Shown in pieces: positions 1 through 43,328 of a DNA stretch of 43,328 nt. Below the pieces are notes generated by a model. That model had not been told where the DNA came from. It ran no database searches and was given only the letters and a program-made list of their open reading frames with translations. The DNA is from Desulfobulbaceae bacterium (GTDB lineage: Bacteria; Desulfobacterota; Desulfobulbia; Desulfobulbales; VMSU01), in NCBI GenBank assembly GCA_013792005.1, contig VMSU01000230.1, positions 1-43,328 on the forward strand, in the 5' to 3' direction. Positions within the stretch are counted from its first letter, which is position 1, and each line of letters opens with the position of its first letter. The translations under genes and the position numbers were made by a program.

Positions 1-13
1 CTTGCCTTTATAA

Positions 14-1644
14 GTCGCTCCCCGCACGGGGAGCGTGGATTGAAACCAAAACCCCACTTCCAGGGCGTGTCAAATCTGCCGTCGCTCCCCGCACGGGGAG
101 CGTGGATTGAAACATCAGACACATAGTCACTAAGGGAAGCGATGACGGTCGCTCCCCGCACGGGGAGCGTGGATTGAAACTCCAACAAGCCAAATTGATC
201 TGAGCAACACTCCGTCGCTCCCCGCACGGGGAGCGTGGATTGAAACTTGTCATAACCTACCCCCTTCGCATCGCAACCAAGTCGCTCCCCGCACGGGGAG
301 CGTGGATTGAAACATTGTCACAATGAATCGGGGATCACGTACCGGGGTCGCTCCCCGCACGGGGAGCGTGGATTGAAACACCATCCCGTTTATAACAGAC
401 TATGGACGGATGGGTCGCTCCCCGCACGGGGAGCGTGGATTGAAACGACTCCAGCACCACGGTGGTCATGTCCCGCAGTGTCGCTCCCCGCACGGGGAGC
501 GTGGATTGAAACTCCCCTAGTGGGAGAGGGTTGGGGTGAGGGTGAGTCGCTCCCCGCACGGGGAGCGTGGATTGAAACCTCCGTGGTTAGGCCGGGTAGT
601 GATGGCCTTGGGCGTCGCTCCCCGCACGGGGAGCGTGGATTGAAACACGAGACGGTAGCAGGAACAACGGTGAATTACTGGTCGCTCCCCGCACGGGGAG
701 CGTGGATTGAAACGGACATTTGTGGAAACGTGGGTAGAGCCTGTGCGTCGCTCCCCGCACGGGGAGCGTGGATTGAAACCGATGGGAATGATGCTGGTGG
801 GTATGCTATGCGCGTCGCTCCCCGCACGGGGAGCGTGGATTGAAACTCCGCCTGTAGCTCCGCCTGTAGCTGCTGGATACGTCGCTCCCCGCACGGGGAG
901 CGTGGATTGAAACGAAACAGAGTACGCTGACGTGATTGAGGACCCTAGTCGCTCCCCGCACGGGGAGCGTGGATTGAAACCCTAAGAATACCCCGGAGAT
1001 CAACGCGATCTGGGGTCGCTCCCCGCACGGGGAGCGTGGATTGAAACATCTCCTCATGGTAAAACTCAGACTCAAAGTCGTGTCGCTCCCCGCACGGGGA
1101 GCGTGGATTGAAACAGGGATACACTCATACAAAGAAGGCGCTACAGCGTCGCTCCCCGCACGGGGAGCGTGGATTGAAACAACGAGGGATCGGCCGAACA
1201 ACGGAAAAAGTTAGGTCGCTCCCCGCACGGGGAGCGTGGATTGAAACAACCCAGCCAATCGCCCTGGCAGTGGTAACCATAGTCGCTCCCCGCACGGGGA
1301 GCGTGGATTGAAACTCCAGCGCGTCCAGAAAATTAATGGTATCAACAGGTCGCTCCCCGCACGGGGAGCGTGGATTGAAACAGAAGATGGATACCTCTCA
1401 ACCAGTGACAATAAACGTCGCTCCCCGCATGGGGAGCGTTGATTGAAACTTCGGAATTGTATTTATTTGCCTCACCTACGACGTCGCTCCCCGCAAGGGG
1501 AGCGTGGATTGAAACGGCCTATCACCAATCCCACGCAGGAAAGCGGCGGGTCGCTCCCCGCACGGGGAGCGTGGATTGAAACCTTCTGAGTGCCATGATC
1601 GATCAAGAACCGGATGTCGCTCCCCGCACGGGGGCGTAGATTGT
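14..1644 (+). CRISPR. CRISPR array, type I-C-like repeat, 24 full repeats plus a decayed terminal repeat
   Basis: A 33-bp repeat begins GTCGCTCCCC and ends GGATTGAAAC. It starts at 14, 81, 148, 214, 281, 347, 414, 480, 546, 614, 681, 747, 814, 881, 948, 1015, 1082, 1148, 1215, 1282, 1349, 1417, 1483 and 1550, with a decayed copy at 1616. The 24 spacers between them are 33-35 nt; bases 1-13 are the end of one more spacer. Each repeat can fold an 8-bp stem CGCTCCCC/GGGGAGCG around a GCAC loop. The ATTGAAAC end and the stem match the repeat class used by type I-C (Cas5-Cas8c-Cas7) systems. Decay at the right end (1417, 1483, 1616) marks the trailer, so the leader and cas genes should lie left of position 1. 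No cas gene is in the window, so the subtype rests on the repeat alone. Confidence 0.97.
1616..1644 (+). repeat. Decayed terminal CRISPR repeat
   Basis: The copy begins with the normal GTCGCTCCCCGCACGGGG, then has lost one A, carries a G-to-A change and loses the GAAAC end, running into unrelated sequence. The copies at 1417 (loop GCAT and a G-to-T in the 3' half) and 1483 (loop GCAA) are also variant, while the last full copy at 1550 is consensus. Decay at one end is the usual sign of the oldest, trailer side of an array. Confidence 0.9.
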
Positions 1645-1750
1645 GGAGCCCATCTGCTGTTCTACGGGTGTTCGATCTATTTTTATACCCAAGTAAAGCT
1701 TGCCGGAAAGAGTTGGACTTCCATAACGATTCAGGCTATCGTTTTGTCCC

Positions 1751-1831
1751 TAGGTTGGGTTAGGTCGTCAGGCTGTAACTCAACAATAATGGCGCTTTGG
1801 GTGTTGGGTTACGCTTTGCTAACCCAACCTA
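1751..1831. repeat. Palindromic intergenic repeat in the 264-bp gap after the CRISPR array
   Basis: TAGGTTGGGTTAG at 1751-1763 is the exact reverse complement of CTAACCCAACCTA at 1819-1831. Inside lies a second, imperfect pair: TGTAACTCAACA at 1774-1785 against TGTTGGGTTACG at 1802-1813. The whole can fold into one long hairpin. Intergenic elements with TTGGGTTA/TAACCCAA arms are common in diverse bacterial genomes and are usually non-autonomous repeats. I see no gene between 1645 and 1908. Confidence 0.75.
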
Positions 1832-1908
1832 CTGTAATTATGGTGTGACCGGAGACCAATCAACCGTTATGACCACTTTGCCGCTTTTGGCATAAAAAAA
1901 AGGCTGTA

Positions 1909-2634
1909 ATGCATACAACTATAAAAAAGTCGGCTCCACGATTAAAACATCAGCCCAAAGGGGTTGAATTGCTGTATGAGGATGCTGATATCCTCGTAGT
2001 TAATAAGCCCAGCGGTCTTTTGACCATGGGTACCGAGCGAGACAAATCGCATACCGTGCAATCGGCCCTTAATGACTACGTCCGCAAGGGTTGCCATAAG
2101 TCACGAAACCGGGTGTATATCGTGCATCGGCTGGATCGTGACACCTCCGGAATTTTGCTGTTTGCTAAAAACGACAAAGCTAAGTTGTCGCTGCAGTCAG
2201 ACTGGGAAAATACCACCAAAATCTATTTGGCCGTGGTGTTCGGCCATCTCACTATCCCCCAAGAAGGGACCATCAGCAGTTATTTGGTCGAGAATGCCGC
2301 CTTCTCGGTCTATTCCACCCCTGACCCGGCCAAGGGCAGGTTGTCGCATACGGCTTATACCCTCGTAAAAGAGTCGAAAGATTTTAGCCTGCTGCAGGTT
2401 CATCTGATCACTGGAAGAAAGCATCAAATCCGGGTACATTTCGCCGACAAGGGTCATCCTGTAGTCGGTGACCGAAAGTACGCCAAGGGCCACCCTTCAC
2501 ATTCTAAAATGGCGCTGCATGCTTACACGATTTCCTTCACCCATCCCGTGAGTGGAGCACGACTTCGTTTTGATGCGCAGATTCCCGGACTTTTTTCCCG
2601 GCTGGTTGGCAACTTCGAGTTGCCAGGCGTTTAG
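1909..2634 (+). CDS. RluA-family RNA pseudouridine synthase
   Basis: This 241-residue cytoplasmic protein should isomerise uridine to pseudouridine in rRNA or tRNA. The diagnostic motif HRLDRDTSG lies at residues 73-81, with D76 as the predicted catalytic aspartate. The N-terminal LYEDADILVVNKPSG and C-terminal LITGRKHQIRVH segments are typical RluA-family core motifs. There is no N-terminal S4 domain and the length suits the short RluA/RluC-like members. The target nucleotide cannot be told from sequence. The ATG at 1909 has only a weak purine-rich upstream region. The gene is the first after the CRISPR array and converges on the nuclease gene that ends at 2688. Family assignment is secure; the exact subtype is not. 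Confidence 0.92.
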   Translation: MHTTIKKSAPRLKHQPKGVELLYEDADILVVNKPSGLLTMGTERDKSHTVQSALNDYVRKGCHKSRNRVYIVHRLDRDTSGILLFAKNDKAKLSLQSDWENTTKIYLAVVFGHLTIPQEGTISSYLVENAAFSVYSTPDPAKGRLSHTAYTLVKESKDFSLLQVHLITGRKHQIRVHFADKGHPVVGDRKYAKGHPSHSKMALHAYTISFTHPVSGARLRFDAQIPGLFSRLVGNFELPGV

Positions 2635-2687
2635 GATCCGTCACGAAAGACCTTGTGCCTGCTGGTCGTTCCTTTGTAGTTCCTTCA

Positions 2688-4667
2688 TTACCACTCAAAG
2701 CTGATCGTATCGTCCAACGGGCTTACCTTGGCGATCCTCACCCGTACGGTGTCGCCGGGTTCGGGGCGGATAGCCTGGTTGGCGGGGAGATCCCCTTCGA
2801 AGAGATAGTCCTGCAACACCACTTGTACCTTATTGTTTCTAACATCTAATACCAAGGCGGGCAGATACTCGCCTTTTTTGTTCTCCAGGAACTTGAACAG
2901 CCAGTAGCGGTGGCGGAGCTGACGGACCAGATTGACCTTGGTCTGGGCGCTGGCGATCAGGCTTGAGAATTCGTTCATCTCCCGTTCGCTGAAGCGGGCG
3001 CCCTGGCCTGCCAGGATAGAGCTGATCTGGTGCTGGATGACCAGATCCAGAAATCGCCGGATGGGAGAGGTGGTGGTGGTGTATTGTTCGACGCCGACTC
3101 CGGCGTGACGTTTCGGAGTAGCGAGAAGCATACCTCTCGCCAGGAAACGACGTTGTTTGAAATTGATGTAGATGTCGTGCTCTGGTTGCTGGACCAGACG
3201 TTTACGCGGCGGCTCCTGGGTCCGGTAGAGGCCCGGTTCCTGGCGGTCAGCGAGGAAGCTTGCTGCCAGGGTGTTGGCAAGGACCATGAATTCAGAAACC
3301 AGGGTTCGCATGATGGTGTCAACATCCATTAGGCGAATGCCATCAACTCTGCCCTCGGTGAAGTGGAAGACTACATCGGGGATGGGAATGATCGTGGCGC
3401 CGGCAGAAATCCGTCGCTGTAAGAGTTTCTTGCTGAGATCAGCAAGGAGCGCCAGTTCCCGGTCTGAGTTGATTTGTGATTCTGCCTCATAATAGCTCAG
3501 TTGGCGCTTGACTCGGATCAGGCTGCGGACGATCCGGCTCTGTTTGATTTCACCGTCCCGGGACAGGGTAACCAGGAAGCTGAGCGCGGCCCGATCTTGA
3601 TCCTTGATCAGGCTTAAAGCCCCTTCCGATAACTCCCTTGGCAGCATGGGGACGATGGCATCCGGGAAGTAGATGGAGGTTGCCCGCTGTTCTGCGTCTT
3701 TGAACAGGGGGGTGCCGGGCGCGACATGGCACGCCACGTCGCTGATGTGGATGCCGACCTCAAGCCCGTCCGTTGTTTCTCTGAGATGAAGTGCGTCGTC
3801 GAAATCTCGGGTTGACGCCCCGTCGATGGTGATGATCGGAAGCTCTCTTAGGTCAAGGCGTCCTGTGGTAGCCATGACTTGACTGGCATCGACGATGGTC
3901 TTGACCTGAGCCATGCTGGCTTCGGAAAATTCCACCGGCGGTTGATGGCGGAGCAGGGGGATATTTTCATTTGCCTGCCAGCGTCCGGCCTTGACCAGGA
4001 GATGGAAGGCGTCGTGGGGTCTGGTCAGCCCAGCCTCTTTGAGGAGTTCGCGGGCCATTTCCCAATGGGGCGTCTCTTTGTCGAAGAGGTAATGATCGCC
4101 AATGATGGTCAGGCAGTCTTGTTCTGGCCAGGCAGTGGGGATGCCGCCGGCCCAGAGGGTTTTTATCGCCTCGGCGCCGACCAGGAGCATGTTCTGGCGC
4201 TGGCGGGCTGTTTCCTGTTTGGTTAATAGTTGTTCAACCACTTCCGGCGTATGAACCTGGATTTGGTCGTCGCGGTATTTAAAGTAGATGGGGTCGGCAA
4301 AAACAGCTCGGATCATGGCTGAGATCTGGTCGTCGTTTGCGGTTCCGCCAAAGCAGAGGTCTGCAAGAAACTGAGGGGAGAAGGATAACTCTTTCTCTTC
4401 GATTGCCAACTGCCAGACATCCTGCAATGCTACCGGCAGTGTCATCTGCTGCCGGATTTTGGCAGTATCCTGCAGCTCTTTGATGATCAGGTCATGGGCG
4501 GCCTTGATGTTAAGGCCTTGCCGGGATTGATGGACCACTCTGGCTTGGGGCAGATTGACCTCTCGTCCGTTCTGGTTGAGGAGGCGGAGGCGTTGGTGGA
4601 CGTCCTCCATGATTGCTGCGCAGATAAACTTGCCATGCTCGACATATTCGATAATTTTTCCCTGCAT
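2688..4667 (-). CDS. RNase II/VacB-type 3'-5' exoribonuclease
   Basis: The 659-residue protein is a predicted 3'-to-5' exoribonuclease for RNA turnover. The central RNB domain carries IDGASTRDFDDALHL, whose clustered aspartates bind the catalytic metal, followed by GIHISDVACHV and YFPDAIVPMLPRELSEGALS, both characteristic of the family. A C-terminal S1-like beta-barrel is suggested by the last ~60 residues. It is shorter than E. coli RNase R (~810 aa) and similar in size to RNase II (~640 aa). I chose the ATG at 4667 because the protein then starts MQGKIIEY; a GTG nine bases upstream (4676) is also possible, and neither has a clear ribosome-binding site. It converges with the pseudouridine synthase gene, 53 bp apart. 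Confidence 0.92.
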   Translation of the reverse strand: MQGKIIEYVEHGKFICAAIMEDVHQRLRLLNQNGREVNLPQARVVHQSRQGLNIKAAHDLIIKELQDTAKIRQQMTLPVALQDVWQLAIEEKELSFSPQFLADLCFGGTANDDQISAMIRAVFADPIYFKYRDDQIQVHTPEVVEQLLTKQETARQRQNMLLVGAEAIKTLWAGGIPTAWPEQDCLTIIGDHYLFDKETPHWEMARELLKEAGLTRPHDAFHLLVKAGRWQANENIPLLRHQPPVEFSEASMAQVKTIVDASQVMATTGRLDLRELPIITIDGASTRDFDDALHLRETTDGLEVGIHISDVACHVAPGTPLFKDAEQRATSIYFPDAIVPMLPRELSEGALSLIKDQDRAALSFLVTLSRDGEIKQSRIVRSLIRVKRQLSYYEAESQINSDRELALLADLSKKLLQRRISAGATIIPIPDVVFHFTEGRVDGIRLMDVDTIMRTLVSEFMVLANTLAASFLADRQEPGLYRTQEPPRKRLVQQPEHDIYINFKQRRFLARGMLLATPKRHAGVGVEQYTTTTSPIRRFLDLVIQHQISSILAGQGARFSEREMNEFSSLIASAQTKVNLVRQLRHRYWLFKFLENKKGEYLPALVLDVRNNKVQVVLQDYLFEGDLPANQAIRPEPGDTVRVRIAKVSPLDDTISFEW

Positions 4668-4676
4668 AGAACTCAC

Positions 4677-5213
4677 GGTTGGTGTTTTAGATCAAAAAAG
4701 AAATGATGCGGCCAGGTTATAGGTTTTTGCAATGCCCTTTTGCCGATAACCTGCTATACAATGAGCTATTCAGCGTAATAGTCTGACGGGATTCAGGCTG
4801 AAGGATTACTTATTTAGAGACGTGGCTCTTAACTATTCTCAGCTAACTCTTCCGAAGGAAATGAACAAGAACTCATATTCAATGCCCTGTTCCCTTCGGC
4901 TCCGCTCAGGGAACAGGATAAAAAACCGTGGTACGGTTGCCAATAAAAAAGCTGGAAATAGTTTAGAGCTACGTTTAGAGATTAATTCCCCTGACATTCT
5001 CAGTCCTCTTTTTGTCTATTAGTCTCTAATCGACTTTCTGTAGTTACCGCGTAGCAAGAGAAGAAGTCTGTTAGATGCTAGGGCGTGAGGGGAAGGAAAA
5101 ATCCGGATAACTCTATGGCGCTTGGGCATGTTCAGCCTATAATCAGGCTTATGGGGCAACTGACGTAAACGCGTTCAGGTTAATAGGCAATAGCCAAAGT
5201 TTTAGAGACTACC
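4677..5213. other. 537-bp intergenic region before era
   Basis: No convincing gene. A 66-codon frame at 4822-5022 crosses the hairpin at 4886-4917 and has no recognisable content, so I discount it. The region otherwise holds AT-rich sequence and a short direct repeat (GTTTAGAG at about 4961 and 4974). It should contain the promoters for both the leftward nuclease and the rightward era operon, but I found no well-spaced -35/-10 pair that I would defend. Confidence 0.6.
4886..4917. repeat. Hairpin repeat sharing its core with the array upstream of cheW
   Basis: CCTGTTCCCT (4886-4895) and AGGGAACAGG (4908-4917) form a perfect 10-bp inverted repeat. The sequence 4892-4912 is the reverse complement of the core TCCCTGAGCGGAGCCGAAGG found at 29483-29502, so the two intergenic regions share one dispersed repeat family. 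Confidence 0.75.
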
Positions 5214-6110
5214 ATGAATCAACAACAAAATGAACTGATAAAATCGGGAATGGTCGCCTTAGTCGGTCCTCCCAATGTTGGTAAATCCACCTTGCTCAAT
5301 GCCTTGCTGGGGCAGAAGATCTCCATTGTCTCGCCTAAACCGCAGACTACCCGCAACCGGATTTTAGGAATTGTTAACGGACCTGGGTATCAGGTAGTCT
5401 TGGTGGACACCCCCGGCTTGCATAAGGGCACCATTCTCTTGAACGTGGAGATGTTGAAGGTTGCCATGGAGACCTTAAGCGAGGTGGATATTATCGTGTT
5501 CATGGTCGATGCCACCATGCCGCCGCCTCGGCCCGATAGCGATTTGACCGAGTGCCTGGCCGGTCGCACTACCCCTGTTATCTTGCTGATCAACAAGATC
5601 GATCTTATCGGGCGGGCAAAAATTCTGCCCTTGATTCAAGCCTATCAGTTTCTACACGACTTTGCCGCTATCATCCCTATTTCTGCTCTGCGTGGAGATG
5701 GGCCGGATCGGGTGCTCGACGAGCTTGTGGCCAGGCTGCCGGAAGGACCGCTCTATTTTCCTGACGATATCCCTACCGATGCCACGGTCCGCTCCATTGC
5801 CGCTGAGATGATTCGAGAGAAGGTTTTTCTGCTCACTGGCCAGGAAGTGCCTTATGGCGCCGCGGTTATGATTGATCGATTCCAGGAAGGGGAGAGTTTG
5901 ATTACAATCGACGCCACCATCATCGTGGAGCGGGATTCCCAGAAGGGGATCGTGATCGGCAAGCATGGGGCTAAACTAAAAGAGATCGGCACCGCGGCCA
6001 GGCGGGATATCGAGGAGTTGACTGAGTGCAAGGTTATGCTCAAGTTGTTTGTCAAGGTGGTGAAAAATTGGACCAAAAACCCGAGTTTTCTAGCAGAAAT
6101 CGGGTTCTGA
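5214..6110 (+). CDS. era: GTPase Era
   Basis: Era binds 16S rRNA and couples GTP hydrolysis to late 30S ribosome maturation. The 298-residue length is normal. The N-terminal G domain shows P-loop GPPNVGKST (residues 18-26), SPKPQTTRNR (switch I), VDTPGLHKG (switch II) and NKID (G4). The C-terminal KH RNA-binding domain carries IVIGKHGAKLKEIGTAARRD, ending in the usual FLAEIGF-type tail. The ATG at 5214 begins MNQQQNE. It is the first gene of a rightward block (era, gltX, hemerythrin, glnS), although a 170-bp gap separates it from gltX, which may have its own promoter. Confidence 0.97.
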   Translation: MNQQQNELIKSGMVALVGPPNVGKSTLLNALLGQKISIVSPKPQTTRNRILGIVNGPGYQVVLVDTPGLHKGTILLNVEMLKVAMETLSEVDIIVFMVDATMPPPRPDSDLTECLAGRTTPVILLINKIDLIGRAKILPLIQAYQFLHDFAAIIPISALRGDGPDRVLDELVARLPEGPLYFPDDIPTDATVRSIAAEMIREKVFLLTGQEVPYGAAVMIDRFQEGESLITIDATIIVERDSQKGIVIGKHGAKLKEIGTAARRDIEELTECKVMLKLFVKVVKNWTKNPSFLAEIGF

Positions 6111-6280
6111 ACACGTGCTGATCGAGGCGTTGCGCTTCTCCATCATGTAATGGTAGCAAACGTCTGTTGAAGTGAATCAAAAAACGAGCTATAAACGTGT
6201 GGCTGGTTTTTAGGATAGGACGGTGAGGTTTTTTTATTGGTTCTATCCCTCCCATCCCCTACTTTTCTTAAGGAGTGCCA

Positions 6281-7774
6281 ATGTCTGAGGTCAGAGTTCG
6301 ATTTCCACCCAGCCCGACTGGGTATCTGCATATTGGCGGGGCCCGCACGGCCCTGTATAACTGGCTGTTCGCTAAAAAACACCACGGCAAGCTCATCCTG
6401 CGGATCGAGGACACCGATACCGAACGTTCTACTCAGGAGTCTATCGACGGGATCATCGAGGGTCTGGAGTGGTTGGGGATTGATTGGGATGAAGGTCCGT
6501 ATTTTCAGACTGAATTTGCTGCCGAGCACGTCGAGCGGGCCCATCAGCTGATCGCCTCTGGTCATGCCTATAAGTGTTTTTGCAGTAAGGAAGAACTTGA
6601 TCAGAAACGTGATGTGGCCCAGGCCTCCAAGCAGGAGTACGGCTATGACGGGACCTGTCGGCGTTTGAGCGCTGATGAGATTGCGGCTAGAGAGGCCAAC
6701 GGGTTGCAGTATGTGGTGCGTTTCAAGGTGGCACGTGCCGAGGGCGGCGAGGTCAGCTTCGACGACAAGGTTCTTGGCCGGGTGGCCCGTTCGGTGAATG
6801 ATATTGAGGATTTTGTCATTGTCCGTTCCAACGGCAAGCCGTTGTATCTCTTGTGCAACGTGGTCGATGATATCCGAGACCGGATCAGCCATGTTATCCG
6901 CGGGCAGGATCATTTGGGCAATACAGCCAAGCAGATTTTGATCTATCAGGCACTCGGCGCTCAGGTGCCTGAGTTCGCTCACATGCCGCTGACCCTTGAC
7001 CTGAATAAGGCCAAGATCTCCAAACGCAGCCACGGTGAAATTGTCGCGGTGCAGTTCTATAAGCAACGTGGATTCCTGCCGTGGGCCTTGGCTAATTTTT
7101 TGATTCTCTTAGGTTGGTCCGGTGGTGATGATCAGGAGATCTTCTCTCGGGAAGAGTTGATTGAGGTCTTTACCTTGGAGCGGATCAATAAGTCCAATTC
7201 GATCTTTAATTATCGTAAGGACGATCCCAAATTTTTCACCGATCCCAAGGCGATCAGTATCAATGAGCATTATCTCCGCACCATGCCCATTGCCGAAATC
7301 GCCGCCTTGGTTGAGGCGGACTTCAAGGCCGAAGGACTGTGGGACGATTCCTATGCCGCCACTCGGCGCGACTGGTTTCTGTCGACCCTTGACTTGATCC
7401 GTGCCCGGTTTCATACGATTAAGGATTTTGCCGTGGGCGGGCGGGCCTATTTTGCCGATGATTTTGAATTCGAGGAGGCGGCAGTCAGAAAGAATGTCTT
7501 GAAGTTTCCTGAATTGAAAGAGTGGCTGCCTGCCTTGGCAAAACGTCTTGAGGCCTTGCCGGAGTTCAGTCTTGAGGCGGTGGAGGAACTCCTGCGGGCT
7601 ATGGCCGAGGAGCTGGGCGTTAAGCCTGGTGTCTTGATCAATGGCGCGCGGGCCGTGGTTACCGGGCGGTTGGCCGGTCCGAGTATGTTCGAGGTGCTCA
7701 TTGCAATTGGCAGGGAGCGGGTGATTGCCCGTCTCGCTAAGGCAGGCGAGTTGTTTGCCCGCTTTGGTGGTTGA
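6281..7774 (+). CDS. gltX: Glutamyl-tRNA synthetase (GluRS)
   Basis: This class I aminoacyl-tRNA synthetase charges tRNA-Glu with glutamate in the cytoplasm. The protein is 497 residues, normal for bacterial GluRS. It opens with RFPPSPTGYLHIGGAR, which contains the HIGH-type motif (HIGG), then LRIEDTDTERST. The KMSKS-type motif is KISKR in LNKAKISKRSHGE. The C-terminal helical anticodon-binding region is complete. I chose the ATG at 6281 because AAGGAG lies 6 nt upstream; an in-frame GTG at 6275 falls inside that ribosome-binding site. The hemerythrin gene follows after 28 bp and then glnS, so the three probably form one transcript. Confidence 0.97.
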   Translation: MSEVRVRFPPSPTGYLHIGGARTALYNWLFAKKHHGKLILRIEDTDTERSTQESIDGIIEGLEWLGIDWDEGPYFQTEFAAEHVERAHQLIASGHAYKCFCSKEELDQKRDVAQASKQEYGYDGTCRRLSADEIAAREANGLQYVVRFKVARAEGGEVSFDDKVLGRVARSVNDIEDFVIVRSNGKPLYLLCNVVDDIRDRISHVIRGQDHLGNTAKQILIYQALGAQVPEFAHMPLTLDLNKAKISKRSHGEIVAVQFYKQRGFLPWALANFLILLGWSGGDDQEIFSREELIEVFTLERINKSNSIFNYRKDDPKFFTDPKAISINEHYLRTMPIAEIAALVEADFKAEGLWDDSYAATRRDWFLSTLDLIRARFHTIKDFAVGGRAYFADDFEFEEAAVRKNVLKFPELKEWLPALAKRLEALPEFSLEAVEELLRAMAEELGVKPGVLINGARAVVTGRLAGPSMFEVLIAIGRERVIARLAKAGELFARFGG

Positions 7775-7802
7775 AGAGCAGAGCTTCTTTGAGAGACGAG
7801 TG

Positions 7803-8225
7803 ATGACGACGCCAGACCTTCACTGGGACGATCGATATTCTGTGGCTGTGCAATTGATTGACGAGCAGCATCAGAAACTCTTCGCTGATCTCAACACCTT
7901 GATCCATTTGCTTAATACACGCGTCGAGTTGAGTGAGGTTGAGTCGGTGGTCGACGACTTGATCGACTATGTTGGCTATCATTTTTCGACCGAGGAGAAG
8001 TTGCTGGCCAAGCATCCTCACTATGCTGCTCATCGTTTAAGGCATCAGGAGTTTACCGAGAAAGTGCGTAGTTTTGATCGGCAACTGCTGTTGGATAAGC
8101 CCGAACAAACAGCCATCAGCCTGTTTATTTTTCTTGGCGAGTGGTTACAGAATCATATTCAGACCGAAGACAGGCTCTATTTCGACTACCTGCATCGGCA
8201 TAAATTACTGCCAACGGCAGAGTGA
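7803..8225 (+). CDS. Bacteriohemerythrin
   Basis: The 140-residue protein is predicted to bind O2 at a non-haem di-iron site inside a four-helix bundle. Ligand motifs appear in the expected order: IDEQHQKLF, YHFSTEEKLL (HxxxE), HPHYAAHRLRHQEF (HxxxH) and NHIQTEDRLYFDYL (HxxxxD). There is no signal peptide or membrane segment, so it is cytoplasmic. Known relatives store or deliver O2, or act as oxygen sensors linked to aerotaxis. The ATG at 7803 begins MTTPDLHWDD; a longer in-frame reading would run back into gltX. It sits between gltX and glnS (28 and 9 bp gaps), an odd place for an oxygen-binding protein. Its position gives no clear clue to its job. Confidence 0.95.
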   Translation: MTTPDLHWDDRYSVAVQLIDEQHQKLFADLNTLIHLLNTRVELSEVESVVDDLIDYVGYHFSTEEKLLAKHPHYAAHRLRHQEFTEKVRSFDRQLLLDKPEQTAISLFIFLGEWLQNHIQTEDRLYFDYLHRHKLLPTAE

Positions 8226-8234
8226 GATACAATT

Positions 8235-9917
8235 ATGACGACCTCAGCCTCAGATTTCATCCGGACAAGGATTGCTGAAGACCTTAGTAATGGTAAAAAC
8301 GATGGCCGCTTGGTAACTCGTTTCCCGCCTGAGCCCAACGGTTATCTTCATATCGGTCACGCCAAGTCGATCTGCTTAAATTTTGGGGTGGCAGGCGAGA
8401 ATGCGGGTGGCGTTTGCCATATGCGCTTCGATGACACCAACCCCACCAAGGAAGAGGTGGAGTACGCCGACTCGATCATGCGCGACGTCCGTTGGCTCGG
8501 CTTTGATTGGGGTGATAAACTTTTCTACGCCTCTGATTATTTCGAGCAGTTTTATCAGTATGCGGTGCAGTTGATCACGATGGGCAAGGCCTATGTCTGC
8601 AGTCTGCCCGCCGAAGAGATCAGGGGCTATCGAGGCACCTTGACTGAGCCGGGCAAGGATAGTCCCTATCGCACGCGCAGTGTTGACGAGAACCTCGATC
8701 TCTTCGAGCGGATGCGGGCTGGTGAGTTTGCTGATGGCACTCATATCCTGCGGGCTAAGATCGATATGGCCTCCCCCAATCTCAATATGCGTGATCCTGC
8801 TGTGTACCGCATTCGTAAAACCGCTCATCATCGTACTGGTGATGCCTGGTGCATCTATCCGATGTATGATTTTGCCCACTGTCTCTCCGACGCGATAGAG
8901 AAGATCACCCACTCCCTCTGCACCCTGGAGTTTGAGGACCATCGGCCGCTCTATGACTGGTTCCTTGATACTTTGCAAACGCCTTACCATCCTCAGCAGA
9001 TCGAATTTGCCCGTCTTAATCTCACTTTTACGGTGATGAGCAAGCGGAAGCTCCTGCAGCTTGTTACCGAGAAGTTGGTCAGCGGTTGGGACGACCCACG
9101 GATGCTCACTATCTCAGGAATTCGACGGCGTGGATATACCCCTGTGTCAATCCGTAAATTTTGCGAGATGATAGGGGTCAGTAAGAAGGATAGCCGTATC
9201 GATATGGGGGTGCTTGAAAACTGCGTGCGCGACGATTTGAACGAGAATGCCCCGCGGGCCATGGCGGTTCTGAATCCGGTAAAGGTGATCATTGACAATT
9301 ACCCGGAGGACCATTTGGAACAGATGGTCACGGACAATCATCCCAAACGCCCTGAGATGGGAACGAGAACGGTGCCGTTCTGTAAGGAGATCTATATAGA
9401 GCAGAGTGATTTCCTTGAGGACCCGTGCCCGAAGTTTTTCCGTTTGGCGCCGGGACGGGAGGTGCGTTTGCGTTCCGCTTATCTGATTACCTGTCAGAGT
9501 GTGGACAAAGACCCTGTGACCGGTGAGATCGTGGCAGTCCATTGCACGTATGATCCGGCCAGTCGCGGTGGTTCGGCCCCGGATGGACGTAAGGTTAAGG
9601 GGACTCTGCACTGGGTTTCGGCCCGCCACGGGATCAGGGCCGAGGTCAGGCTGTATGATCGGCTGTTCTTTAAGGAGGACCCGGAGGAGGATAAGGCGAT
9701 TGATTTTAAGACCAATCTTAATCCCGATTCCCTGACGGTCCTGGCCCATTGCGTTATCGAGCCTTCGCTGGCTACTGACTCTGTCGGCAAGCATTTTCAG
9801 TTTGAGCGGCAGGGCTATTTCTACGCTGATCCAGTCTCCTGTGCGGAGGGGAAACTGGTCTTCAACCGGACGGTTGGGCTCAGGGATACCTGGGGTAAGG
9901 CGCAAGGGGGGAAGTAA
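8235..9917 (+). CDS. glnS: Glutaminyl-tRNA synthetase (GlnRS)
   Basis: This class I synthetase charges tRNA-Gln with glutamine directly. The 560-residue length is typical. The N-terminal catalytic domain carries [17 protein letters not shown] (HIGH motif) and FDDTNP; the KMSKS-type motif is MSKRK (in [13 protein letters not shown]). The C-terminal part is the two-barrel anticodon-binding region. The start ATG lies 9 bp after the hemerythrin stop, indicating co-transcription with gltX and the hemerythrin gene. GlnRS is known to have entered bacteria by transfer from eukaryotes, and many bacteria use GatCAB amidation instead. The window does not show whether GatCAB is also encoded here. Confidence 0.97.
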
Positions 9918-9939
9918 TCCTTCATCTATATTAATTTCG

Positions 9940-10099
9940 GAACTACTCAGGTTAGCGGTTTACGGTTGATAGTTGACGGTGGGTGGTCCTGCCAAAGACT
10001 GGGCATGCAATAACACCATGCATCATCCGATGCTTCAGGAATAGCCATGACTCTTTTAACCGTAAACCGATAACTGATTACCGTTAACCTGAGCAGTTC
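9940..10099. repeat. Imperfect long inverted repeat between glnS and the ligase gene
   Basis: The left arm (9940-9967, GAACTACTCAGGTTA then GCGGTTTACGGTT) matches the reverse complement of the right arm (10058-10099, AACCGTAAACCG ... TAACCTGAGCAGTTC). The right arm holds about 14 extra bases in the middle that the left arm lacks. The intervening ~90 bp shows no reading frame of note. The element fills most of the 200-bp gap and resembles a decayed hairpin or MITE-like repeat. Confidence 0.7.
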
Positions 10100-10117
10100 T
10101 ATCCAGAGAATATAAGT

Positions 10118-11698
10118 ATGTGTCAAGGTTTAGCCTTGCCCTTTTACGGGCATTCTTTACAAAATCCCTCTCTGCCAGCCCTTTTCGTTAGTGGAAAATT
10201 TTACTCGTATGGAGAACTCGGTGAGTTGGCGGCCACCATGGCCGCCCTGCTTGCCGACCCCCGTCAGGGACAGGTTGCGCGGGTTGGGGTCTTGGCCAGT
10301 CGATCGCTTCCGGCCTTTGCCGGCATCCTTGCCGCGTGCTGGGCTGGCGTCACCTTTGTGCCGTTGAATCCTAAGTATCCTGAAGAGCGGCTGGCGACTA
10401 TAATCAGGAATTCACAACTGAGCGCCATTGTCGTGGATGATGGAGGGTGCAAGGCTTTGACCGAGAAGGTGATGGCCTGCTGCCCTCCGCTATTCATCGG
10501 TCCCTGTATGGATGATCTGGCGCTTGGCGGCGTGGTGATTCAAGGTCGACAGACGCTGGCAAAGTATTCCCCGCTTCCCCCGGTGCAATTGCCCAGGGAG
10601 AAGATCGCCTATATCCTGTTCACCTCGGGAACTACTGGTGAACCGAAAGGGGTAATGGTGACCACGGCGAATGCGGCCCATTTTTTGACGATATCGCAGG
10701 AACGTTACCGGTTAATGGCCGATGATCGGGTATCCCAACAGTCGGAAATCACCTTTGATCATATCGCCTTTGATCTGTTTATGGCGTGGGGGGCTGGGGC
10801 GTCGGTCCATGTGGTGCCGGAAACCATGGTCATGGCGCCGGCGGAATTCATCAGAAAGCAGGAGTTGACGGTGTGGTTTGCCGTTCCTTCGGTGATCTCT
10901 TTCCTCAAAGGGATGAAACTGCTTAAACCAGGTATTTTTCCCACTTTACGGATATCGTTGTTTGCCGGAGAGCCATTGCCTAAGGAGTTGGCTGATGCCT
11001 GGCAGGAAGCTGCGCCAAACAGCAGGGTCGATAACCTGTATGGTCCCACGGAGGTGACAGTGGATTGCCTGTGGCAGTCGTACCAAGCGCCCTACGAAAT
11101 AACACCGAACCGGGGTGTTGTCGCTATTGGCAGGCCTTATGCCGGAATGCATGCTGCCATTGTTGATTCCGGAAATAAGTTTCTCGGACCTGGAGAGATC
11201 GGGGAACTTGCTGTTTCCGGGCCCCAGGTATCGGCCGGCTATTGGAATAATCCGGAGTTGACCGCCTTGCGATTTCCCCGGTTACAGCATCCTGAGCTTG
11301 GTGAAACTATCTGGTATTTAACCGGCGATCTTTCGTATCAGGATGCGACCGGGATTTTTCACTATCTGGGCCGGGTTGACAATCAGGTCAAAGTGCTGGG
11401 GCAGCGGGTCGAGTTGGAGGATGTGGAGTTTCATCTTCGGGCTGTGTGCCAATCCGATTCAGTTGCGGTAGTTGCCTGGCCGGTGCTGCATGGGACTGCT
11501 CAAGGGTTGATTGCCTTTGTGACCGATAGCGCTCTGGATCAGAAGCTCGTCAAAGAGGGACTTCGGCATCGGCTATTATCGTATATGATCCCTCGGCGGA
11601 TCGTTTGTCTTGCGCAACTCCCCTTAAATCTGAACGGAAAGGTCGACCGCAAGGCGCTGGTCGCCCTGCTTGAAGCGGAAAAGACACAGCATGGCTAG
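10118..11698 (+). CDS. AMP-forming adenylating ligase, DltA-like (NRPS adenylation-domain family)
   Basis: The 526-residue protein should activate a carboxylic or amino acid with ATP and load it onto the carrier protein encoded at 13151. Adenylation-domain motifs are complete and in order: YILFTSGTTGEPKGVMVT (P-loop, ~residues 165-182), NLYGPTEVTVDCLW, WYLTGDLSYQ, GRVDNQVKVLGQRVELEDVE and PLNLNGKVDRKAL with the C-terminal catalytic lysine. The layout most resembles DltA, the D-alanine:carrier ligase. The substrate cannot be read with confidence, since the specificity pocket would need alignment to known structures. Its stop overlaps the next gene's start by 8 nt (ATGGCTAG), so the two are translationally coupled. 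Confidence 0.88.
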   Translation: MCQGLALPFYGHSLQNPSLPALFVSGKFYSYGELGELAATMAALLADPRQGQVARVGVLASRSLPAFAGILAACWAGVTFVPLNPKYPEERLATIIRNSQLSAIVVDDGGCKALTEKVMACCPPLFIGPCMDDLALGGVVIQGRQTLAKYSPLPPVQLPREKIAYILFTSGTTGEPKGVMVTTANAAHFLTISQERYRLMADDRVSQQSEITFDHIAFDLFMAWGAGASVHVVPETMVMAPAEFIRKQELTVWFAVPSVISFLKGMKLLKPGIFPTLRISLFAGEPLPKELADAWQEAAPNSRVDNLYGPTEVTVDCLWQSYQAPYEITPNRGVVAIGRPYAGMHAAIVDSGNKFLGPGEIGELAVSGPQVSAGYWNNPELTALRFPRLQHPELGETIWYLTGDLSYQDATGIFHYLGRVDNQVKVLGQRVELEDVEFHLRAVCQSDSVAVVAWPVLHGTAQGLIAFVTDSALDQKLVKEGLRHRLLSYMIPRRIVCLAQLPLNLNGKVDRKALVALLEAEKTQHG

Positions 11699-13136
11699 GT
11701 CCGTCGTTTTCAGGATCATCCCGCCTATTGACACCTATCCCTCCTGTGTTGATCTTGCCCAAAAAATCACGGGCAAGGTGTTGATGATCGTTGTTTTTTC
11801 TTTCGGGTTGTTCCTGCATACCAGCACGTGGTTTTATACTTCGTCCGTTATCGCGGTGATGACCTTCTTGCCGCAGTTCAGGCCCCTGCTTCTGGTTGTT
11901 GCCGCCTTCGGCGGGTTGCTGCGGGGCAGGTGGTTGCCGGATTTTGCTTATCTTACCAAGGGAGATTTTGTTCTTCCCGGTGGAGTGTTTTTTAAACCGT
12001 TGATTGTCTTAGCAGTACTGGTATTATTTGCGATCTATTATCGGGCGGTCAGGCAGGGGAAGGGGAGATGGCTCGGCCTGCGGCCGATCCGGAATCTGCT
12101 GGTGGGGTATGTTGTCCTGATTGTGCTTGTTGCACAACTTCCGTCTCCAAGCCCTCTGGCGGTTGTCCTGTGGGCCTTTGTTATCGTCTTCGGCAAGTAT
12201 TTGTGGTTTTTTAATTATGCGCTGCTGGACCGAAACGCCAAGGATACTGCGCCGCTGGTGGTGCAGACCGGGCATTTTCTGCCATTTTGGGGTGGTTCGA
12301 TTGCCCCTTTTCCCAAGGGCGCTGCCTATCTGCGTAAAATTGAGGCAAAAACTCCTGCCGAGCTTGCCGTCTGTCAGCTCAAGGGGATTAAGTTGTTGTA
12401 TTGGGCCCTGGTCTTGACTGTCCTGCAACGACTGCTGGGGCAAGTTTTCTATGGAAGTCCCGGTGATTCCTATCTAGGGATCTCTTTTTCTCTGGTAATC
12501 CCATCCTTTTCCGCAGTACTTCATGGCAACCCGATCAATCCCTATCCGTGGCATCTGAACTGGTCCGCCCTGGTGGCCAGCTTTTTTATGAAGCTGGTGG
12601 GATTCTCCGTGTGGGGTCATGGGATCATCGCTTCGTGCCGGATGGCTGGCTACAACGCCCTTCGGAACACCTATAGTCCTTTGCGGTCCGTGACCATCGC
12701 TGAATTCTGGAACAGATATTACTATTATTTTAAAGAGTTGCTGGTTGAAAACTTTTTTTACCCCGCTTTTTTGCGGTACTGGAAAAAGACGCCTCGCCTG
12801 CGTTTATTTTTTGCGACCATGGCCGCGGCCGGATTTGGTAACGTTTTGTTTCATTTTCTTCGCGATATTGAGGTGATTATTGAACGAGGCCCATGGGATG
12901 CTTTTTTATCATTTCATGTCTATATGTTTTATGGGGTGATCTTGGGGACGGCCATCGGGCTTTCTCAGATCTTTGAGAACAAGAACAGGCAGGAGATGTC
13001 CTGGCTCAGGAAGAATATCATCAATCCATTCCTTGTCGTGGGCTTTTATTGTATATTGTCGATATTCGATGACCCGGACCGTTCCCTGACTATCTACGAT
13101 AATTTTGCGTTTTTGTTACGTCTCTTTACTTTTTAA
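11691..13136 (+). CDS. MBOAT-like membrane O-acyltransferase, DltB-like
   Basis: The 481-residue protein is strongly hydrophobic, with about ten likely membrane helices. The signature region is EFWNRYYYYFKELLVENFFYPAFLR followed by FGNVLFHFLRD. This matches the MBOAT pattern of an FW-x-R/W motif, a membrane segment ending in Y-x-P, and an embedded histidine (H388), the presumed active-site residue. DltB and relatives pass an acyl group from a carrier protein to an acceptor across the membrane. Placement between an adenylating ligase and a carrier protein supports this role. The ATG at 11691 overlaps the ligase stop; an in-frame TTG at 11670 lies inside the ligase gene and seems less likely. 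Similarity is by motif and context, so the MBOAT call is probable rather than certain. Confidence 0.75.
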   Translation: MARSVVFRIIPPIDTYPSCVDLAQKITGKVLMIVVFSFGLFLHTSTWFYTSSVIAVMTFLPQFRPLLLVVAAFGGLLRGRWLPDFAYLTKGDFVLPGGVFFKPLIVLAVLVLFAIYYRAVRQGKGRWLGLRPIRNLLVGYVVLIVLVAQLPSPSPLAVVLWAFVIVFGKYLWFFNYALLDRNAKDTAPLVVQTGHFLPFWGGSIAPFPKGAAYLRKIEAKTPAELAVCQLKGIKLLYWALVLTVLQRLLGQVFYGSPGDSYLGISFSLVIPSFSAVLHGNPINPYPWHLNWSALVASFFMKLVGFSVWGHGIIASCRMAGYNALRNTYSPLRSVTIAEFWNRYYYYFKELLVENFFYPAFLRYWKKTPRLRLFFATMAAAGFGNVLFHFLRDIEVIIERGPWDAFLSFHVYMFYGVILGTAIGLSQIFENKNRQEMSWLRKNIINPFLVVGFYCILSIFDDPDRSLTIYDNFAFLLRLFTF

Positions 13137-13150
13137 CCGGACTGATTGCC

Positions 13151-13396
13151 ATGCCTACGAAAGAAGCGTTACGGAATTTTTTGAAAGAACTGCTCGTTGA
13201 ATATGGCGAGACATCCGAATTCACCGATGACGCTTCGTTGCTCATCAGCGGTATTCTAGATTCGCTGGCGGTGTTGCGGATAGTGGTGTTTTTAGAACAG
13301 GAGTTCGGTCTGGATCTGTCCGACCAGGGCTTTGATCAGAATGATTTTGATTCGGTGGCCAGTATCATGCGGATGATTGAGGAGCGCTGTAGTTGA
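13151..13396 (+). CDS. Acyl/D-alanyl carrier protein, DltC-like
   Basis: The 81-residue acidic protein has the carrier-protein fold signature. GILDSLAVLRIVVFLEQEFGLDL contains the DSL motif, and S38 is the predicted 4'-phosphopantetheine attachment site. A carrier of this size placed 14 bp after an MBOAT-like gene and downstream of an adenylating ligase matches the dltA-dltB-dltC order. It could equally be a general acyl carrier for the same cassette. No dltD-like lipoprotein or thioesterase follows; the next gene, about 100 bp on, is an exported oxidoreductase. Confidence 0.88.
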   Translation: MPTKEALRNFLKELLVEYGETSEFTDDASLLISGILDSLAVLRIVVFLEQEFGLDLSDQGFDQNDFDSVASIMRMIEERCS

Positions 13397-13493
13397 TGAT
13401 AAATTAGGTAGGCCTTATGGAGTAAGGAACTGATCTTCCTAATCGTGGCTGATAGAACTTAACGAGCTGCCGAGTGCGTGAGGAGGAGGCATT

Positions 13494-14468
13494 ATGGTGC
13501 GATGCGATAAGTTTTCGAGAAGGACCTTTGTTGGCGGGGTGCTCAGCGCCGCAGCTGTTGCAGGGATTGGTCCTCAGGTTGCCAATCCTTTGACGGACCT
13601 TGTTGTGCAGGCAGCTCAATGTCCGGTAATGCCCAGCAGACCTCTGGGGCAGACTGGATACGATGTTAGGATTTTTAGTCTGGGGGGGCAGGCGACACTC
13701 GAAAAGCAAGGAACAGAGGCCGAGTCTCTTGCCATTATCAGTCGGGCGCTCGATCTGGGGGTTAATTACATCGACACTGCTGCGGCCTATGGAAATGGGC
13801 AAAGTGAACGGCATTTTGGGGCTGTTCTTAAATCACGCCGCAAGCAGGTCTTCCTGGCCTCGAAAACCCACTCCAAGTCGTACGATGGGTCCATGCGGCT
13901 CTTGGAACAGTCGCTCAAGAATTTGAATACCGACCATCTTGACCTGTGGCAGCTCCATAATGTCAGGACTCAAAGTGACCTTGATGCGATCTTTGCTGCG
14001 GATGGCGCGATTAAGGCTCTTGAGGAGGCCCGCGCTCAGAAGATGGTGCGATTTCTTGGTATTACCGGCCACTTCGATCCATTGATCCTGAAAAAGGCGC
14101 TCGAACAGTATCCATTCAACACCATCCTGATGCCCTTGAATGCTGCGGACAAGCATGAAAAGTCCTTCATTGATATTTTGTTACCTGTCGCGGTTCAGAA
14201 AGGAATGGGGGTCATCGGCATGAAAGTTCCGGCCCGAGGGCGCATCTTTCGGGAAAATGGGGTGGTGACGATGGAAACCGCGATGCGGTATGTGCTGACT
14301 CTTCCAGTGAGCTCCGTGATCATTGGCATATCAACTCTGGATGAACTGGAAGAGAATGTTCGGATCGCGGAAAAATTCGTGGCGATGACGCCTGAGGAAA
14401 TGCGGAAAACAGAAGAGTTGACTAAACCGTATTTCAAGGATGCCACCTGGTTTAAGCAACATTGGTAA
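13494..14468 (+). CDS. Tat-exported aldo/keto reductase
   Basis: The 324-residue protein begins with a twin-arginine signal, KFSRRTFVGG, followed by a hydrophobic stretch, so it should be folded in the cytoplasm and exported by Tat. The body is an aldo/keto reductase barrel: RPLGQTGYDVRIFSLGG, GVNYIDTAAAYGNGQSERHFG (catalytic D and Y), VFLASKTH (catalytic K) and LDLWQLHNV (catalytic H). Members reduce carbonyls with NADPH; some Tat-targeted relatives are of unknown substrate. The ATG at 13494 follows AGGAGGAGG at 13481-13489, a strong ribosome-binding site. It lies 97 bp after the carrier-protein gene on the same strand, so a functional link to the acyl-transfer cassette is possible but unproven. 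Confidence 0.93.
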   Translation: MVRCDKFSRRTFVGGVLSAAAVAGIGPQVANPLTDLVVQAAQCPVMPSRPLGQTGYDVRIFSLGGQATLEKQGTEAESLAIISRALDLGVNYIDTAAAYGNGQSERHFGAVLKSRRKQVFLASKTHSKSYDGSMRLLEQSLKNLNTDHLDLWQLHNVRTQSDLDAIFAADGAIKALEEARAQKMVRFLGITGHFDPLILKKALEQYPFNTILMPLNAADKHEKSFIDILLPVAVQKGMGVIGMKVPARGRIFRENGVVTMETAMRYVLTLPVSSVIIGISTLDELEENVRIAEKFVAMTPEEMRKTEELTKPYFKDATWFKQHW

Positions 14469-14540
14469 AATGGGTTGCCTGTGACCGGGTGATATCTCTG
14501 ATACGTCGTGTTTTCGCCAGCTAAAGACAGGGTTTATTAG

Positions 14541-14951
14541 CTAGGAGGCGAAGAGGATAATGGACGTTAGGGCCATGGCCATGGCCAACATCTGTCGCGG
14601 AGAAAGGGTCTCGTGGAGAAAAATTCGAGCCAGCAGGATGGTGATGACCGGATAGAGGGCGGTCAGGCAGGCGACTACACTGACCTTGCCGTTTTTGACT
14701 GCGTAGAAGAAAAATAGGGTGCCGAGCATGCCGGTGACCCCGGTCAGGACCGCAAAGAGAATACCCTTGGGATGGACATCGGGCCGGAATCCGGTGATTT
14801 TCATGGCCACAAGAGCGACCACGATAGTCCCTGCCACCCCATAAACAATGGCGCTGGCCGGGCTGATGGTGCCTACCGCCAGTTTGGGGAAGAAGCCCCA
14901 GAGGCCAAAGAGAAGAAAGGCGATAAGGGATGAGACTAACCAGTTTTCCAT
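14541..14951 (-). CDS. Half-size EamA/DMT-family transporter
   Basis: The 136-residue protein is a single EamA domain with about five membrane helices: LIAFLLFGLWGFFPKLAVG at the N-terminus, and TALYPVITILLARIFLHETLSPRQM near the end, which is the classic EamA C-terminal signature. Most drug/metabolite transporters have two EamA halves; single-domain versions of this length probably work as dimers. The substrate is unknown. The gene runs leftward, downstream of a strong hairpin at 14990-15032, and faces the aldo/keto reductase gene tail to tail. Confidence 0.85.
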   Translation of the reverse strand: MENWLVSSLIAFLLFGLWGFFPKLAVGTISPASAIVYGVAGTIVVALVAMKITGFRPDVHPKGILFAVLTGVTGMLGTLFFFYAVKNGKVSVVACLTALYPVITILLARIFLHETLSPRQMLAMAMALTSIILFAS

Positions 14952-14989
14952 TGTAGCGACTATCGAAGATTGTTCGGTGTAGTATTGTA

Positions 14990-15032
14990 AAACCAGAAAG
15001 CCTCGGCATTAATTGCCGAGGCTTTCTGGTTT
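14990..15032. terminator. Perfect 19-bp stem hairpin, likely intrinsic terminator for the cytochrome gene
   Basis: AAACCAGAAAGCCTCGGCA (14990-15008) pairs perfectly with 15014-15032 across a 5-nt loop. It lies 24 bp beyond the cytochrome stop (15056, - strand). On the minus strand the stem ends in TTT then TACAATA, so the U-tract is short. Its A/T ends make the stem nearly symmetrical, so it might stop transcription in both directions. Confidence 0.8.
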
Positions 15033-15055
15033 GTGCGCTGGAAAAACAAGAGTGG

Positions 15056-16789
15056 TTATGGCGAACCCGGCGAGTGATGGCCGTCGTTTACTCTCTGGCT
15101 GTGGCAGTTAATGCAGGTGCCAGCCGTGATGGCTACGGCCTTGGTGATCCCGTACAATTGAAAGTCCAGTTTAAGCCCGAAATAGGTGGGCTCATGGCAG
15201 GTGATGCACATCCGTGGATGAACCTGGAAAACGGTGTTGCCAGGGTGACAGCCGGTCGAACTGAGGCAGTTCGGTGCGCGGTCGACTTGGCCGACGTGGT
15301 CATTCGCTTTGAGGTGCAAGGTTACGTCGTCAGCGATGATCTGATGGCAGTTAATGCAGTCACCAGGCCCGTACTGAGCGGCCAGGCTGATCTTCGTCCC
15401 GAAAGAGCCATCGGCATTGGGGGTCATGTTGTGGCAGTGGGTACATTGGTTTTTGTGGATGTCGACGACGGTGTCGGTTTTGTTGTGGAAATGGCAGGCG
15501 TTGGTGCAGTTGAGCACGGTTTTGTCAACCTGGCCGGTATGATTGTTTTTGTTCTGATGAAAGTCGAAATAGTCTGCGCCATGGCATTCTCCGCAGTTGC
15601 CGTTTGCTGTTGGTGGGGTGAGGGTTGGCCAGACCAGCGGATCTTTGCGGAACGGGGCGCTGCTGCCGACTGTCTTCAGATCTGGCGGGCCACTGGCTGC
15701 GTGGCAGGCATTACAGTCAAATTGATGAATGCCTTCAACAACTTTCGTTTGGGTGTGGCAATTAACGCAGGAGGTCAGTTTGGCGATGAATTCGTCGTGG
15801 TCAGGGTAGTTCGGTTTGAATCCTTGGGCGATGGTGTGGCAGGATGTGCAATTGGAGCCATCGTTGTGTGAAGTCAGAGTGCCATCGTTTTTCCAGTAAT
15901 GAGTTTGGGTGTGGCACACCTGGCAGATGGCTTCTGTGGTGGCACCGCTGGCGCTATCGACAAGGCCGTCCTGAGAGTCGAAGAACTTCACACTCTTGGC
16001 GCCACTGTTTGGGGTTGCGATGCTGGATTTGACGAGCTGGCCATAGATGATGCCGAAATTGCTGCCGGTGTATTTGCCGGAATCAATCGGGTCGCTGCCG
16101 CTTTGGACCGTGATGGTTCCCTCGCCAAGGCCGGCTGCCCCGTTGGTAATCGCTGTTGTGGTCGAGGCGCTGATGATCTCATAAGTCTTTTCGCCGGTCG
16201 TGTATCCGAGGGAGATGAGCAGACCACGGCCAGTATTGCCTGATTTCTGACTCCAACGCTCGGTGTCCTGCCATGGAGCTTTTGCCGCAGCGTTGGTGAA
16301 GGTGATGGCAGTGGTGCCGTCATTGTTGTCGGTAATGGCGCCGATAGTTCCTTCTGCCAGGTAGAGACCGCCAGCTAAGGAGCCGTCACCAAAGGTAGCG
16401 GTGGCAGAGAGCCAGTTGAACTGGGCTTGGAGGTGGGGGTCGTGGCAGTCAATGCACTTGGTGCTCCCGTCCCCTAAAACAGTATTGTGGGAGTCCCCCA
16501 TGGAGAAGGCTGAGTGGGGGAGTTTGCGGAATTCCGAACCGCTGGCTCCGTGACATTTGTTGCAGACATCATCGGTGCGTCCGTCGTATTCCGCAGTGCC
16601 TGGAGTGGTAGGAGAAAATTGCCACCATAAAGAGTAGGAGTGGCATGAACTGCAGTGAACATCATGCGATTCATTGTGAGGGGCATCAAGGACTGATGTT
16701 GCATAGGCGCTTCCCGCTGCCAGCATGGCAGCCAGTAGTCCAGTCGTAGCTGCCCTGACGACTGGGATGAGTTTCCATTGGTTTTTCAT
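15056..16789 (-). CDS. Secreted multihaem c-type cytochrome (12 CXXCH plus two unusual haem-like motifs)
   Basis: The 577-residue protein starts with a Sec signal peptide (MKNQWKLIPV..., cleavage near SAYA-TS), so it acts outside the cytoplasmic membrane. Twelve CXXCH motifs are present: CSSCH, CNKCH, CIDCH, CQVCH, CTSCH, CVNCH, CNACH, CGECH, CTHCH, CINCH, CITCH and a second CINCH. Two more are non-canonical: CTNACH (CX3CH) and CLSSTGCH (CX5CH). About 165 residues with no haem motif separate the third and fourth haems and look like a beta-rich insert. Such proteins carry electrons in anaerobic respiration or extracellular electron transfer; the partner is unknown. The ATG at 16789 has GGAG 10 nt upstream; a TTG six codons earlier is possible. 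It lies downstream of the PHP-like gene on the same strand. Confidence 0.93.
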   Translation of the reverse strand: MKNQWKLIPVVRAATTGLLAAMLAAGSAYATSVLDAPHNESHDVHCSSCHSYSLWWQFSPTTPGTAEYDGRTDDVCNKCHGASGSEFRKLPHSAFSMGDSHNTVLGDGSTKCIDCHDPHLQAQFNWLSATATFGDGSLAGGLYLAEGTIGAITDNNDGTTAITFTNAAAKAPWQDTERWSQKSGNTGRGLLISLGYTTGEKTYEIISASTTTAITNGAAGLGEGTITVQSGSDPIDSGKYTGSNFGIIYGQLVKSSIATPNSGAKSVKFFDSQDGLVDSASGATTEAICQVCHTQTHYWKNDGTLTSHNDGSNCTSCHTIAQGFKPNYPDHDEFIAKLTSCVNCHTQTKVVEGIHQFDCNACHAASGPPDLKTVGSSAPFRKDPLVWPTLTPPTANGNCGECHGADYFDFHQNKNNHTGQVDKTVLNCTNACHFHNKTDTVVDIHKNQCTHCHNMTPNADGSFGTKISLAAQYGPGDCINCHQIIADDVTLHLKANDHVGQVDRAPNCLSSTGCHPGNTVFQVHPRMCITCHEPTYFGLKLDFQLYGITKAVAITAGTCINCHSQRVNDGHHSPGSP

Positions 16790-16862
16790 TTTTTCTTGGC
16801 TCCGCAATTAGTAGGGATTTTAATCAAGATAACGGCGGCTACCAGCTAAATATTGTTGCACT

Positions 16863-16891
16863 TTTTGCGCAAAATACCAGAGTAGTCTGGT
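16863..16891 (-). promoter_or_regulatory. Two palindromes in the cytochrome upstream region, candidate operators
   Basis: TTTTGCGCAAAA at 16863-16874 is a perfect 12-bp palindrome. ACCAGA-GTAG-TCTGGT at 16876-16891 is a perfect 6-bp inverted repeat that abuts the predicted -10. Both sit where a repressor or activator would act on the promoter below. They match no operator I can name with confidence. Confidence 0.4.
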
Positions 16892-16893
16892 GA

Positions 16894-16921
16894 AATATAC
16901 CATAATACAAAACTATTGCAA
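16894..16921 (-). promoter_or_regulatory. Candidate sigma-70-type promoter for the multihaem cytochrome
   Basis: On the minus strand TTGCAA (16921-16916) and TATATT (16899-16894) are separated by 16 bp. They begin only 7 bp past the stop of the PHP-like gene and leave a ~100-nt leader before the cytochrome ATG. This suggests the cytochrome can be transcribed separately from the gene before it. Confidence 0.4.
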
Positions 16922-16927
16922 TATCCG

Positions 16928-18424
16928 TTATCGGTTGTGGGCAGTGGGGTTTGTGGAGGCCGGACGGGTGAAGATAGGATTGGAGAGGATTCTACAGTTG
17001 TCACTGGAGATGTCCAGGCGGTAATAATTTTTCCGTCCCGATGGTGGTTGGATTTCGAGGTGGCGAAGTACGGGTGTTTCTTCGGTTATGGTTACAATAA
17101 TTTGTCCGTTCTCAATGAGTTTCAGAGTTAATGGATGAGCGCTGCCGGAGGAGGCGTTGATGCTGATCTCAATCAATGCCCTTTCGCCTGATAACTCGAT
17201 CTCTTCGCCGCTGATGGCCCGGATGACCTTACTGGTGTCGGTTAGGGCAAATTTTAGAAGTCTGTCCTGGTTTGGCTGTGAACCTTTTACCGCATACATC
17301 CTGCCGCGTTCCAATGCTTCGAGTACTTCCTGTTGGTTAAGAGAACGGATAGCAAAGACCGTGGTGTAATCTCCCAAGTGTTCTCCGTGTCTGCCATCCT
17401 GATGGAAGTCGGCAGTGGCAATCCCCCACACAGGGCGTTGTCGCCGGCCAACGCAGTACTCTTCAAGTGTCTGGTCCCACCGACCTCCTGGTTCGGCGTC
17501 AATAAAGGCTTCACCGGATAACACGGCGATCCCGGTGTAGTTGTCACTCTCGGTTACAACCTCTGAATAGGGTGGAGTGTTTAGTTGGATGGGGGGAAGC
17601 AGTCGTTTGCCGCTGTTGGTGCCGGGATGATTCCAGAACGTCAGGCCGCCGCGAGACGTGACATGATCGATGAATTCCTGATAGGGCGCTATTTTCTGGT
17701 CGCCATGGTACTGATCGTACTGAGATTTCCCAAGGTGAATGGCATCAATGCAACCTATTAATCCAAGGGTGGTGATCATGATTCCGGTCTTGCTTCGTAG
17801 GCCTTTCAAGCGCAGCAGGATGAGTCCGATCAGAATGGCCCCCGCAAAGAGGATCAGTGCCGGGGGCTGGTTTCGCCAGGTTAGACCTGGTGTTTTGCCT
17901 ATGGTAGGCAAGTCTGCAAAGTCTTGGACACTTTGTAAACCAAAGACCAGGAGATGCCTTTCCCAATTATTGAGGGTCAGACCTGTCTTGGAGAAGGGGA
18001 GTCCTGACCAGTAATAAAATGGCGAGGACTCCACCCCGGGAATCAACAGGACATCGTCGTGTCGGTGATTGGCTGTGTCAATGATATCAAGGTATTGATC
18101 CCAGCCGAAGGTTTCCACCGAGGGGAGTTGTTTGGTATACTTGAAGAATTTTCGCAGGGGAAAGATGCCGTACTCGACTGCTACGCGTTCATGGTCGGAG
18201 AGAAGGAGAATGCCAAGCCCGCGTTGGTGGCCGAGGTCAGCCAGCGCGTCAGGTGTATGGCTGCCATCGCTGATGGCGCTGCGGATATCAATTACGCCTG
18301 GCACCCAATGATAGTCGTTTGCCTGGCGCGGAGTTTTTGGATTAGGGCTATTTTCGCTGTGAGCATTTACTGGAATGGCGGAGACGAGGATGAGCCAGAA
18401 GAAAACTACATGGAGATAGTGCAT
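16928..18424 (-). CDS. Membrane protein with PHP-like (predicted metal-dependent phosphoesterase) sequence
   Basis: The 498-residue protein starts with a signal peptide or anchor (MHYLHVVFFWLILVSAIPVNA). GVIDIRSAISDGSHTPDALADLGHQRGLGILLLSDHE resembles the first part of a PHP domain (metal ligands, then a G-x-x-x-x-LSDH element). Later FWNHPGTNSG and VWGIATADFHQDGRHGEH fit its distal metal-binding motifs. Two membrane helices (roughly residues 190-210 and 215-235) interrupt the domain. The first PHP histidine pair is altered (DIRSAISDG), so activity is uncertain. The last ~110 residues look beta-rich. I chose the ATG at 18424 because it starts the signal peptide. The cytochrome gene follows on the same strand. 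Confidence 0.65.
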   Translation of the reverse strand: MHYLHVVFFWLILVSAIPVNAHSENSPNPKTPRQANDYHWVPGVIDIRSAISDGSHTPDALADLGHQRGLGILLLSDHERVAVEYGIFPLRKFFKYTKQLPSVETFGWDQYLDIIDTANHRHDDVLLIPGVESSPFYYWSGLPFSKTGLTLNNWERHLLVFGLQSVQDFADLPTIGKTPGLTWRNQPPALILFAGAILIGLILLRLKGLRSKTGIMITTLGLIGCIDAIHLGKSQYDQYHGDQKIAPYQEFIDHVTSRGGLTFWNHPGTNSGKRLLPPIQLNTPPYSEVVTESDNYTGIAVLSGEAFIDAEPGGRWDQTLEEYCVGRRQRPVWGIATADFHQDGRHGEHLGDYTTVFAIRSLNQQEVLEALERGRMYAVKGSQPNQDRLLKFALTDTSKVIRAISGEEIELSGERALIEISINASSGSAHPLTLKLIENGQIIVTITEETPVLRHLEIQPPSGRKNYYRLDISSDNCRILSNPIFTRPASTNPTAHNR

Positions 18425-18603
18425 GATGTCTTTCTTTCGTGATCGAGGGGATGCGCCGGTCAATAGCGTTGGACCGATGGCACATGGTTCACTTTTATCT
18501 GCCACTTCGGCTCGGCGTAGTATTTTTCTGGTTTTGCAGATGGTGTTTGTTGCCGAGTTTCGACGTTAGACTAAAGAGGTCCTTATTGTCAAGGCGCATG
18601 ACC

Positions 18604-18803
18604 TTGTCAACAAGGATGGTGTCGCAAAAAGTCCGATCTACTGCGTCCCCGTCCAACACCAGCGGGGATTGAACTGAATTGCGTGGCGGTTTTGCTCGTT
18701 CGGCATACCATATGTATAGCCTCACTCACAAAAGACACCCCGCGTCTTGTATGTCGCACCTTTTGCTTAGCCATCCCCGGACTTTTTGCGAGATTGTCAA
18801 CAA
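18604..18803. repeat. MITE-like element with 14-bp perfect inverted repeats
   Basis: TCGCAAAAAGTCCG (18622-18635) is the exact reverse complement of CGGACTTTTTGCGA (18778-18791). The pair is flanked by TTGTCAACAA at 18604-18613 and again, as a direct repeat, at 18794-18803. The ~170-bp interior encodes nothing recognisable. Terminal inverted repeats with flanking direct repeats and no gene fit a non-autonomous mobile element, but the spacing of the direct repeats is uneven (8 and 2 bp), so target-site duplication is not proven. Confidence 0.6.
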
Positions 18804-18970
18804 TAGGAGTGGAGCGTGTGGATCAGGAATTTTAAAAGTCGATGCTATTTGTGTTACAATGTAGGCGGTCGTCTTGATTTGGTTTCAGGTTATGGTGTGG
18901 ATTGTCCCTCCCTGCTGGACTTGTCTCATTGTCGTCATTAGCAAAGATCTCTTACGAGGTTGGGGCGTGA

Positions 18971-19016
18971 TTTTTTTTAAAAAAATTGAACGTAATTTTT
19001 CTTGCGCTGCTATAAT
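18971..19016 (+). promoter_or_regulatory. Candidate promoter of the chemosensory locus
   Basis: TTGAAC (18986-18991) and a perfect TATAAT (19011-19016) are separated by 19 bp. An uninterrupted T8A7 tract at 18971-18985 directly precedes the -35 and resembles an UP element. It would give a leader of about 145 nt before the ATG at 19166. The spacer is a little long for an optimal sigma-70 site. Confidence 0.5.
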
Positions 19017-19165
19017 AAGCCTTTAGTTAAATTAAAGGTAACTGGGATTTCCCCTCATTGGATAACGCTAAATTTTAACGGTTGATGGTAATAGGTGTAA
19101 TAATTTTTTGGAAATAAAAGGGAGAAAATGGATTTCCATATTAAGCATTCTTGCAAGGAGATTTT

Positions 19166-20539
19166 ATGAAATTAGACTGGGATATGACTATTCTAGTAGT
19201 GGATGATACTGGTTTCATGCGCAAAATTATTGCAGATATTTTGCAAAAAATTGGCTTCAAAAACATTGTTGTAGCGGTAGATGGATTGGATGCCATTGAA
19301 AAGTTAAAAGAGCATCGGGTTGGTCTGATCCGCTCTGACTGGAACATCCCTAATATGGATGGGCTGGCGTTACTTAAGCATGTCCGACAGGATGAGCAGA
19401 ATAAAGATGTGCTTTTCATCATGGCAACTGCCCAGGCTGACAAGACGAATATCTCGATTGCTATGGAGGCGGGCGCTAATTCCCATATCGCCAAGCCTTT
19501 TGATGAAGGGCAGATAAAACTGAAGATTGACGAGATCTTCGGGATCACGACCGAAACGGCCACAATTCAATCTCAACCTCGGGTGGTGGCTGGCAAGGTC
19601 AAAATGAAGATTGGTCATATCCAGATTACCGATCACTTGGCGCTTGGTGTTTTAAATCATCAAATTAATACCGGAGAGGTCACGCCAAAGTATTTTGAGC
19701 TTGAGTCTCTCTGTATGGCGGGTTGGAACCCGGTCCAGGATACGCTGGAGAATGGACAGGTTGATGGCGCCTTTGTGCTGGCGCCAATCGCCATGGATCT
19801 CTTTGGGTTTGGGGTGGATATTCGCCTGATCCTGCTGGCTCATAAAAACGGTAGTATCTTTGTCCGTTCGCGCAATACCCCATTCTTGGATTATGCCTCT
19901 GAGGCCGAATTTTATAAGTATAAGGCTGTTAATATCCCGCACAAGATGTCGATCCATCATCTGCTGGCCCATCAATACTTAAGCGGCTTGGGTCTTAAGC
20001 CTGGGGTGCCGGGCGCCGGCAAGGCAATCAATGTTCGCTTCGAGGTGGCGCCTCCCATTCAGATGCCTGCGATCATGAAGGAAAATGATGAAGTGGGGGG
20101 ATTTATTGTTGCCGAGCCGATTGGCTCAAGCGCGATCAAGGCCGGCATCGCTGATCTGCAATTTATCTCCTCGTCGCTCTGGCCCGAGCATCCCTGCTGT
20201 GTAGTGGCCATGCGCAATGAGTTTATTCAACAATATCCTGATGCGGTCCATGAATTTACCGCCTTGCTCATGCAGGCAGGGAAATATGCCGAGCAAAATA
20301 AGGCTATAGCGGCAGAAATCGCGGTGCCGTTTCTTGATCCGCACAAGACGCTTGGTCTGCAGCAAGCGGTAATCCAAAAAGTTTTGGAAGATCCTCAGGG
20401 GATCACGATGCGCGATCTGTATCCGGTGCTTGAGGATCTCGATAAGATTCAGCGGTATATGTTCGACAGTATGGGGGTCGGCAAGATCATCGATCTGGAA
20501 AAACTGGTTGACTTGAAATTTGCCCGCGCGGCGGGGTGA
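19166..20539 (+). CDS. CheY-like receiver fused to an NrtA/SsuA-like substrate-binding domain
   Basis: The 457-residue protein joins two parts rarely seen together. Residues 1-~125 are an intact receiver: acid pair D13/D14, phospho-acceptor D58 (in SDWNIPNMDG), T88 and K110 (AKPF). Residues ~145-440 resemble the substrate-binding proteins of nitrate/sulfonate/bicarbonate ABC transporters: KIGHIQITDHLALGVL, NGQVDGAFVLAPIAMDLFG and LWPEHPCCVVAMRNEFIQQYPD. There is no signal peptide, and the receiver must be cytoplasmic, so the binding domain is intracellular. I infer a ligand-responsive CheY-like output or phosphate sink. The ATG at 19166 follows AAGGAG at 19155-19160. It is the first gene of the chemosensory locus; the next gene follows after 25 bp. 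The ligand is unknown. Confidence 0.85.
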   Translation: MKLDWDMTILVVDDTGFMRKIIADILQKIGFKNIVVAVDGLDAIEKLKEHRVGLIRSDWNIPNMDGLALLKHVRQDEQNKDVLFIMATAQADKTNISIAMEAGANSHIAKPFDEGQIKLKIDEIFGITTETATIQSQPRVVAGKVKMKIGHIQITDHLALGVLNHQINTGEVTPKYFELESLCMAGWNPVQDTLENGQVDGAFVLAPIAMDLFGFGVDIRLILLAHKNGSIFVRSRNTPFLDYASEAEFYKYKAVNIPHKMSIHHLLAHQYLSGLGLKPGVPGAGKAINVRFEVAPPIQMPAIMKENDEVGGFIVAEPIGSSAIKAGIADLQFISSSLWPEHPCCVVAMRNEFIQQYPDAVHEFTALLMQAGKYAEQNKAIAAEIAVPFLDPHKTLGLQQAVIQKVLEDPQGITMRDLYPVLEDLDKIQRYMFDSMGVGKIIDLEKLVDLKFARAAG

Positions 20540-20564
20540 TCATGATTTCCTGTAATCGAAAAAA

Positions 20565-22214
20565 ATGACGCGGACGACTGCGGTCAATAGTCGGTATGCC
20601 TTGGAAGAAGTTCTTGCCAATTTGGACAGTCGCGACCTGATCAAGGCTCGAATTGTTCTGGGACATTTTTCGCATCTTGAGGAGGGGGCGCAACGTCGGA
20701 TTCTTTTTGAATTGAACAGACGTGACGATCAGATGTGTTTGGCTATGCTGGTGTATCTCATCTCGACAAATCAGCAGGCCCGTGAGAAGTATTCGGATAT
20801 CGCGGAAAGCATTCTGGCCAAGGTTCTGGATGAGCCCCAAGACCTCTTGAGTCTTTTGACCTCCTGCCGTGGTGTGGAGATGTGCTACTGTATTGAGCTT
20901 GTCGGTAAAATTCGCTTACGCGAGGCAGTGCCGGAACTCATTCAACTGTTGGCGAGCCACTCCGACCCAGTTATTCTCAAGGCGGCTATTGTAGCTCTCG
21001 GCGTCATCGGCAGTCCTGACGCGGTAAATGCCATCACCGGAATCATCTTGTCAGGTAGTGATTCTTTGATTTTGCCTGCGATTCAGGCCTTAGGCCAGAT
21101 AGCTTCACCAACCGCCATGCAACGCCTGGTGGAATGTCTTGGCACAGACGAGGCCATCGACATGATCATTTTGGATATTTTTGCCGCTATTCAGGATGAC
21201 GTGGCCCTTGAGATTCTCAACAAGACTCTTCAGTCACGCTCCGCTGTTTTGCGGAATTACAGTAAGAGTAAATTGATCGCCATTGGCAACAAGGCTGTGC
21301 CGATTTTGATTGCCAATCTTGCCTCGCCCGACTCGGATTTGCAGATTCACTCCTTAAACGCGTTGTTGGAAATTGGTGATGATAGTGCAGTCATGCCTAT
21401 CCGTAAGCTGATCACCACTCAACCTCATAACGCCAATGTCAGATTTGCCGCCTTTGAGGCCTTGGCCAATCTGCCGGTGCGCAAAGGCGATTACATCTGG
21501 GCCAGCGGACTTCTTGACTCGGAAAGCAATATCCGGTTAGCCGCAGCCAAGGCTATCGAAAGAACTCTTGACGATGTTCTCTCCGCTGGTATCAGGAATA
21601 TGGTACGAAATCAGGACCAGGAGGCAGTTCAGGTCGTGAGGGCCGTCTTGGATAGTCAGTCGAAGAACATCGTCCTTAACCTCATTCGTCACGAGATTGG
21701 TGTCGATCTGGTTATCGACTACCTTACCTCCCAAGCTCATCAGGATATCAGGGCGTTTTTTTTCCAGGTCCTGTTGGAGGCTGGCTATGCCGATTTGGCT
21801 CAAGTTGTCATCGACTCTCAAAAGCAACAAGGTGTCAAAGAGAGCATCAAGGTTTGTGCTGTCGATGATTCGCGGATGATCCTCAGTGTCTACCGCAGTG
21901 TCTTGAATGAGTTGGGCTATGAGTCGGAGTTGTTTACCAATCCAGAGGTAGCCCTTGACTGGCTCAAGATAAATCAGGTCGGATTTGTCTGCACGGATCT
22001 TAATATGCCGGAGATGACCGGGATCGATCTGACCCGAGCGTTACGAAAAATATTTAACAAAGAGCAGTTGCCGATCATCATGGTCACCACCCAGAATGAT
22101 CGGCAGGAGCATGGAGAGGCGATTGCGGCGGGCGTTAATTGTATTGCAGCCAAGCCGTTTGATGCCAAAAGCTTGCAGGCGGCAATAGCGACTATTCATC
22201 ATGTTTCGCCGTAG
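20565..22214 (+). CDS. HEAT-repeat protein with C-terminal receiver domain
   Basis: In this 549-residue protein residues ~80-400 are repeated pairs of amphipathic helices of HEAT type, for example REAVPELIQLLASHSDPVILKAAIVALGVIG and VPILIANLASPDSDLQIHSLNALLEIGD. HEAT solenoids bind other proteins. Residues ~428-547 are an intact receiver with acid pair VDDS, phospho-acceptor D478 in CTDLNMPEMTG, and K in AAKPF. No output enzyme or DNA-binding domain is seen, so phosphorylation probably changes what the solenoid binds. It lies 25 bp after the receiver/binding-protein gene and 90 bp before the PP2C regulator. The ATG at 20565 has no strong ribosome-binding site. The partner protein is unknown. 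Confidence 0.85.
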   Translation: MTRTTAVNSRYALEEVLANLDSRDLIKARIVLGHFSHLEEGAQRRILFELNRRDDQMCLAMLVYLISTNQQAREKYSDIAESILAKVLDEPQDLLSLLTSCRGVEMCYCIELVGKIRLREAVPELIQLLASHSDPVILKAAIVALGVIGSPDAVNAITGIILSGSDSLILPAIQALGQIASPTAMQRLVECLGTDEAIDMIILDIFAAIQDDVALEILNKTLQSRSAVLRNYSKSKLIAIGNKAVPILIANLASPDSDLQIHSLNALLEIGDDSAVMPIRKLITTQPHNANVRFAAFEALANLPVRKGDYIWASGLLDSESNIRLAAAKAIERTLDDVLSAGIRNMVRNQDQEAVQVVRAVLDSQSKNIVLNLIRHEIGVDLVIDYLTSQAHQDIRAFFFQVLLEAGYADLAQVVIDSQKQQGVKESIKVCAVDDSRMILSVYRSVLNELGYESELFTNPEVALDWLKINQVGFVCTDLNMPEMTGIDLTRALRKIFNKEQLPIIMVTTQNDRQEHGEAIAAGVNCIAAKPFDAKSLQAAIATIHHVSP

Positions 22215-22304
22215 AGCTATCGATTTGTCTCTAGTCTCAAGGGGGTAATTTCTCTCCTGGGCATTATTGAAGTTCTCAAGTGAATTGAGATTCTGGAATA
22301 AAAA

Positions 22305-23855
22305 ATGCGCAATAATTATACGATATTGATCATTGATGATGTCAGTTTAAACGTCCTGCTGTTGAAAGGGATATTGGAAGAGATAGGGTTGTCCGTTCTT
22401 TCGGCCATGAATGGGCCAGACGGCCGCCGGATTGCCGAAGCCGAGCAGCCGGATCTTATTTTACTTGATATCATGATGCCTGGCGAAGACGGGTTTGAAA
22501 CCTGCAATAAGCTGAAGGCCAATGCCGCGACAATTGACATCCCGATAATCTTTATTTCAGCTCTTGACGATCAGGCGAGTGTCGTTAAAGGACTCTCTAT
22601 TGGCGGCTGGGACTATATCTGCAAGCCATTCAACATGGCTGAGGTCCAGGCCCGGGTCAAAAACTATCTTCGGTTGCAGTCTGCTTATAAAATGGTGATT
22701 GAAGAGCAGTCCAAACGCCTGCGGCAGATCTTTGATGCCCAGCAGGCCATTTTAGTCTCTCCTGATGCTGTTTCCGATGCCCAATTTGGGGTTTACTATC
22801 TGCCGGTGAATGAAGCTGGGGGAGATTTTTATGATGTCATGCAAATCAGTGATGATCTGTTCGGTTATTTTGTTTCCGACATCAGTGGCCATGACCTTGG
22901 CACCTCATTTGCCACTTCAGCATTAAAAGCTCTGATCAGGCAAAATTCATCCCAGCTCTATTCTACTTCCGAAACGATTCGGATCATTAATAAGATTCTC
23001 CTTACGCTCTTTACTGACGGACAGCATCTTACCGCGGTCTATGGCATTCTTGACAAGAAAAACATGACCTTCAGTCTGGTCAATGCCGCCCATCCTCCAA
23101 TCCTCTATCTGCCGGTGGCCGGCGATCCTGTTTGGTTGCCGGCTAATAGTGATGTCATTGGTGTCTTTCAAGATGCGGTTTTTGAAACGCAGGTCATTAG
23201 TGTCCGGGAGGGGGATCGATTGATGTTATATACCGATGGTTTGATCGAAACCTTCTCCGGAAGGGCGATGAGCCGGGAGGAAGGGTATCAGTTGCTTGAG
23301 GCTGCCGGTAGCGCCACTACGGACTGTCCTTGCCAGGAGGCGGTGAATGATGTTGTCAGGACCATGTTTGCTGATGGCCGGAAGGCAGAGGATGATGTCC
23401 TCCTGCTTGGGATTGATATCAGCGTGTTTCGGACTCAAGTGACAAAAACAGGCTTTACGGTCATTTTGCCCGCGACTTTTAAGGCAATCGACTCGGTTGC
23501 AGAGAAAGTACAGAAATATCTCAATGCTCATGAGCTCTGTGAATCTGCCTTTGGAATTGTGTTAGGGTGTCGGGAGGCTTTGACCAATGCCGTTCGTCAT
23601 GGCTCGCAGGGTGACCCCAACAAGAGGGTGACCTTTGAGCTTGCCCGGCGAGAAGCGTTGATAGTGATACAGGTTACAGACCAAGGACCGGGTTTTCACT
23701 GGCAGCAAGCATTGCACCGGGCGGCAAATATTTCTGACGAGGGTGGGCGTGGTTTTGCCATATTGCATCAATATTTTGATACAGTTGAGTTTAATCCCTC
23801 TGGGAATAAAATTGTGTTGTCGGTAAAGGGGGCTGGTCAGCCCGCTCGCTACTAG
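22305..23855 (+). CDS. Receiver-PP2C phosphatase-HATPase partner-switching regulator (CrsR/HsbR-like)
   Basis: The 516-residue protein has three parts. The receiver (1-~125) has D11/D12, D55 in LLDIMMPGEDG and K in CKPF. A SpoIIE/RsbU-type PP2C phosphatase (~150-370) has metal-binding motifs NEAGGDFYDV, VSDISGHDLGTS, LYTDGLIE and EDDVLLLG. A C-terminal GHKL kinase-like ATPase (~385-510) has an N-box GCREALTNAVRHG and DQGPGF. This order is that of Shewanella CrsR and Pseudomonas HsbR, which dephosphorylate or phosphorylate a STAS antagonist and so control an anti-sigma or other target. The STAS partner is the next gene. Receiver phosphorylation by the locus kinases would couple chemoreceptor input to this switch; that is inference. 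The ATG at 22305 has a poor upstream Shine-Dalgarno. Confidence 0.9.
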   Translation: MRNNYTILIIDDVSLNVLLLKGILEEIGLSVLSAMNGPDGRRIAEAEQPDLILLDIMMPGEDGFETCNKLKANAATIDIPIIFISALDDQASVVKGLSIGGWDYICKPFNMAEVQARVKNYLRLQSAYKMVIEEQSKRLRQIFDAQQAILVSPDAVSDAQFGVYYLPVNEAGGDFYDVMQISDDLFGYFVSDISGHDLGTSFATSALKALIRQNSSQLYSTSETIRIINKILLTLFTDGQHLTAVYGILDKKNMTFSLVNAAHPPILYLPVAGDPVWLPANSDVIGVFQDAVFETQVISVREGDRLMLYTDGLIETFSGRAMSREEGYQLLEAAGSATTDCPCQEAVNDVVRTMFADGRKAEDDVLLLGIDISVFRTQVTKTGFTVILPATFKAIDSVAEKVQKYLNAHELCESAFGIVLGCREALTNAVRHGSQGDPNKRVTFELARREALIVIQVTDQGPGFHWQQALHRAANISDEGGRGFAILHQYFDTVEFNPSGNKIVLSVKGAGQPARY

Positions 23856-23943
23856 ACGAACTGTCGTAGGGTAAATGGCCGATGGTTCAGTGTGCGCCAT
23901 CGCCTTTCATATCATAGACGAAGACGAAAAAGAGGATTATGCC

Positions 23944-24243
23944 ATGAGTGAAATTGTACAAGACGGTGGTTCTGTCACTATCAAACCCGGCAGTGATATT
24001 GTCGCCTCTGGGGTAGACAAACTGAAAAAGGAACTGAAAGGGGTTGTGGAAGGTGGTCTTTCCTCGTTGATAATTGATATGTCCGAAGTCAGGATGCTTG
24101 ATTCTATGGGAATCGGCTTGTTGATTGCCACCTACAACTCTTTGAAGAAGAATGGGACGCCGATGGAGTTGATCCATGTCTCCGCTGATATTGCTACATT
24201 GCTCAAGAATATGCGGTTGAATCAGTACTTCAACATCTCCTGA
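23944..24243 (+). CDS. STAS-domain anti-sigma factor antagonist (HsbA/SpoIIAA-like)
   Basis: The 99-residue single-domain protein matches SpoIIAA/RsbV. LIIDMSEVRMLDSMGIGLLIATYNSLKK holds the conserved phospho-serine S54 in the D-S-x-G motif. Such proteins are switched by serine phosphorylation: the kinase part of a partner-switching regulator inactivates them and the PP2C part reactivates them. The gene immediately upstream encodes exactly such a PP2C-kinase protein. The ATG at 23944 begins MSEIVQDGG; an upstream in-frame start would add 23 residues without homology. No anti-sigma or sigma factor lies in the window, so the final target (sigma factor, cyclase or CheA array) is unknown. Confidence 0.93.
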   Translation: MSEIVQDGGSVTIKPGSDIVASGVDKLKKELKGVVEGGLSSLIIDMSEVRMLDSMGIGLLIATYNSLKKNGTPMELIHVSADIATLLKNMRLNQYFNIS

Positions 24244-24286
24244 GCCGTTTTCTTATGAAAAATGTAATCAAGGAGGTACGCGCGGT

Positions 24287-27200
24287 ATGACTGCAATAGT
24301 CGAAGATGAAACCTTGCAGATGTATATCGAGGAATCGAAAGAGCATCTAGACACCATTGAAAGCGACTTGCTGGCGATTGAGCAGCAAGGCGAAAATATA
24401 GATGAGGCCTTGGTCAACAAGGTGTTTCGGGCCGCCCACTCCATCAAGGGCGGGGCAGGTTTCCTTGGTCTTAATACCATCAAGGAGCTTGCTCATAAGA
24501 TTGAGAACGTGCTGGATATGATCCGTAATTACCAGATGGTTCCAATCCCTGATGTGGTCAATATCATTTTGGTGGCCTTTGATTTTCTGGGTGAATTGTT
24601 GAATGATGCGGTTCATAGTGGTGACAAGGATATCTCGTCACATGTCGAGGCCTTGCAGGCTCTGGCCACGGCCAATCTCAATGCTGAAGAGAAAAGATTG
24701 GCGACTCAGACCGAGGAGATTCTGGCAGATGATCTTTTGACCACATTTACTCTGACTGATTTTGATCTGAATCAGGCTCGTCGTGGTGGAAAAAATGTCT
24801 ATATCCTCAAGTTTGATTTGATCCGGGACGTGCAGCGTAAGAATCAGACACCCTTCGCTCTGATGATGCAGCTGGATAGTCTGGGGTTGGTTTTGGATTT
24901 AAAGATTGGCATTGCCTCGGTTGGTGATCTGGATTCGGCTGAAATCTCTTCCGCTATTCCGATGTATGTCCTCTATGCCTCTGCTATTGAAGAAGATCTG
25001 ATCGGCACAGTGCTTGATTTGGATAAAGAAGATATCCGCTTGATTTCCATAGTTGAAAGGGCGGAGTCAAATGGGCAGGGAGAACCGGAGTTACATGATG
25101 CCGTTGACTCCATGGAGGTCTCGATGGGTGAGCCGCCTGAACAGAAAGAGGTAGATCATCAACTGCAGGAAGAGATTAGGCCGGAAAAAAGAGCTGTTGT
25201 CCAGGAGAGTGATAGTCAGTTCGGTAAGAAGCCGCTCAGTACTAAGGTCAAATCTGCGGAAAGCGGGGCCGATTCGCTTCGGGTCAGCGTCGGGGTGCTC
25301 GACCAGTTGATGAACCGGGCAGGCGAGTTGGTGCTGGCCAGGAATCAACTCCTGCAGGCCCTCTCCCAGGGAGATCGGCAAAGTGTTAAGGTGGCAGGTC
25401 AGAGGATCAGCCTGGTCACCTCGGAGCTGCAGGAAACCATCATGCTGACCAGGATGCAGCCGGTGGGCAATATTTTTAATAAATTTCCACGGTTGGTACG
25501 TGATTTGGCCAGGAGCCTGGGCAAGGAGATGGAACTTTCCCTGGAAGGCAACGAAGTGGAGATGGATAAGACCATTATTGAAGGATTGGGTGATCCTCTG
25601 ACCCATCTGGTGCGTAACTCTGCCGATCACGGCATTGAGATGCCGGATCACCGCAAGGACCATGGTAAGTCTATCAGCGGTCGTATTGTCTTGCGTGCGT
25701 TTCATGAGTCGGGCCAGGTTATTATTGAGATTGAAGACGATGGCAAGGGTCTTGATACTGACAAGCTGGCCGCCAAGGCCCTTGAAAAAGGCATCATTAA
25801 CGAGCAGCAGCTTGATGCCATGACCGATGCAGAAAAGATGAACCTGATCATGCTGCCCGGGTTTTCCACCGCCGAGAAGGTTACCGACGTCTCTGGCCGC
25901 GGGGTGGGTATGGATGTGGTCAAGACCAATCTGGACAAACTGGGTGGTCAGGTTGAAATTCAATCCCAAGTCGGCAAAGGCACCGTGGTCCGCATCAAGC
26001 TGCCCCTGACGCTTGCCATTATTCCCAGCCTCTTGGTGTCGAGCTGCGGCCAGAGGTTTGCTTTGCCCCAGGTCAATGTCGGCGAACTCTTGCGCATCCC
26101 GGCCAATCAGATCCGTGAAAAGATCGATAAGGTAGGCGGAGCGGATGTCCTTACCCTGCGCGGTGAGTTGATTCCGTTACTTCAGTTAAACAATGTGCTT
26201 GGCTTGCAACAAACCTACTTTGATGCAAAGTTGGGTGTCATTCGTGAAGACCGGCGGCAGCGCTTGATTGACGATCGCCTCATCAATCAGGAGGGGGAGA
26301 GTGTCTCCCCTTCGCCGGTAGCTAAGGAGGAACATTCAGTAGGTCTTGAGATGCCTGAGCGGCGGGGCAGCCGGTCAAGCGATATCTGTATCGTCGTTTT
26401 GCAGACTGGCGCCTTCAAGTATGGCATGGTGGTGAACGAGGTCCACGACACTATTGAAATTGTAGTCAAGCCCTTAGGGCGACACTTGAAAAACTGCGAC
26501 GTCTATGCCGGCGCCACTATCATGGGTGATGGCCGGGTCTCCTTGATTCTGGATGTGGCAGGCCTTGCCCGTCATGCCGATTTGCGCTCGCTCTCCGATG
26601 CCGAGAAAAAGGCCCATCAAGAACTTAAGGGCGCAAGCGAGGAATCGACCAGACAGTCGCTCCTGCTCTTCAGGAATGGCGCTGAAGAGCATTGCGCAGT
26701 CCCCTTACGCTTAGTCTTGCGTGTGGAGCAGATCAAGACCTCCGATATCGAGATCAAGGGCGGCAAAAAGGTTATTCAGTACCGGGGCGGCAGCCTGCCG
26801 GTGTTTGCCTTGGAAGAGGTGGCGAGCGTTGAGATGCTGGAAGAGTCCGACAAGCTGGCGGTGCTTTTGTTTGTGATTGGCGGCCATGAGGTAGGATTGT
26901 TGGCGGTACCGCCGCTTGATGTCATAGAAGTAGACCTGGTGGTTGATGAATCAACTCTGCGCCAGACCGGCATCAGCGGTTCTGCTATCATTCAGGGCAA
27001 GACCACGCTGCTCGTTAATATCTTTGAGGTGATTTATGCCTTGAAGCCTGACTGGCAGCAGCATGACACGACTATCACCAACTCGGCAGGGGGAGCGGCT
27101 GCTTCGTCAATTCTTCTGGTTGAGGACTCTCAGTTTTTCCGTTCTCAGGTAAAACATTTTATTGAAGATGCGGGGTACCGGGTCATTGAGGCGGAAGATG

Positions 27201-27469
27201 GGGTCGAGGCCTGGGCGATTCTGGAAAAGCGTGCGACTGAAATCGGCTTGGTTATCACCGATATTGAGATGCCCAACATGAACGGTTTTGAACTGACTTT
27301 TAAGATCAAAAACGATCCACGCTTCAGCCATCTTGAGGTAATCGCTCTGACTTCGCTGGCTGGGGAGGAGGATGTGGCCAAGGGCAAAAAGGTCGGCATC
27401 GACGAGTATCAGGTGAAGTTGGACCGTGATAATCTGATTCAGAGTGTCGCGGCCCGGATGCCACGGTGA
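24287..27469 (+). CDS. cheA: CheA-type chemotaxis histidine kinase with second CheW-like and receiver domains
   Basis: The 1060-residue cytoplasmic kinase has domains in this order. First is an N-terminal HPt with phospho-acceptor H51 in AAHSIKGGAGF, then a ~200-residue middle region. A dimerisation helix pair follows (SVGVLDQLMNRAGELVLARNQLL). The GHKL ATPase has GDPLTHLVRNSADHGI, DDGKGLD and SGRGVGMDVVK. Then come a CheW-like P5 domain (~590-780), a second CheW-like segment (~790-925) and a receiver (~940-1058) with phospho-acceptor D in VITDIEMPNMNG. E. coli CheA is about 650 residues with one CheW-like domain and no receiver. The added receiver may act as a phosphate sink or competitor. 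AAGGAGG lies 10 nt before the ATG at 24287. It follows the STAS gene by 43 bp. Confidence 0.95.
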   Translation: MTAIVEDETLQMYIEESKEHLDTIESDLLAIEQQGENIDEALVNKVFRAAHSIKGGAGFLGLNTIKELAHKIENVLDMIRNYQMVPIPDVVNIILVAFDFLGELLNDAVHSGDKDISSHVEALQALATANLNAEEKRLATQTEEILADDLLTTFTLTDFDLNQARRGGKNVYILKFDLIRDVQRKNQTPFALMMQLDSLGLVLDLKIGIASVGDLDSAEISSAIPMYVLYASAIEEDLIGTVLDLDKEDIRLISIVERAESNGQGEPELHDAVDSMEVSMGEPPEQKEVDHQLQEEIRPEKRAVVQESDSQFGKKPLSTKVKSAESGADSLRVSVGVLDQLMNRAGELVLARNQLLQALSQGDRQSVKVAGQRISLVTSELQETIMLTRMQPVGNIFNKFPRLVRDLARSLGKEMELSLEGNEVEMDKTIIEGLGDPLTHLVRNSADHGIEMPDHRKDHGKSISGRIVLRAFHESGQVIIEIEDDGKGLDTDKLAAKALEKGIINEQQLDAMTDAEKMNLIMLPGFSTAEKVTDVSGRGVGMDVVKTNLDKLGGQVEIQSQVGKGTVVRIKLPLTLAIIPSLLVSSCGQRFALPQVNVGELLRIPANQIREKIDKVGGADVLTLRGELIPLLQLNNVLGLQQTYFDAKLGVIREDRRQRLIDDRLINQEGESVSPSPVAKEEHSVGLEMPERRGSRSSDICIVVLQTGAFKYGMVVNEVHDTIEIVVKPLGRHLKNCDVYAGATIMGDGRVSLILDVAGLARHADLRSLSDAEKKAHQELKGASEESTRQSLLLFRNGAEEHCAVPLRLVLRVEQIKTSDIEIKGGKKVIQYRGGSLPVFALEEVASVEMLEESDKLAVLLFVIGGHEVGLLAVPPLDVIEVDLVVDESTLRQTGISGSAIIQGKTTLLVNIFEVIYALKPDWQQHDTTITNSAGGAAASSILLVEDSQFFRSQVKHFIEDAGYRVIEAEDGVEAWAILEKRATEIGLVITDIEMPNMNGFELTFKIKNDPRFSHLEVIALTSLAGEEDVAKGKKVGIDEYQVKLDRDNLIQSVAARMPR

Positions 27470-27618
27470 ATGAAGGGAGGATGTGCTTTGCTTGTCTACC
27501 GAATCTTATATAAACCATAGAGAAGAAGTTCTCTTGAAAATAGAAACGGTTTGCCGGGGCCTCCATGTCTTCGGCAGCAATTAACAGTTTGCGATTCAAA
27601 CAAAATGGGAGAATGGTT

Positions 27619-29289
27619 ATGCAATGGTTCGATGATATGAAAATAGGCAAGAAACTTATTTCCAGTTTTATTTTGATGGCCCTTATCGCTGGTGGTATCG
27701 GGTGGGTCGGTGTCGTCAATATTCGCCATATTGATGATCAAGACACATTCTTGTATGAGAAGACGACTGTCCCGATAGCACTGTTGGTGACGATTTCGAC
27801 CAATTTTCATCGGATTCGGGTTAATCTTCGGGATATGTTGCTGACCGAGGACCAGGCGGAAAGACAAGAGTTTAGTCAACGTATCGATGAGTTGACCAAA
27901 GCTTTAGGAAAGGCAGAGCAGGAGTATGAGAAGACCTTTATTAACGACGATGATCGCAGGATTTTTCAGGAACTGGTGGACAAGCGGGCGGTCTATGTGC
28001 CGATCAGGGATAAAGTGATCGAGATGATCCTGGCCGGGAATAAGGATGGCGCCCAAGCTCTGATGGCAGGGGATGCGATGAAGGCGTCTAATGCCGTGCA
28101 GGAACTCATTGACAAGATTACCGACCTAAATATTCAAGCCGCCAAGGATACCGCAGCCAATAATACAGTTGTAGCCAACAAGGCGGTGACGCTGATGCTC
28201 TCCCTGGCAGTTGCCGGTGCACTTGTCGCGATTTTTCTTGGATTTTTCATTTCCCGTTCCATTGCCATTCCTTTGCGTAAGGGGGTTGATTTTACCACCA
28301 GTGTGGCGAACGGTGACCTCTCACAGACTTTGGCCCTGAACCGGCAAGACGAAGTCGGCGAACTGGCCGCTGCCATGAATGCTATGGTAGGGAAACTTAA
28401 AGGTCTTATTGGTAATATCGGCGATGGAGTAAAGACCCTCTCTTCTTCTGCCACCGAGATGGCAGCCATCTCCACCCAGATGACCAACGGTTCCAACACC
28501 ACGGTGGCTAAGTCCAACGCCGTGGCAGCGGCAGCTGAAGAGATGACCTCCAATATGCACTCGGTGGCAGCCTCCATGGAGCAGGCCTCGACTAACGTCA
28601 ACACCGTGGCCTCGGCAGCCGAAGAGATGAGCGCCAACATCAACAATGTCTCTAACAATGTCACTGAGGCCAAGAGTTCGGCCAACAGCGCCGTCACCTT
28701 GACTAAACGGGCGGCGGATCAGATCAACAACTTAGGCCAGGCAGCAGAGGCCATTGGCTTGGTCACTGAGACCATCAAGGCCATCTCCGACAAGACTAAT
28801 CTCCTGGCCTTGAACGCCACCATCGAAGCAGCCCGGGCCGGCGAGGCAGGCAAAGGATTTGCGGTCGTGGCCAATGAGATCAAAGAGCTGGCTCAGCAGA
28901 CAGCTGACGCCACCGGCGATATCAGCCAGAAGTTGAACGGTATCCAGAAAGCCACCGGCACCACGGTGACCGAGATCAACGAGGTGGTGAATGCCATCAA
29001 TCAAGTTGACAGTCTGATTAACTCCATTACCGCTGCTATCAGTCAGCAGAATGTCGCTACCCGCGATATTTCTGAAAACATCAACCAGACGGCGCAGGGT
29101 TTGAGTGAGATTAACACCAATGTCACCCAGACCAGCCAAGCGGCTGGCCAGGTATCAAAAGAGATTGCCGATGTCAATGAATCGGCCAATGAGATCAGCA
29201 ACTCCAGCTCTCAGGTCCAGCAGAGCGCGAGCGAGTTGAGCAAGCTCTCCGAGCAACTGCAGGGCATGGTTAATCAGTTTAAAGTGTAA
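27619..29289 (+). CDS. Methyl-accepting chemotaxis protein with four-helix-bundle sensor
   Basis: The 556-residue protein has a first membrane helix (~residues 9-32), a ~150-residue periplasmic 4HB-type helical sensor, and a second membrane helix (~190-212, [19 protein letters not shown]). A HAMP domain and the long cytoplasmic MA coiled coil follow. The hairpin tip is [60 protein letters not shown], the standard CheA/CheW-binding signature. Alternating alanine/serine/glutamate blocks offer methylation sites for CheR/CheB. There is no C-terminal CheR-tethering pentapeptide. The ATG at 27619 has GGGAG 7 nt upstream; another start at 27613 lies within this. The ligand is unknown. Its signalling half is nearly identical to that of the receptor at 30124. 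Confidence 0.95.
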
Positions 29290-29323
29290 GGTGGGTGTTC
29301 TGGTAACTCTCAGCTTACACTTT
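29281..29323 (+). terminator. Hairpin overlapping the chemoreceptor stop codon
   Basis: AAAGTGTAAG at 29281-29290 includes the receptor's last codons and its TAA. It pairs perfectly with CTTACACTTT at 29314-29323 across a 23-nt loop, and TTAAAG follows. The stem is A/T-rich and the U-run is short, so it may be a weak or partial terminator, or simply 3'-end protection. Confidence 0.4.
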
Positions 29324-29390
29324 TAAAGGGACGCCCTCCCTGGTTCCTTTGGGCTCTGCTTGGAGAACGAGAGCGGTGCTTGTGCATTGC

Positions 29391-29506
29391 TCCCTGAACA
29401 GAGTCGATTAATATAAGGGCGGTCCTTGAGTGGAACCTGATTTGCAAAGGCGGTGCTGAGCGGAGCCGATTTGTAAGGGTGGTCCCTGAGCGGAGCCGAA
29501 GGGCGG
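29391..29506 (+). repeat. Degenerate tandem array of ~30-bp units upstream of cheW
   Basis: Four head-to-tail units lie at 29391-29422, 29423-29453, 29454-29482 and 29483-29506 (32, 31, 29 and 24 bp). They share a consensus core close to TCCCTGAGCGGAGCCGAtTT and a GGGCGG end. The core is also present, inverted, at 4892-4912. The array fills most of the receptor-cheW gap and ends 23 bp before the cheW ATG. Confidence 0.7.
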
Positions 29507-29529
29507 CAATCAACACATGGGAGAAGGGT

Positions 29530-29982
29530 ATGCTTGAACAAGAGGCTTCTTCAATAAGCCAAGATGAAAACGTTCAGATTTCAACATTTTATTTAAATGA
29601 TACCCTCTGTGGTATCGACATTGATCTGGTCCAGGAAATTAATGGTGATCTTGCCTTTACTCCGGTGCCGCTCGCCGATGACTTTGTGCTGGGGATTATG
29701 AATTTGCGAGGACAGATTGTTACCGTGATCGATCAAGGCATGAAGATCGGTTTTCCTCCATTTAAGAAAACCGGTGAGAGCCGGGTCATTATTGTGCGTT
29801 CTGGCAACGAGCATATTGGGGTCGTAGTCGACAAGGTGAAAGAGGTCGTCACTGTCTCCAGAAAGACCATCTCCAAACCGCCGTCCAATATCAAAGGCTC
29901 TCAGGGGAAGTTTTTCAAAGGGGTGATCCAGACTGAAAAGCATGAACTCCTGGCTTTGCTTGATATCGACGAAATCTTGTGA
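29530..29982 (+). CDS. cheW: CheW coupling protein
   Basis: The 150-residue single CheW domain links CheA to chemoreceptor tips. Typical elements are FYLNDTLCGIDIDLVQEI, GIMNLRGQIVTVIDQGMKIG (the conserved N-LRG-x-ivPVIDL-like loop) and IIVRSGNEHIGVVVDKVKEVVTV. I chose the ATG at 29530 because GGAG lies 7 nt upstream. A GTG at 29479 would add 17 residues encoded by the tandem repeat, which is unlikely to be real. The gene stands between the two chemoreceptor genes, with 240 and 141 bp gaps, so it may have separate transcription start sites. Confidence 0.95.
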   Translation: MLEQEASSISQDENVQISTFYLNDTLCGIDIDLVQEINGDLAFTPVPLADDFVLGIMNLRGQIVTVIDQGMKIGFPPFKKTGESRVIIVRSGNEHIGVVVDKVKEVVTVSRKTISKPPSNIKGSQGKFFKGVIQTEKHELLALLDIDEIL

Positions 29983-30058
29983 GGTTTAAGTTGTCGTGTT
30001 TTGGTCTGTTAGGAACATGAGGACAGAGAAGGCAAGGGATCTCCATTTCGTAATCACT

Positions 30059-30087
30059 GCTAGTTTTGTTAGTTAACTAGCTATAAT
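30059..30087 (+). promoter_or_regulatory. Candidate -10 element and palindrome before the second chemoreceptor
   Basis: A perfect TATAAT lies at 30082-30087. Just upstream GCTAGTT (30059-30065) and AACTAGC (30075-30081) form a 7-bp inverted repeat, which occupies the place of a -35. No good -35 hexamer is present. An activator-dependent promoter is possible. Confidence 0.3.
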
Positions 30088-30123
30088 CTAAAGACCAAAA
30101 TATCCTACTTAAGGAACAACTAC

Positions 30124-32154
30124 GTGAAAATTTTTGTTAAACTGACCGGATCATTTATTATTGTTGCTCTTATTACAGCTCTTGTCGGCATTATTGGCTG
30201 GATAGGAATCAACTCCACCCAGAAGAACCTTATTGAGGTGGCCGAGGTCCGAATGCCTGCCATTCAAGGCCTTGGCTGGATGATGGAGGCCATGAATGCC
30301 ATTAAGTCGGCGGAAAGGACTATGCTCATGTCTTCAATTACCAACAAGGACCGGCAGCATGAAGTCAATAATCTCGTCAAGCGCTGGCAGTTGTTTAACG
30401 ATGGACGCGACCTTTACGAGCCACTACCCAAAAGCAAGGAAGAAGCCGAATTATGGGCAAAGGTGTCTGACCTGACCCGCCAATGGCACACGGAACACGC
30501 CAAGCTAGTGGTCAAGGTAAAGACTGTACGCCTTGATGATATTGAAACCATGGAAGCAATATTGGTACAACGCCTGCTGGACCATATTCTTTGGGTTAAC
30601 GCTCTAGAAGTTGCAATCGCCAGCGGCATACCGTTTACCGGCCAGCTTGATCCCACCAAATGCGGCTTTGGCAAATGGCAATTCGCCTTCACTTCCGATA
30701 GCCCTGAGTTCAATGCTATTATTTCCGAGATGACCCCCGATCACCAGAAGCTGCACGGCCATGGCCACACGATCAATGACTTGTTGTCCCAAGGCAAAAC
30801 TGATCAAGCCCACGTCATCTTCAGTCAGGAGGTAAAACCGACTCTCGCTGCCATCCGCGCACATTTTGATACCGCATTAAAACATGTCCGGGGTGAAATC
30901 ATCTTACTTGATGAGGCAAGAGAAATAGGGTTCGGCAGTGAGCGATTGGTATTCAGCCAATTAGACAAAGCTTTAGATGATGTTGTTGAGCACAACACCA
31001 AAGTTGCCGCTAAGAGTAAGACTATGGCGATTACAACTTCCGCCCGCAGTAAGTTTACCTCCCTTTGTGCCATAGGACTGGGAACACTTATCGCTATCGT
31101 CTTCGGGGTCTTGCTGTCGCGCAGCATCTCGGTACCCTTGGCCAAGGGGGTTGCCATGCTAGAGGATATTGGACAAGGAATTTTGACCGGCAGGTTGAGG
31201 ATGAATCGTGCTGACGAAATCGGTCAGATGGCCAATGCCATTGACCAGGTGGCAGACAAGCTCAGCGCCATGATTAAGGGTATCAGCGACGGCGTCAGGA
31301 CCTTAACCTCATCGTCGACGGAGATGGCCGCCATCGCGAGTCAAATGACTTCTGGCGCTTCGATCACGGTGGCCAAGGCCAATTCAGTGGCAGCGGCAGC
31401 CGAAGAGATGACTTCCAACATGCATTCGGTGGCTGCCTCTATGGAGCAGGCTTCGACCAATGTCAGTACGGTGGCGGCTGCGGCTGAAGAGATGAGCGTC
31501 AACATCAACAATGTTGTAAATAATGCCAACGAGGCCAAAAACTCAGCCAGCGCCGCAGTTGATCTGACTCAGAGAGCGGCGAATCAGATTAATGATTTAG
31601 GTCAGGCGGCTGAGGCCATTGGCCTGGTGACCGAGACCATCAAGGCTATATCTGATAAGACTAACCTCTTGGCCTTAAACGCCACCATTGAAGCGGCCCG
31701 GGCCGGGGCAGCAGGTAAGGGGTTTGCGGTAGTTGCCAACGAGATCAAAGAATTGGCTCAGCAGACCGCAGATGCCACCGGCGACATCAGCCAGAAGCTG
31801 AATGGTATCCAGAAGGCAACCGGCGTCACTGTTGCCGATATTAACCAGGTGGTGGCTTCAATCAACCTCGTTGACGGCCTGATCAACTCAATTTCTACAG
31901 CTATCAGCCAGCAGAATATCGCTACCGGTGATATTTCCGAAAATATCAACCAAACTGCACAAGGCATAAGCGAAATTAACATCAATGTCACCCAGACCAG
32001 TCAGGCAGCGGGCCAGGTGGCCCAAGAGATTGCCGATGTCAATGAGTCTGCCAATGAGATCAGTAACTCCAGTTCGCAGGTCCAGCAAAACGCCAACGAG
32101 TTGAGTAAACTCTCTGAGCAGTTGCAGGGCATGGTTAACCAATTTACAGTATGA
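30124..32154 (+). CDS. Methyl-accepting chemotaxis protein with extracytoplasmic CZB-like zinc-binding sensor
   Basis: The 676-residue receptor has membrane helices at ~11-29 and ~313-332. The ~280 residues between them contain a pattern of the chemoreceptor zinc-binding (CZB) type: DHILW (H154), TKCGFGKW (C180) and PDHQKLHG (H207, H211). Those residues form the known 3-His/1-Cys zinc site. CZB domains usually sit in the cytoplasm at the C-terminus of receptors or cyclases, so this location is unusual. A HAMP domain and the MA signalling domain follow, with the same tip sequence as the receptor at 27619. The start is GTG at 30124 with AAGGA 9 nt upstream. CZB proteins are known to respond to zinc, and in some cases to hypochlorite or pH; the ligand here is not proven. 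Confidence 0.93.
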
Positions 32155-32349
32155 GGAGGCTGTTAATAATTCTCAGGTGACGTTTGAATCTGGGTCGAAG
32201 TGTTTGCCGTTCGAGGTGAGACGATGAGGTGAGAATAGTTGGATCCAGGAAAGAAGATGAGTTTCTTATTATAAGAGCCTGGCAGAGGTGGTGTGTAAGC
32301 AATGCCGGGTACGACAATCGCTGAGCATCAGCAAAATAAGGATTTTTAA

Positions 32350-33441
32350 ATGCCCATTAAAGTGTTGGTCGTGGATGATACGATTTTTTATCGAACAGTT
32401 GTTTGCGATATCTTAAAGACCTTCCCCAATGTCGAGGTCGTAGGGTCGGCCAATAACGGGGCCATTGCCCTGTCCCGCATTAAAACTTTAAAGCCTGACC
32501 TGATCACCTTAGATGTTGAGATGCCGGTGATGAACGGATTGCAACTGATGGTCGCCATTAACGAGCAGGGGTTGGATGTGGATTGCTTGATGTTAAGTTC
32601 AAAGACGGAAAAAGGCAGCGCCATTACCATGCAGGCTCTGACCCTGGGGGCCTTTGATTTTATTACCAAGCCTGATGCATCTACTCCAGCAGATAATATC
32701 AGGGAACTTACTACGCATCTGCGGAAATTTATCTCTATCTTTGAGCAGCGCCTTATCTTGAAAAGGAAGATGGGGACTAAGGGCATGGTCAAGAAGTCTG
32801 GCGCTGCGCTTGCGGCCTTGCAGACTAAGGAGATATTAGCCGTTTCGACGCGAGCGGCCAATCGGACAGAAAAATCACAGGCCGTGGCCATCGGTATTTC
32901 AACCGGGGGGCCAAATGCCTTGAATATCCTGCTGCCCAAGCTACCAGCACATATTGGTGTTCCAATTTTTCTGGTTCAACACATGCCGCCGATGTTTACC
33001 GCGTCCCTGGCAAAATGTCTTGATGATAAGTGTCAACTCAAGGTCAAAGAGGCGGAAAATGGTGAAACGGTTGTGGCTAATACGGTCTATATCGCCCCAG
33101 GCGGGAAACAGATGAAAGTGGCCAGCAGCGTGGGCTTGGACAAAATTATCCGCATCACCGATGATCCTCCTGAGAACAATTGCAAACCTGCGGTTGATTA
33201 CCTTTTTCGCTCAGCAGCGCGGGAATACGGGTCAAAATTGACCTGCGTGGTTATGACCGGGATGGGTTCAGACGGCCAGATCGGCATGACGGTGGCCAAG
33301 GCCTCCGGGGCGCTGACCATTGCCCAGGACGAGGCCTCGTGTGTGGTCTATGGCATGCCGAAGGCAGTTATTGATGCCGGAGTGGCAGATGTCGTCGCCC
33401 CGCTTGATTCCATTGATCGAGCTATCATCAGAACCTTATAA
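32350..33441 (+). CDS. cheB: CheB: receiver plus protein-glutamate methylesterase/deamidase
   Basis: The 363-residue protein has an N-terminal receiver (acid pair VDDT, phospho-acceptor D55 in LDVEMPVMNG, K in TKPDAS) and a C-terminal CheB esterase domain. The catalytic triad is visible as S184 (GISTGGP), H211 (VQHMPP) and D308 (GMGSDG). It removes methyl groups from receptor glutamates for adaptation; phosphorylation of the receiver by CheA relieves inhibition. The linker contains no tethering motif that I recognise. It lies 195 bp after the second receptor gene and 160 bp before cheR, a gap filled by a repeat. Confidence 0.97.
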   Translation: MPIKVLVVDDTIFYRTVVCDILKTFPNVEVVGSANNGAIALSRIKTLKPDLITLDVEMPVMNGLQLMVAINEQGLDVDCLMLSSKTEKGSAITMQALTLGAFDFITKPDASTPADNIRELTTHLRKFISIFEQRLILKRKMGTKGMVKKSGAALAALQTKEILAVSTRAANRTEKSQAVAIGISTGGPNALNILLPKLPAHIGVPIFLVQHMPPMFTASLAKCLDDKCQLKVKEAENGETVVANTVYIAPGGKQMKVASSVGLDKIIRITDDPPENNCKPAVDYLFRSAAREYGSKLTCVVMTGMGSDGQIGMTVAKASGALTIAQDEASCVVYGMPKAVIDAGVADVVAPLDSIDRAIIRTL

Positions 33442-33448
33442 AGGTGGC

Positions 33449-33542
33449 GTTCACAGGGGCATTGTAGTCGTTCACCAGGGGCACCGAAACTACAGAGGTA
33501 ACCCCGGAACTGTAAACGTTCACAGTGCTGCTGAATGTTTAC
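33449..33542. repeat. Intergenic repeat region between cheB and cheR
   Basis: Two direct copies of a CGTTCACnAGGGGCA-like unit start at about 33449 and 33469. A hairpin follows: GTAAACGTTC (33512-33521) against GAATGTTTAC (33533-33542), with a short outer CCCCG/CGGGG extension. Motifs CGTTCACCAG and CCGG-ACTGTAA recur at the right end of the window (43287-43328). Confidence 0.55.
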
Positions 33543-33601
33543 GGGGCCTTGAGCAATGAGTAGAGCAGGCGTTTGAACAACATATAATTTATGGGATTGA
33601 G

Positions 33602-34867
33602 ATGAAATCAATCAGTGCCGAAGAAACACAGTTCATCTCTAAACTGGTCTTTGATGTCTCAGGCCTGCATTTAGACAAGGATAAGGGCTATCTCTTGGAA
33701 ACCAGGCTTAGCCCGTTACTAAGTTTGCATGGCTATCCTTCCTTTATGCAATTATACGCTCAAGCTAAGGCAGACAAATCCGGCAAGTTAGTGCATGAGA
33801 TTGTCGAGGCGATGACCACCAATGAGACTTTTTTCTTCCGGGATACTACCCCTTTTGACCTGATGCGCAACAAGATCATCCCTGATCTTATTGATCGGCG
33901 AAAGAAAGTGTTCCAGTCCGGCAAGATACCTATCAGGGTCTGGAGTGCGGCCTGTTCTACTGGCCAGGAAGTCTACAGCATTGCCATGACCTTGATTGAA
34001 ATGTTTGGCGATCTGTCCAGGTACGACATCTATATCCTGGGCACTGATATCGCTAACAAGGTTATTGCCCAGGCAAGTTACGGGAAGTACAATCAGTTTG
34101 AGATGGATCGGGGGCTGCCTCTGCATTATCGGAAAAGATTTTTTTCGCAAGTTGGCACGGATTGGCGAATCAGAGATGAGGTGAGGAGTCTAGCCCAGTT
34201 TAAGTTAATGAATTTAATGAAACCATTTGCCGATTTGGGTGGAAAATTCGATCTGATATTTTGCCGCAACGTGGCAATTTATTTCAACCAGTCAGATAAG
34301 GTCAGGCTTTTTCAAAAAATCGCCCGGGTCTTGCAGCCGGATGGTGCTCTGGTCATCGGTGGCTCGGAAACCTTGACTGGGATTGCCCCGGATTTTGAGT
34401 CCCGCAGTTACCTGAAGGGGATTTTTCATCAATTACGCGGTCAGACAGCAGCAACACCCCTTCATGTCATGCCTTCGTTGCCAACGCGGCCCACTGCCCC
34501 ACCAGTCAAAGTCAACCCCGCAAAGCCTCATGTCCCTGCCTCATATCCTGTCAGTCCCAAGGCGCCAGAATCAAGGCCTGTTGGCCTCTCAGAGCCTAGG
34601 GACTATGCCCCCCTTGCCAAAACTGAGACCACAATAACGAGCCATTCTGCTGGCGCTGAACTGGAGCCAGCGGCGCGTAAAGAGACAACACCGCCTATTC
34701 CTCACCCGGCGCAACTAGTTCCATCCAAAACAAAAACCTCACTGCTTGCGGCCCTCTCCTCGGCAGGTAAGAGACCTTCCTCCTCTCTTAGGCCTGTGAG
34801 CCAGGGTTCGACAAAAACCTCTTTGCTCGAACAACTAAAAAGGAAGAATAAGAAAAGCAATGAGTGA
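33602..34867 (+). CDS. cheR: CheR methyltransferase with proline-rich, repeat-bearing C-terminal tail
   Basis: CheR methylates receptor glutamates using S-adenosylmethionine. Residues ~1-280 form a complete CheR: an N-terminal helical domain with MTTNETFFFRD, then the SAM-binding motif VWSAACSTGQEVYSIAM, and FDLIFCRNVAIYFN. The tail (~285-421) is proline/serine-rich and low-complexity, and is absent from E. coli CheR (286 aa). It ends with two near-identical segments, TKTSLLAAL and TKTSLLEQL, about 25 residues apart. The tail may dock the enzyme to a partner, since the receptors here lack the usual CheR-binding pentapeptide. Its stop overlaps the start of the hybrid kinase by 8 nt (ATGAGTGA). 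Confidence 0.95.
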   Translation: MKSISAEETQFISKLVFDVSGLHLDKDKGYLLETRLSPLLSLHGYPSFMQLYAQAKADKSGKLVHEIVEAMTTNETFFFRDTTPFDLMRNKIIPDLIDRRKKVFQSGKIPIRVWSAACSTGQEVYSIAMTLIEMFGDLSRYDIYILGTDIANKVIAQASYGKYNQFEMDRGLPLHYRKRFFSQVGTDWRIRDEVRSLAQFKLMNLMKPFADLGGKFDLIFCRNVAIYFNQSDKVRLFQKIARVLQPDGALVIGGSETLTGIAPDFESRSYLKGIFHQLRGQTAATPLHVMPSLPTRPTAPPVKVNPAKPHVPASYPVSPKAPESRPVGLSEPRDYAPLAKTETTITSHSAGAELEPAARKETTPPIPHPAQLVPSKTKTSLLAALSSAGKRPSSSLRPVSQGSTKTSLLEQLKRKNKKSNE

Positions 34868-37800
34868 GATGTTATGGGATCGATTTAAGCGCAGTTATTC
34901 GGCCTACTCCTATTGGCTGTTGGTAATTTACAGTTTAGGCATCATCTTGTCTTTGGGCCTGGCTTTTCGCCTGGAGCAGACGGTGGTGGGTCGGAATTTG
35001 TTACTTGCTGCCAAGCTTGAACGGATAGGTGGAGAAATCTTGAGCGTTCAGCTGAGGTTTGATGAGTTCTTGGACGGTGATCACGGGGATATGCAACCGG
35101 ACGTGCATCAATCGATGTGGCAGCATCTTGACCGTGCCCAGAAAGATATCCTTATCATGTCGGGTGGTTTCGGTAAAACAGGGACACAAAATACTTCTGA
35201 TGCTGGCGCTACAGGTTGGCAACAACTGTTCGTTGAGTTGCAGACAAGGATGACGGCTTGGCGTCAGGTTATAACCCAACTGACCAAAATTGTTCATGGT
35301 AGTGATGTCGACCATCAGCTTCACGCACAGATTCACAAACTGTCTTGGGGGGTTAATGAGCAGCTTTCCGAGCTAAAGAGCTACCAGCAAACCTTAGCCG
35401 CTGCTCAAATATGGCAGCTGCGTATAGTTCAGAACGTTCTGCTTGCTATTAGTCTGGGGCTTATTGTTTTTGTGGTGGTGAGTTACCGGCGATTGATCGG
35501 TGCTCAACTTATTGAGACGCAGACCTCACAAGCGCAGCTCCAGCGGCGTATGGCCGAGATGGTCACCTTGAATGCCCTTGGCCGGCTGTCTAATCTTAAA
35601 ACGAGTCCTCAACTTTTTGCCACTAACGCCTTACACGAAATTACCACCCTAGTTTCTTCTGATGTCGCAGCTATATATTTGCGGTACGACGAGGCGCTCT
35701 CTCTTCTTGCCATGCACCATTTTCATATCATTGAGCAGGAAGTAATGATGCCCGAGTATAAAGCCGTTGGTCAGTGTCTCTGTGGTCTCGCAGCAGAAGG
35801 CCAATTGGTCTATTCTGACGATATTCATGCTGATGCCCGGTGTACTTTGTCGGAATGTAAGGATGCCGGCCTGCACTCCTTTGCTGCCTTACCCTTGGTT
35901 TCAGGGGATAGAGTCATTGGCGTTCTTGGGCTGGGCTTTAAGGAAAAACAAGATCTTGCCTCCCAGCTGGTGCTGCTCAAGTCCGTCGCCGACCAGCTTG
36001 CCTCCGGGCTGCAGAGTCGTATATTAGATGATTTAAGCCAGCGGCAATCAAAAAAAATGGAGGAGCAGATCAAACTGCTCTCCCTGGGGGCTGAAGTTAA
36101 TGCCGCTTTGACTCGGAATGTGGCTTTCAGAGAGATGCTTGATGCCTGCTGTTCCTTGCTGGTCGCTCATTTGGGTGCGGCGTTTGCCCGAATTTGGGTC
36201 ATGCGGGCCGATGAGGGTATGCTGGAGTTGCAGGCCAGCGCCGGAATGTATACCAGAATTGATGGGGCTTCCCGATTCAAGCCGGTTGATTCCAAAAATA
36301 AGATAGGTGCAATAGCTTGTGCCAAACAACCCTATTTCTCGAATCAACTGATCGGTGATCCGCAAATTGTTGATCAGGACTGGGTCAAACGGGAAAAGAT
36401 GGTGGCCTTTGCCGGCCATCCTTTGATGCTAGCAGGCAAGGTGATCGGCGTGATGGCCCTTTTCTCTCAGCACCCTCTCTCCTCAATGATTCTCAGAACA
36501 CTGGGGTCGATTGCAGATTCAATCTCCTTGGCCATTGACAATAAACAGGCTGTGTGTCGTTTGGAAAGCAGCCATGAGCAGTATCGGGATCTGATCGAAA
36601 ATATCAGCGATTGGATTTGGATTGTGGATGACAAGGGGACGTTGATATTTTCCAGCCCCCAAGTCGGTCAATTGTTGGGTTATGAAGCCGATGAAATTAT
36701 TGGCAGGACCTTGTTTTCTTTGTTGGATGAGTCAGAGGTGGAGAAGGTCCGCGAAATTTTTGACGATATTATTGCCAGCAAGCAACCGTTTCTTGGTCTT
36801 GAATGTGTTGTTCGGCATCATGAGGGCCACGGAATTATCGTGGAAACCAGTGGTTCTCCCATATTTGACGAGCACGGGGATTTAACAGGGTACCGGGGAA
36901 TTAATCGCGATATCACCGTCAAAAAAGCAATCGAGAATGAGATGCTGGAGCAGAAGAGAGTGCTTGAGGCGATGTTTAATGCCGTGCCTGACGCGATGAT
37001 TTATGCCAATTTTGAGCATCTTACCCAGATGACTAATGATGGCTTTTTAAAACTTTTTGGTTATACCAATAAAGAGATGCAGGGCCGGGATATCAGTCTG
37101 ATCTATGATCATGTTGATGAATTAAGCCAGCAAGGCATCATCCCCTTTGTCCCTCCTGGTCAGCAGCCCTCGTCTCCTGCAGAAATTAATTTCAAAAGAA
37201 AGGACGGTGTGGTCTTTCCCGGCGAGGTGGTAAGCGCCACCATCAGAAATATCGACGGTGAAGCTGCTGGATTTCTCTATCTTGTTCGGGATATCACTCA
37301 GAGAAAACAGGCTGAAGAGCACCAGCATCATATTCAAAAGATGGAAGCATTAGGCACATTGTCCGGTGGCATTGCTCACGATTTTAACAACCTGTTAAAT
37401 GTCATTCATGGTTATACCTCCCTCACCCTCGGTGATCTTGACCAAGAGGGCCTGTTGGCACAGAACCTTCAAGAAGTGCTTAAAGCCTCCGAGCGGGCAG
37501 CAGCCTTGGTCCGGCAGATTCTGGCCTTTAGCAAGGGGGTAGAGGAAGGAATGAAACCGCTGTTTTTACATCATATCACTAAAGAGGTAGTTAAGCTTTT
37601 AGCTGGTACTTTTCCTGTCACCATAGAAATTAAGCAGAGTATTGACACTAAGTGCCGACCGGTTATGGCCGATGCCAGCCAGATCCATCAGGTGCTTATG
37701 AATCTTTGCACTAATTCTTACCATGCCATGCGTGATACGGGTGGTGTCTTGGAGGTCAGGCTCAGTGAAGAAGAGATTGGTCAGGATACGATTCCAGAGG

Positions 37801-38855
37801 TCCCTGCTGGTGTCTATGCAACACTCGTGGTGGCTGATACTGGTCATGGAATTGAGCAAGAAGTGATGAGTCGAATTTTTGAGCCCTATTTTACTACCAA
37901 AAAAATGGGGGAAGGGACGGGCCTTGGGCTTGCCACGGTACATGGCATTGTCAAAAGTCATGGCGGTTACATTGCCGTTGACAGTGAGATTGGAACGGGC
38001 AGTACTTTTACAATCTATTTACCTATTAGTAATCAAGTGGTAGCGGCAGGCTCTCGAGGAGAGGTTAAACCAATGAAGATTACCGAGCCAATTAAGGCCA
38101 ATATTTTGTTTGTTGATGATATTGATCTTAATATTAAACTGGGGGTGCGACTTCTTTCTAAAATTGGATGCCAGGTCACTGGAGAGATAGATAGCGAGAG
38201 TGCCCTGGCTCTTTTTGCTGCCGATCCAATGCGATTTGATCTGGTGGTTACTGATCAGACTATGCCAAAATTGTCCGGAATTGAGTTGGCTGAAAAAATG
38301 ATAGCGATTCGTCCGGATATTCCAGTAATTATGTTGACTGGACATAGCGATAGTGTTGATGAGGAGAAGGCAAAGGCGGTCGGGATTCGTGAGTTTATAC
38401 ATAAACCGCTGGTGAACGATAATTTTTTATTGATTGTCAGTAGAATGCTGCGGAAAACCGATCAGGAATTGCCCTCAGTTGCACCGCCAACAGTTGAGCA
38501 GTTTAATAGGCGCAGTACGGATATGGCACGGGCGCCGGCAAGTCTTGGTTTCATCACGGCGCATCTGGTTTCCACGTATGGGGTGAGCGCTGAGCAACTC
38601 GACCCTATGGTGAGCGGTCTGCAAGAGACATTACGAACACAAGTCGATCAAATGAAAATTGCTGCGAGGAGTAGTGATTTGAAGACGTTAGCCCTGGTTG
38701 CCCACGGCATCAAAGGAGTCCTTTTGAATGTCGGTCTGACCGCATGGGCCGAACTGGCTAGATCCATTGAAACCGATGCCAAGAGCGATGAACAGAAACA
38801 GTATGATGGCATTGTTGACCAATTAATCATGGGTCTTTCTCCGATACTTAATTGA
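34860..38855 (+). CDS. Hybrid sensor histidine kinase: GAF-GAF-PAS-PAS-HisKA-HATPase-REC-HPt
   Basis: This 1331-residue membrane kinase has two membrane helices (~18-36 and ~193-210) bracketing a ~155-residue periplasmic helical region. In the cytoplasm follow two GAF-like domains (~235-395 and ~415-565), two PAS domains (~575-690 and ~700-815) with PAC ends such as GYRGINRDITVKK, a HisKA with H840 in GGIAHDFNNLLNVI, and the GHKL ATPase (DTGHGI, GTGLGLATVHGIV). A receiver has D1132 in VVTDQTMPKLSG, and a C-terminal HPt has H1282 in VAHGIKGVLLNVG. The four-step His-Asp-His layout can send phosphate to other receivers. It is translationally coupled to cheR by an 8-nt overlap. Its signal is unknown. 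Confidence 0.93.
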   Translation: MSEMLWDRFKRSYSAYSYWLLVIYSLGIILSLGLAFRLEQTVVGRNLLLAAKLERIGGEILSVQLRFDEFLDGDHGDMQPDVHQSMWQHLDRAQKDILIMSGGFGKTGTQNTSDAGATGWQQLFVELQTRMTAWRQVITQLTKIVHGSDVDHQLHAQIHKLSWGVNEQLSELKSYQQTLAAAQIWQLRIVQNVLLAISLGLIVFVVVSYRRLIGAQLIETQTSQAQLQRRMAEMVTLNALGRLSNLKTSPQLFATNALHEITTLVSSDVAAIYLRYDEALSLLAMHHFHIIEQEVMMPEYKAVGQCLCGLAAEGQLVYSDDIHADARCTLSECKDAGLHSFAALPLVSGDRVIGVLGLGFKEKQDLASQLVLLKSVADQLASGLQSRILDDLSQRQSKKMEEQIKLLSLGAEVNAALTRNVAFREMLDACCSLLVAHLGAAFARIWVMRADEGMLELQASAGMYTRIDGASRFKPVDSKNKIGAIACAKQPYFSNQLIGDPQIVDQDWVKREKMVAFAGHPLMLAGKVIGVMALFSQHPLSSMILRTLGSIADSISLAIDNKQAVCRLESSHEQYRDLIENISDWIWIVDDKGTLIFSSPQVGQLLGYEADEIIGRTLFSLLDESEVEKVREIFDDIIASKQPFLGLECVVRHHEGHGIIVETSGSPIFDEHGDLTGYRGINRDITVKKAIENEMLEQKRVLEAMFNAVPDAMIYANFEHLTQMTNDGFLKLFGYTNKEMQGRDISLIYDHVDELSQQGIIPFVPPGQQPSSPAEINFKRKDGVVFPGEVVSATIRNIDGEAAGFLYLVRDITQRKQAEEHQHHIQKMEALGTLSGGIAHDFNNLLNVIHGYTSLTLGDLDQEGLLAQNLQEVLKASERAAALVRQILAFSKGVEEGMKPLFLHHITKEVVKLLAGTFPVTIEIKQSIDTKCRPVMADASQIHQVLMNLCTNSYHAMRDTGGVLEVRLSEEEIGQDTIPEVPAGVYATLVVADTGHGIEQEVMSRIFEPYFTTKKMGEGTGLGLATVHGIVKSHGGYIAVDSEIGTGSTFTIYLPISNQVVAAGSRGEVKPMKITEPIKANILFVDDIDLNIKLGVRLLSKIGCQVTGEIDSESALALFAADPMRFDLVVTDQTMPKLSGIELAEKMIAIRPDIPVIMLTGHSDSVDEEKAKAVGIREFIHKPLVNDNFLLIVSRMLRKTDQELPSVAPPTVEQFNRRSTDMARAPASLGFITAHLVSTYGVSAEQLDPMVSGLQETLRTQVDQMKIAARSSDLKTLALVAHGIKGVLLNVGLTAWAELARSIETDAKSDEQKQYDGIVDQLIMGLSPILN

Positions 38856-38913
38856 TCAGCTCGTCCTTGGTCTCTCCTTAGAGTGGCCGTTGATTCATCC
38901 TCTGATAAATATC

Positions 38914-38943
38914 TTGACAGGTTGGTCAACCGTTTTTTATAGT
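38914..38943 (+). promoter_or_regulatory. Strong sigma-70-type promoter for the TerC-family gene
   Basis: A perfect TTGACA (38914-38919) is followed after 18 bp by TATAGT (38938-38943). It lies 59 bp after the hybrid-kinase stop and would start transcription near 38950, giving a leader of about 245 nt before the ATG at 39196. Confidence 0.65.
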
Positions 38944-38949
38944 CTTTTT

Positions 38950-39050
38950 CCTATAGGTGAGAGTCACGATCGACCACCTGTTAGGCCTCGACCCCAGCTC
39001 CTCATGCCGGTTGAGAGCCTTGGGCCAGGGGCGAGAAATTTGCGCTTAAG
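38950..39050 (+). promoter_or_regulatory. Structured terC leader, possible riboswitch aptamer
   Basis: Between promoter and terminator the RNA can form several stems: AGGTG/CACCT (around 38955-38979) and GGCCTCGAC with GTTGAGAGCC (about 38982-39019). The leader ends CTTAAGACCTTT. TerC-family genes are known hosts of the Mn2+-sensing yybP-ykoY riboswitch, whose 3' end also has AAGACCUU. The expected 5' GGGGAGUA element is not clearly present, so the family is not established. Confidence 0.35.
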
Positions 39051-39094
39051 ACCTTTATCCAGGCTACTATGCCGGGGGGTAAAGGTTTTTTTTT
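39051..39094 (+). terminator. Intrinsic terminator/attenuator in the terC leader
   Basis: ACCTTTATCC (39051-39060) pairs with GGGTAAAGGT (39077-39086, one G-U pair), and an inner GGC/GCC pair tops the stem. A run of nine T residues ends it at 39094. It lies 102 bp before the TerC ATG and ~100 nt after the predicted start site, as expected for an expression platform. It could also serve as the end of transcripts reading through from the chemosensory locus. Confidence 0.8.
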
Positions 39095-39195
39095 GTCTTT
39101 GGCCAAGGCTGCCTTTGCAGATAATTGGAGGCAGTCGCTTTCGGCATGAGAAGATAGTTTTCACTAACTGTAGTGAACCAAAAGGAGAGAACAGC

Positions 39196-39969
39196 ATGGA
39201 TTGGTTGACTGACCCGCAGGTCTGGATGGCTTTGGTGACCCTGACCGCCCTGGAGATCGTCCTCGGCATTGATAATATCATTTTTATCTCAATTCAGGCG
39301 GGCAAACTGCCCGCTGAAGAGCAAGAGAAGGCCAGGTTGATTGGTCTCGGGTTGGCGATGTTTGTCCGGGTGGCCCTGCTGTTCTCACTCTCCTGGCTGA
39401 TGGGGCTTACCAAGCCGTTGTTTACTCTGCTCGCTAATGAGATCTCCGGGCGTGACCTGATCCTGCTTTCAGGGGGGATGTTTCTGCTGTGGAAGAGTAC
39501 CATGGAAATCCATGAGAAGCTTGAGGGGGAAAATGGTCAGGTGTCGTTTGGTAAAGTAGGAGTGACTTTTTCTTCGGTTATCGTTCAGATCCTCCTGTTG
39601 GATATCGTCTTTTCTCTTGATTCCATCATTACGGCCTTGGGGATGGCCAACCAGCTCAGTGTCATGGTTGCCGCAGTCGTTATCGCTGTTTTTTTCATGA
39701 TGCTCTTTGCGGGGAAAATCAGCGTCTTTGTCGAAAAACATCCGACCATCAAGATGCTGGCGTTGAGCTTTTTACTGTTAATTGGTGTGGCGCTGATTGG
39801 AGATGGACTCGATATGCATATCCCCAAGGGGTACATCTATTTCGCCATGGCCTTCTCGGTGATGGTTGAGATGCTTAATCTGCGCATGCGTGGCGGCACA
39901 CCGGTCAAACTCCATCAACCCTATTTGGAAAATTCAAGCACAGAAGCCCACAGCGGGGGGGAAAGGTAA
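39196..39969 (+). CDS. TerC-family integral membrane protein
   Basis: The 257-residue protein has about seven membrane helices. Family signatures are ALEIVLGIDNIIFISI near the N-terminus and ILLLDIVFSLDSIITALG in the middle, whose acidic residues within the membrane are thought to handle metal ions. Members such as Alx and YkoY are linked to Mn2+ efflux or loading of exported metalloproteins, and some to tellurite resistance. The ATG at 39196 has AAAGGAGAG upstream, a strong ribosome-binding site. Upstream in-frame codons would translate the terminator and are excluded. The last 65 bp overlap the oppositely oriented M48 protease gene. Confidence 0.93.
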   Translation: MDWLTDPQVWMALVTLTALEIVLGIDNIIFISIQAGKLPAEEQEKARLIGLGLAMFVRVALLFSLSWLMGLTKPLFTLLANEISGRDLILLSGGMFLLWKSTMEIHEKLEGENGQVSFGKVGVTFSSVIVQILLLDIVFSLDSIITALGMANQLSVMVAAVVIAVFFMMLFAGKISVFVEKHPTIKMLALSFLLLIGVALIGDGLDMHIPKGYIYFAMAFSVMVEMLNLRMRGGTPVKLHQPYLENSSTEAHSGGER

Positions 39970-40765
39970 CGGTGCTAAATGCCCAGAGATTTTTTCGTTG
40001 AGGGGGTGTCCGGCCAATTGCTGTTTTTTGTTGGGTGAGTTGGGCTTGTAAGCGATCTGCCCTTGCGCCCGGAGCAGGGTGGCTTGAGAGGAAACTGTGG
40101 TTGTTGCCCAAGGTGGCAAGCTTGCGCAAGGCGGAAATGGCTGCTGCTGGTTGGTGTCCAGTCTGTGCAAGAAAGGAGAGTCCGTAATCGTCAGCTTCCC
40201 GTTCCTCTTGTTGCGAGAATTGAGCGTTCAGCAGTTTTTCTGCAAAACCACCGATCTGAGAACGGGCGATGACGCCAAACTCATTATTGATAGCGGCGGC
40301 GCCTTTACGCACGGCTTGGGCTGCGTAGGCTATTCTTAGTTTTTTTCGGACATGGTCTTTTGTTACATGGCCAATCTCGTGGCCAATAACAAAGAGCAGT
40401 TCCCCATCATTCATCATCTCCATCAGTCCGCTGTAGATCCGGATCGTGCCGTCAGCCATAGCAAAGGCATTGACCTCCGGATTAACGTATACCTTGAAGT
40501 CGAATTCAAGACCTTCCTGTTGAACGTGTTGGCCAGTGAGCTTTTTCAGTCGCTGGGAGTGCTTCGTTTGACTGGTAGCAATGGTGTTGGCGCTGTCGGA
40601 AAACTGCGCAGTTTGCGCTGCCAGTTTTTTTACCTCTTCATCAGATAATGTTGCGGCCTTAAAGGCATCTATTCCGGCCTCAGTGGCCAGCATTACGTCG
40701 ACATCTTCGCAGCCGCTGGTCAACAGGGACAAGCATGTTATCGCCAGTAGCAGTAATCGTTTCAT
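39905..40765 (-). CDS. M48-family zinc metalloprotease lipoprotein (YcaL/LoiP-like)
   Basis: The 286-residue protein has a lipoprotein signal (LLTSGC, with C19 as lipid anchor), so it is tethered in the envelope. The zinc-protease motif HEIGHVTKDHV is present, followed by the downstream glutamate ligand in QQEEREADDYGLSFL. NAFAMADGTIRIYSGLM and FLSSHPAPGARADRL are typical of M48 proteases that degrade misfolded outer-membrane proteins. Its final ~40 residues lack homology features and overlap the end of the TerC gene by 65 bp. The start ATG at 40765 has only a weak ribosome-binding site, 35 bp after the CBS-domain gene. It is the last of five same-strand genes. Confidence 0.93.
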   Translation of the reverse strand: MKRLLLLAITCLSLLTSGCEDVDVMLATEAGIDAFKAATLSDEEVKKLAAQTAQFSDSANTIATSQTKHSQRLKKLTGQHVQQEGLEFDFKVYVNPEVNAFAMADGTIRIYSGLMEMMNDGELLFVIGHEIGHVTKDHVRKKLRIAYAAQAVRKGAAAINNEFGVIARSQIGGFAEKLLNAQFSQQEEREADDYGLSFLAQTGHQPAAAISALRKLATLGNNHSFLSSHPAPGARADRLQAQLTQQKTAIGRTPPQRKNLWAFSTVTFPPRCGLLCLNFPNRVDGV

Positions 40766-40800
40766 TTTATTTGATATGCAGGGGACTGTCTGTTCAGGGA

Positions 40801-41205
40801 CTAAAAGAAATCGTTGTCAAGAATCAGTGAGGAGAGCGAGATCATGCCGACAATCTTTCCTTCCTCTTCAACCGGGGCCTGCCGGATGCCGGCCCGGTAA
40901 ATCAGGCGGGCCACATATCGGATATCCATGTCCGCCGGCACGGTGATTATCGGTTTGGTCATGATTTCATAGACATTCACCTCGCTGGGAGAGCGGTCCG
41001 GAATGATCACCCCTTTCACAAAGTCCTGAACGACCACAATCCCCCAAGCATCATCGGTATGCCGTTTTTTGATCAGCAGAGATGAGATTTTTTCAGCGCG
41101 CATCTTGGCGGCAGCTTCCCTTGCTGTGGCCATGCCGTCAATGGAGATAACGTTTTTGTGCATCACGTCTCGTGCCCGGATGATTTTTGTGCTGACAGTT
41201 CCCAT
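40801..41205 (-). CDS. CBS-domain pair protein
   Basis: The 134-residue protein consists of two CBS motifs: VMHKNVISIDGMATAREAAAKMRAEKISSLLI then WGIVVVQDFVK, and IMTKPIITVPADMDIRYVARLIYRAGIRQAPVEEEGKIVGMISLSSLI. Paired CBS motifs form a Bateman module that binds adenine nucleotides (AMP, ATP, c-di-AMP or NAD relatives, varying by protein). No enzymatic domain is attached, so it should act by binding a partner. GAGGAAG precedes the ATG at 41205. It lies 29 bp after the PII-like gene, so both may regulate the DUF1538 membrane proteins encoded upstream. Confidence 0.93.
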   Translation of the reverse strand: MGTVSTKIIRARDVMHKNVISIDGMATAREAAAKMRAEKISSLLIKKRHTDDAWGIVVVQDFVKGVIIPDRSPSEVNVYEIMTKPIITVPADMDIRYVARLIYRAGIRQAPVEEEGKIVGMISLSSLILDNDFF

Positions 41206-41234
41206 AATATTCTTCCTCTAGAAAATGTGGCTTA

Positions 41235-41582
41235 TTAAAAGTAACTTTCCCTGACTTCTTCTTTAAATTTTTCCATCTGGCTTTCAAGGCCTACCACATG
41301 TTCGACAGGGAGTACAAAGGCGATGCCGGTGCCGGGTTTGTGGAATTGCCCCGCCTCTCTGATCGTGTCGAGGACTTTTGTTACCAGATGTTCTTCGAGA
41401 AGAAACATAATGATATCGGTCTGTGCCTCCAGTGAGAGGCCAAAAAAGGTCTTCGCCTCTCTAATACCGGTACCCCTGGCCGGTATGATTGTTGCCCCTG
41501 TGGCTCCAGCTCCTTTAGCCGCATCAACAATACTATCTGTGATGTCAGGCTTGACTGAGGATAGGATGAGTTTAAAGCGCAT
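41235..41582 (-). CDS. PII-superfamily signalling protein with short T-loop
   Basis: The 115-residue protein has the PII ferredoxin-like fold pattern: MRFKLILSSVKPDITDSIVDAAKGAGATGATIIPARGTG, DIIMFLLEEHLVTKVLDTIREAG, and a B-loop-like GQFHKPGTGIAFVLPVEHVVGL. The T-loop is much shorter than in GlnB/GlnK and lacks the uridylylated YRGAEY tyrosine segment, so it is not a normal nitrogen-control PII. PII-like proteins bind nucleotides and usually regulate a neighbouring membrane transporter. Here two DUF1538 membrane proteins precede it and a CBS protein follows. GGAG lies 7 nt before the ATG at 41582, and the gap from the DUF1538 gene is 16 bp. Confidence 0.85.
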   Translation of the reverse strand: MRFKLILSSVKPDITDSIVDAAKGAGATGATIIPARGTGIREAKTFFGLSLEAQTDIIMFLLEEHLVTKVLDTIREAGQFHKPGTGIAFVLPVEHVVGLESQMEKFKEEVRESYF

Positions 41583-41598
41583 TTCTTTTCTCCGTGGA

Positions 41599-42366
41599 TT
41601 ATTTTTTTCGTTGACTGAGCCAGTGCATCAGTTGGGCGTAGCCCATGACGGTTATGATTGGACAAAGACTGGCAAAGGCAATAAGGCCAAAGCCGTCGAG
41701 GGCGGGATTTCGTCCTGGAACAGTGGCGGACAACCCTAGGCCAAGAGCAGCTACCAAGGGGACCGTGACTGTTGAGGTGGTGACTCCACCTGAATCGTAG
41801 GCTAAGGGGATGATGCTTTTGGGGGCAAAGAGGGTCTGGAAAATGACAATCATATAGCCGACCAGGATGTAGAGATAGAGTGGGGTGCCGGTGACAATTC
41901 GAAAAGTGCCTAAGCTGATGCCAAAGGCGACTCCAACTGCCACGGTGATTCTTAAACCCCACTGGCTGATGGTCCCGGCAGAAACTTCGTTTGCTTTAAA
42001 GGCTACAGCAATGAGAGAGGGTTCGGCGATGGTGGTGGCAAAGCCGATCATGGCGGCAAAGAGGTAGATCCAGCCGTATGCCTTCCAGTCGGCTTCTAAA
42101 ACAATGGTGTTTGCGCCATAGATAAAGGCGGGATCGGAGAGTTGGGCTGCCATGATCTTGCCGAGTGGGAAAAGCGCCTTTTCGAGTCCTGCCAGAAACA
42201 GCGCCAGGCCGAGGACAACATATACTCCACCGACAACAAGACGGCGCAGATGGGGGATGGGTTGGCGCAATACCAGAAGCTGAAACCCGGTGATCAGAAC
42301 GATGATCGGCAGCACATCCCTGCAGGTGGCAAGCAGTATTATGCTGAAATCTTGTATGAATTCCAC
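41599..42366 (-). CDS. DUF1538-family membrane protein (second copy)
   Basis: The 255-residue protein has about seven membrane helices. It shares the block [40 protein letters not shown] and MGYAQLMHWL with the adjacent gene at 42383, so the two are tandem paralogues. The family (DUF1538) has no settled function known to me. Conserved small and polar residues inside helices (GGVTTSTxTVP) resemble ion-binding segments in transporters, which suggests, without proving, an ion or small-solute transporter made of two related subunits. The start is a GTG at 42366 with GAGG about 8 nt upstream, 16 bp after the other paralogue. Confidence 0.88.
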   Translation of the reverse strand: MEFIQDFSIILLATCRDVLPIIVLITGFQLLVLRQPIPHLRRLVVGGVYVVLGLALFLAGLEKALFPLGKIMAAQLSDPAFIYGANTIVLEADWKAYGWIYLFAAMIGFATTIAEPSLIAVAFKANEVSAGTISQWGLRITVAVGVAFGISLGTFRIVTGTPLYLYILVGYMIVIFQTLFAPKSIIPLAYDSGGVTTSTVTVPLVAALGLGLSATVPGRNPALDGFGLIAFASLCPIITVMGYAQLMHWLSQRKK

Positions 42367-42382
42367 AGCAAGAGCCTCTTTT

Positions 42383-43117
42383 TTAGCCGAAAATTATGAG
42401 TCCGTACCCCATGACGAAGATCATCGGGAGCAGAGACGCGAAGGCGATCAGGCCAAAGCCGTCCAACAGAGGGCTCCGTCCGCGAATGGTTGAAGCCAGC
42501 CCTACTCCCAGCGCTGCCACCAGTGGTACGGTGATGGTGGAGGTGGTGACTCCGCCGGCATCGTAAGCGATGCCGATGATCTCTTGCGGGGCAATGGTGG
42601 TCATCAGCATGACGAGAGCATAACCGCTGATGATCAAATAATGAATGGGCCAGCCGCGAATGATCCGCATCACACCGAGGAGGATGGCCAGCCCTACCGA
42701 AAAGGCGACTGACATGCGAAGGCCAAAGGCGTACTGGTTCATTGTCTCCTGGCCTGGATCGATAAGCCCGCCCTCGCTGGCAATTTTTGCTGCTTCGGCA
42801 GCGACAGCGATGAGGGCTGGCTCGGCGACAGTGGTTGAGAACCCGAGGGCAAAGGCGAAGCTGAGGAGCCAGAAGAGGCTGCCCTTTCTGGCCAGGGCGT
42901 GGGCCATTGCCTCACCGATGGGAAAGAGACCCATCTCAAGCCCTTGGACAAAGAGGGTAAGGCCGAGCACTACCAGAAGGGCGCCAAAAAGCACTTCGCC
43001 CATTTGCGGCAGCGGTTGTTTCAAGACGATAATCTGAAAAAAGGCGATAACCAGGACAATGGGCAGCAGATCCGCGCAGGCCTGCTTGAGTTTATTGAAA
43101 ATGAAGGAGGTAATCAT
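42383..43117 (-). CDS. DUF1538-family membrane protein (first copy)
   Basis: The 244-residue protein is polytopic, with about seven helices. [19 protein letters not shown] and [51 protein letters not shown] match the downstream copy. It is first in the five-gene leftward set (DUF1538, DUF1538, PII-like, CBS, M48). AGGAAG lies just before the ATG at 43117. A paired-subunit transporter controlled by a PII-like and a CBS protein is the simplest reading of the order, but no substrate can be named. Confidence 0.88.
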
Positions 43118-43328
43118 TGCTTCCTGTTGCTGTTACGGACGATTAGGAGCCACTCGATAATGCTCATTCCCTTGTTGTTTTGTGCTTCTCCAGGGCTTGC
43201 ACTGTTGTTTGCGCTTTGAATAAAAAGTAATCAGCACCAAGCGTACTTAATTTTGTAAATTTTCTCATCTTTTTTTGAGTGAATCGTTCACCAGAAGCGT
43301 TTAACGTTCGGGTTTCACCGGACTGTAA
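43118..43328. other. Right-edge intergenic region and dispersed-repeat fragment
   Basis: No gene is seen. It should contain the promoter of the leftward DUF1538 operon, but no well-spaced hexamer pair stands out. At 43280-43328 the motifs CGTTCACCAG and CACCGGACTGTAA resemble the repeat between cheB and cheR (33449-33542); the window edge cuts this copy. Confidence 0.5.

Follow-up and report, generated by a model that had tools for sequence, protein, structure and literature searches.

A three-gene cassette in a Desulfobulbaceae genome

The window analysed here is a stretch of 43,328 nucleotides from a Desulfobulbaceae bacterium (contig VMSU01000230.1), and it carries three closely packed open reading frames on the forward strand, followed by a reductase gene.

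10118-11698, + strand: ligase, 526 aa, a stand-alone NRPS-type amino-acid adenylation enzyme (PF00501, TIGR01733, PDB matches, pocket)
11691-13136, + strand: polytopic membrane protein, 481 aa, a predicted MBOAT-fold acyltransferase with the catalytic-type histidine His388 (AlphaFold model compared with DltB)
13151-13396, + strand: carrier, 81 aa, a stand-alone phosphopantetheine carrier protein with attachment residue Ser38 (PF00550)
13494-14468: Tat-type aldo/keto reductase, a genuine ORF outside the conserved unit

The initial annotation had described a complete ligase, a membrane protein and a carrier in A-B-C order, and this description holds in its details, including the 14-bp gap between the membrane protein and the carrier and the numbering of H388 and S38. 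The ATG at 11691 falls within the 3' end of the ligase gene, and homologs of the membrane protein start at a methionine matching it; taking this ATG as the start gives the number H388 to the histidine and a length of 8 nt to the overlap (11691-11698). Scans for promoters and terminators revealed no clear site, and promoter-like matches were about as many as in shuffled sequence. The ligase is the sole member of its class in the genome. LpxC is also encoded there, so the host makes lipid A, in agreement with the Gram-negative character first ascribed to it.

The ligase and the carrier

The ligase matches the Pfam AMP-binding family (PF00501, E = 7.5e-66) and scores above the cut-off of the NCBIfam model for the amino acid adenylation domain (TIGR01733, 327.7 bits vs. 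317.4). It had been likened to DltA, a likeness that we do not recover: it stays under the curated DltA cut-offs (TIGR01734, 230.3 vs. 559.85 bits; NF003417, 240.9 vs. 476 bits), and its closest relative in the PDB is LgrA A2, the second adenylation domain of linear gramicidin synthase A, with the DltA structures far lower. The nearest stand-alone ligases in the PDB are AlmE of Vibrio cholerae (4oxi, E = 7.9e-77) and one other; AlmE is among the best two or three stand-alone matches and is the top one of them in the family profile search (3.4e-116). The second adenylation domain of LgrA activates glycine. AlmE is a glycine-activating enzyme as well (PMC12930378).

The specificity pocket of the window ligase reads D-H-F-F-L-A-L-V-D-K (residues 214, 215, 218, 254, 281, 283, 307, 315, 316 and 508), a code common to this ligase and its three nearest relatives. 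The ten positions were located by motif anchoring from sequence only. Asp235 and Lys517 (GrsA numbering), the residues holding the alpha-amino acid, are kept in all 45 aligned cassette ligases, and the eight remaining positions differ by lineage. Codes in other lineages include DFLNVGLVSK and DFHNIGLVFK (compare DFWNIGMVHK for threonine), and that of the Magnetococcales ligase, DAYEIGSICK, presumably resembles ornithine or lysine codes. The window code agrees with a published serine code, DVWHLSLVDK (PMC12283262), at six of ten positions. As computed from these positions, the predicted pocket is of the amino-acid type and not of a fatty-acid or aryl-acid type, and we are firm in assigning to the cassette ligase the putative activation of an alpha-amino acid. 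Reading the exact amino acid from the code is a weak prediction: for the window lineage our best guess would be a small or hydroxylated amino acid such as serine, and the cassettes of different lineages seem to use different amino acids. An AlphaFold model of the ligase (pLDDT 60.6, from a shallow alignment of seven sequences) was poor and was set aside.

The carrier is barely over the cut-off of PF00550 (PP-binding, 21.8 vs. 20.8 bits), with Ser38 sitting in an LDSL motif. It misses the DltC cut-offs (NF003464, 32.5 vs. 68 bits; TIGR01688, 20.3 vs. 52.35 bits), and none of the NCBIfam carrier models reached its cut-off, the best being NF052616 (44.5 vs. 130 bits). We rejected an assignment as the ornithine-lipid ACP of OlsHI represented by NF052616, given this score far under the cut-off and the fact that OlsH needs no carrier (PMC12493201). 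OlsH is a GH3-like enzyme and OlsI an alpha/beta hydrolase (PMC12493201), and no protein of either type was seen in the cassette.

Predicted fold and invariant histidine of the membrane protein

The membrane protein has no match in Pfam, NCBIfam, PHROGs or a PDB sequence search, and with the sequence libraries silent a comparison of folds was needed. The initial annotation had called it MBOAT-like and had named a failure to match MBOAT profiles as grounds for abandoning the idea. PF03062 (MBOAT), which defines a sequence family and not a fold, is indeed matched neither by the window protein nor by any of 66 family members, yet the predicted fold is that of DltB. The DltB model TIGR04091 is likewise unmatched by the window protein, and 16 of the 66 relatives match it weakly (best 2.3e-6). 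The AlphaFold model, built from an alignment of the 66 relatives, has a mean pLDDT of 92.5 and a pTM of 0.90, and the closest solved structure is DltB [Foldseek E = 2e-4; Z = 21.9 over 368 residues at 4.0 Å for 8jem, and Z = 21.5 for 6bug (VIA-align 2)]. After DltB come PORCN, MBOAT7, HHAT and LPCAT3, all of them MBOATs, and then a clear fall to unrelated folds. Against a profile of 15 canonical bacterial MBOATs, profile-profile comparison gave a probability of 97%, at the level of remote similarity. Computation thus gives the membrane protein a predicted DltB/MBOAT fold: the call of an MBOAT-like protein stands by modelled fold, by profile-profile comparison and by the weak DltB matches, and fails by the Pfam and NCBIfam profiles.

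H388 is invariant across the 66 sequences, as are R64, P132, W172, P206, R317, R325, Y346, K348, E349, R371 and others. It aligns with the invariant histidine of the canonical MBOATs (His321 of L001, a second MBOAT from the window's genome), which we take as the putative counterpart of DltB His336. Tyr344 stands at the position of DltB His289, the other active-site histidine of DltB (PMC11035591).

Distribution and gene order

Scanning species genomes for proteins resembling the membrane protein yielded 77 loci, which therefore do not form a random sample; they are distributed over Pseudomonadota, Acidobacteriota, Nitrospirota, Verrucomicrobiota, Myxococcota and Desulfobulbales. Almost every locus on a sufficiently long contig carries ligase, carrier and membrane protein together. 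Counting amino-acid-type ligases only, the triad is present in 43 loci and in five arrangements: A-B-C (25), C-B-A (7), B-C-A (5), B-C plus an A gene on the other strand (5), and A-C-B (1), the last at a locus that holds several membrane paralogs. With the same set recurring in dozens of loci, the triad is no chance association, and the five arrangements without a conserved neighbor speak for one functional unit. The pairwise distances of the three proteins correlate across 40 loci with r = 0.81-0.88 (shuffles ≤ 0.19); a unit passed on as a whole would give such a pattern, and so would common descent alone. The tree consists of two deep clades, the window's own and a second one in which the ligases are mostly acyl-CoA-ligase-like; the Magnetococcales branch of that second clade, which includes one Desulfobulbaceae sequence, has amino-acid ligases.

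The neighborhood survey proposed at the outset shows no further gene conserved beside the cassette among the window's relatives. The Tat-exported aldo/keto reductase to which attention had been drawn is present as described, and it is an unrelated neighbor: this gene, glnS and the other neighbors were considered as partners and rejected, being kept by no relative. In plasmid records, relatives of the ligase occur with carriers, and relatives of the membrane protein do not occur.

Absence of an acyl shuttle

The MBOAT of Dlt and Pat systems hands its acyl group to the tyrosine of a C-terminal FxYxxF motif, from which an SGNH enzyme takes it, and this tyrosine is carried either by DltX or by the MBOAT itself (PMC12148441). 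The C-terminal motif is found in none of the 66 family members, compared to all 15 canonical MBOATs, L001 among them. No FxYxxF (DltX-like) microprotein adjoins the cassettes. DltX (PF12459) and DltD (PF04914) are both absent from the genome, with positive Bacillus and Lactococcus controls, and none of 38 further genomes with the cassette has DltD above its cut-off. The model and DltB can be aligned through the last helix (residue 476 with DltB 412), and since the alignment reaches the C-terminus there are no extra C-terminal helices for a shuttle. The lack of dltD had been recorded for this one operon; the gene is absent as claimed, and its absence, which accompanies a family-wide lack of the acyl-tyrosine shuttle, is a property of the family, not the mark of a broken operon. 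An unlinked SGNH protein of a family other than PF04914 could still accept the group from another residue.

A proposed route and its alternatives

We think it probable that the cassette encodes a three-gene aminoacyl transferase, in which an alpha-amino acid would pass from the carrier to the MBOAT protein and from there, without a relay, to an acceptor in the membrane that is probably a lipid. The ligase would adenylate the amino acid and load it onto the phosphopantetheine arm of the carrier, which would dock at the cytoplasmic face of the MBOAT protein as DltC does on DltB. The aminoacyl thioester would then enter a tunnel ending at His388, and the aminoacyl group would be handed straight to a hydroxyl or amine on an acceptor residing in the membrane. 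The likeliest acceptor is a lipid (a phospholipid, a glycolipid or lipid A), and the transfer would involve neither the acyl-tyrosine shuttle nor the SGNH transferase that Dlt, Pat and Alg systems use. There is precedent for such a direct encounter in the relay-less MBOATs LPCAT3, DGAT1, PORCN and HHAT, where the acceptor, lipid or protein, meets the histidine directly.

The ligase class, the amino-acid pocket, the carrier, the MBOAT fold with its invariant histidine, the linkage of the genes and the missing motif, DltX and DltD are computational results; the acceptor and the exact amino acid are what we infer from them, the acceptor by elimination and with no neighbor to name it. A self-contained unit without a conserved partner implies that the acceptor should be common to all hosts, and a membrane lipid, lipid A included, would fit best. 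In its most general form, which we put forward tentatively as somewhat short of an even chance, the proposal is of a widespread and undescribed aminoacyl-lipid synthase, in which a DltB-fold MBOAT without a shuttle, supplied by an NRPS-type ligase and its carrier, attaches amino acids that differ by lineage (serine-, threonine- or ornithine/lysine-like by pocket code) directly to a membrane lipid.

A divergent Gram-negative Dlt system, passing D-alanine or another amino acid through the MBOAT protein and an undetected periplasmic relay to LPS or an envelope glycan, is an unlikely reading, although it does account for some of the data. The three functions and the A-B-C order are those of Dlt, the closest solved fold is DltB, and there is a precedent in the dltBAC genes of Dickeya with their role in polymyxin resistance (PMC3544676). 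Against it, ligase, carrier and MBOAT protein all fall under the Dlt cut-offs, both DltX and DltD are lacking along with the shuttle motif (0 of 66), and the pocket differs widely among lineages.

We give rather little credence to an AlmEFG-like system that would attach the amino acid to lipid A itself or to its acyl chain, the MBOAT protein standing in for the LPLAT-type AlmG; it is a special case of the direct transfer proposed above, with lipid A as the acceptor. The rank of AlmE among the stand-alone PDB matches and the presence of LpxC in the genome speak for it, as do phosphoethanolamine-transferase-like PF00884 genes near a few loci (of the CptA type in L022, L025 and L028), which are weak hints toward envelope phosphates. 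Only a few of the window's relatives have such PF00884 neighbors, however, some of these relatives are closely akin to one another, and no PF00884 gene occurs in the window itself. It is also unlikely that the MBOAT protein uses the carrier-bound amino acid to esterify a small alcohol, an amine or a fatty derivative and so yields a small secreted or membrane-bound natural product, as might be suggested by ligase and carrier relatives in natural-product clusters without an MBOAT, by the scattered occurrence (7 of 194 genomes in the order) and by an added protein at Acidobacteriaceae loci whose methyltransferase domain sits in an AMP-binding_C-like frame, since no additional biosynthetic gene is conserved beside the cassette.

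Under the preferred reading of direct aminoacyl transfer to a membrane lipid, the principle of Dlt, in which a carrier-bound amino acid is passed to an MBOAT, would be present in several Gram-negative phyla as a three-gene module complete in itself, one that lacks the tyrosine shuttle now regarded as general for bacterial MBOAT acylation systems. The supposition that this is a Dlt-like acyl or aminoacyl transfer architecture for which teichoic acid is an unlikely target is supported. If the reading is correct, the cassette would make aminoacylated lipids without the tRNA on which MprF depends and without a periplasmic transferase, and would offer a tRNA-independent means of tuning surface charge or of producing unusual amino-lipids. 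It would also offer a simple model of a bacterial MBOAT that meets its acceptor directly.

Comparison with known systems

The Dlt system (DltA-DltB-DltC-DltX-DltD), which D-alanylates teichoic acid, likewise combines an adenylating ligase, a stand-alone carrier and a DltB-fold MBOAT with a catalytic histidine, often in the same gene order. Unlike Dlt, the cassette is without DltD, DltX and the FxYxxF shuttle, has Tyr344 in place of DltB H289, carries a ligase under the DltA cut-offs with variable pockets, and occurs in Gram-negative hosts. The cassette is not a Dlt operon, from which it departs in ligase, carrier, DltX, DltD and shuttle.

AlmE-AlmF-AlmG of Vibrio cholerae, which puts glycine on lipid A, shares an amino-acid ligase that is close in sequence, a separate carrier and a Gram-negative host. 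The transferases differ, AlmG being an LPLAT-domain protein in Vibrio cholerae (PMC3783018) and that of the cassette an MBOAT-fold protein, and no LPLAT match was found among the adjoining ORFs scanned. By its transferase the cassette lies outside AlmEFG.

The nearest functional precedent in Gram-negatives is dltBAC of Dickeya dadantii (with pbpG/dltD), linked to polymyxin resistance (PMC3544676), a likeness drawn from the published description. For a Gram-negative comparison we sought a true DltB in the order of Rheinheimera, and obtained sub-cut-off matches only. PatA/PatB and the AlgI-type MBOAT-SGNH systems also place members of the MBOAT superfamily in Gram-negatives, with remote profile similarity to the cassette protein, and they differ in having the C-terminal shuttle hexapeptide (15 of 15) and acyl-CoA as the donor (PMC12148441). 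A literature search of incomplete coverage returned no description of the cassette. Among these systems it is a case of carrier-fed MBOAT aminoacylation that resembles DltABC as far as the MBOAT step, and AlmEF in the ligase and in the kind of host.

Other genes of the window

The open frame at 307-843 is merely an artefact of the CRISPR array that occupies positions 14-1650 (repeat GTCGCTCCCCGCACGGGGAGCGTGGATTGAAAC, at least 24 copies at a spacing of 66-68 nt). Two further features were recorded:

15056-16807, - strand, protein resembling a multihaem c-type cytochrome, with numerous CxxCH motifs
19151-38855, + strand, large chemotaxis-like gene cluster

Variation among related loci

The second deep clade in the tree of the MBOAT-fold membrane family possibly transfers a different acyl group onto a different acceptor. 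At L060, L071, L076, L078, L079, L086 and L092, which belong to it, the ligase resembles acyl-CoA ligases and the carrier gene is followed by one resembling methylisocitrate lyase/PEP mutase. PF00884 membrane phosphotransferase-like genes are also present at many of the clade's loci. Several tandem paralogues of the cassette membrane protein are found in a single deltaproteobacterial MAG (L070:5923-11861).

In five Acidobacteriaceae loci (L030, L031, L032, L043 and L051), we find an additional stand-alone protein encoded after the carrier, with a SAM methyltransferase domain within an AMP-binding_C-like frame. This extra protein hints at methylation of the carrier-bound amino acid in trans.

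Relatives of the ligase, together with carriers, also occur on plasmids at loci that lack the MBOAT-fold protein:

L131:6001-8592, Solidesulfovibrio plasmid, related ligase and carrier region
L132:5941-8532, Solidesulfovibrio plasmid, related ligase and carrier region
L130:5908-8637, Pseudochrobactrum plasmid, ligase, carrier and 282-aa hypothetical protein

On both Solidesulfovibrio plasmids a 241-aa hypothetical protein takes the place of the MBOAT, and genes for CDP-glycerol glycerophosphotransferase and phosphocholine cytidylyltransferase lie near the ligase and carrier. The pocket code of the Pseudochrobactrum ligase, DLHMICIVIK, is nearly identical to that of the Rhizobium cassettes, DLHMICIVVK.

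Follow-up and report, generated by a model that had tools for sequence, protein, structure and literature searches.

A receiver-fused cytoplasmic binding protein at the head of a chemotaxis gene row as a candidate sensor of imported solute in Desulfobulbaceae

Binding proteins of the NrtA/SsuA type normally work outside the membrane, where they feed a transporter, and chemotaxis is mostly thought to read the cell exterior through membrane receptors. The coupling of movement to actual uptake is, to our knowledge, little understood outside the sugar phosphotransferase systems. Within the chemotaxis apparatus CheV is an adaptor that combines CheW with a receiver. The DNA analysed here, a contig of 43,328 nucleotides from a Desulfobulbaceae bacterium (the window), encodes a protein in which a receiver is joined instead to an NrtA/SsuA-type binding domain, hereafter REC-SBP. 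The gene and its parts are as follows:

19166-20539, forward strand: REC-SBP gene, ATG start, 457 amino acids, first gene of a chemotaxis gene row
19166-19540, forward strand: CheY-like receiver domain, residues 1-125 (Pfam PF00072, E 7.6e-24; CheY Z 23, about 41% identity)
19337-19339, forward strand: codon of D58, the phosphoryl acceptor (D in 108/108 homologues)
19493-19495, forward strand: codon of K110, the conserved receiver lysine (K in 108/108 homologues)
19541-19594, forward strand: linker, residues 126-143, where the AlphaFold model has its lowest confidence (about 65 at residues 131-140)
19595-20536, forward strand: cytoplasmic NrtA/SsuA-type binding domain, residues 144-457 (PF13379, E 1.2e-27; 3un6 Z 37.1; NrtA Z 35.9)

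The original prediction, made from the sequence alone, was of a complete substrate-binding fold fused to an intact receiver (D58, K110), and this is borne out by the open reading frame and by both Pfam domains, Response_reg at residues 9-121 (E 7.6e-24) and NMT1_2 at 144-386 (E 1.2e-27), which lie well past their curated cut-offs. The receiver contains the full catalytic set D13, D14, D58, T88 and K110, of which D14, D58, T88 and K110 are invariant in 108/108 homologous fusions compared, while position 13 is D or E; it matches the CheY model at E 2.4e-31 and E. coli CheY structures with a Z of about 23 and about 41% identity. With 457 residues and a second domain, however, the protein is not a CheY proper. 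An AlphaFold model based on an alignment of 51 family members had a mean pLDDT of 91.9 and a pTM of 0.86, with a single dip at the linker. When compared by Foldseek and VIA-align, residues 144-457 superimposed on Staphylococcus aureus 3un6 with a Z of 37.1 (287 residues aligned, 2.0 Å), followed by NrtA (Z 35.9), the cytoplasmic regulatory domain of CmpC (Z 34.6), CmpA (Z 34.0) and then TauA and SsuA. The proposed comparison with NrtA, CmpA and SsuA thus returned a complete binding-protein fold and not the refuting outcome, the lack of one.

The first strand of the receiver is the very start of the protein, and no signal-like hydrophobic segment was found upstream of either the receiver or the binding domain; likewise, a hydrophobic or Tat segment ahead of the binding domain was absent from all 67 anchored REC-SBP proteins. 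REC-SBP therefore lacks the Sec, Tat or lipoprotein export signal of periplasmic ABC substrate-binding proteins, as the original prediction had it, and any ligand must consequently be cytoplasmic.

REC-SBP belongs to a conserved family, found mostly in Desulfobacterota, of which more than 100 proteins were examined; the search for further receiver plus NMT1-like fusions that had been proposed thus recovered both the family and its gene neighbours. In the contig scan 80 of 263 relatives were read, so that family-wide counts are lower bounds. These 80 were again mostly from Desulfobacterota, with others in Spirochaetota, KSB1, Ignavibacteriota, Chloroflexota and one gammaproteobacterial bin, and as many relatives are metagenome bins, isolated odd placements may be binning errors. 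Conservation of the fusion across Desulfobacterota, Spirochaetota and other phyla rules out a chance fusion, a receiver-only gene or a frameshift artefact. Within the order of the window genome 25/96 genomes have the family (E <= 1e-25), and in a sample of the phylum it was found in 17/297 genomes at a stricter cut-off. Sulfate reducers available in culture (Desulfobacter, Desulfospira, Desulfoluna and Desulfonema) also have it, which makes the reading developed below testable.

The usual form in the order is a triple fusion of about 640-700 amino acids in which the receiver and binding domain are followed by CheW (REC-SBP-CheW; CheW E 4.6e-32). The window genome encodes four proteins of the system: REC-SBP, a triple fusion (635 amino acids, on contig C188, which also encodes CheA and CheB), a stand-alone cytoplasmic binding protein (308 amino acids) and a Tat-exported binding protein within an ABC operon. 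In a fourth architecture a coiled-coil/TPR-like C-terminus takes the place of CheW (L031 988-2898, reverse strand; L032 1030-2937, forward strand). In a tree of the binding domains, built by a fast search and with SH-aLRT values as its sole support, the exported proteins formed one clade and the receiver fusions another (support 100). Inside the latter, the fusions without CheW, the window protein included, made up a single clade of 22 rows (support 97), and the TPR form fell among the triple fusions. Because the CheW-less fusions form a clade of their own, the window protein represents an established lineage and its origin as a recent truncation is rejected. In Desulfobacterota a conserved acidic protein of about 160-320 amino acids (MKITDPxxIKxGEKDLI...), without a Pfam match, is encoded close to REC-SBP and in most cases immediately downstream of it (L093 6957-7586 and 23 more loci).

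In the window, REC-SBP is followed on the same strand by this row of genes:

20565-22214, forward strand: HEAT-repeat protein with a C-terminal receiver, directly downstream of REC-SBP
22305-23855, forward strand: receiver-SpoIIE phosphatase-HATPase protein
23875-24243, forward strand: STAS domain protein
24287-27469, forward strand: CheA kinase with a C-terminal receiver, the candidate phosphodonor
27565-29289, forward strand: methyl-accepting chemotaxis protein (MCP)
29479-29982, forward strand: CheW
30124-32154, forward strand: MCP with a match to a CZB-like zinc domain
32350-33441, forward strand: CheB
33602-34867, forward strand: CheR

In a genome from another genus of the same family (G006) a matching row, SpoIIE, STAS, CheA, MCP, CheW, CheB and CheR, ends with the nearest same-family relative of REC-SBP, which is 68% identical and stands after CheR, at the opposite end of the row. 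Further copies lie near CheA (L055 and L101) and beside an MCP gene (G006:C66), and the window genome encodes FliM and three CheA proteins. The link to CheA that had been suggested for REC-SBP is therefore supported by gene context and by the CheW domain of the sister proteins. The more specific suggestions of the original prediction, that ligand may gate the receiver, make it compete for CheA phosphate or act at the motor, gained no such support. Genes for the triple fusions themselves mostly stand alone, with ABC genes within reach in 1/12 and a separate chemotaxis gene in 0/12. The REC-SpoIIE-HATPase and STAS genes (22305-24243) sit between REC-SBP and CheA, and the recurrence of the SpoIIE-STAS-CheA row in G006 (L116) suggests that partner-switching is tied to the chemosensory system of the window. 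The end of cheR overlaps by eight bases a gene for a large hybrid histidine kinase (GAF, PAS, HisKA, receiver and Hpt; 34860-38855), and near the chemotaxis row, at 15056-16807 on the reverse strand, a CxxCH-rich protein is predicted, probably an exported multihaem cytochrome.

A second gene context connects the family to transport. A five-gene set that ends with REC-SBP recurs in Desulfobacter, Desulfobacula, Desulfotignum, Desulfamplus, Desulfospira and Desulfobacterium-type genomes; it comprises, in order, a stand-alone cytoplasmic binding protein, an NrtD-like ATPase, an exported binding protein, a permease and REC-SBP. These Desulfobacteraceae operons often adjoin genes for CheD and Hpt, identities that were confirmed by Pfam. 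In the 45 REC-SBP loci for which 4 kb or more of upstream sequence was available, all three ABC parts (ATPase, exported binding protein and permease) occur in 28, CheD in 21 and Hpt in 12. The ABC-linked loci are concentrated in a single lineage; in the set filtered at 80% identity, all three ABC parts are present in 5/16 loci and some chemotaxis gene in 7/16. ABC genes also follow the triple fusion of Desulfonema magnum. Tat motifs are present in 37/39 candidate exported proteins, the remaining two being fragments, and the stand-alone proteins typically begin about nine residues ahead of the first strand. In the window genome the ABC operon with its exported protein is on another contig, unlinked to REC-SBP. 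Among its 96 relatives, eight have the exported protein (E <= 1e-50) and all eight also have the cytoplasmic family; as these genomes are related (seven belong to a single family), the co-occurrence is less independent than it appears. A REC-HD-GYP-like gene adjoins the exported-protein operon in three of six genomes of the window's family examined, encoding a receiver protein of about 518 amino acids that is HD-GYP-like by eye (L113 4824-6377; L138 3323-4879; L140 8607-10157).

We propose, with a probability of about one half, that REC-SBP senses an imported solute in the cytoplasm and is wired into CheA signalling. A NitT/TauT-type ABC importer with its Tat-exported binding protein would bring the solute into the cell, where the binding domain of REC-SBP, its pocket positions identical to those of the exported protein, would close on it. 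The sister triple fusions would pass the ligand state to the CheA/CheW system through their fused CheW domain, and the window protein through its CheY-like receiver, with the CheA encoded nearby as its expected phosphodonor. Inferred in this scheme are the binding of a ligand by REC-SBP, the identity of that ligand with the transported solute, phosphorylation of the receiver by CheA, and a mutual influence of ligand and phosphorylation. It should be emphasized that 17 genomes contain the cytoplasmic family without this exported protein and so need another source of ligand under this explanation; two of them (G013 and G035) have a Tat/lipoprotein-like binding protein that carries the identical pocket set and is encoded within about 10 kb of a triple fusion.

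It could be argued that the protein is instead a regulator of transport which, under the control of phosphorylation, binds to the ATPase or permease and restricts uptake in the manner of the cytoplasmic NrtA-like domains of CmpC and NrtC, the chemotaxis kinases serving only to set its state. This is the main rival to the sensor reading, and we consider it unlikely but not negligible. The regulatory domains of CmpC and NrtC are among the best structural matches of the binding domain (Z 33-35 over about 300 residues), the five-gene operon with its ATPase, exported protein and permease is conserved, and the second, stand-alone cytoplasmic protein that adjoins the ATPase resembles a split CmpC. 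In the window and in G006, however, the genes belong to a chemotaxis row without transporter genes, the CheW domain of the triple fusions points to the receptor array, and the ABC operon is accompanied by CheD and Hpt.

What the sensor would bind can be considered from the pocket. The nitrate contacts of NrtA are Trp102, Gln155, His196, Gly240 and Lys269 (PMC13204499), which map, by sequence alignment and not by inspection of coordinates, to W187, S230, H264, A316 and C345 of REC-SBP. The codons of principal interest are these:

19724-19726, forward strand: W187, aligned with nitrate contact Trp102 of NrtA
19955-19957, forward strand: H264, aligned with nitrate contact His196 of NrtA
20195-20200, forward strand: C344-C345, of which C345 is aligned with nitrate contact Lys269 of NrtA

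The W-S-H-A-C set (W-Q-H-G-K in NrtA) is common to 67/67 REC-SBP proteins, 41/41 triple fusions and 35/35 exported proteins examined, and H226, W339, H342 and C344 are likewise identical in the same proteins. All four members of the system in the window genome carry the set; a fifth, unrelated NMT1_2 protein encoded at another locus of that genome is without it and has only a glutamate at 317 in common. The aligned cleft positions of the receiver fusions are invariant and show no erosion, and with receiver and pocket positions intact the window protein cannot be regarded as a degenerate paralogue. By alignment REC-SBP does not have the nitrate-specific pocket of NrtA (W102, Q155, H196, G240 and K269), and nitrate is an unlikely ligand of the W-S-H-A-C pocket. 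Of the candidate ligands put forward originally, nitrate and bicarbonate have both become less likely, because an invariant cysteine replaces lysine 269 of NrtA.

No enzyme that would name the substrate was found near the exported protein in contexts from six genomes of the window's family, and NCBIfam scans of this protein returned sub-threshold matches only (SsuA, SaoX and taurine). An isochorismatase/nicotinamidase-like gene and a nicotinate phosphoribosyltransferase gene follow REC-SBP in two loci (L033 7233-9109; L080 7212-9243), either a hint of the ligand or a coincidence; the idea of deriving the ligand from these genes was dropped, as they are present in these two loci only.

Conservation of the pocket bears on two further explanations. 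In the first, which we regard as improbable, the receiver works alone as a phosphate sink or plain CheY, and the binding domain has lost ligand binding and serves structure or dimerisation. The receiver is strongly CheY-like, and the pocket positions of the stand-alone cytoplasmic proteins vary, most of all in the Desulfobacteraceae operon, indicating that non-binding versions exist in the system; all checked pocket positions are, however, invariant in the 108 receiver fusions, in contrast with the stand-alone proteins. In the Desulfobacteraceae operon, the latter (for example L072 1718-2713) keep the fold with many pocket residues lost, and are perhaps a non-binding regulatory partner. The second, in which the invariant H226, H264, H342, C344 and C345 hold a metal or react with an oxidant or electrophile and no nutrient is sensed, is the least probable: the nearest structure in the PDB, 3un6, bears the title 'with Zinc bound' and has the cysteine pair and two of these histidines aligned, but its zinc may stem from crystallisation, and the same residues occur in the exported protein of the importer.

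To return to the sensor reading, the identity of the pocket positions in the two protein sets means that the cytoplasmic fusions and the exported proteins probably read one ligand, although common descent, and not retention for a common ligand, may account for the identical residues. A fuller version, in which a single pocket serves inside and outside the membrane, the exported protein feeding the importer and the receiver or receiver-CheW copies reporting the internal solute to the CheA array, is tentative and somewhat less probable than the sensor reading as such. If true, movement driven by uptake would need only simple wiring: a binding protein that is soluble in the cytoplasm and equipped with a receiver or a CheW tail. 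The paired pockets inside and outside the cell allow a direct test, as the ligand of one can be tried on the other.

The elements of this system have precedents: cytoplasmic NrtA-like domains are already known from CmpC and NrtC, and CheW-receiver proteins from CheV. The open papers searched contained neither their combination with a pocket shared inside and outside the cell nor any description of a receiver-NMT1 or receiver-NMT1-CheW fusion, which is weak evidence of absence as subscription papers were outside the scope of the search. The CmpC/NrtC precedent, the triple fusion and the ABC importer whose exported protein has identical pocket positions had no place in the original prediction. 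In common with CheY, the receiver of REC-SBP has all catalytic residues (Z 23), but CheY is a single domain and REC-SBP adds a binding domain of 314 residues. The complete two-lobe fold of that domain is shared with NrtA, CmpA, SsuA, TauA and S. aureus 3un6; in contrast with these proteins, REC-SBP is receiver-fused and not exported. By alignment it keeps the Trp102 and His196 positions of NrtA, whereas Gln155, Gly240 and Lys269 are replaced by serine, alanine and cysteine. The cyanobacterial importers of bicarbonate and nitrate offer a parallel inside the cell, as in CmpC and NrtC a cytoplasmic NrtA-like domain is tied to an NrtA-type ABC importer, and the regulatory domain of CmpC has been described as not fully understood (PMC11349869). 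There, however, the NrtA-like domain is fused to the ATPase and has no link to chemotaxis, whereas REC-SBP is fused to a receiver and has no ATPase domain; the aligned segment of CmpC also keeps the NrtA-type lysine (HPGK) where REC-SBP has cysteine. Like CheV, the triple fusions are soluble proteins that combine CheW with a phosphorylatable receiver, but in the order REC-SBP-CheW and with a ligand-binding fold between the two; the window protein, having no CheW domain, is not of the CheV type.

Follow-up and report, generated by a model that had tools for sequence, protein, structure and literature searches.

A leader upstream of terC in a Desulfobulbaceae bacterium is probably a decayed yybP-ykoY riboswitch that has kept its terminator

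Background

The closest described systems to the leader considered here are the yybP-ykoY riboswitches (RF00080) of Geobacter-type genomes, which precede terC or an M48 protease-terC pair, and the E. coli alx leader (PRE element), which belongs to the same family and likewise precedes a TerC-family gene. In addition, the terC RNA motif, a candidate for a structured RNA, precedes terC; it has this position in common with our leader, the likeness between the two being compared through the Rfam search only. The literature searched contained no paper dedicated to that motif and no description of the present leader.

In working yybP-ykoY members, as PMC6754395 and PMC11087558 describe, Mn2+ docks loop L1 onto loop L3, stabilises the helix P1.1 and prevents formation of the terminator. 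The A of the L3 UCA is invariant and contacts Mn2+ in solved structures, and UCA is the sequence found in L. lactis, according to PMC6754395. As regards the gene, PMC13274385 describes TerC as a Mn exporter placed under a yybP-ykoY riboswitch in another bacterium.

The window analysed here is a stretch of 43,328 nucleotides (contig VMSU01000230.1, positions 1 to 43,328) from a Desulfobulbaceae bacterium, in which terC follows a promoter, a leader and a terminator. We propose that this leader is probably a decayed yybP-ykoY (Mn2+) riboswitch of which the terminator remains, and most likely a relic rather than a new kind of switch.

Results and discussion

Transcription and translation signals at the terC locus

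The terC gene (39196–39969, + strand) encodes an intact TerC-family membrane protein of 257 aa (Pfam PF03741, E 1.1e-44), and the signals that a preliminary description had pointed out in front of this TerC-family gene are all in place. Indeed, a sigma-70-type promoter is found at 38914–38943 (+ strand), with the −35 box TTGACA at 38914–38919 followed after 18 nt by TATAGT at 38938–38943, i.e., 11 of the 12 consensus positions, and a TTGACA-type promoter occupies the equivalent place before the aptamer in most canonical relatives. Note that promoter-like sites show no excess over the region as a whole (3, versus a mean of 2.4 in shuffles). The intrinsic terminator (39048–39094, + strand) is an inverted repeat with arms at 39048–39060 and 39077–39089 and a run of nine Ts at 39086–39094, and its folding energy is −17.6 kcal/mol, versus a mean of −19.3 kcal/mol in 35 canonical relatives; a simple terminator scan did not list it because its loop exceeds the length which that scan permits. 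A spacer of ~100 nt lies between the end of the terminator (39094) and the good ribosome-binding site AAAAGGAGAG (39180–39189, + strand), which is followed by the terC ATG at 39196.

Between the terminator and the ribosome-binding site, we also noticed a perfect dyad, TTCACTA-ACTG-TAGTGAA (39160–39177), as a possible candidate for an operator or a hairpin. The genome contains a single exact copy of it, together with 3 further places that each carry 2 mismatches, and since these copies are no commoner than those of a control pattern (whose matches outnumber those of the dyad in the genome scan), no regulon is seen. Upstream, a kinase gene on the same strand as terC ends at 38855. A plain constitutive attenuator, with terC controlled at the 7-bp dyad or through read-through from the kinase gene, would find a place for both features, but no dyad regulon accompanies it and the descent of the leader from yybP-ykoY (see below) would be left unexplained, so that we consider it very unlikely.

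Origin of terC

The TerC protein of the window is 79–83% identical to the first eight of the nearest TerC loci listed, and the nearest proteins belong mostly to records named Geobacteraceae or Desulfuromonadaceae. In a tree comprising the window and 31 selected TerC loci, it nests with 100/99 support in a 10-row clade made up mostly of these two families, and terC was found in none of the 9 genomes of the same genus and family. This placement, combined with the canonical riboswitch copies present at 7 of the 12 nearest loci, points to a probable horizontal transfer of both terC and its leader. Misbinning of the contig is unlikely, since the PII-CBS-DUF1538 genes adjoining terC have collinear counterparts with 81–90% identity in G004, a genome of the same family where terC was not found. 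These neighbours (CBS, P-II-like and two DUF1538-like membrane proteins) form a cluster at 40804–43117 (− strand) which is conserved and collinear in both G004 and G011.

The gene itself is under strong purifying selection, with dN/dS values of 0.046–0.089 in 8/10 comparisons with finite dS. The dS values to the closest terC genes are near-saturated (1.5–2.8 where finite, and infinite for L061 and L062).

Descent of the leader from yybP-ykoY

The leader DNA was searched by blastn in 244 genomes belonging to the same class as G257, by inference Desulfuromonadia (G257 is the Geobacteraceae-titled genome that contains L057), and matches were obtained in 69 of them at E up to 0.01. Most of these matches span the AAGACC-terminator part alone (query 105–150), while the best ones cover query positions 49–150 or 65–150 with 73–80% identity and fall within canonical yybP-ykoY leaders. 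The top match, to canonical leaders of Geobacter type, displays 77% identity over 102 nt (query 49–150) with an E-value of 6.4e-13; query positions 1–48 are reached by no strong match. The motif pattern with a gap of 66–96 is present in 122 of the same 244 genomes, and the DNA upstream of the nearest terC genes carries canonical leaders in which AAAGGGGAGTAGC, CGTCAA and AAGACCTTTATCC precede a terminator. Even when the AAGACC element is left out, global alignment of the leader to 35 canonical copies gives a z-score of 5.0 and beats all of 1000 shuffles, with a score of 53 versus a best score of 45 among 500 random segments of the window.

A covariance model built from the 35 canonical copies (R1) finds its best place in the window at 38948–39062 (23.3 bits, E 0.00058), and in the window's own genome the same place is the sole one at E ≤ 1 (E 0.054); under stricter filters, the leader match was not returned. 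As a control, R1 scores the E. coli alx leader at 31.4 bits and the copies from Geobacter-type genomes and from the window's own class at 85–119 bits. Across 100 loci searched with R1, a canonical copy was identified at 7 of the 12 most similar ones (L054–L065; note that L054 comprises 244 nt upstream of terC only, so that the absence of a leader there carries no weight), two of the seven having a M48 protease gene between leader and terC. No canonical copy was found in the other 53 genome_contigs TerC loci or in the 29 loci from relatives of the window.

An ordinary leader resembling yybP-ykoY by chance, in AAGACCTTT and the terminator only, would agree with the R1 E-value varying with search size (0.00058, 0.0055, 0.0019 and 0.054) and with the loss of this match under stricter filters. 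However, it is contradicted by the blastn E-value of 6e-13 over 102 nt, by the z-score that persists without the AAGACC element and by the same location before an orthologous gene, which together make a coincidence extremely improbable. We therefore regard it as settled, on the basis of these sequence comparisons, that the leader descends from yybP-ykoY (Mn2+ riboswitch) leaders. The link to this family made in the preliminary description thus holds for ancestry (blastn, 23.3 bits with R1, canonical copies at 7 of 12 loci), but not for a working Mn2+ switch, as the L1 strand is lost and the canonical fold disfavoured.

That description had also proposed an RF00080 search as a check. Using the RF00080 model (177 positions, cut-off of 45 bits), no match was found at the leader: Rfam returned nothing over the whole window at the gathering threshold, no family matched 38800–39300 at E up to 10, and RF00080 found three weak places in the window's own genome, none of them at the leader. 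However, this negative result is of little weight because E. coli alx likewise escaped the search at E up to 10, as did 5 canonical Geobacter-type leaders. Negative Rfam results for the yybP-ykoY family should consequently not be trusted without such a control.

In the window's own class (257 genomes), blastn of the leader gave a convincing E-value for the window alone, the next-best match (E 0.0025 over 30 nt) being at chance level, and inspection of the 330 nt upstream of terC in 30 loci from the same order revealed no similar leader.

Retained and altered elements

Compared to the Geobacter-type copies, the window shares the promoter-aptamer-terminator layout, the position before TerC and 77% nucleotide identity over the 3′ two thirds of the leader. 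The L3 UCA is retained at 39002–39004, where it aligns with the UCA of the relatives. At 39048–39057 (+ strand), AAGA (L1 3′ strand) and ACCUUUA (P1.1 3′ strand) are identical to most canonical relatives and also belong to the terminator 5′ arm; the family sequence (A/G)AGACCU is thus present as AAGACCUUUAUCC, and AAGACCTTT at 39048–39056 corresponds to the 3′ sequence that had been noticed from the start as fitting the family. As in the Geobacter-type copies, AAGACCUUUAUCC serves both as P1.1 3′ strand and as terminator 5′ arm (39051–39057), which makes P1.1 and the terminator mutually exclusive. The P1.1 5′ strand (UAUAGGU, 38952–38958, + strand) forms 6 of 7 pairs with 39051–39057, and P1.2 pairs in part.

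In contrast, the 5′ part of the aptamer is rewritten. In an alignment (A4) of the window and 40 other members, E. coli alx included, the L1 5′ strand GGGAGUA is present in all 40 other rows (GGGGAGUA in 39 of them) and absent in the window, which reads UAUAGGUGAGAGUCACG at this place. The missing 5′ hallmark was likewise noted at the outset, and the family hallmark GGGGAGUA(G) is indeed lacking. The altered L1/P1.2 5′ strand is GAGAGUCACGA (38959–38969, + strand), where the relatives have GGAGUAG(C/U)..; put differently, the Geobacter-type L1 5′ strand GGGGAGUAG faces GGUGAGAGUCAC in the window. Further downstream, the window differs from these copies by a CC insertion in P2, of which a remnant (38970–38991, + strand; UCGACC / GG-CC-UCGA) is recognised by a pairing check and by sequence-only alignment to L169, and by a mispaired P1.2; the alignments also place a remnant of the P3.1/P3.2 leg, with L3, at 38992–39031 (+ strand). 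The E. coli alx leader, unlike the window, retains AAAGGGGAGUA, CGUCA and GAGACCUU.

By eye, the altered L1 strand holds a perfect mini-hairpin, GUGA-GAG-UCAC (38958–38968), which is possibly a template-switch scar.

Predicted folding of the leader

The minimum-free-energy fold of the leader is dominated by a competing helix of 11 bp (AGGCCUCGACC at 38983–38993 with GGUUGAG-A-GCCU at 39009–39020, + strand), which is mutually exclusive with P2 and P3. Enforcing the canonical junction legs costs 16.8 kcal/mol over the minimum free energy in the window, whereas the 35 canonical copies require 0.4 kcal/mol on average and at most 3.2 kcal/mol. In a wider set of 40 members including E. coli alx, which folds canonically at a cost of 0.9 kcal/mol, the window requires 17.6 kcal/mol while the members need 1.0 kcal/mol on average and at most 8.9 kcal/mol; the costs of L197–L199 (8.9) and L194 (6.3) could reflect faulty alignment, but the mean includes them. 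The cost remains at 12–19 kcal/mol at 20, 37 and 50 °C and with the minimal core alone enforced, in a thermodynamic folding which disregards Mg2+/Mn2+ and co-transcriptional order. Since two defining yybP-ykoY features, namely the L1 5′ strand hallmark and, in the predicted fold, the canonical structure, are absent from the window, we do not file the leader as a working member.

A divergent yet working Mn2+ riboswitch, in which the altered L1 (GAGAGUCA) still docks, nevertheless has several features on its side: the L3 UCA with its metal-contacting A, the AAGACCUUUAUCC/AAGACC strand and the switch between P1.1 and the terminator are retained, GAGU keeps its register when aligned with the model, the model-fitted alignment still has 14 standard leg pairs out of 16, and the leader keeps 77% identity although the dS of terC is near-saturated. 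Against this, the L1 5′ strand does not vary among the 40 other members and the canonical legs stay costly from 20 to 50 °C. Moreover, PMC8546581 reports that changing two conserved G residues of the aptamer to A abolished the Mn response/induction in another species. All these results make a preserved Mn2+ switch unlikely.

The fold loss was set against random mutation by mutating three canonical copies to the divergence of the window. The mutated copies displayed mean costs of 14.7–15.6 kcal/mol (sd 5.3–6.2) and kept on average 10.4–11.3 of 16–17 leg pairs, while the window retains 12–13 of 16–17 in four sequence-only alignments. In these folding simulations, both the pair retention and the fold loss of the leader are within the random-mutation range, and the leader looks like a sequence whose fold is no longer under selection.

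The same impression arises from comparison with shuffles. The whole leader plus terminator reaches a z-score of −2.81, but the 100 nt that precede the terminator, taken by themselves, give a z-score of −0.84, with 95 of 500 dinucleotide shuffles folding equally well or better; the leader alone is thus unexceptional, and the excess stability belongs to the terminator. The ~100 nt of foldable RNA singled out in the preliminary description are consequently nothing special once the terminator is removed, and its suggestion of a new or different aptamer finds no backing, as no relative with the same variant appeared in the genomes searched and the leader by itself shows no structure beyond that of shuffles.

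A related possibility is that the yybP-ykoY scaffold, with its Mn2+ core gone, was rebuilt as a rod-like RNA that sets P1.1 against the terminator in response to another signal (e.g., another ion, a protein, RNA polymerase pausing or temperature). An antiterminator would still be possible in such an RNA, since enforcing P1.1 on the rod fold costs 1.5 kcal/mol over the leader minimum (−34.4 versus −35.9), and the promoter, the terminator and the gene are all retained. However, the leader-only z-score is not above shuffles, no second genome with the variant was found among the 257 + 244 genomes searched with the leader DNA, and pair retention and fold loss do not depart from random mutation; we thus find a repurposed leader quite improbable.

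Proposed history of the leader

The decay of a Mn2+ riboswitch, which we favour, would have proceeded as follows. A Geobacteraceae-type terC with its own riboswitch may have entered the lineage, after which the promoter, the terminator and the overlap between P1.1 and terminator would have been retained while loop L1 was rewritten, and the competing helix would have arisen and blocked the four-way junction. Transcription would start at about 38950, and the leader would have lost canonical Mn2+ binding. With the docking loop gone and the AAGACCUUUAUCC strand free in the predicted fold, default termination with leakage is expected; the terminator would then form by default, and terC may be expressed at a low, Mn2+-independent level through terminator leakage or read-through from the upstream kinase gene.

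The rival explanations draw their best argument from the fact that the leader is recognisable at all. Indeed, with dS values of 1.5–2.8, a leader that was unconstrained throughout would be unrecognisable, and its decay should therefore be recent compared to the time at which the sampled relatives split off, or else some constraint is left. The intact L3 UCA and the intact AAGACCUUUAUCC in its full length also count against decay. Note that selection on the leader is not directly measurable, since the variant is known from one genome.

If this decay is confirmed, the locus would be a clear case of a metal riboswitch that, following the transfer of its gene into a new host, was stripped of its sensor but kept its output part, and it would show which of the two halves can be lost first. 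It would also mean that a promoter, a leader and a terminator before terC do not always form a Mn2+ switch.

Related riboswitch copies

In the Geobacter-type genomes, canonical yybP-ykoY copies often precede a gene for a M48 (HtpX-like) protease, which in L055 and L060 is then followed by terC. Such M48 (HtpX-like) loci after yybP-ykoY were located at L055:903–1950, L060:883–1940, L169:1501–2527 and L235:1593–2622, the Pfam M48 domain being confirmed in L055, L169 and L235. A putative Mn2+-controlled protease-TerC operon fits the report, in PMC10246235, that HtpX co-purifies with a B. subtilis TerC protein.

Within the window's own class, four canonical copies were observed before related small membrane-like proteins (L174:272–709, L175:1121–1579, L176:1026–1370 and L180:132–476); the L174 protein, the sole one of the four that was scanned, had no Pfam match. 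Finally, a yybP-ykoY-like element at L234:4091–4189 (− strand), with a canonical L1 and with CCUCAAUC instead of CGUCAAUAC at L3, is located upstream of a BacA/UppP gene and lies 1.6 kb from a second copy, which itself precedes an ORF resembling the M48 ones.
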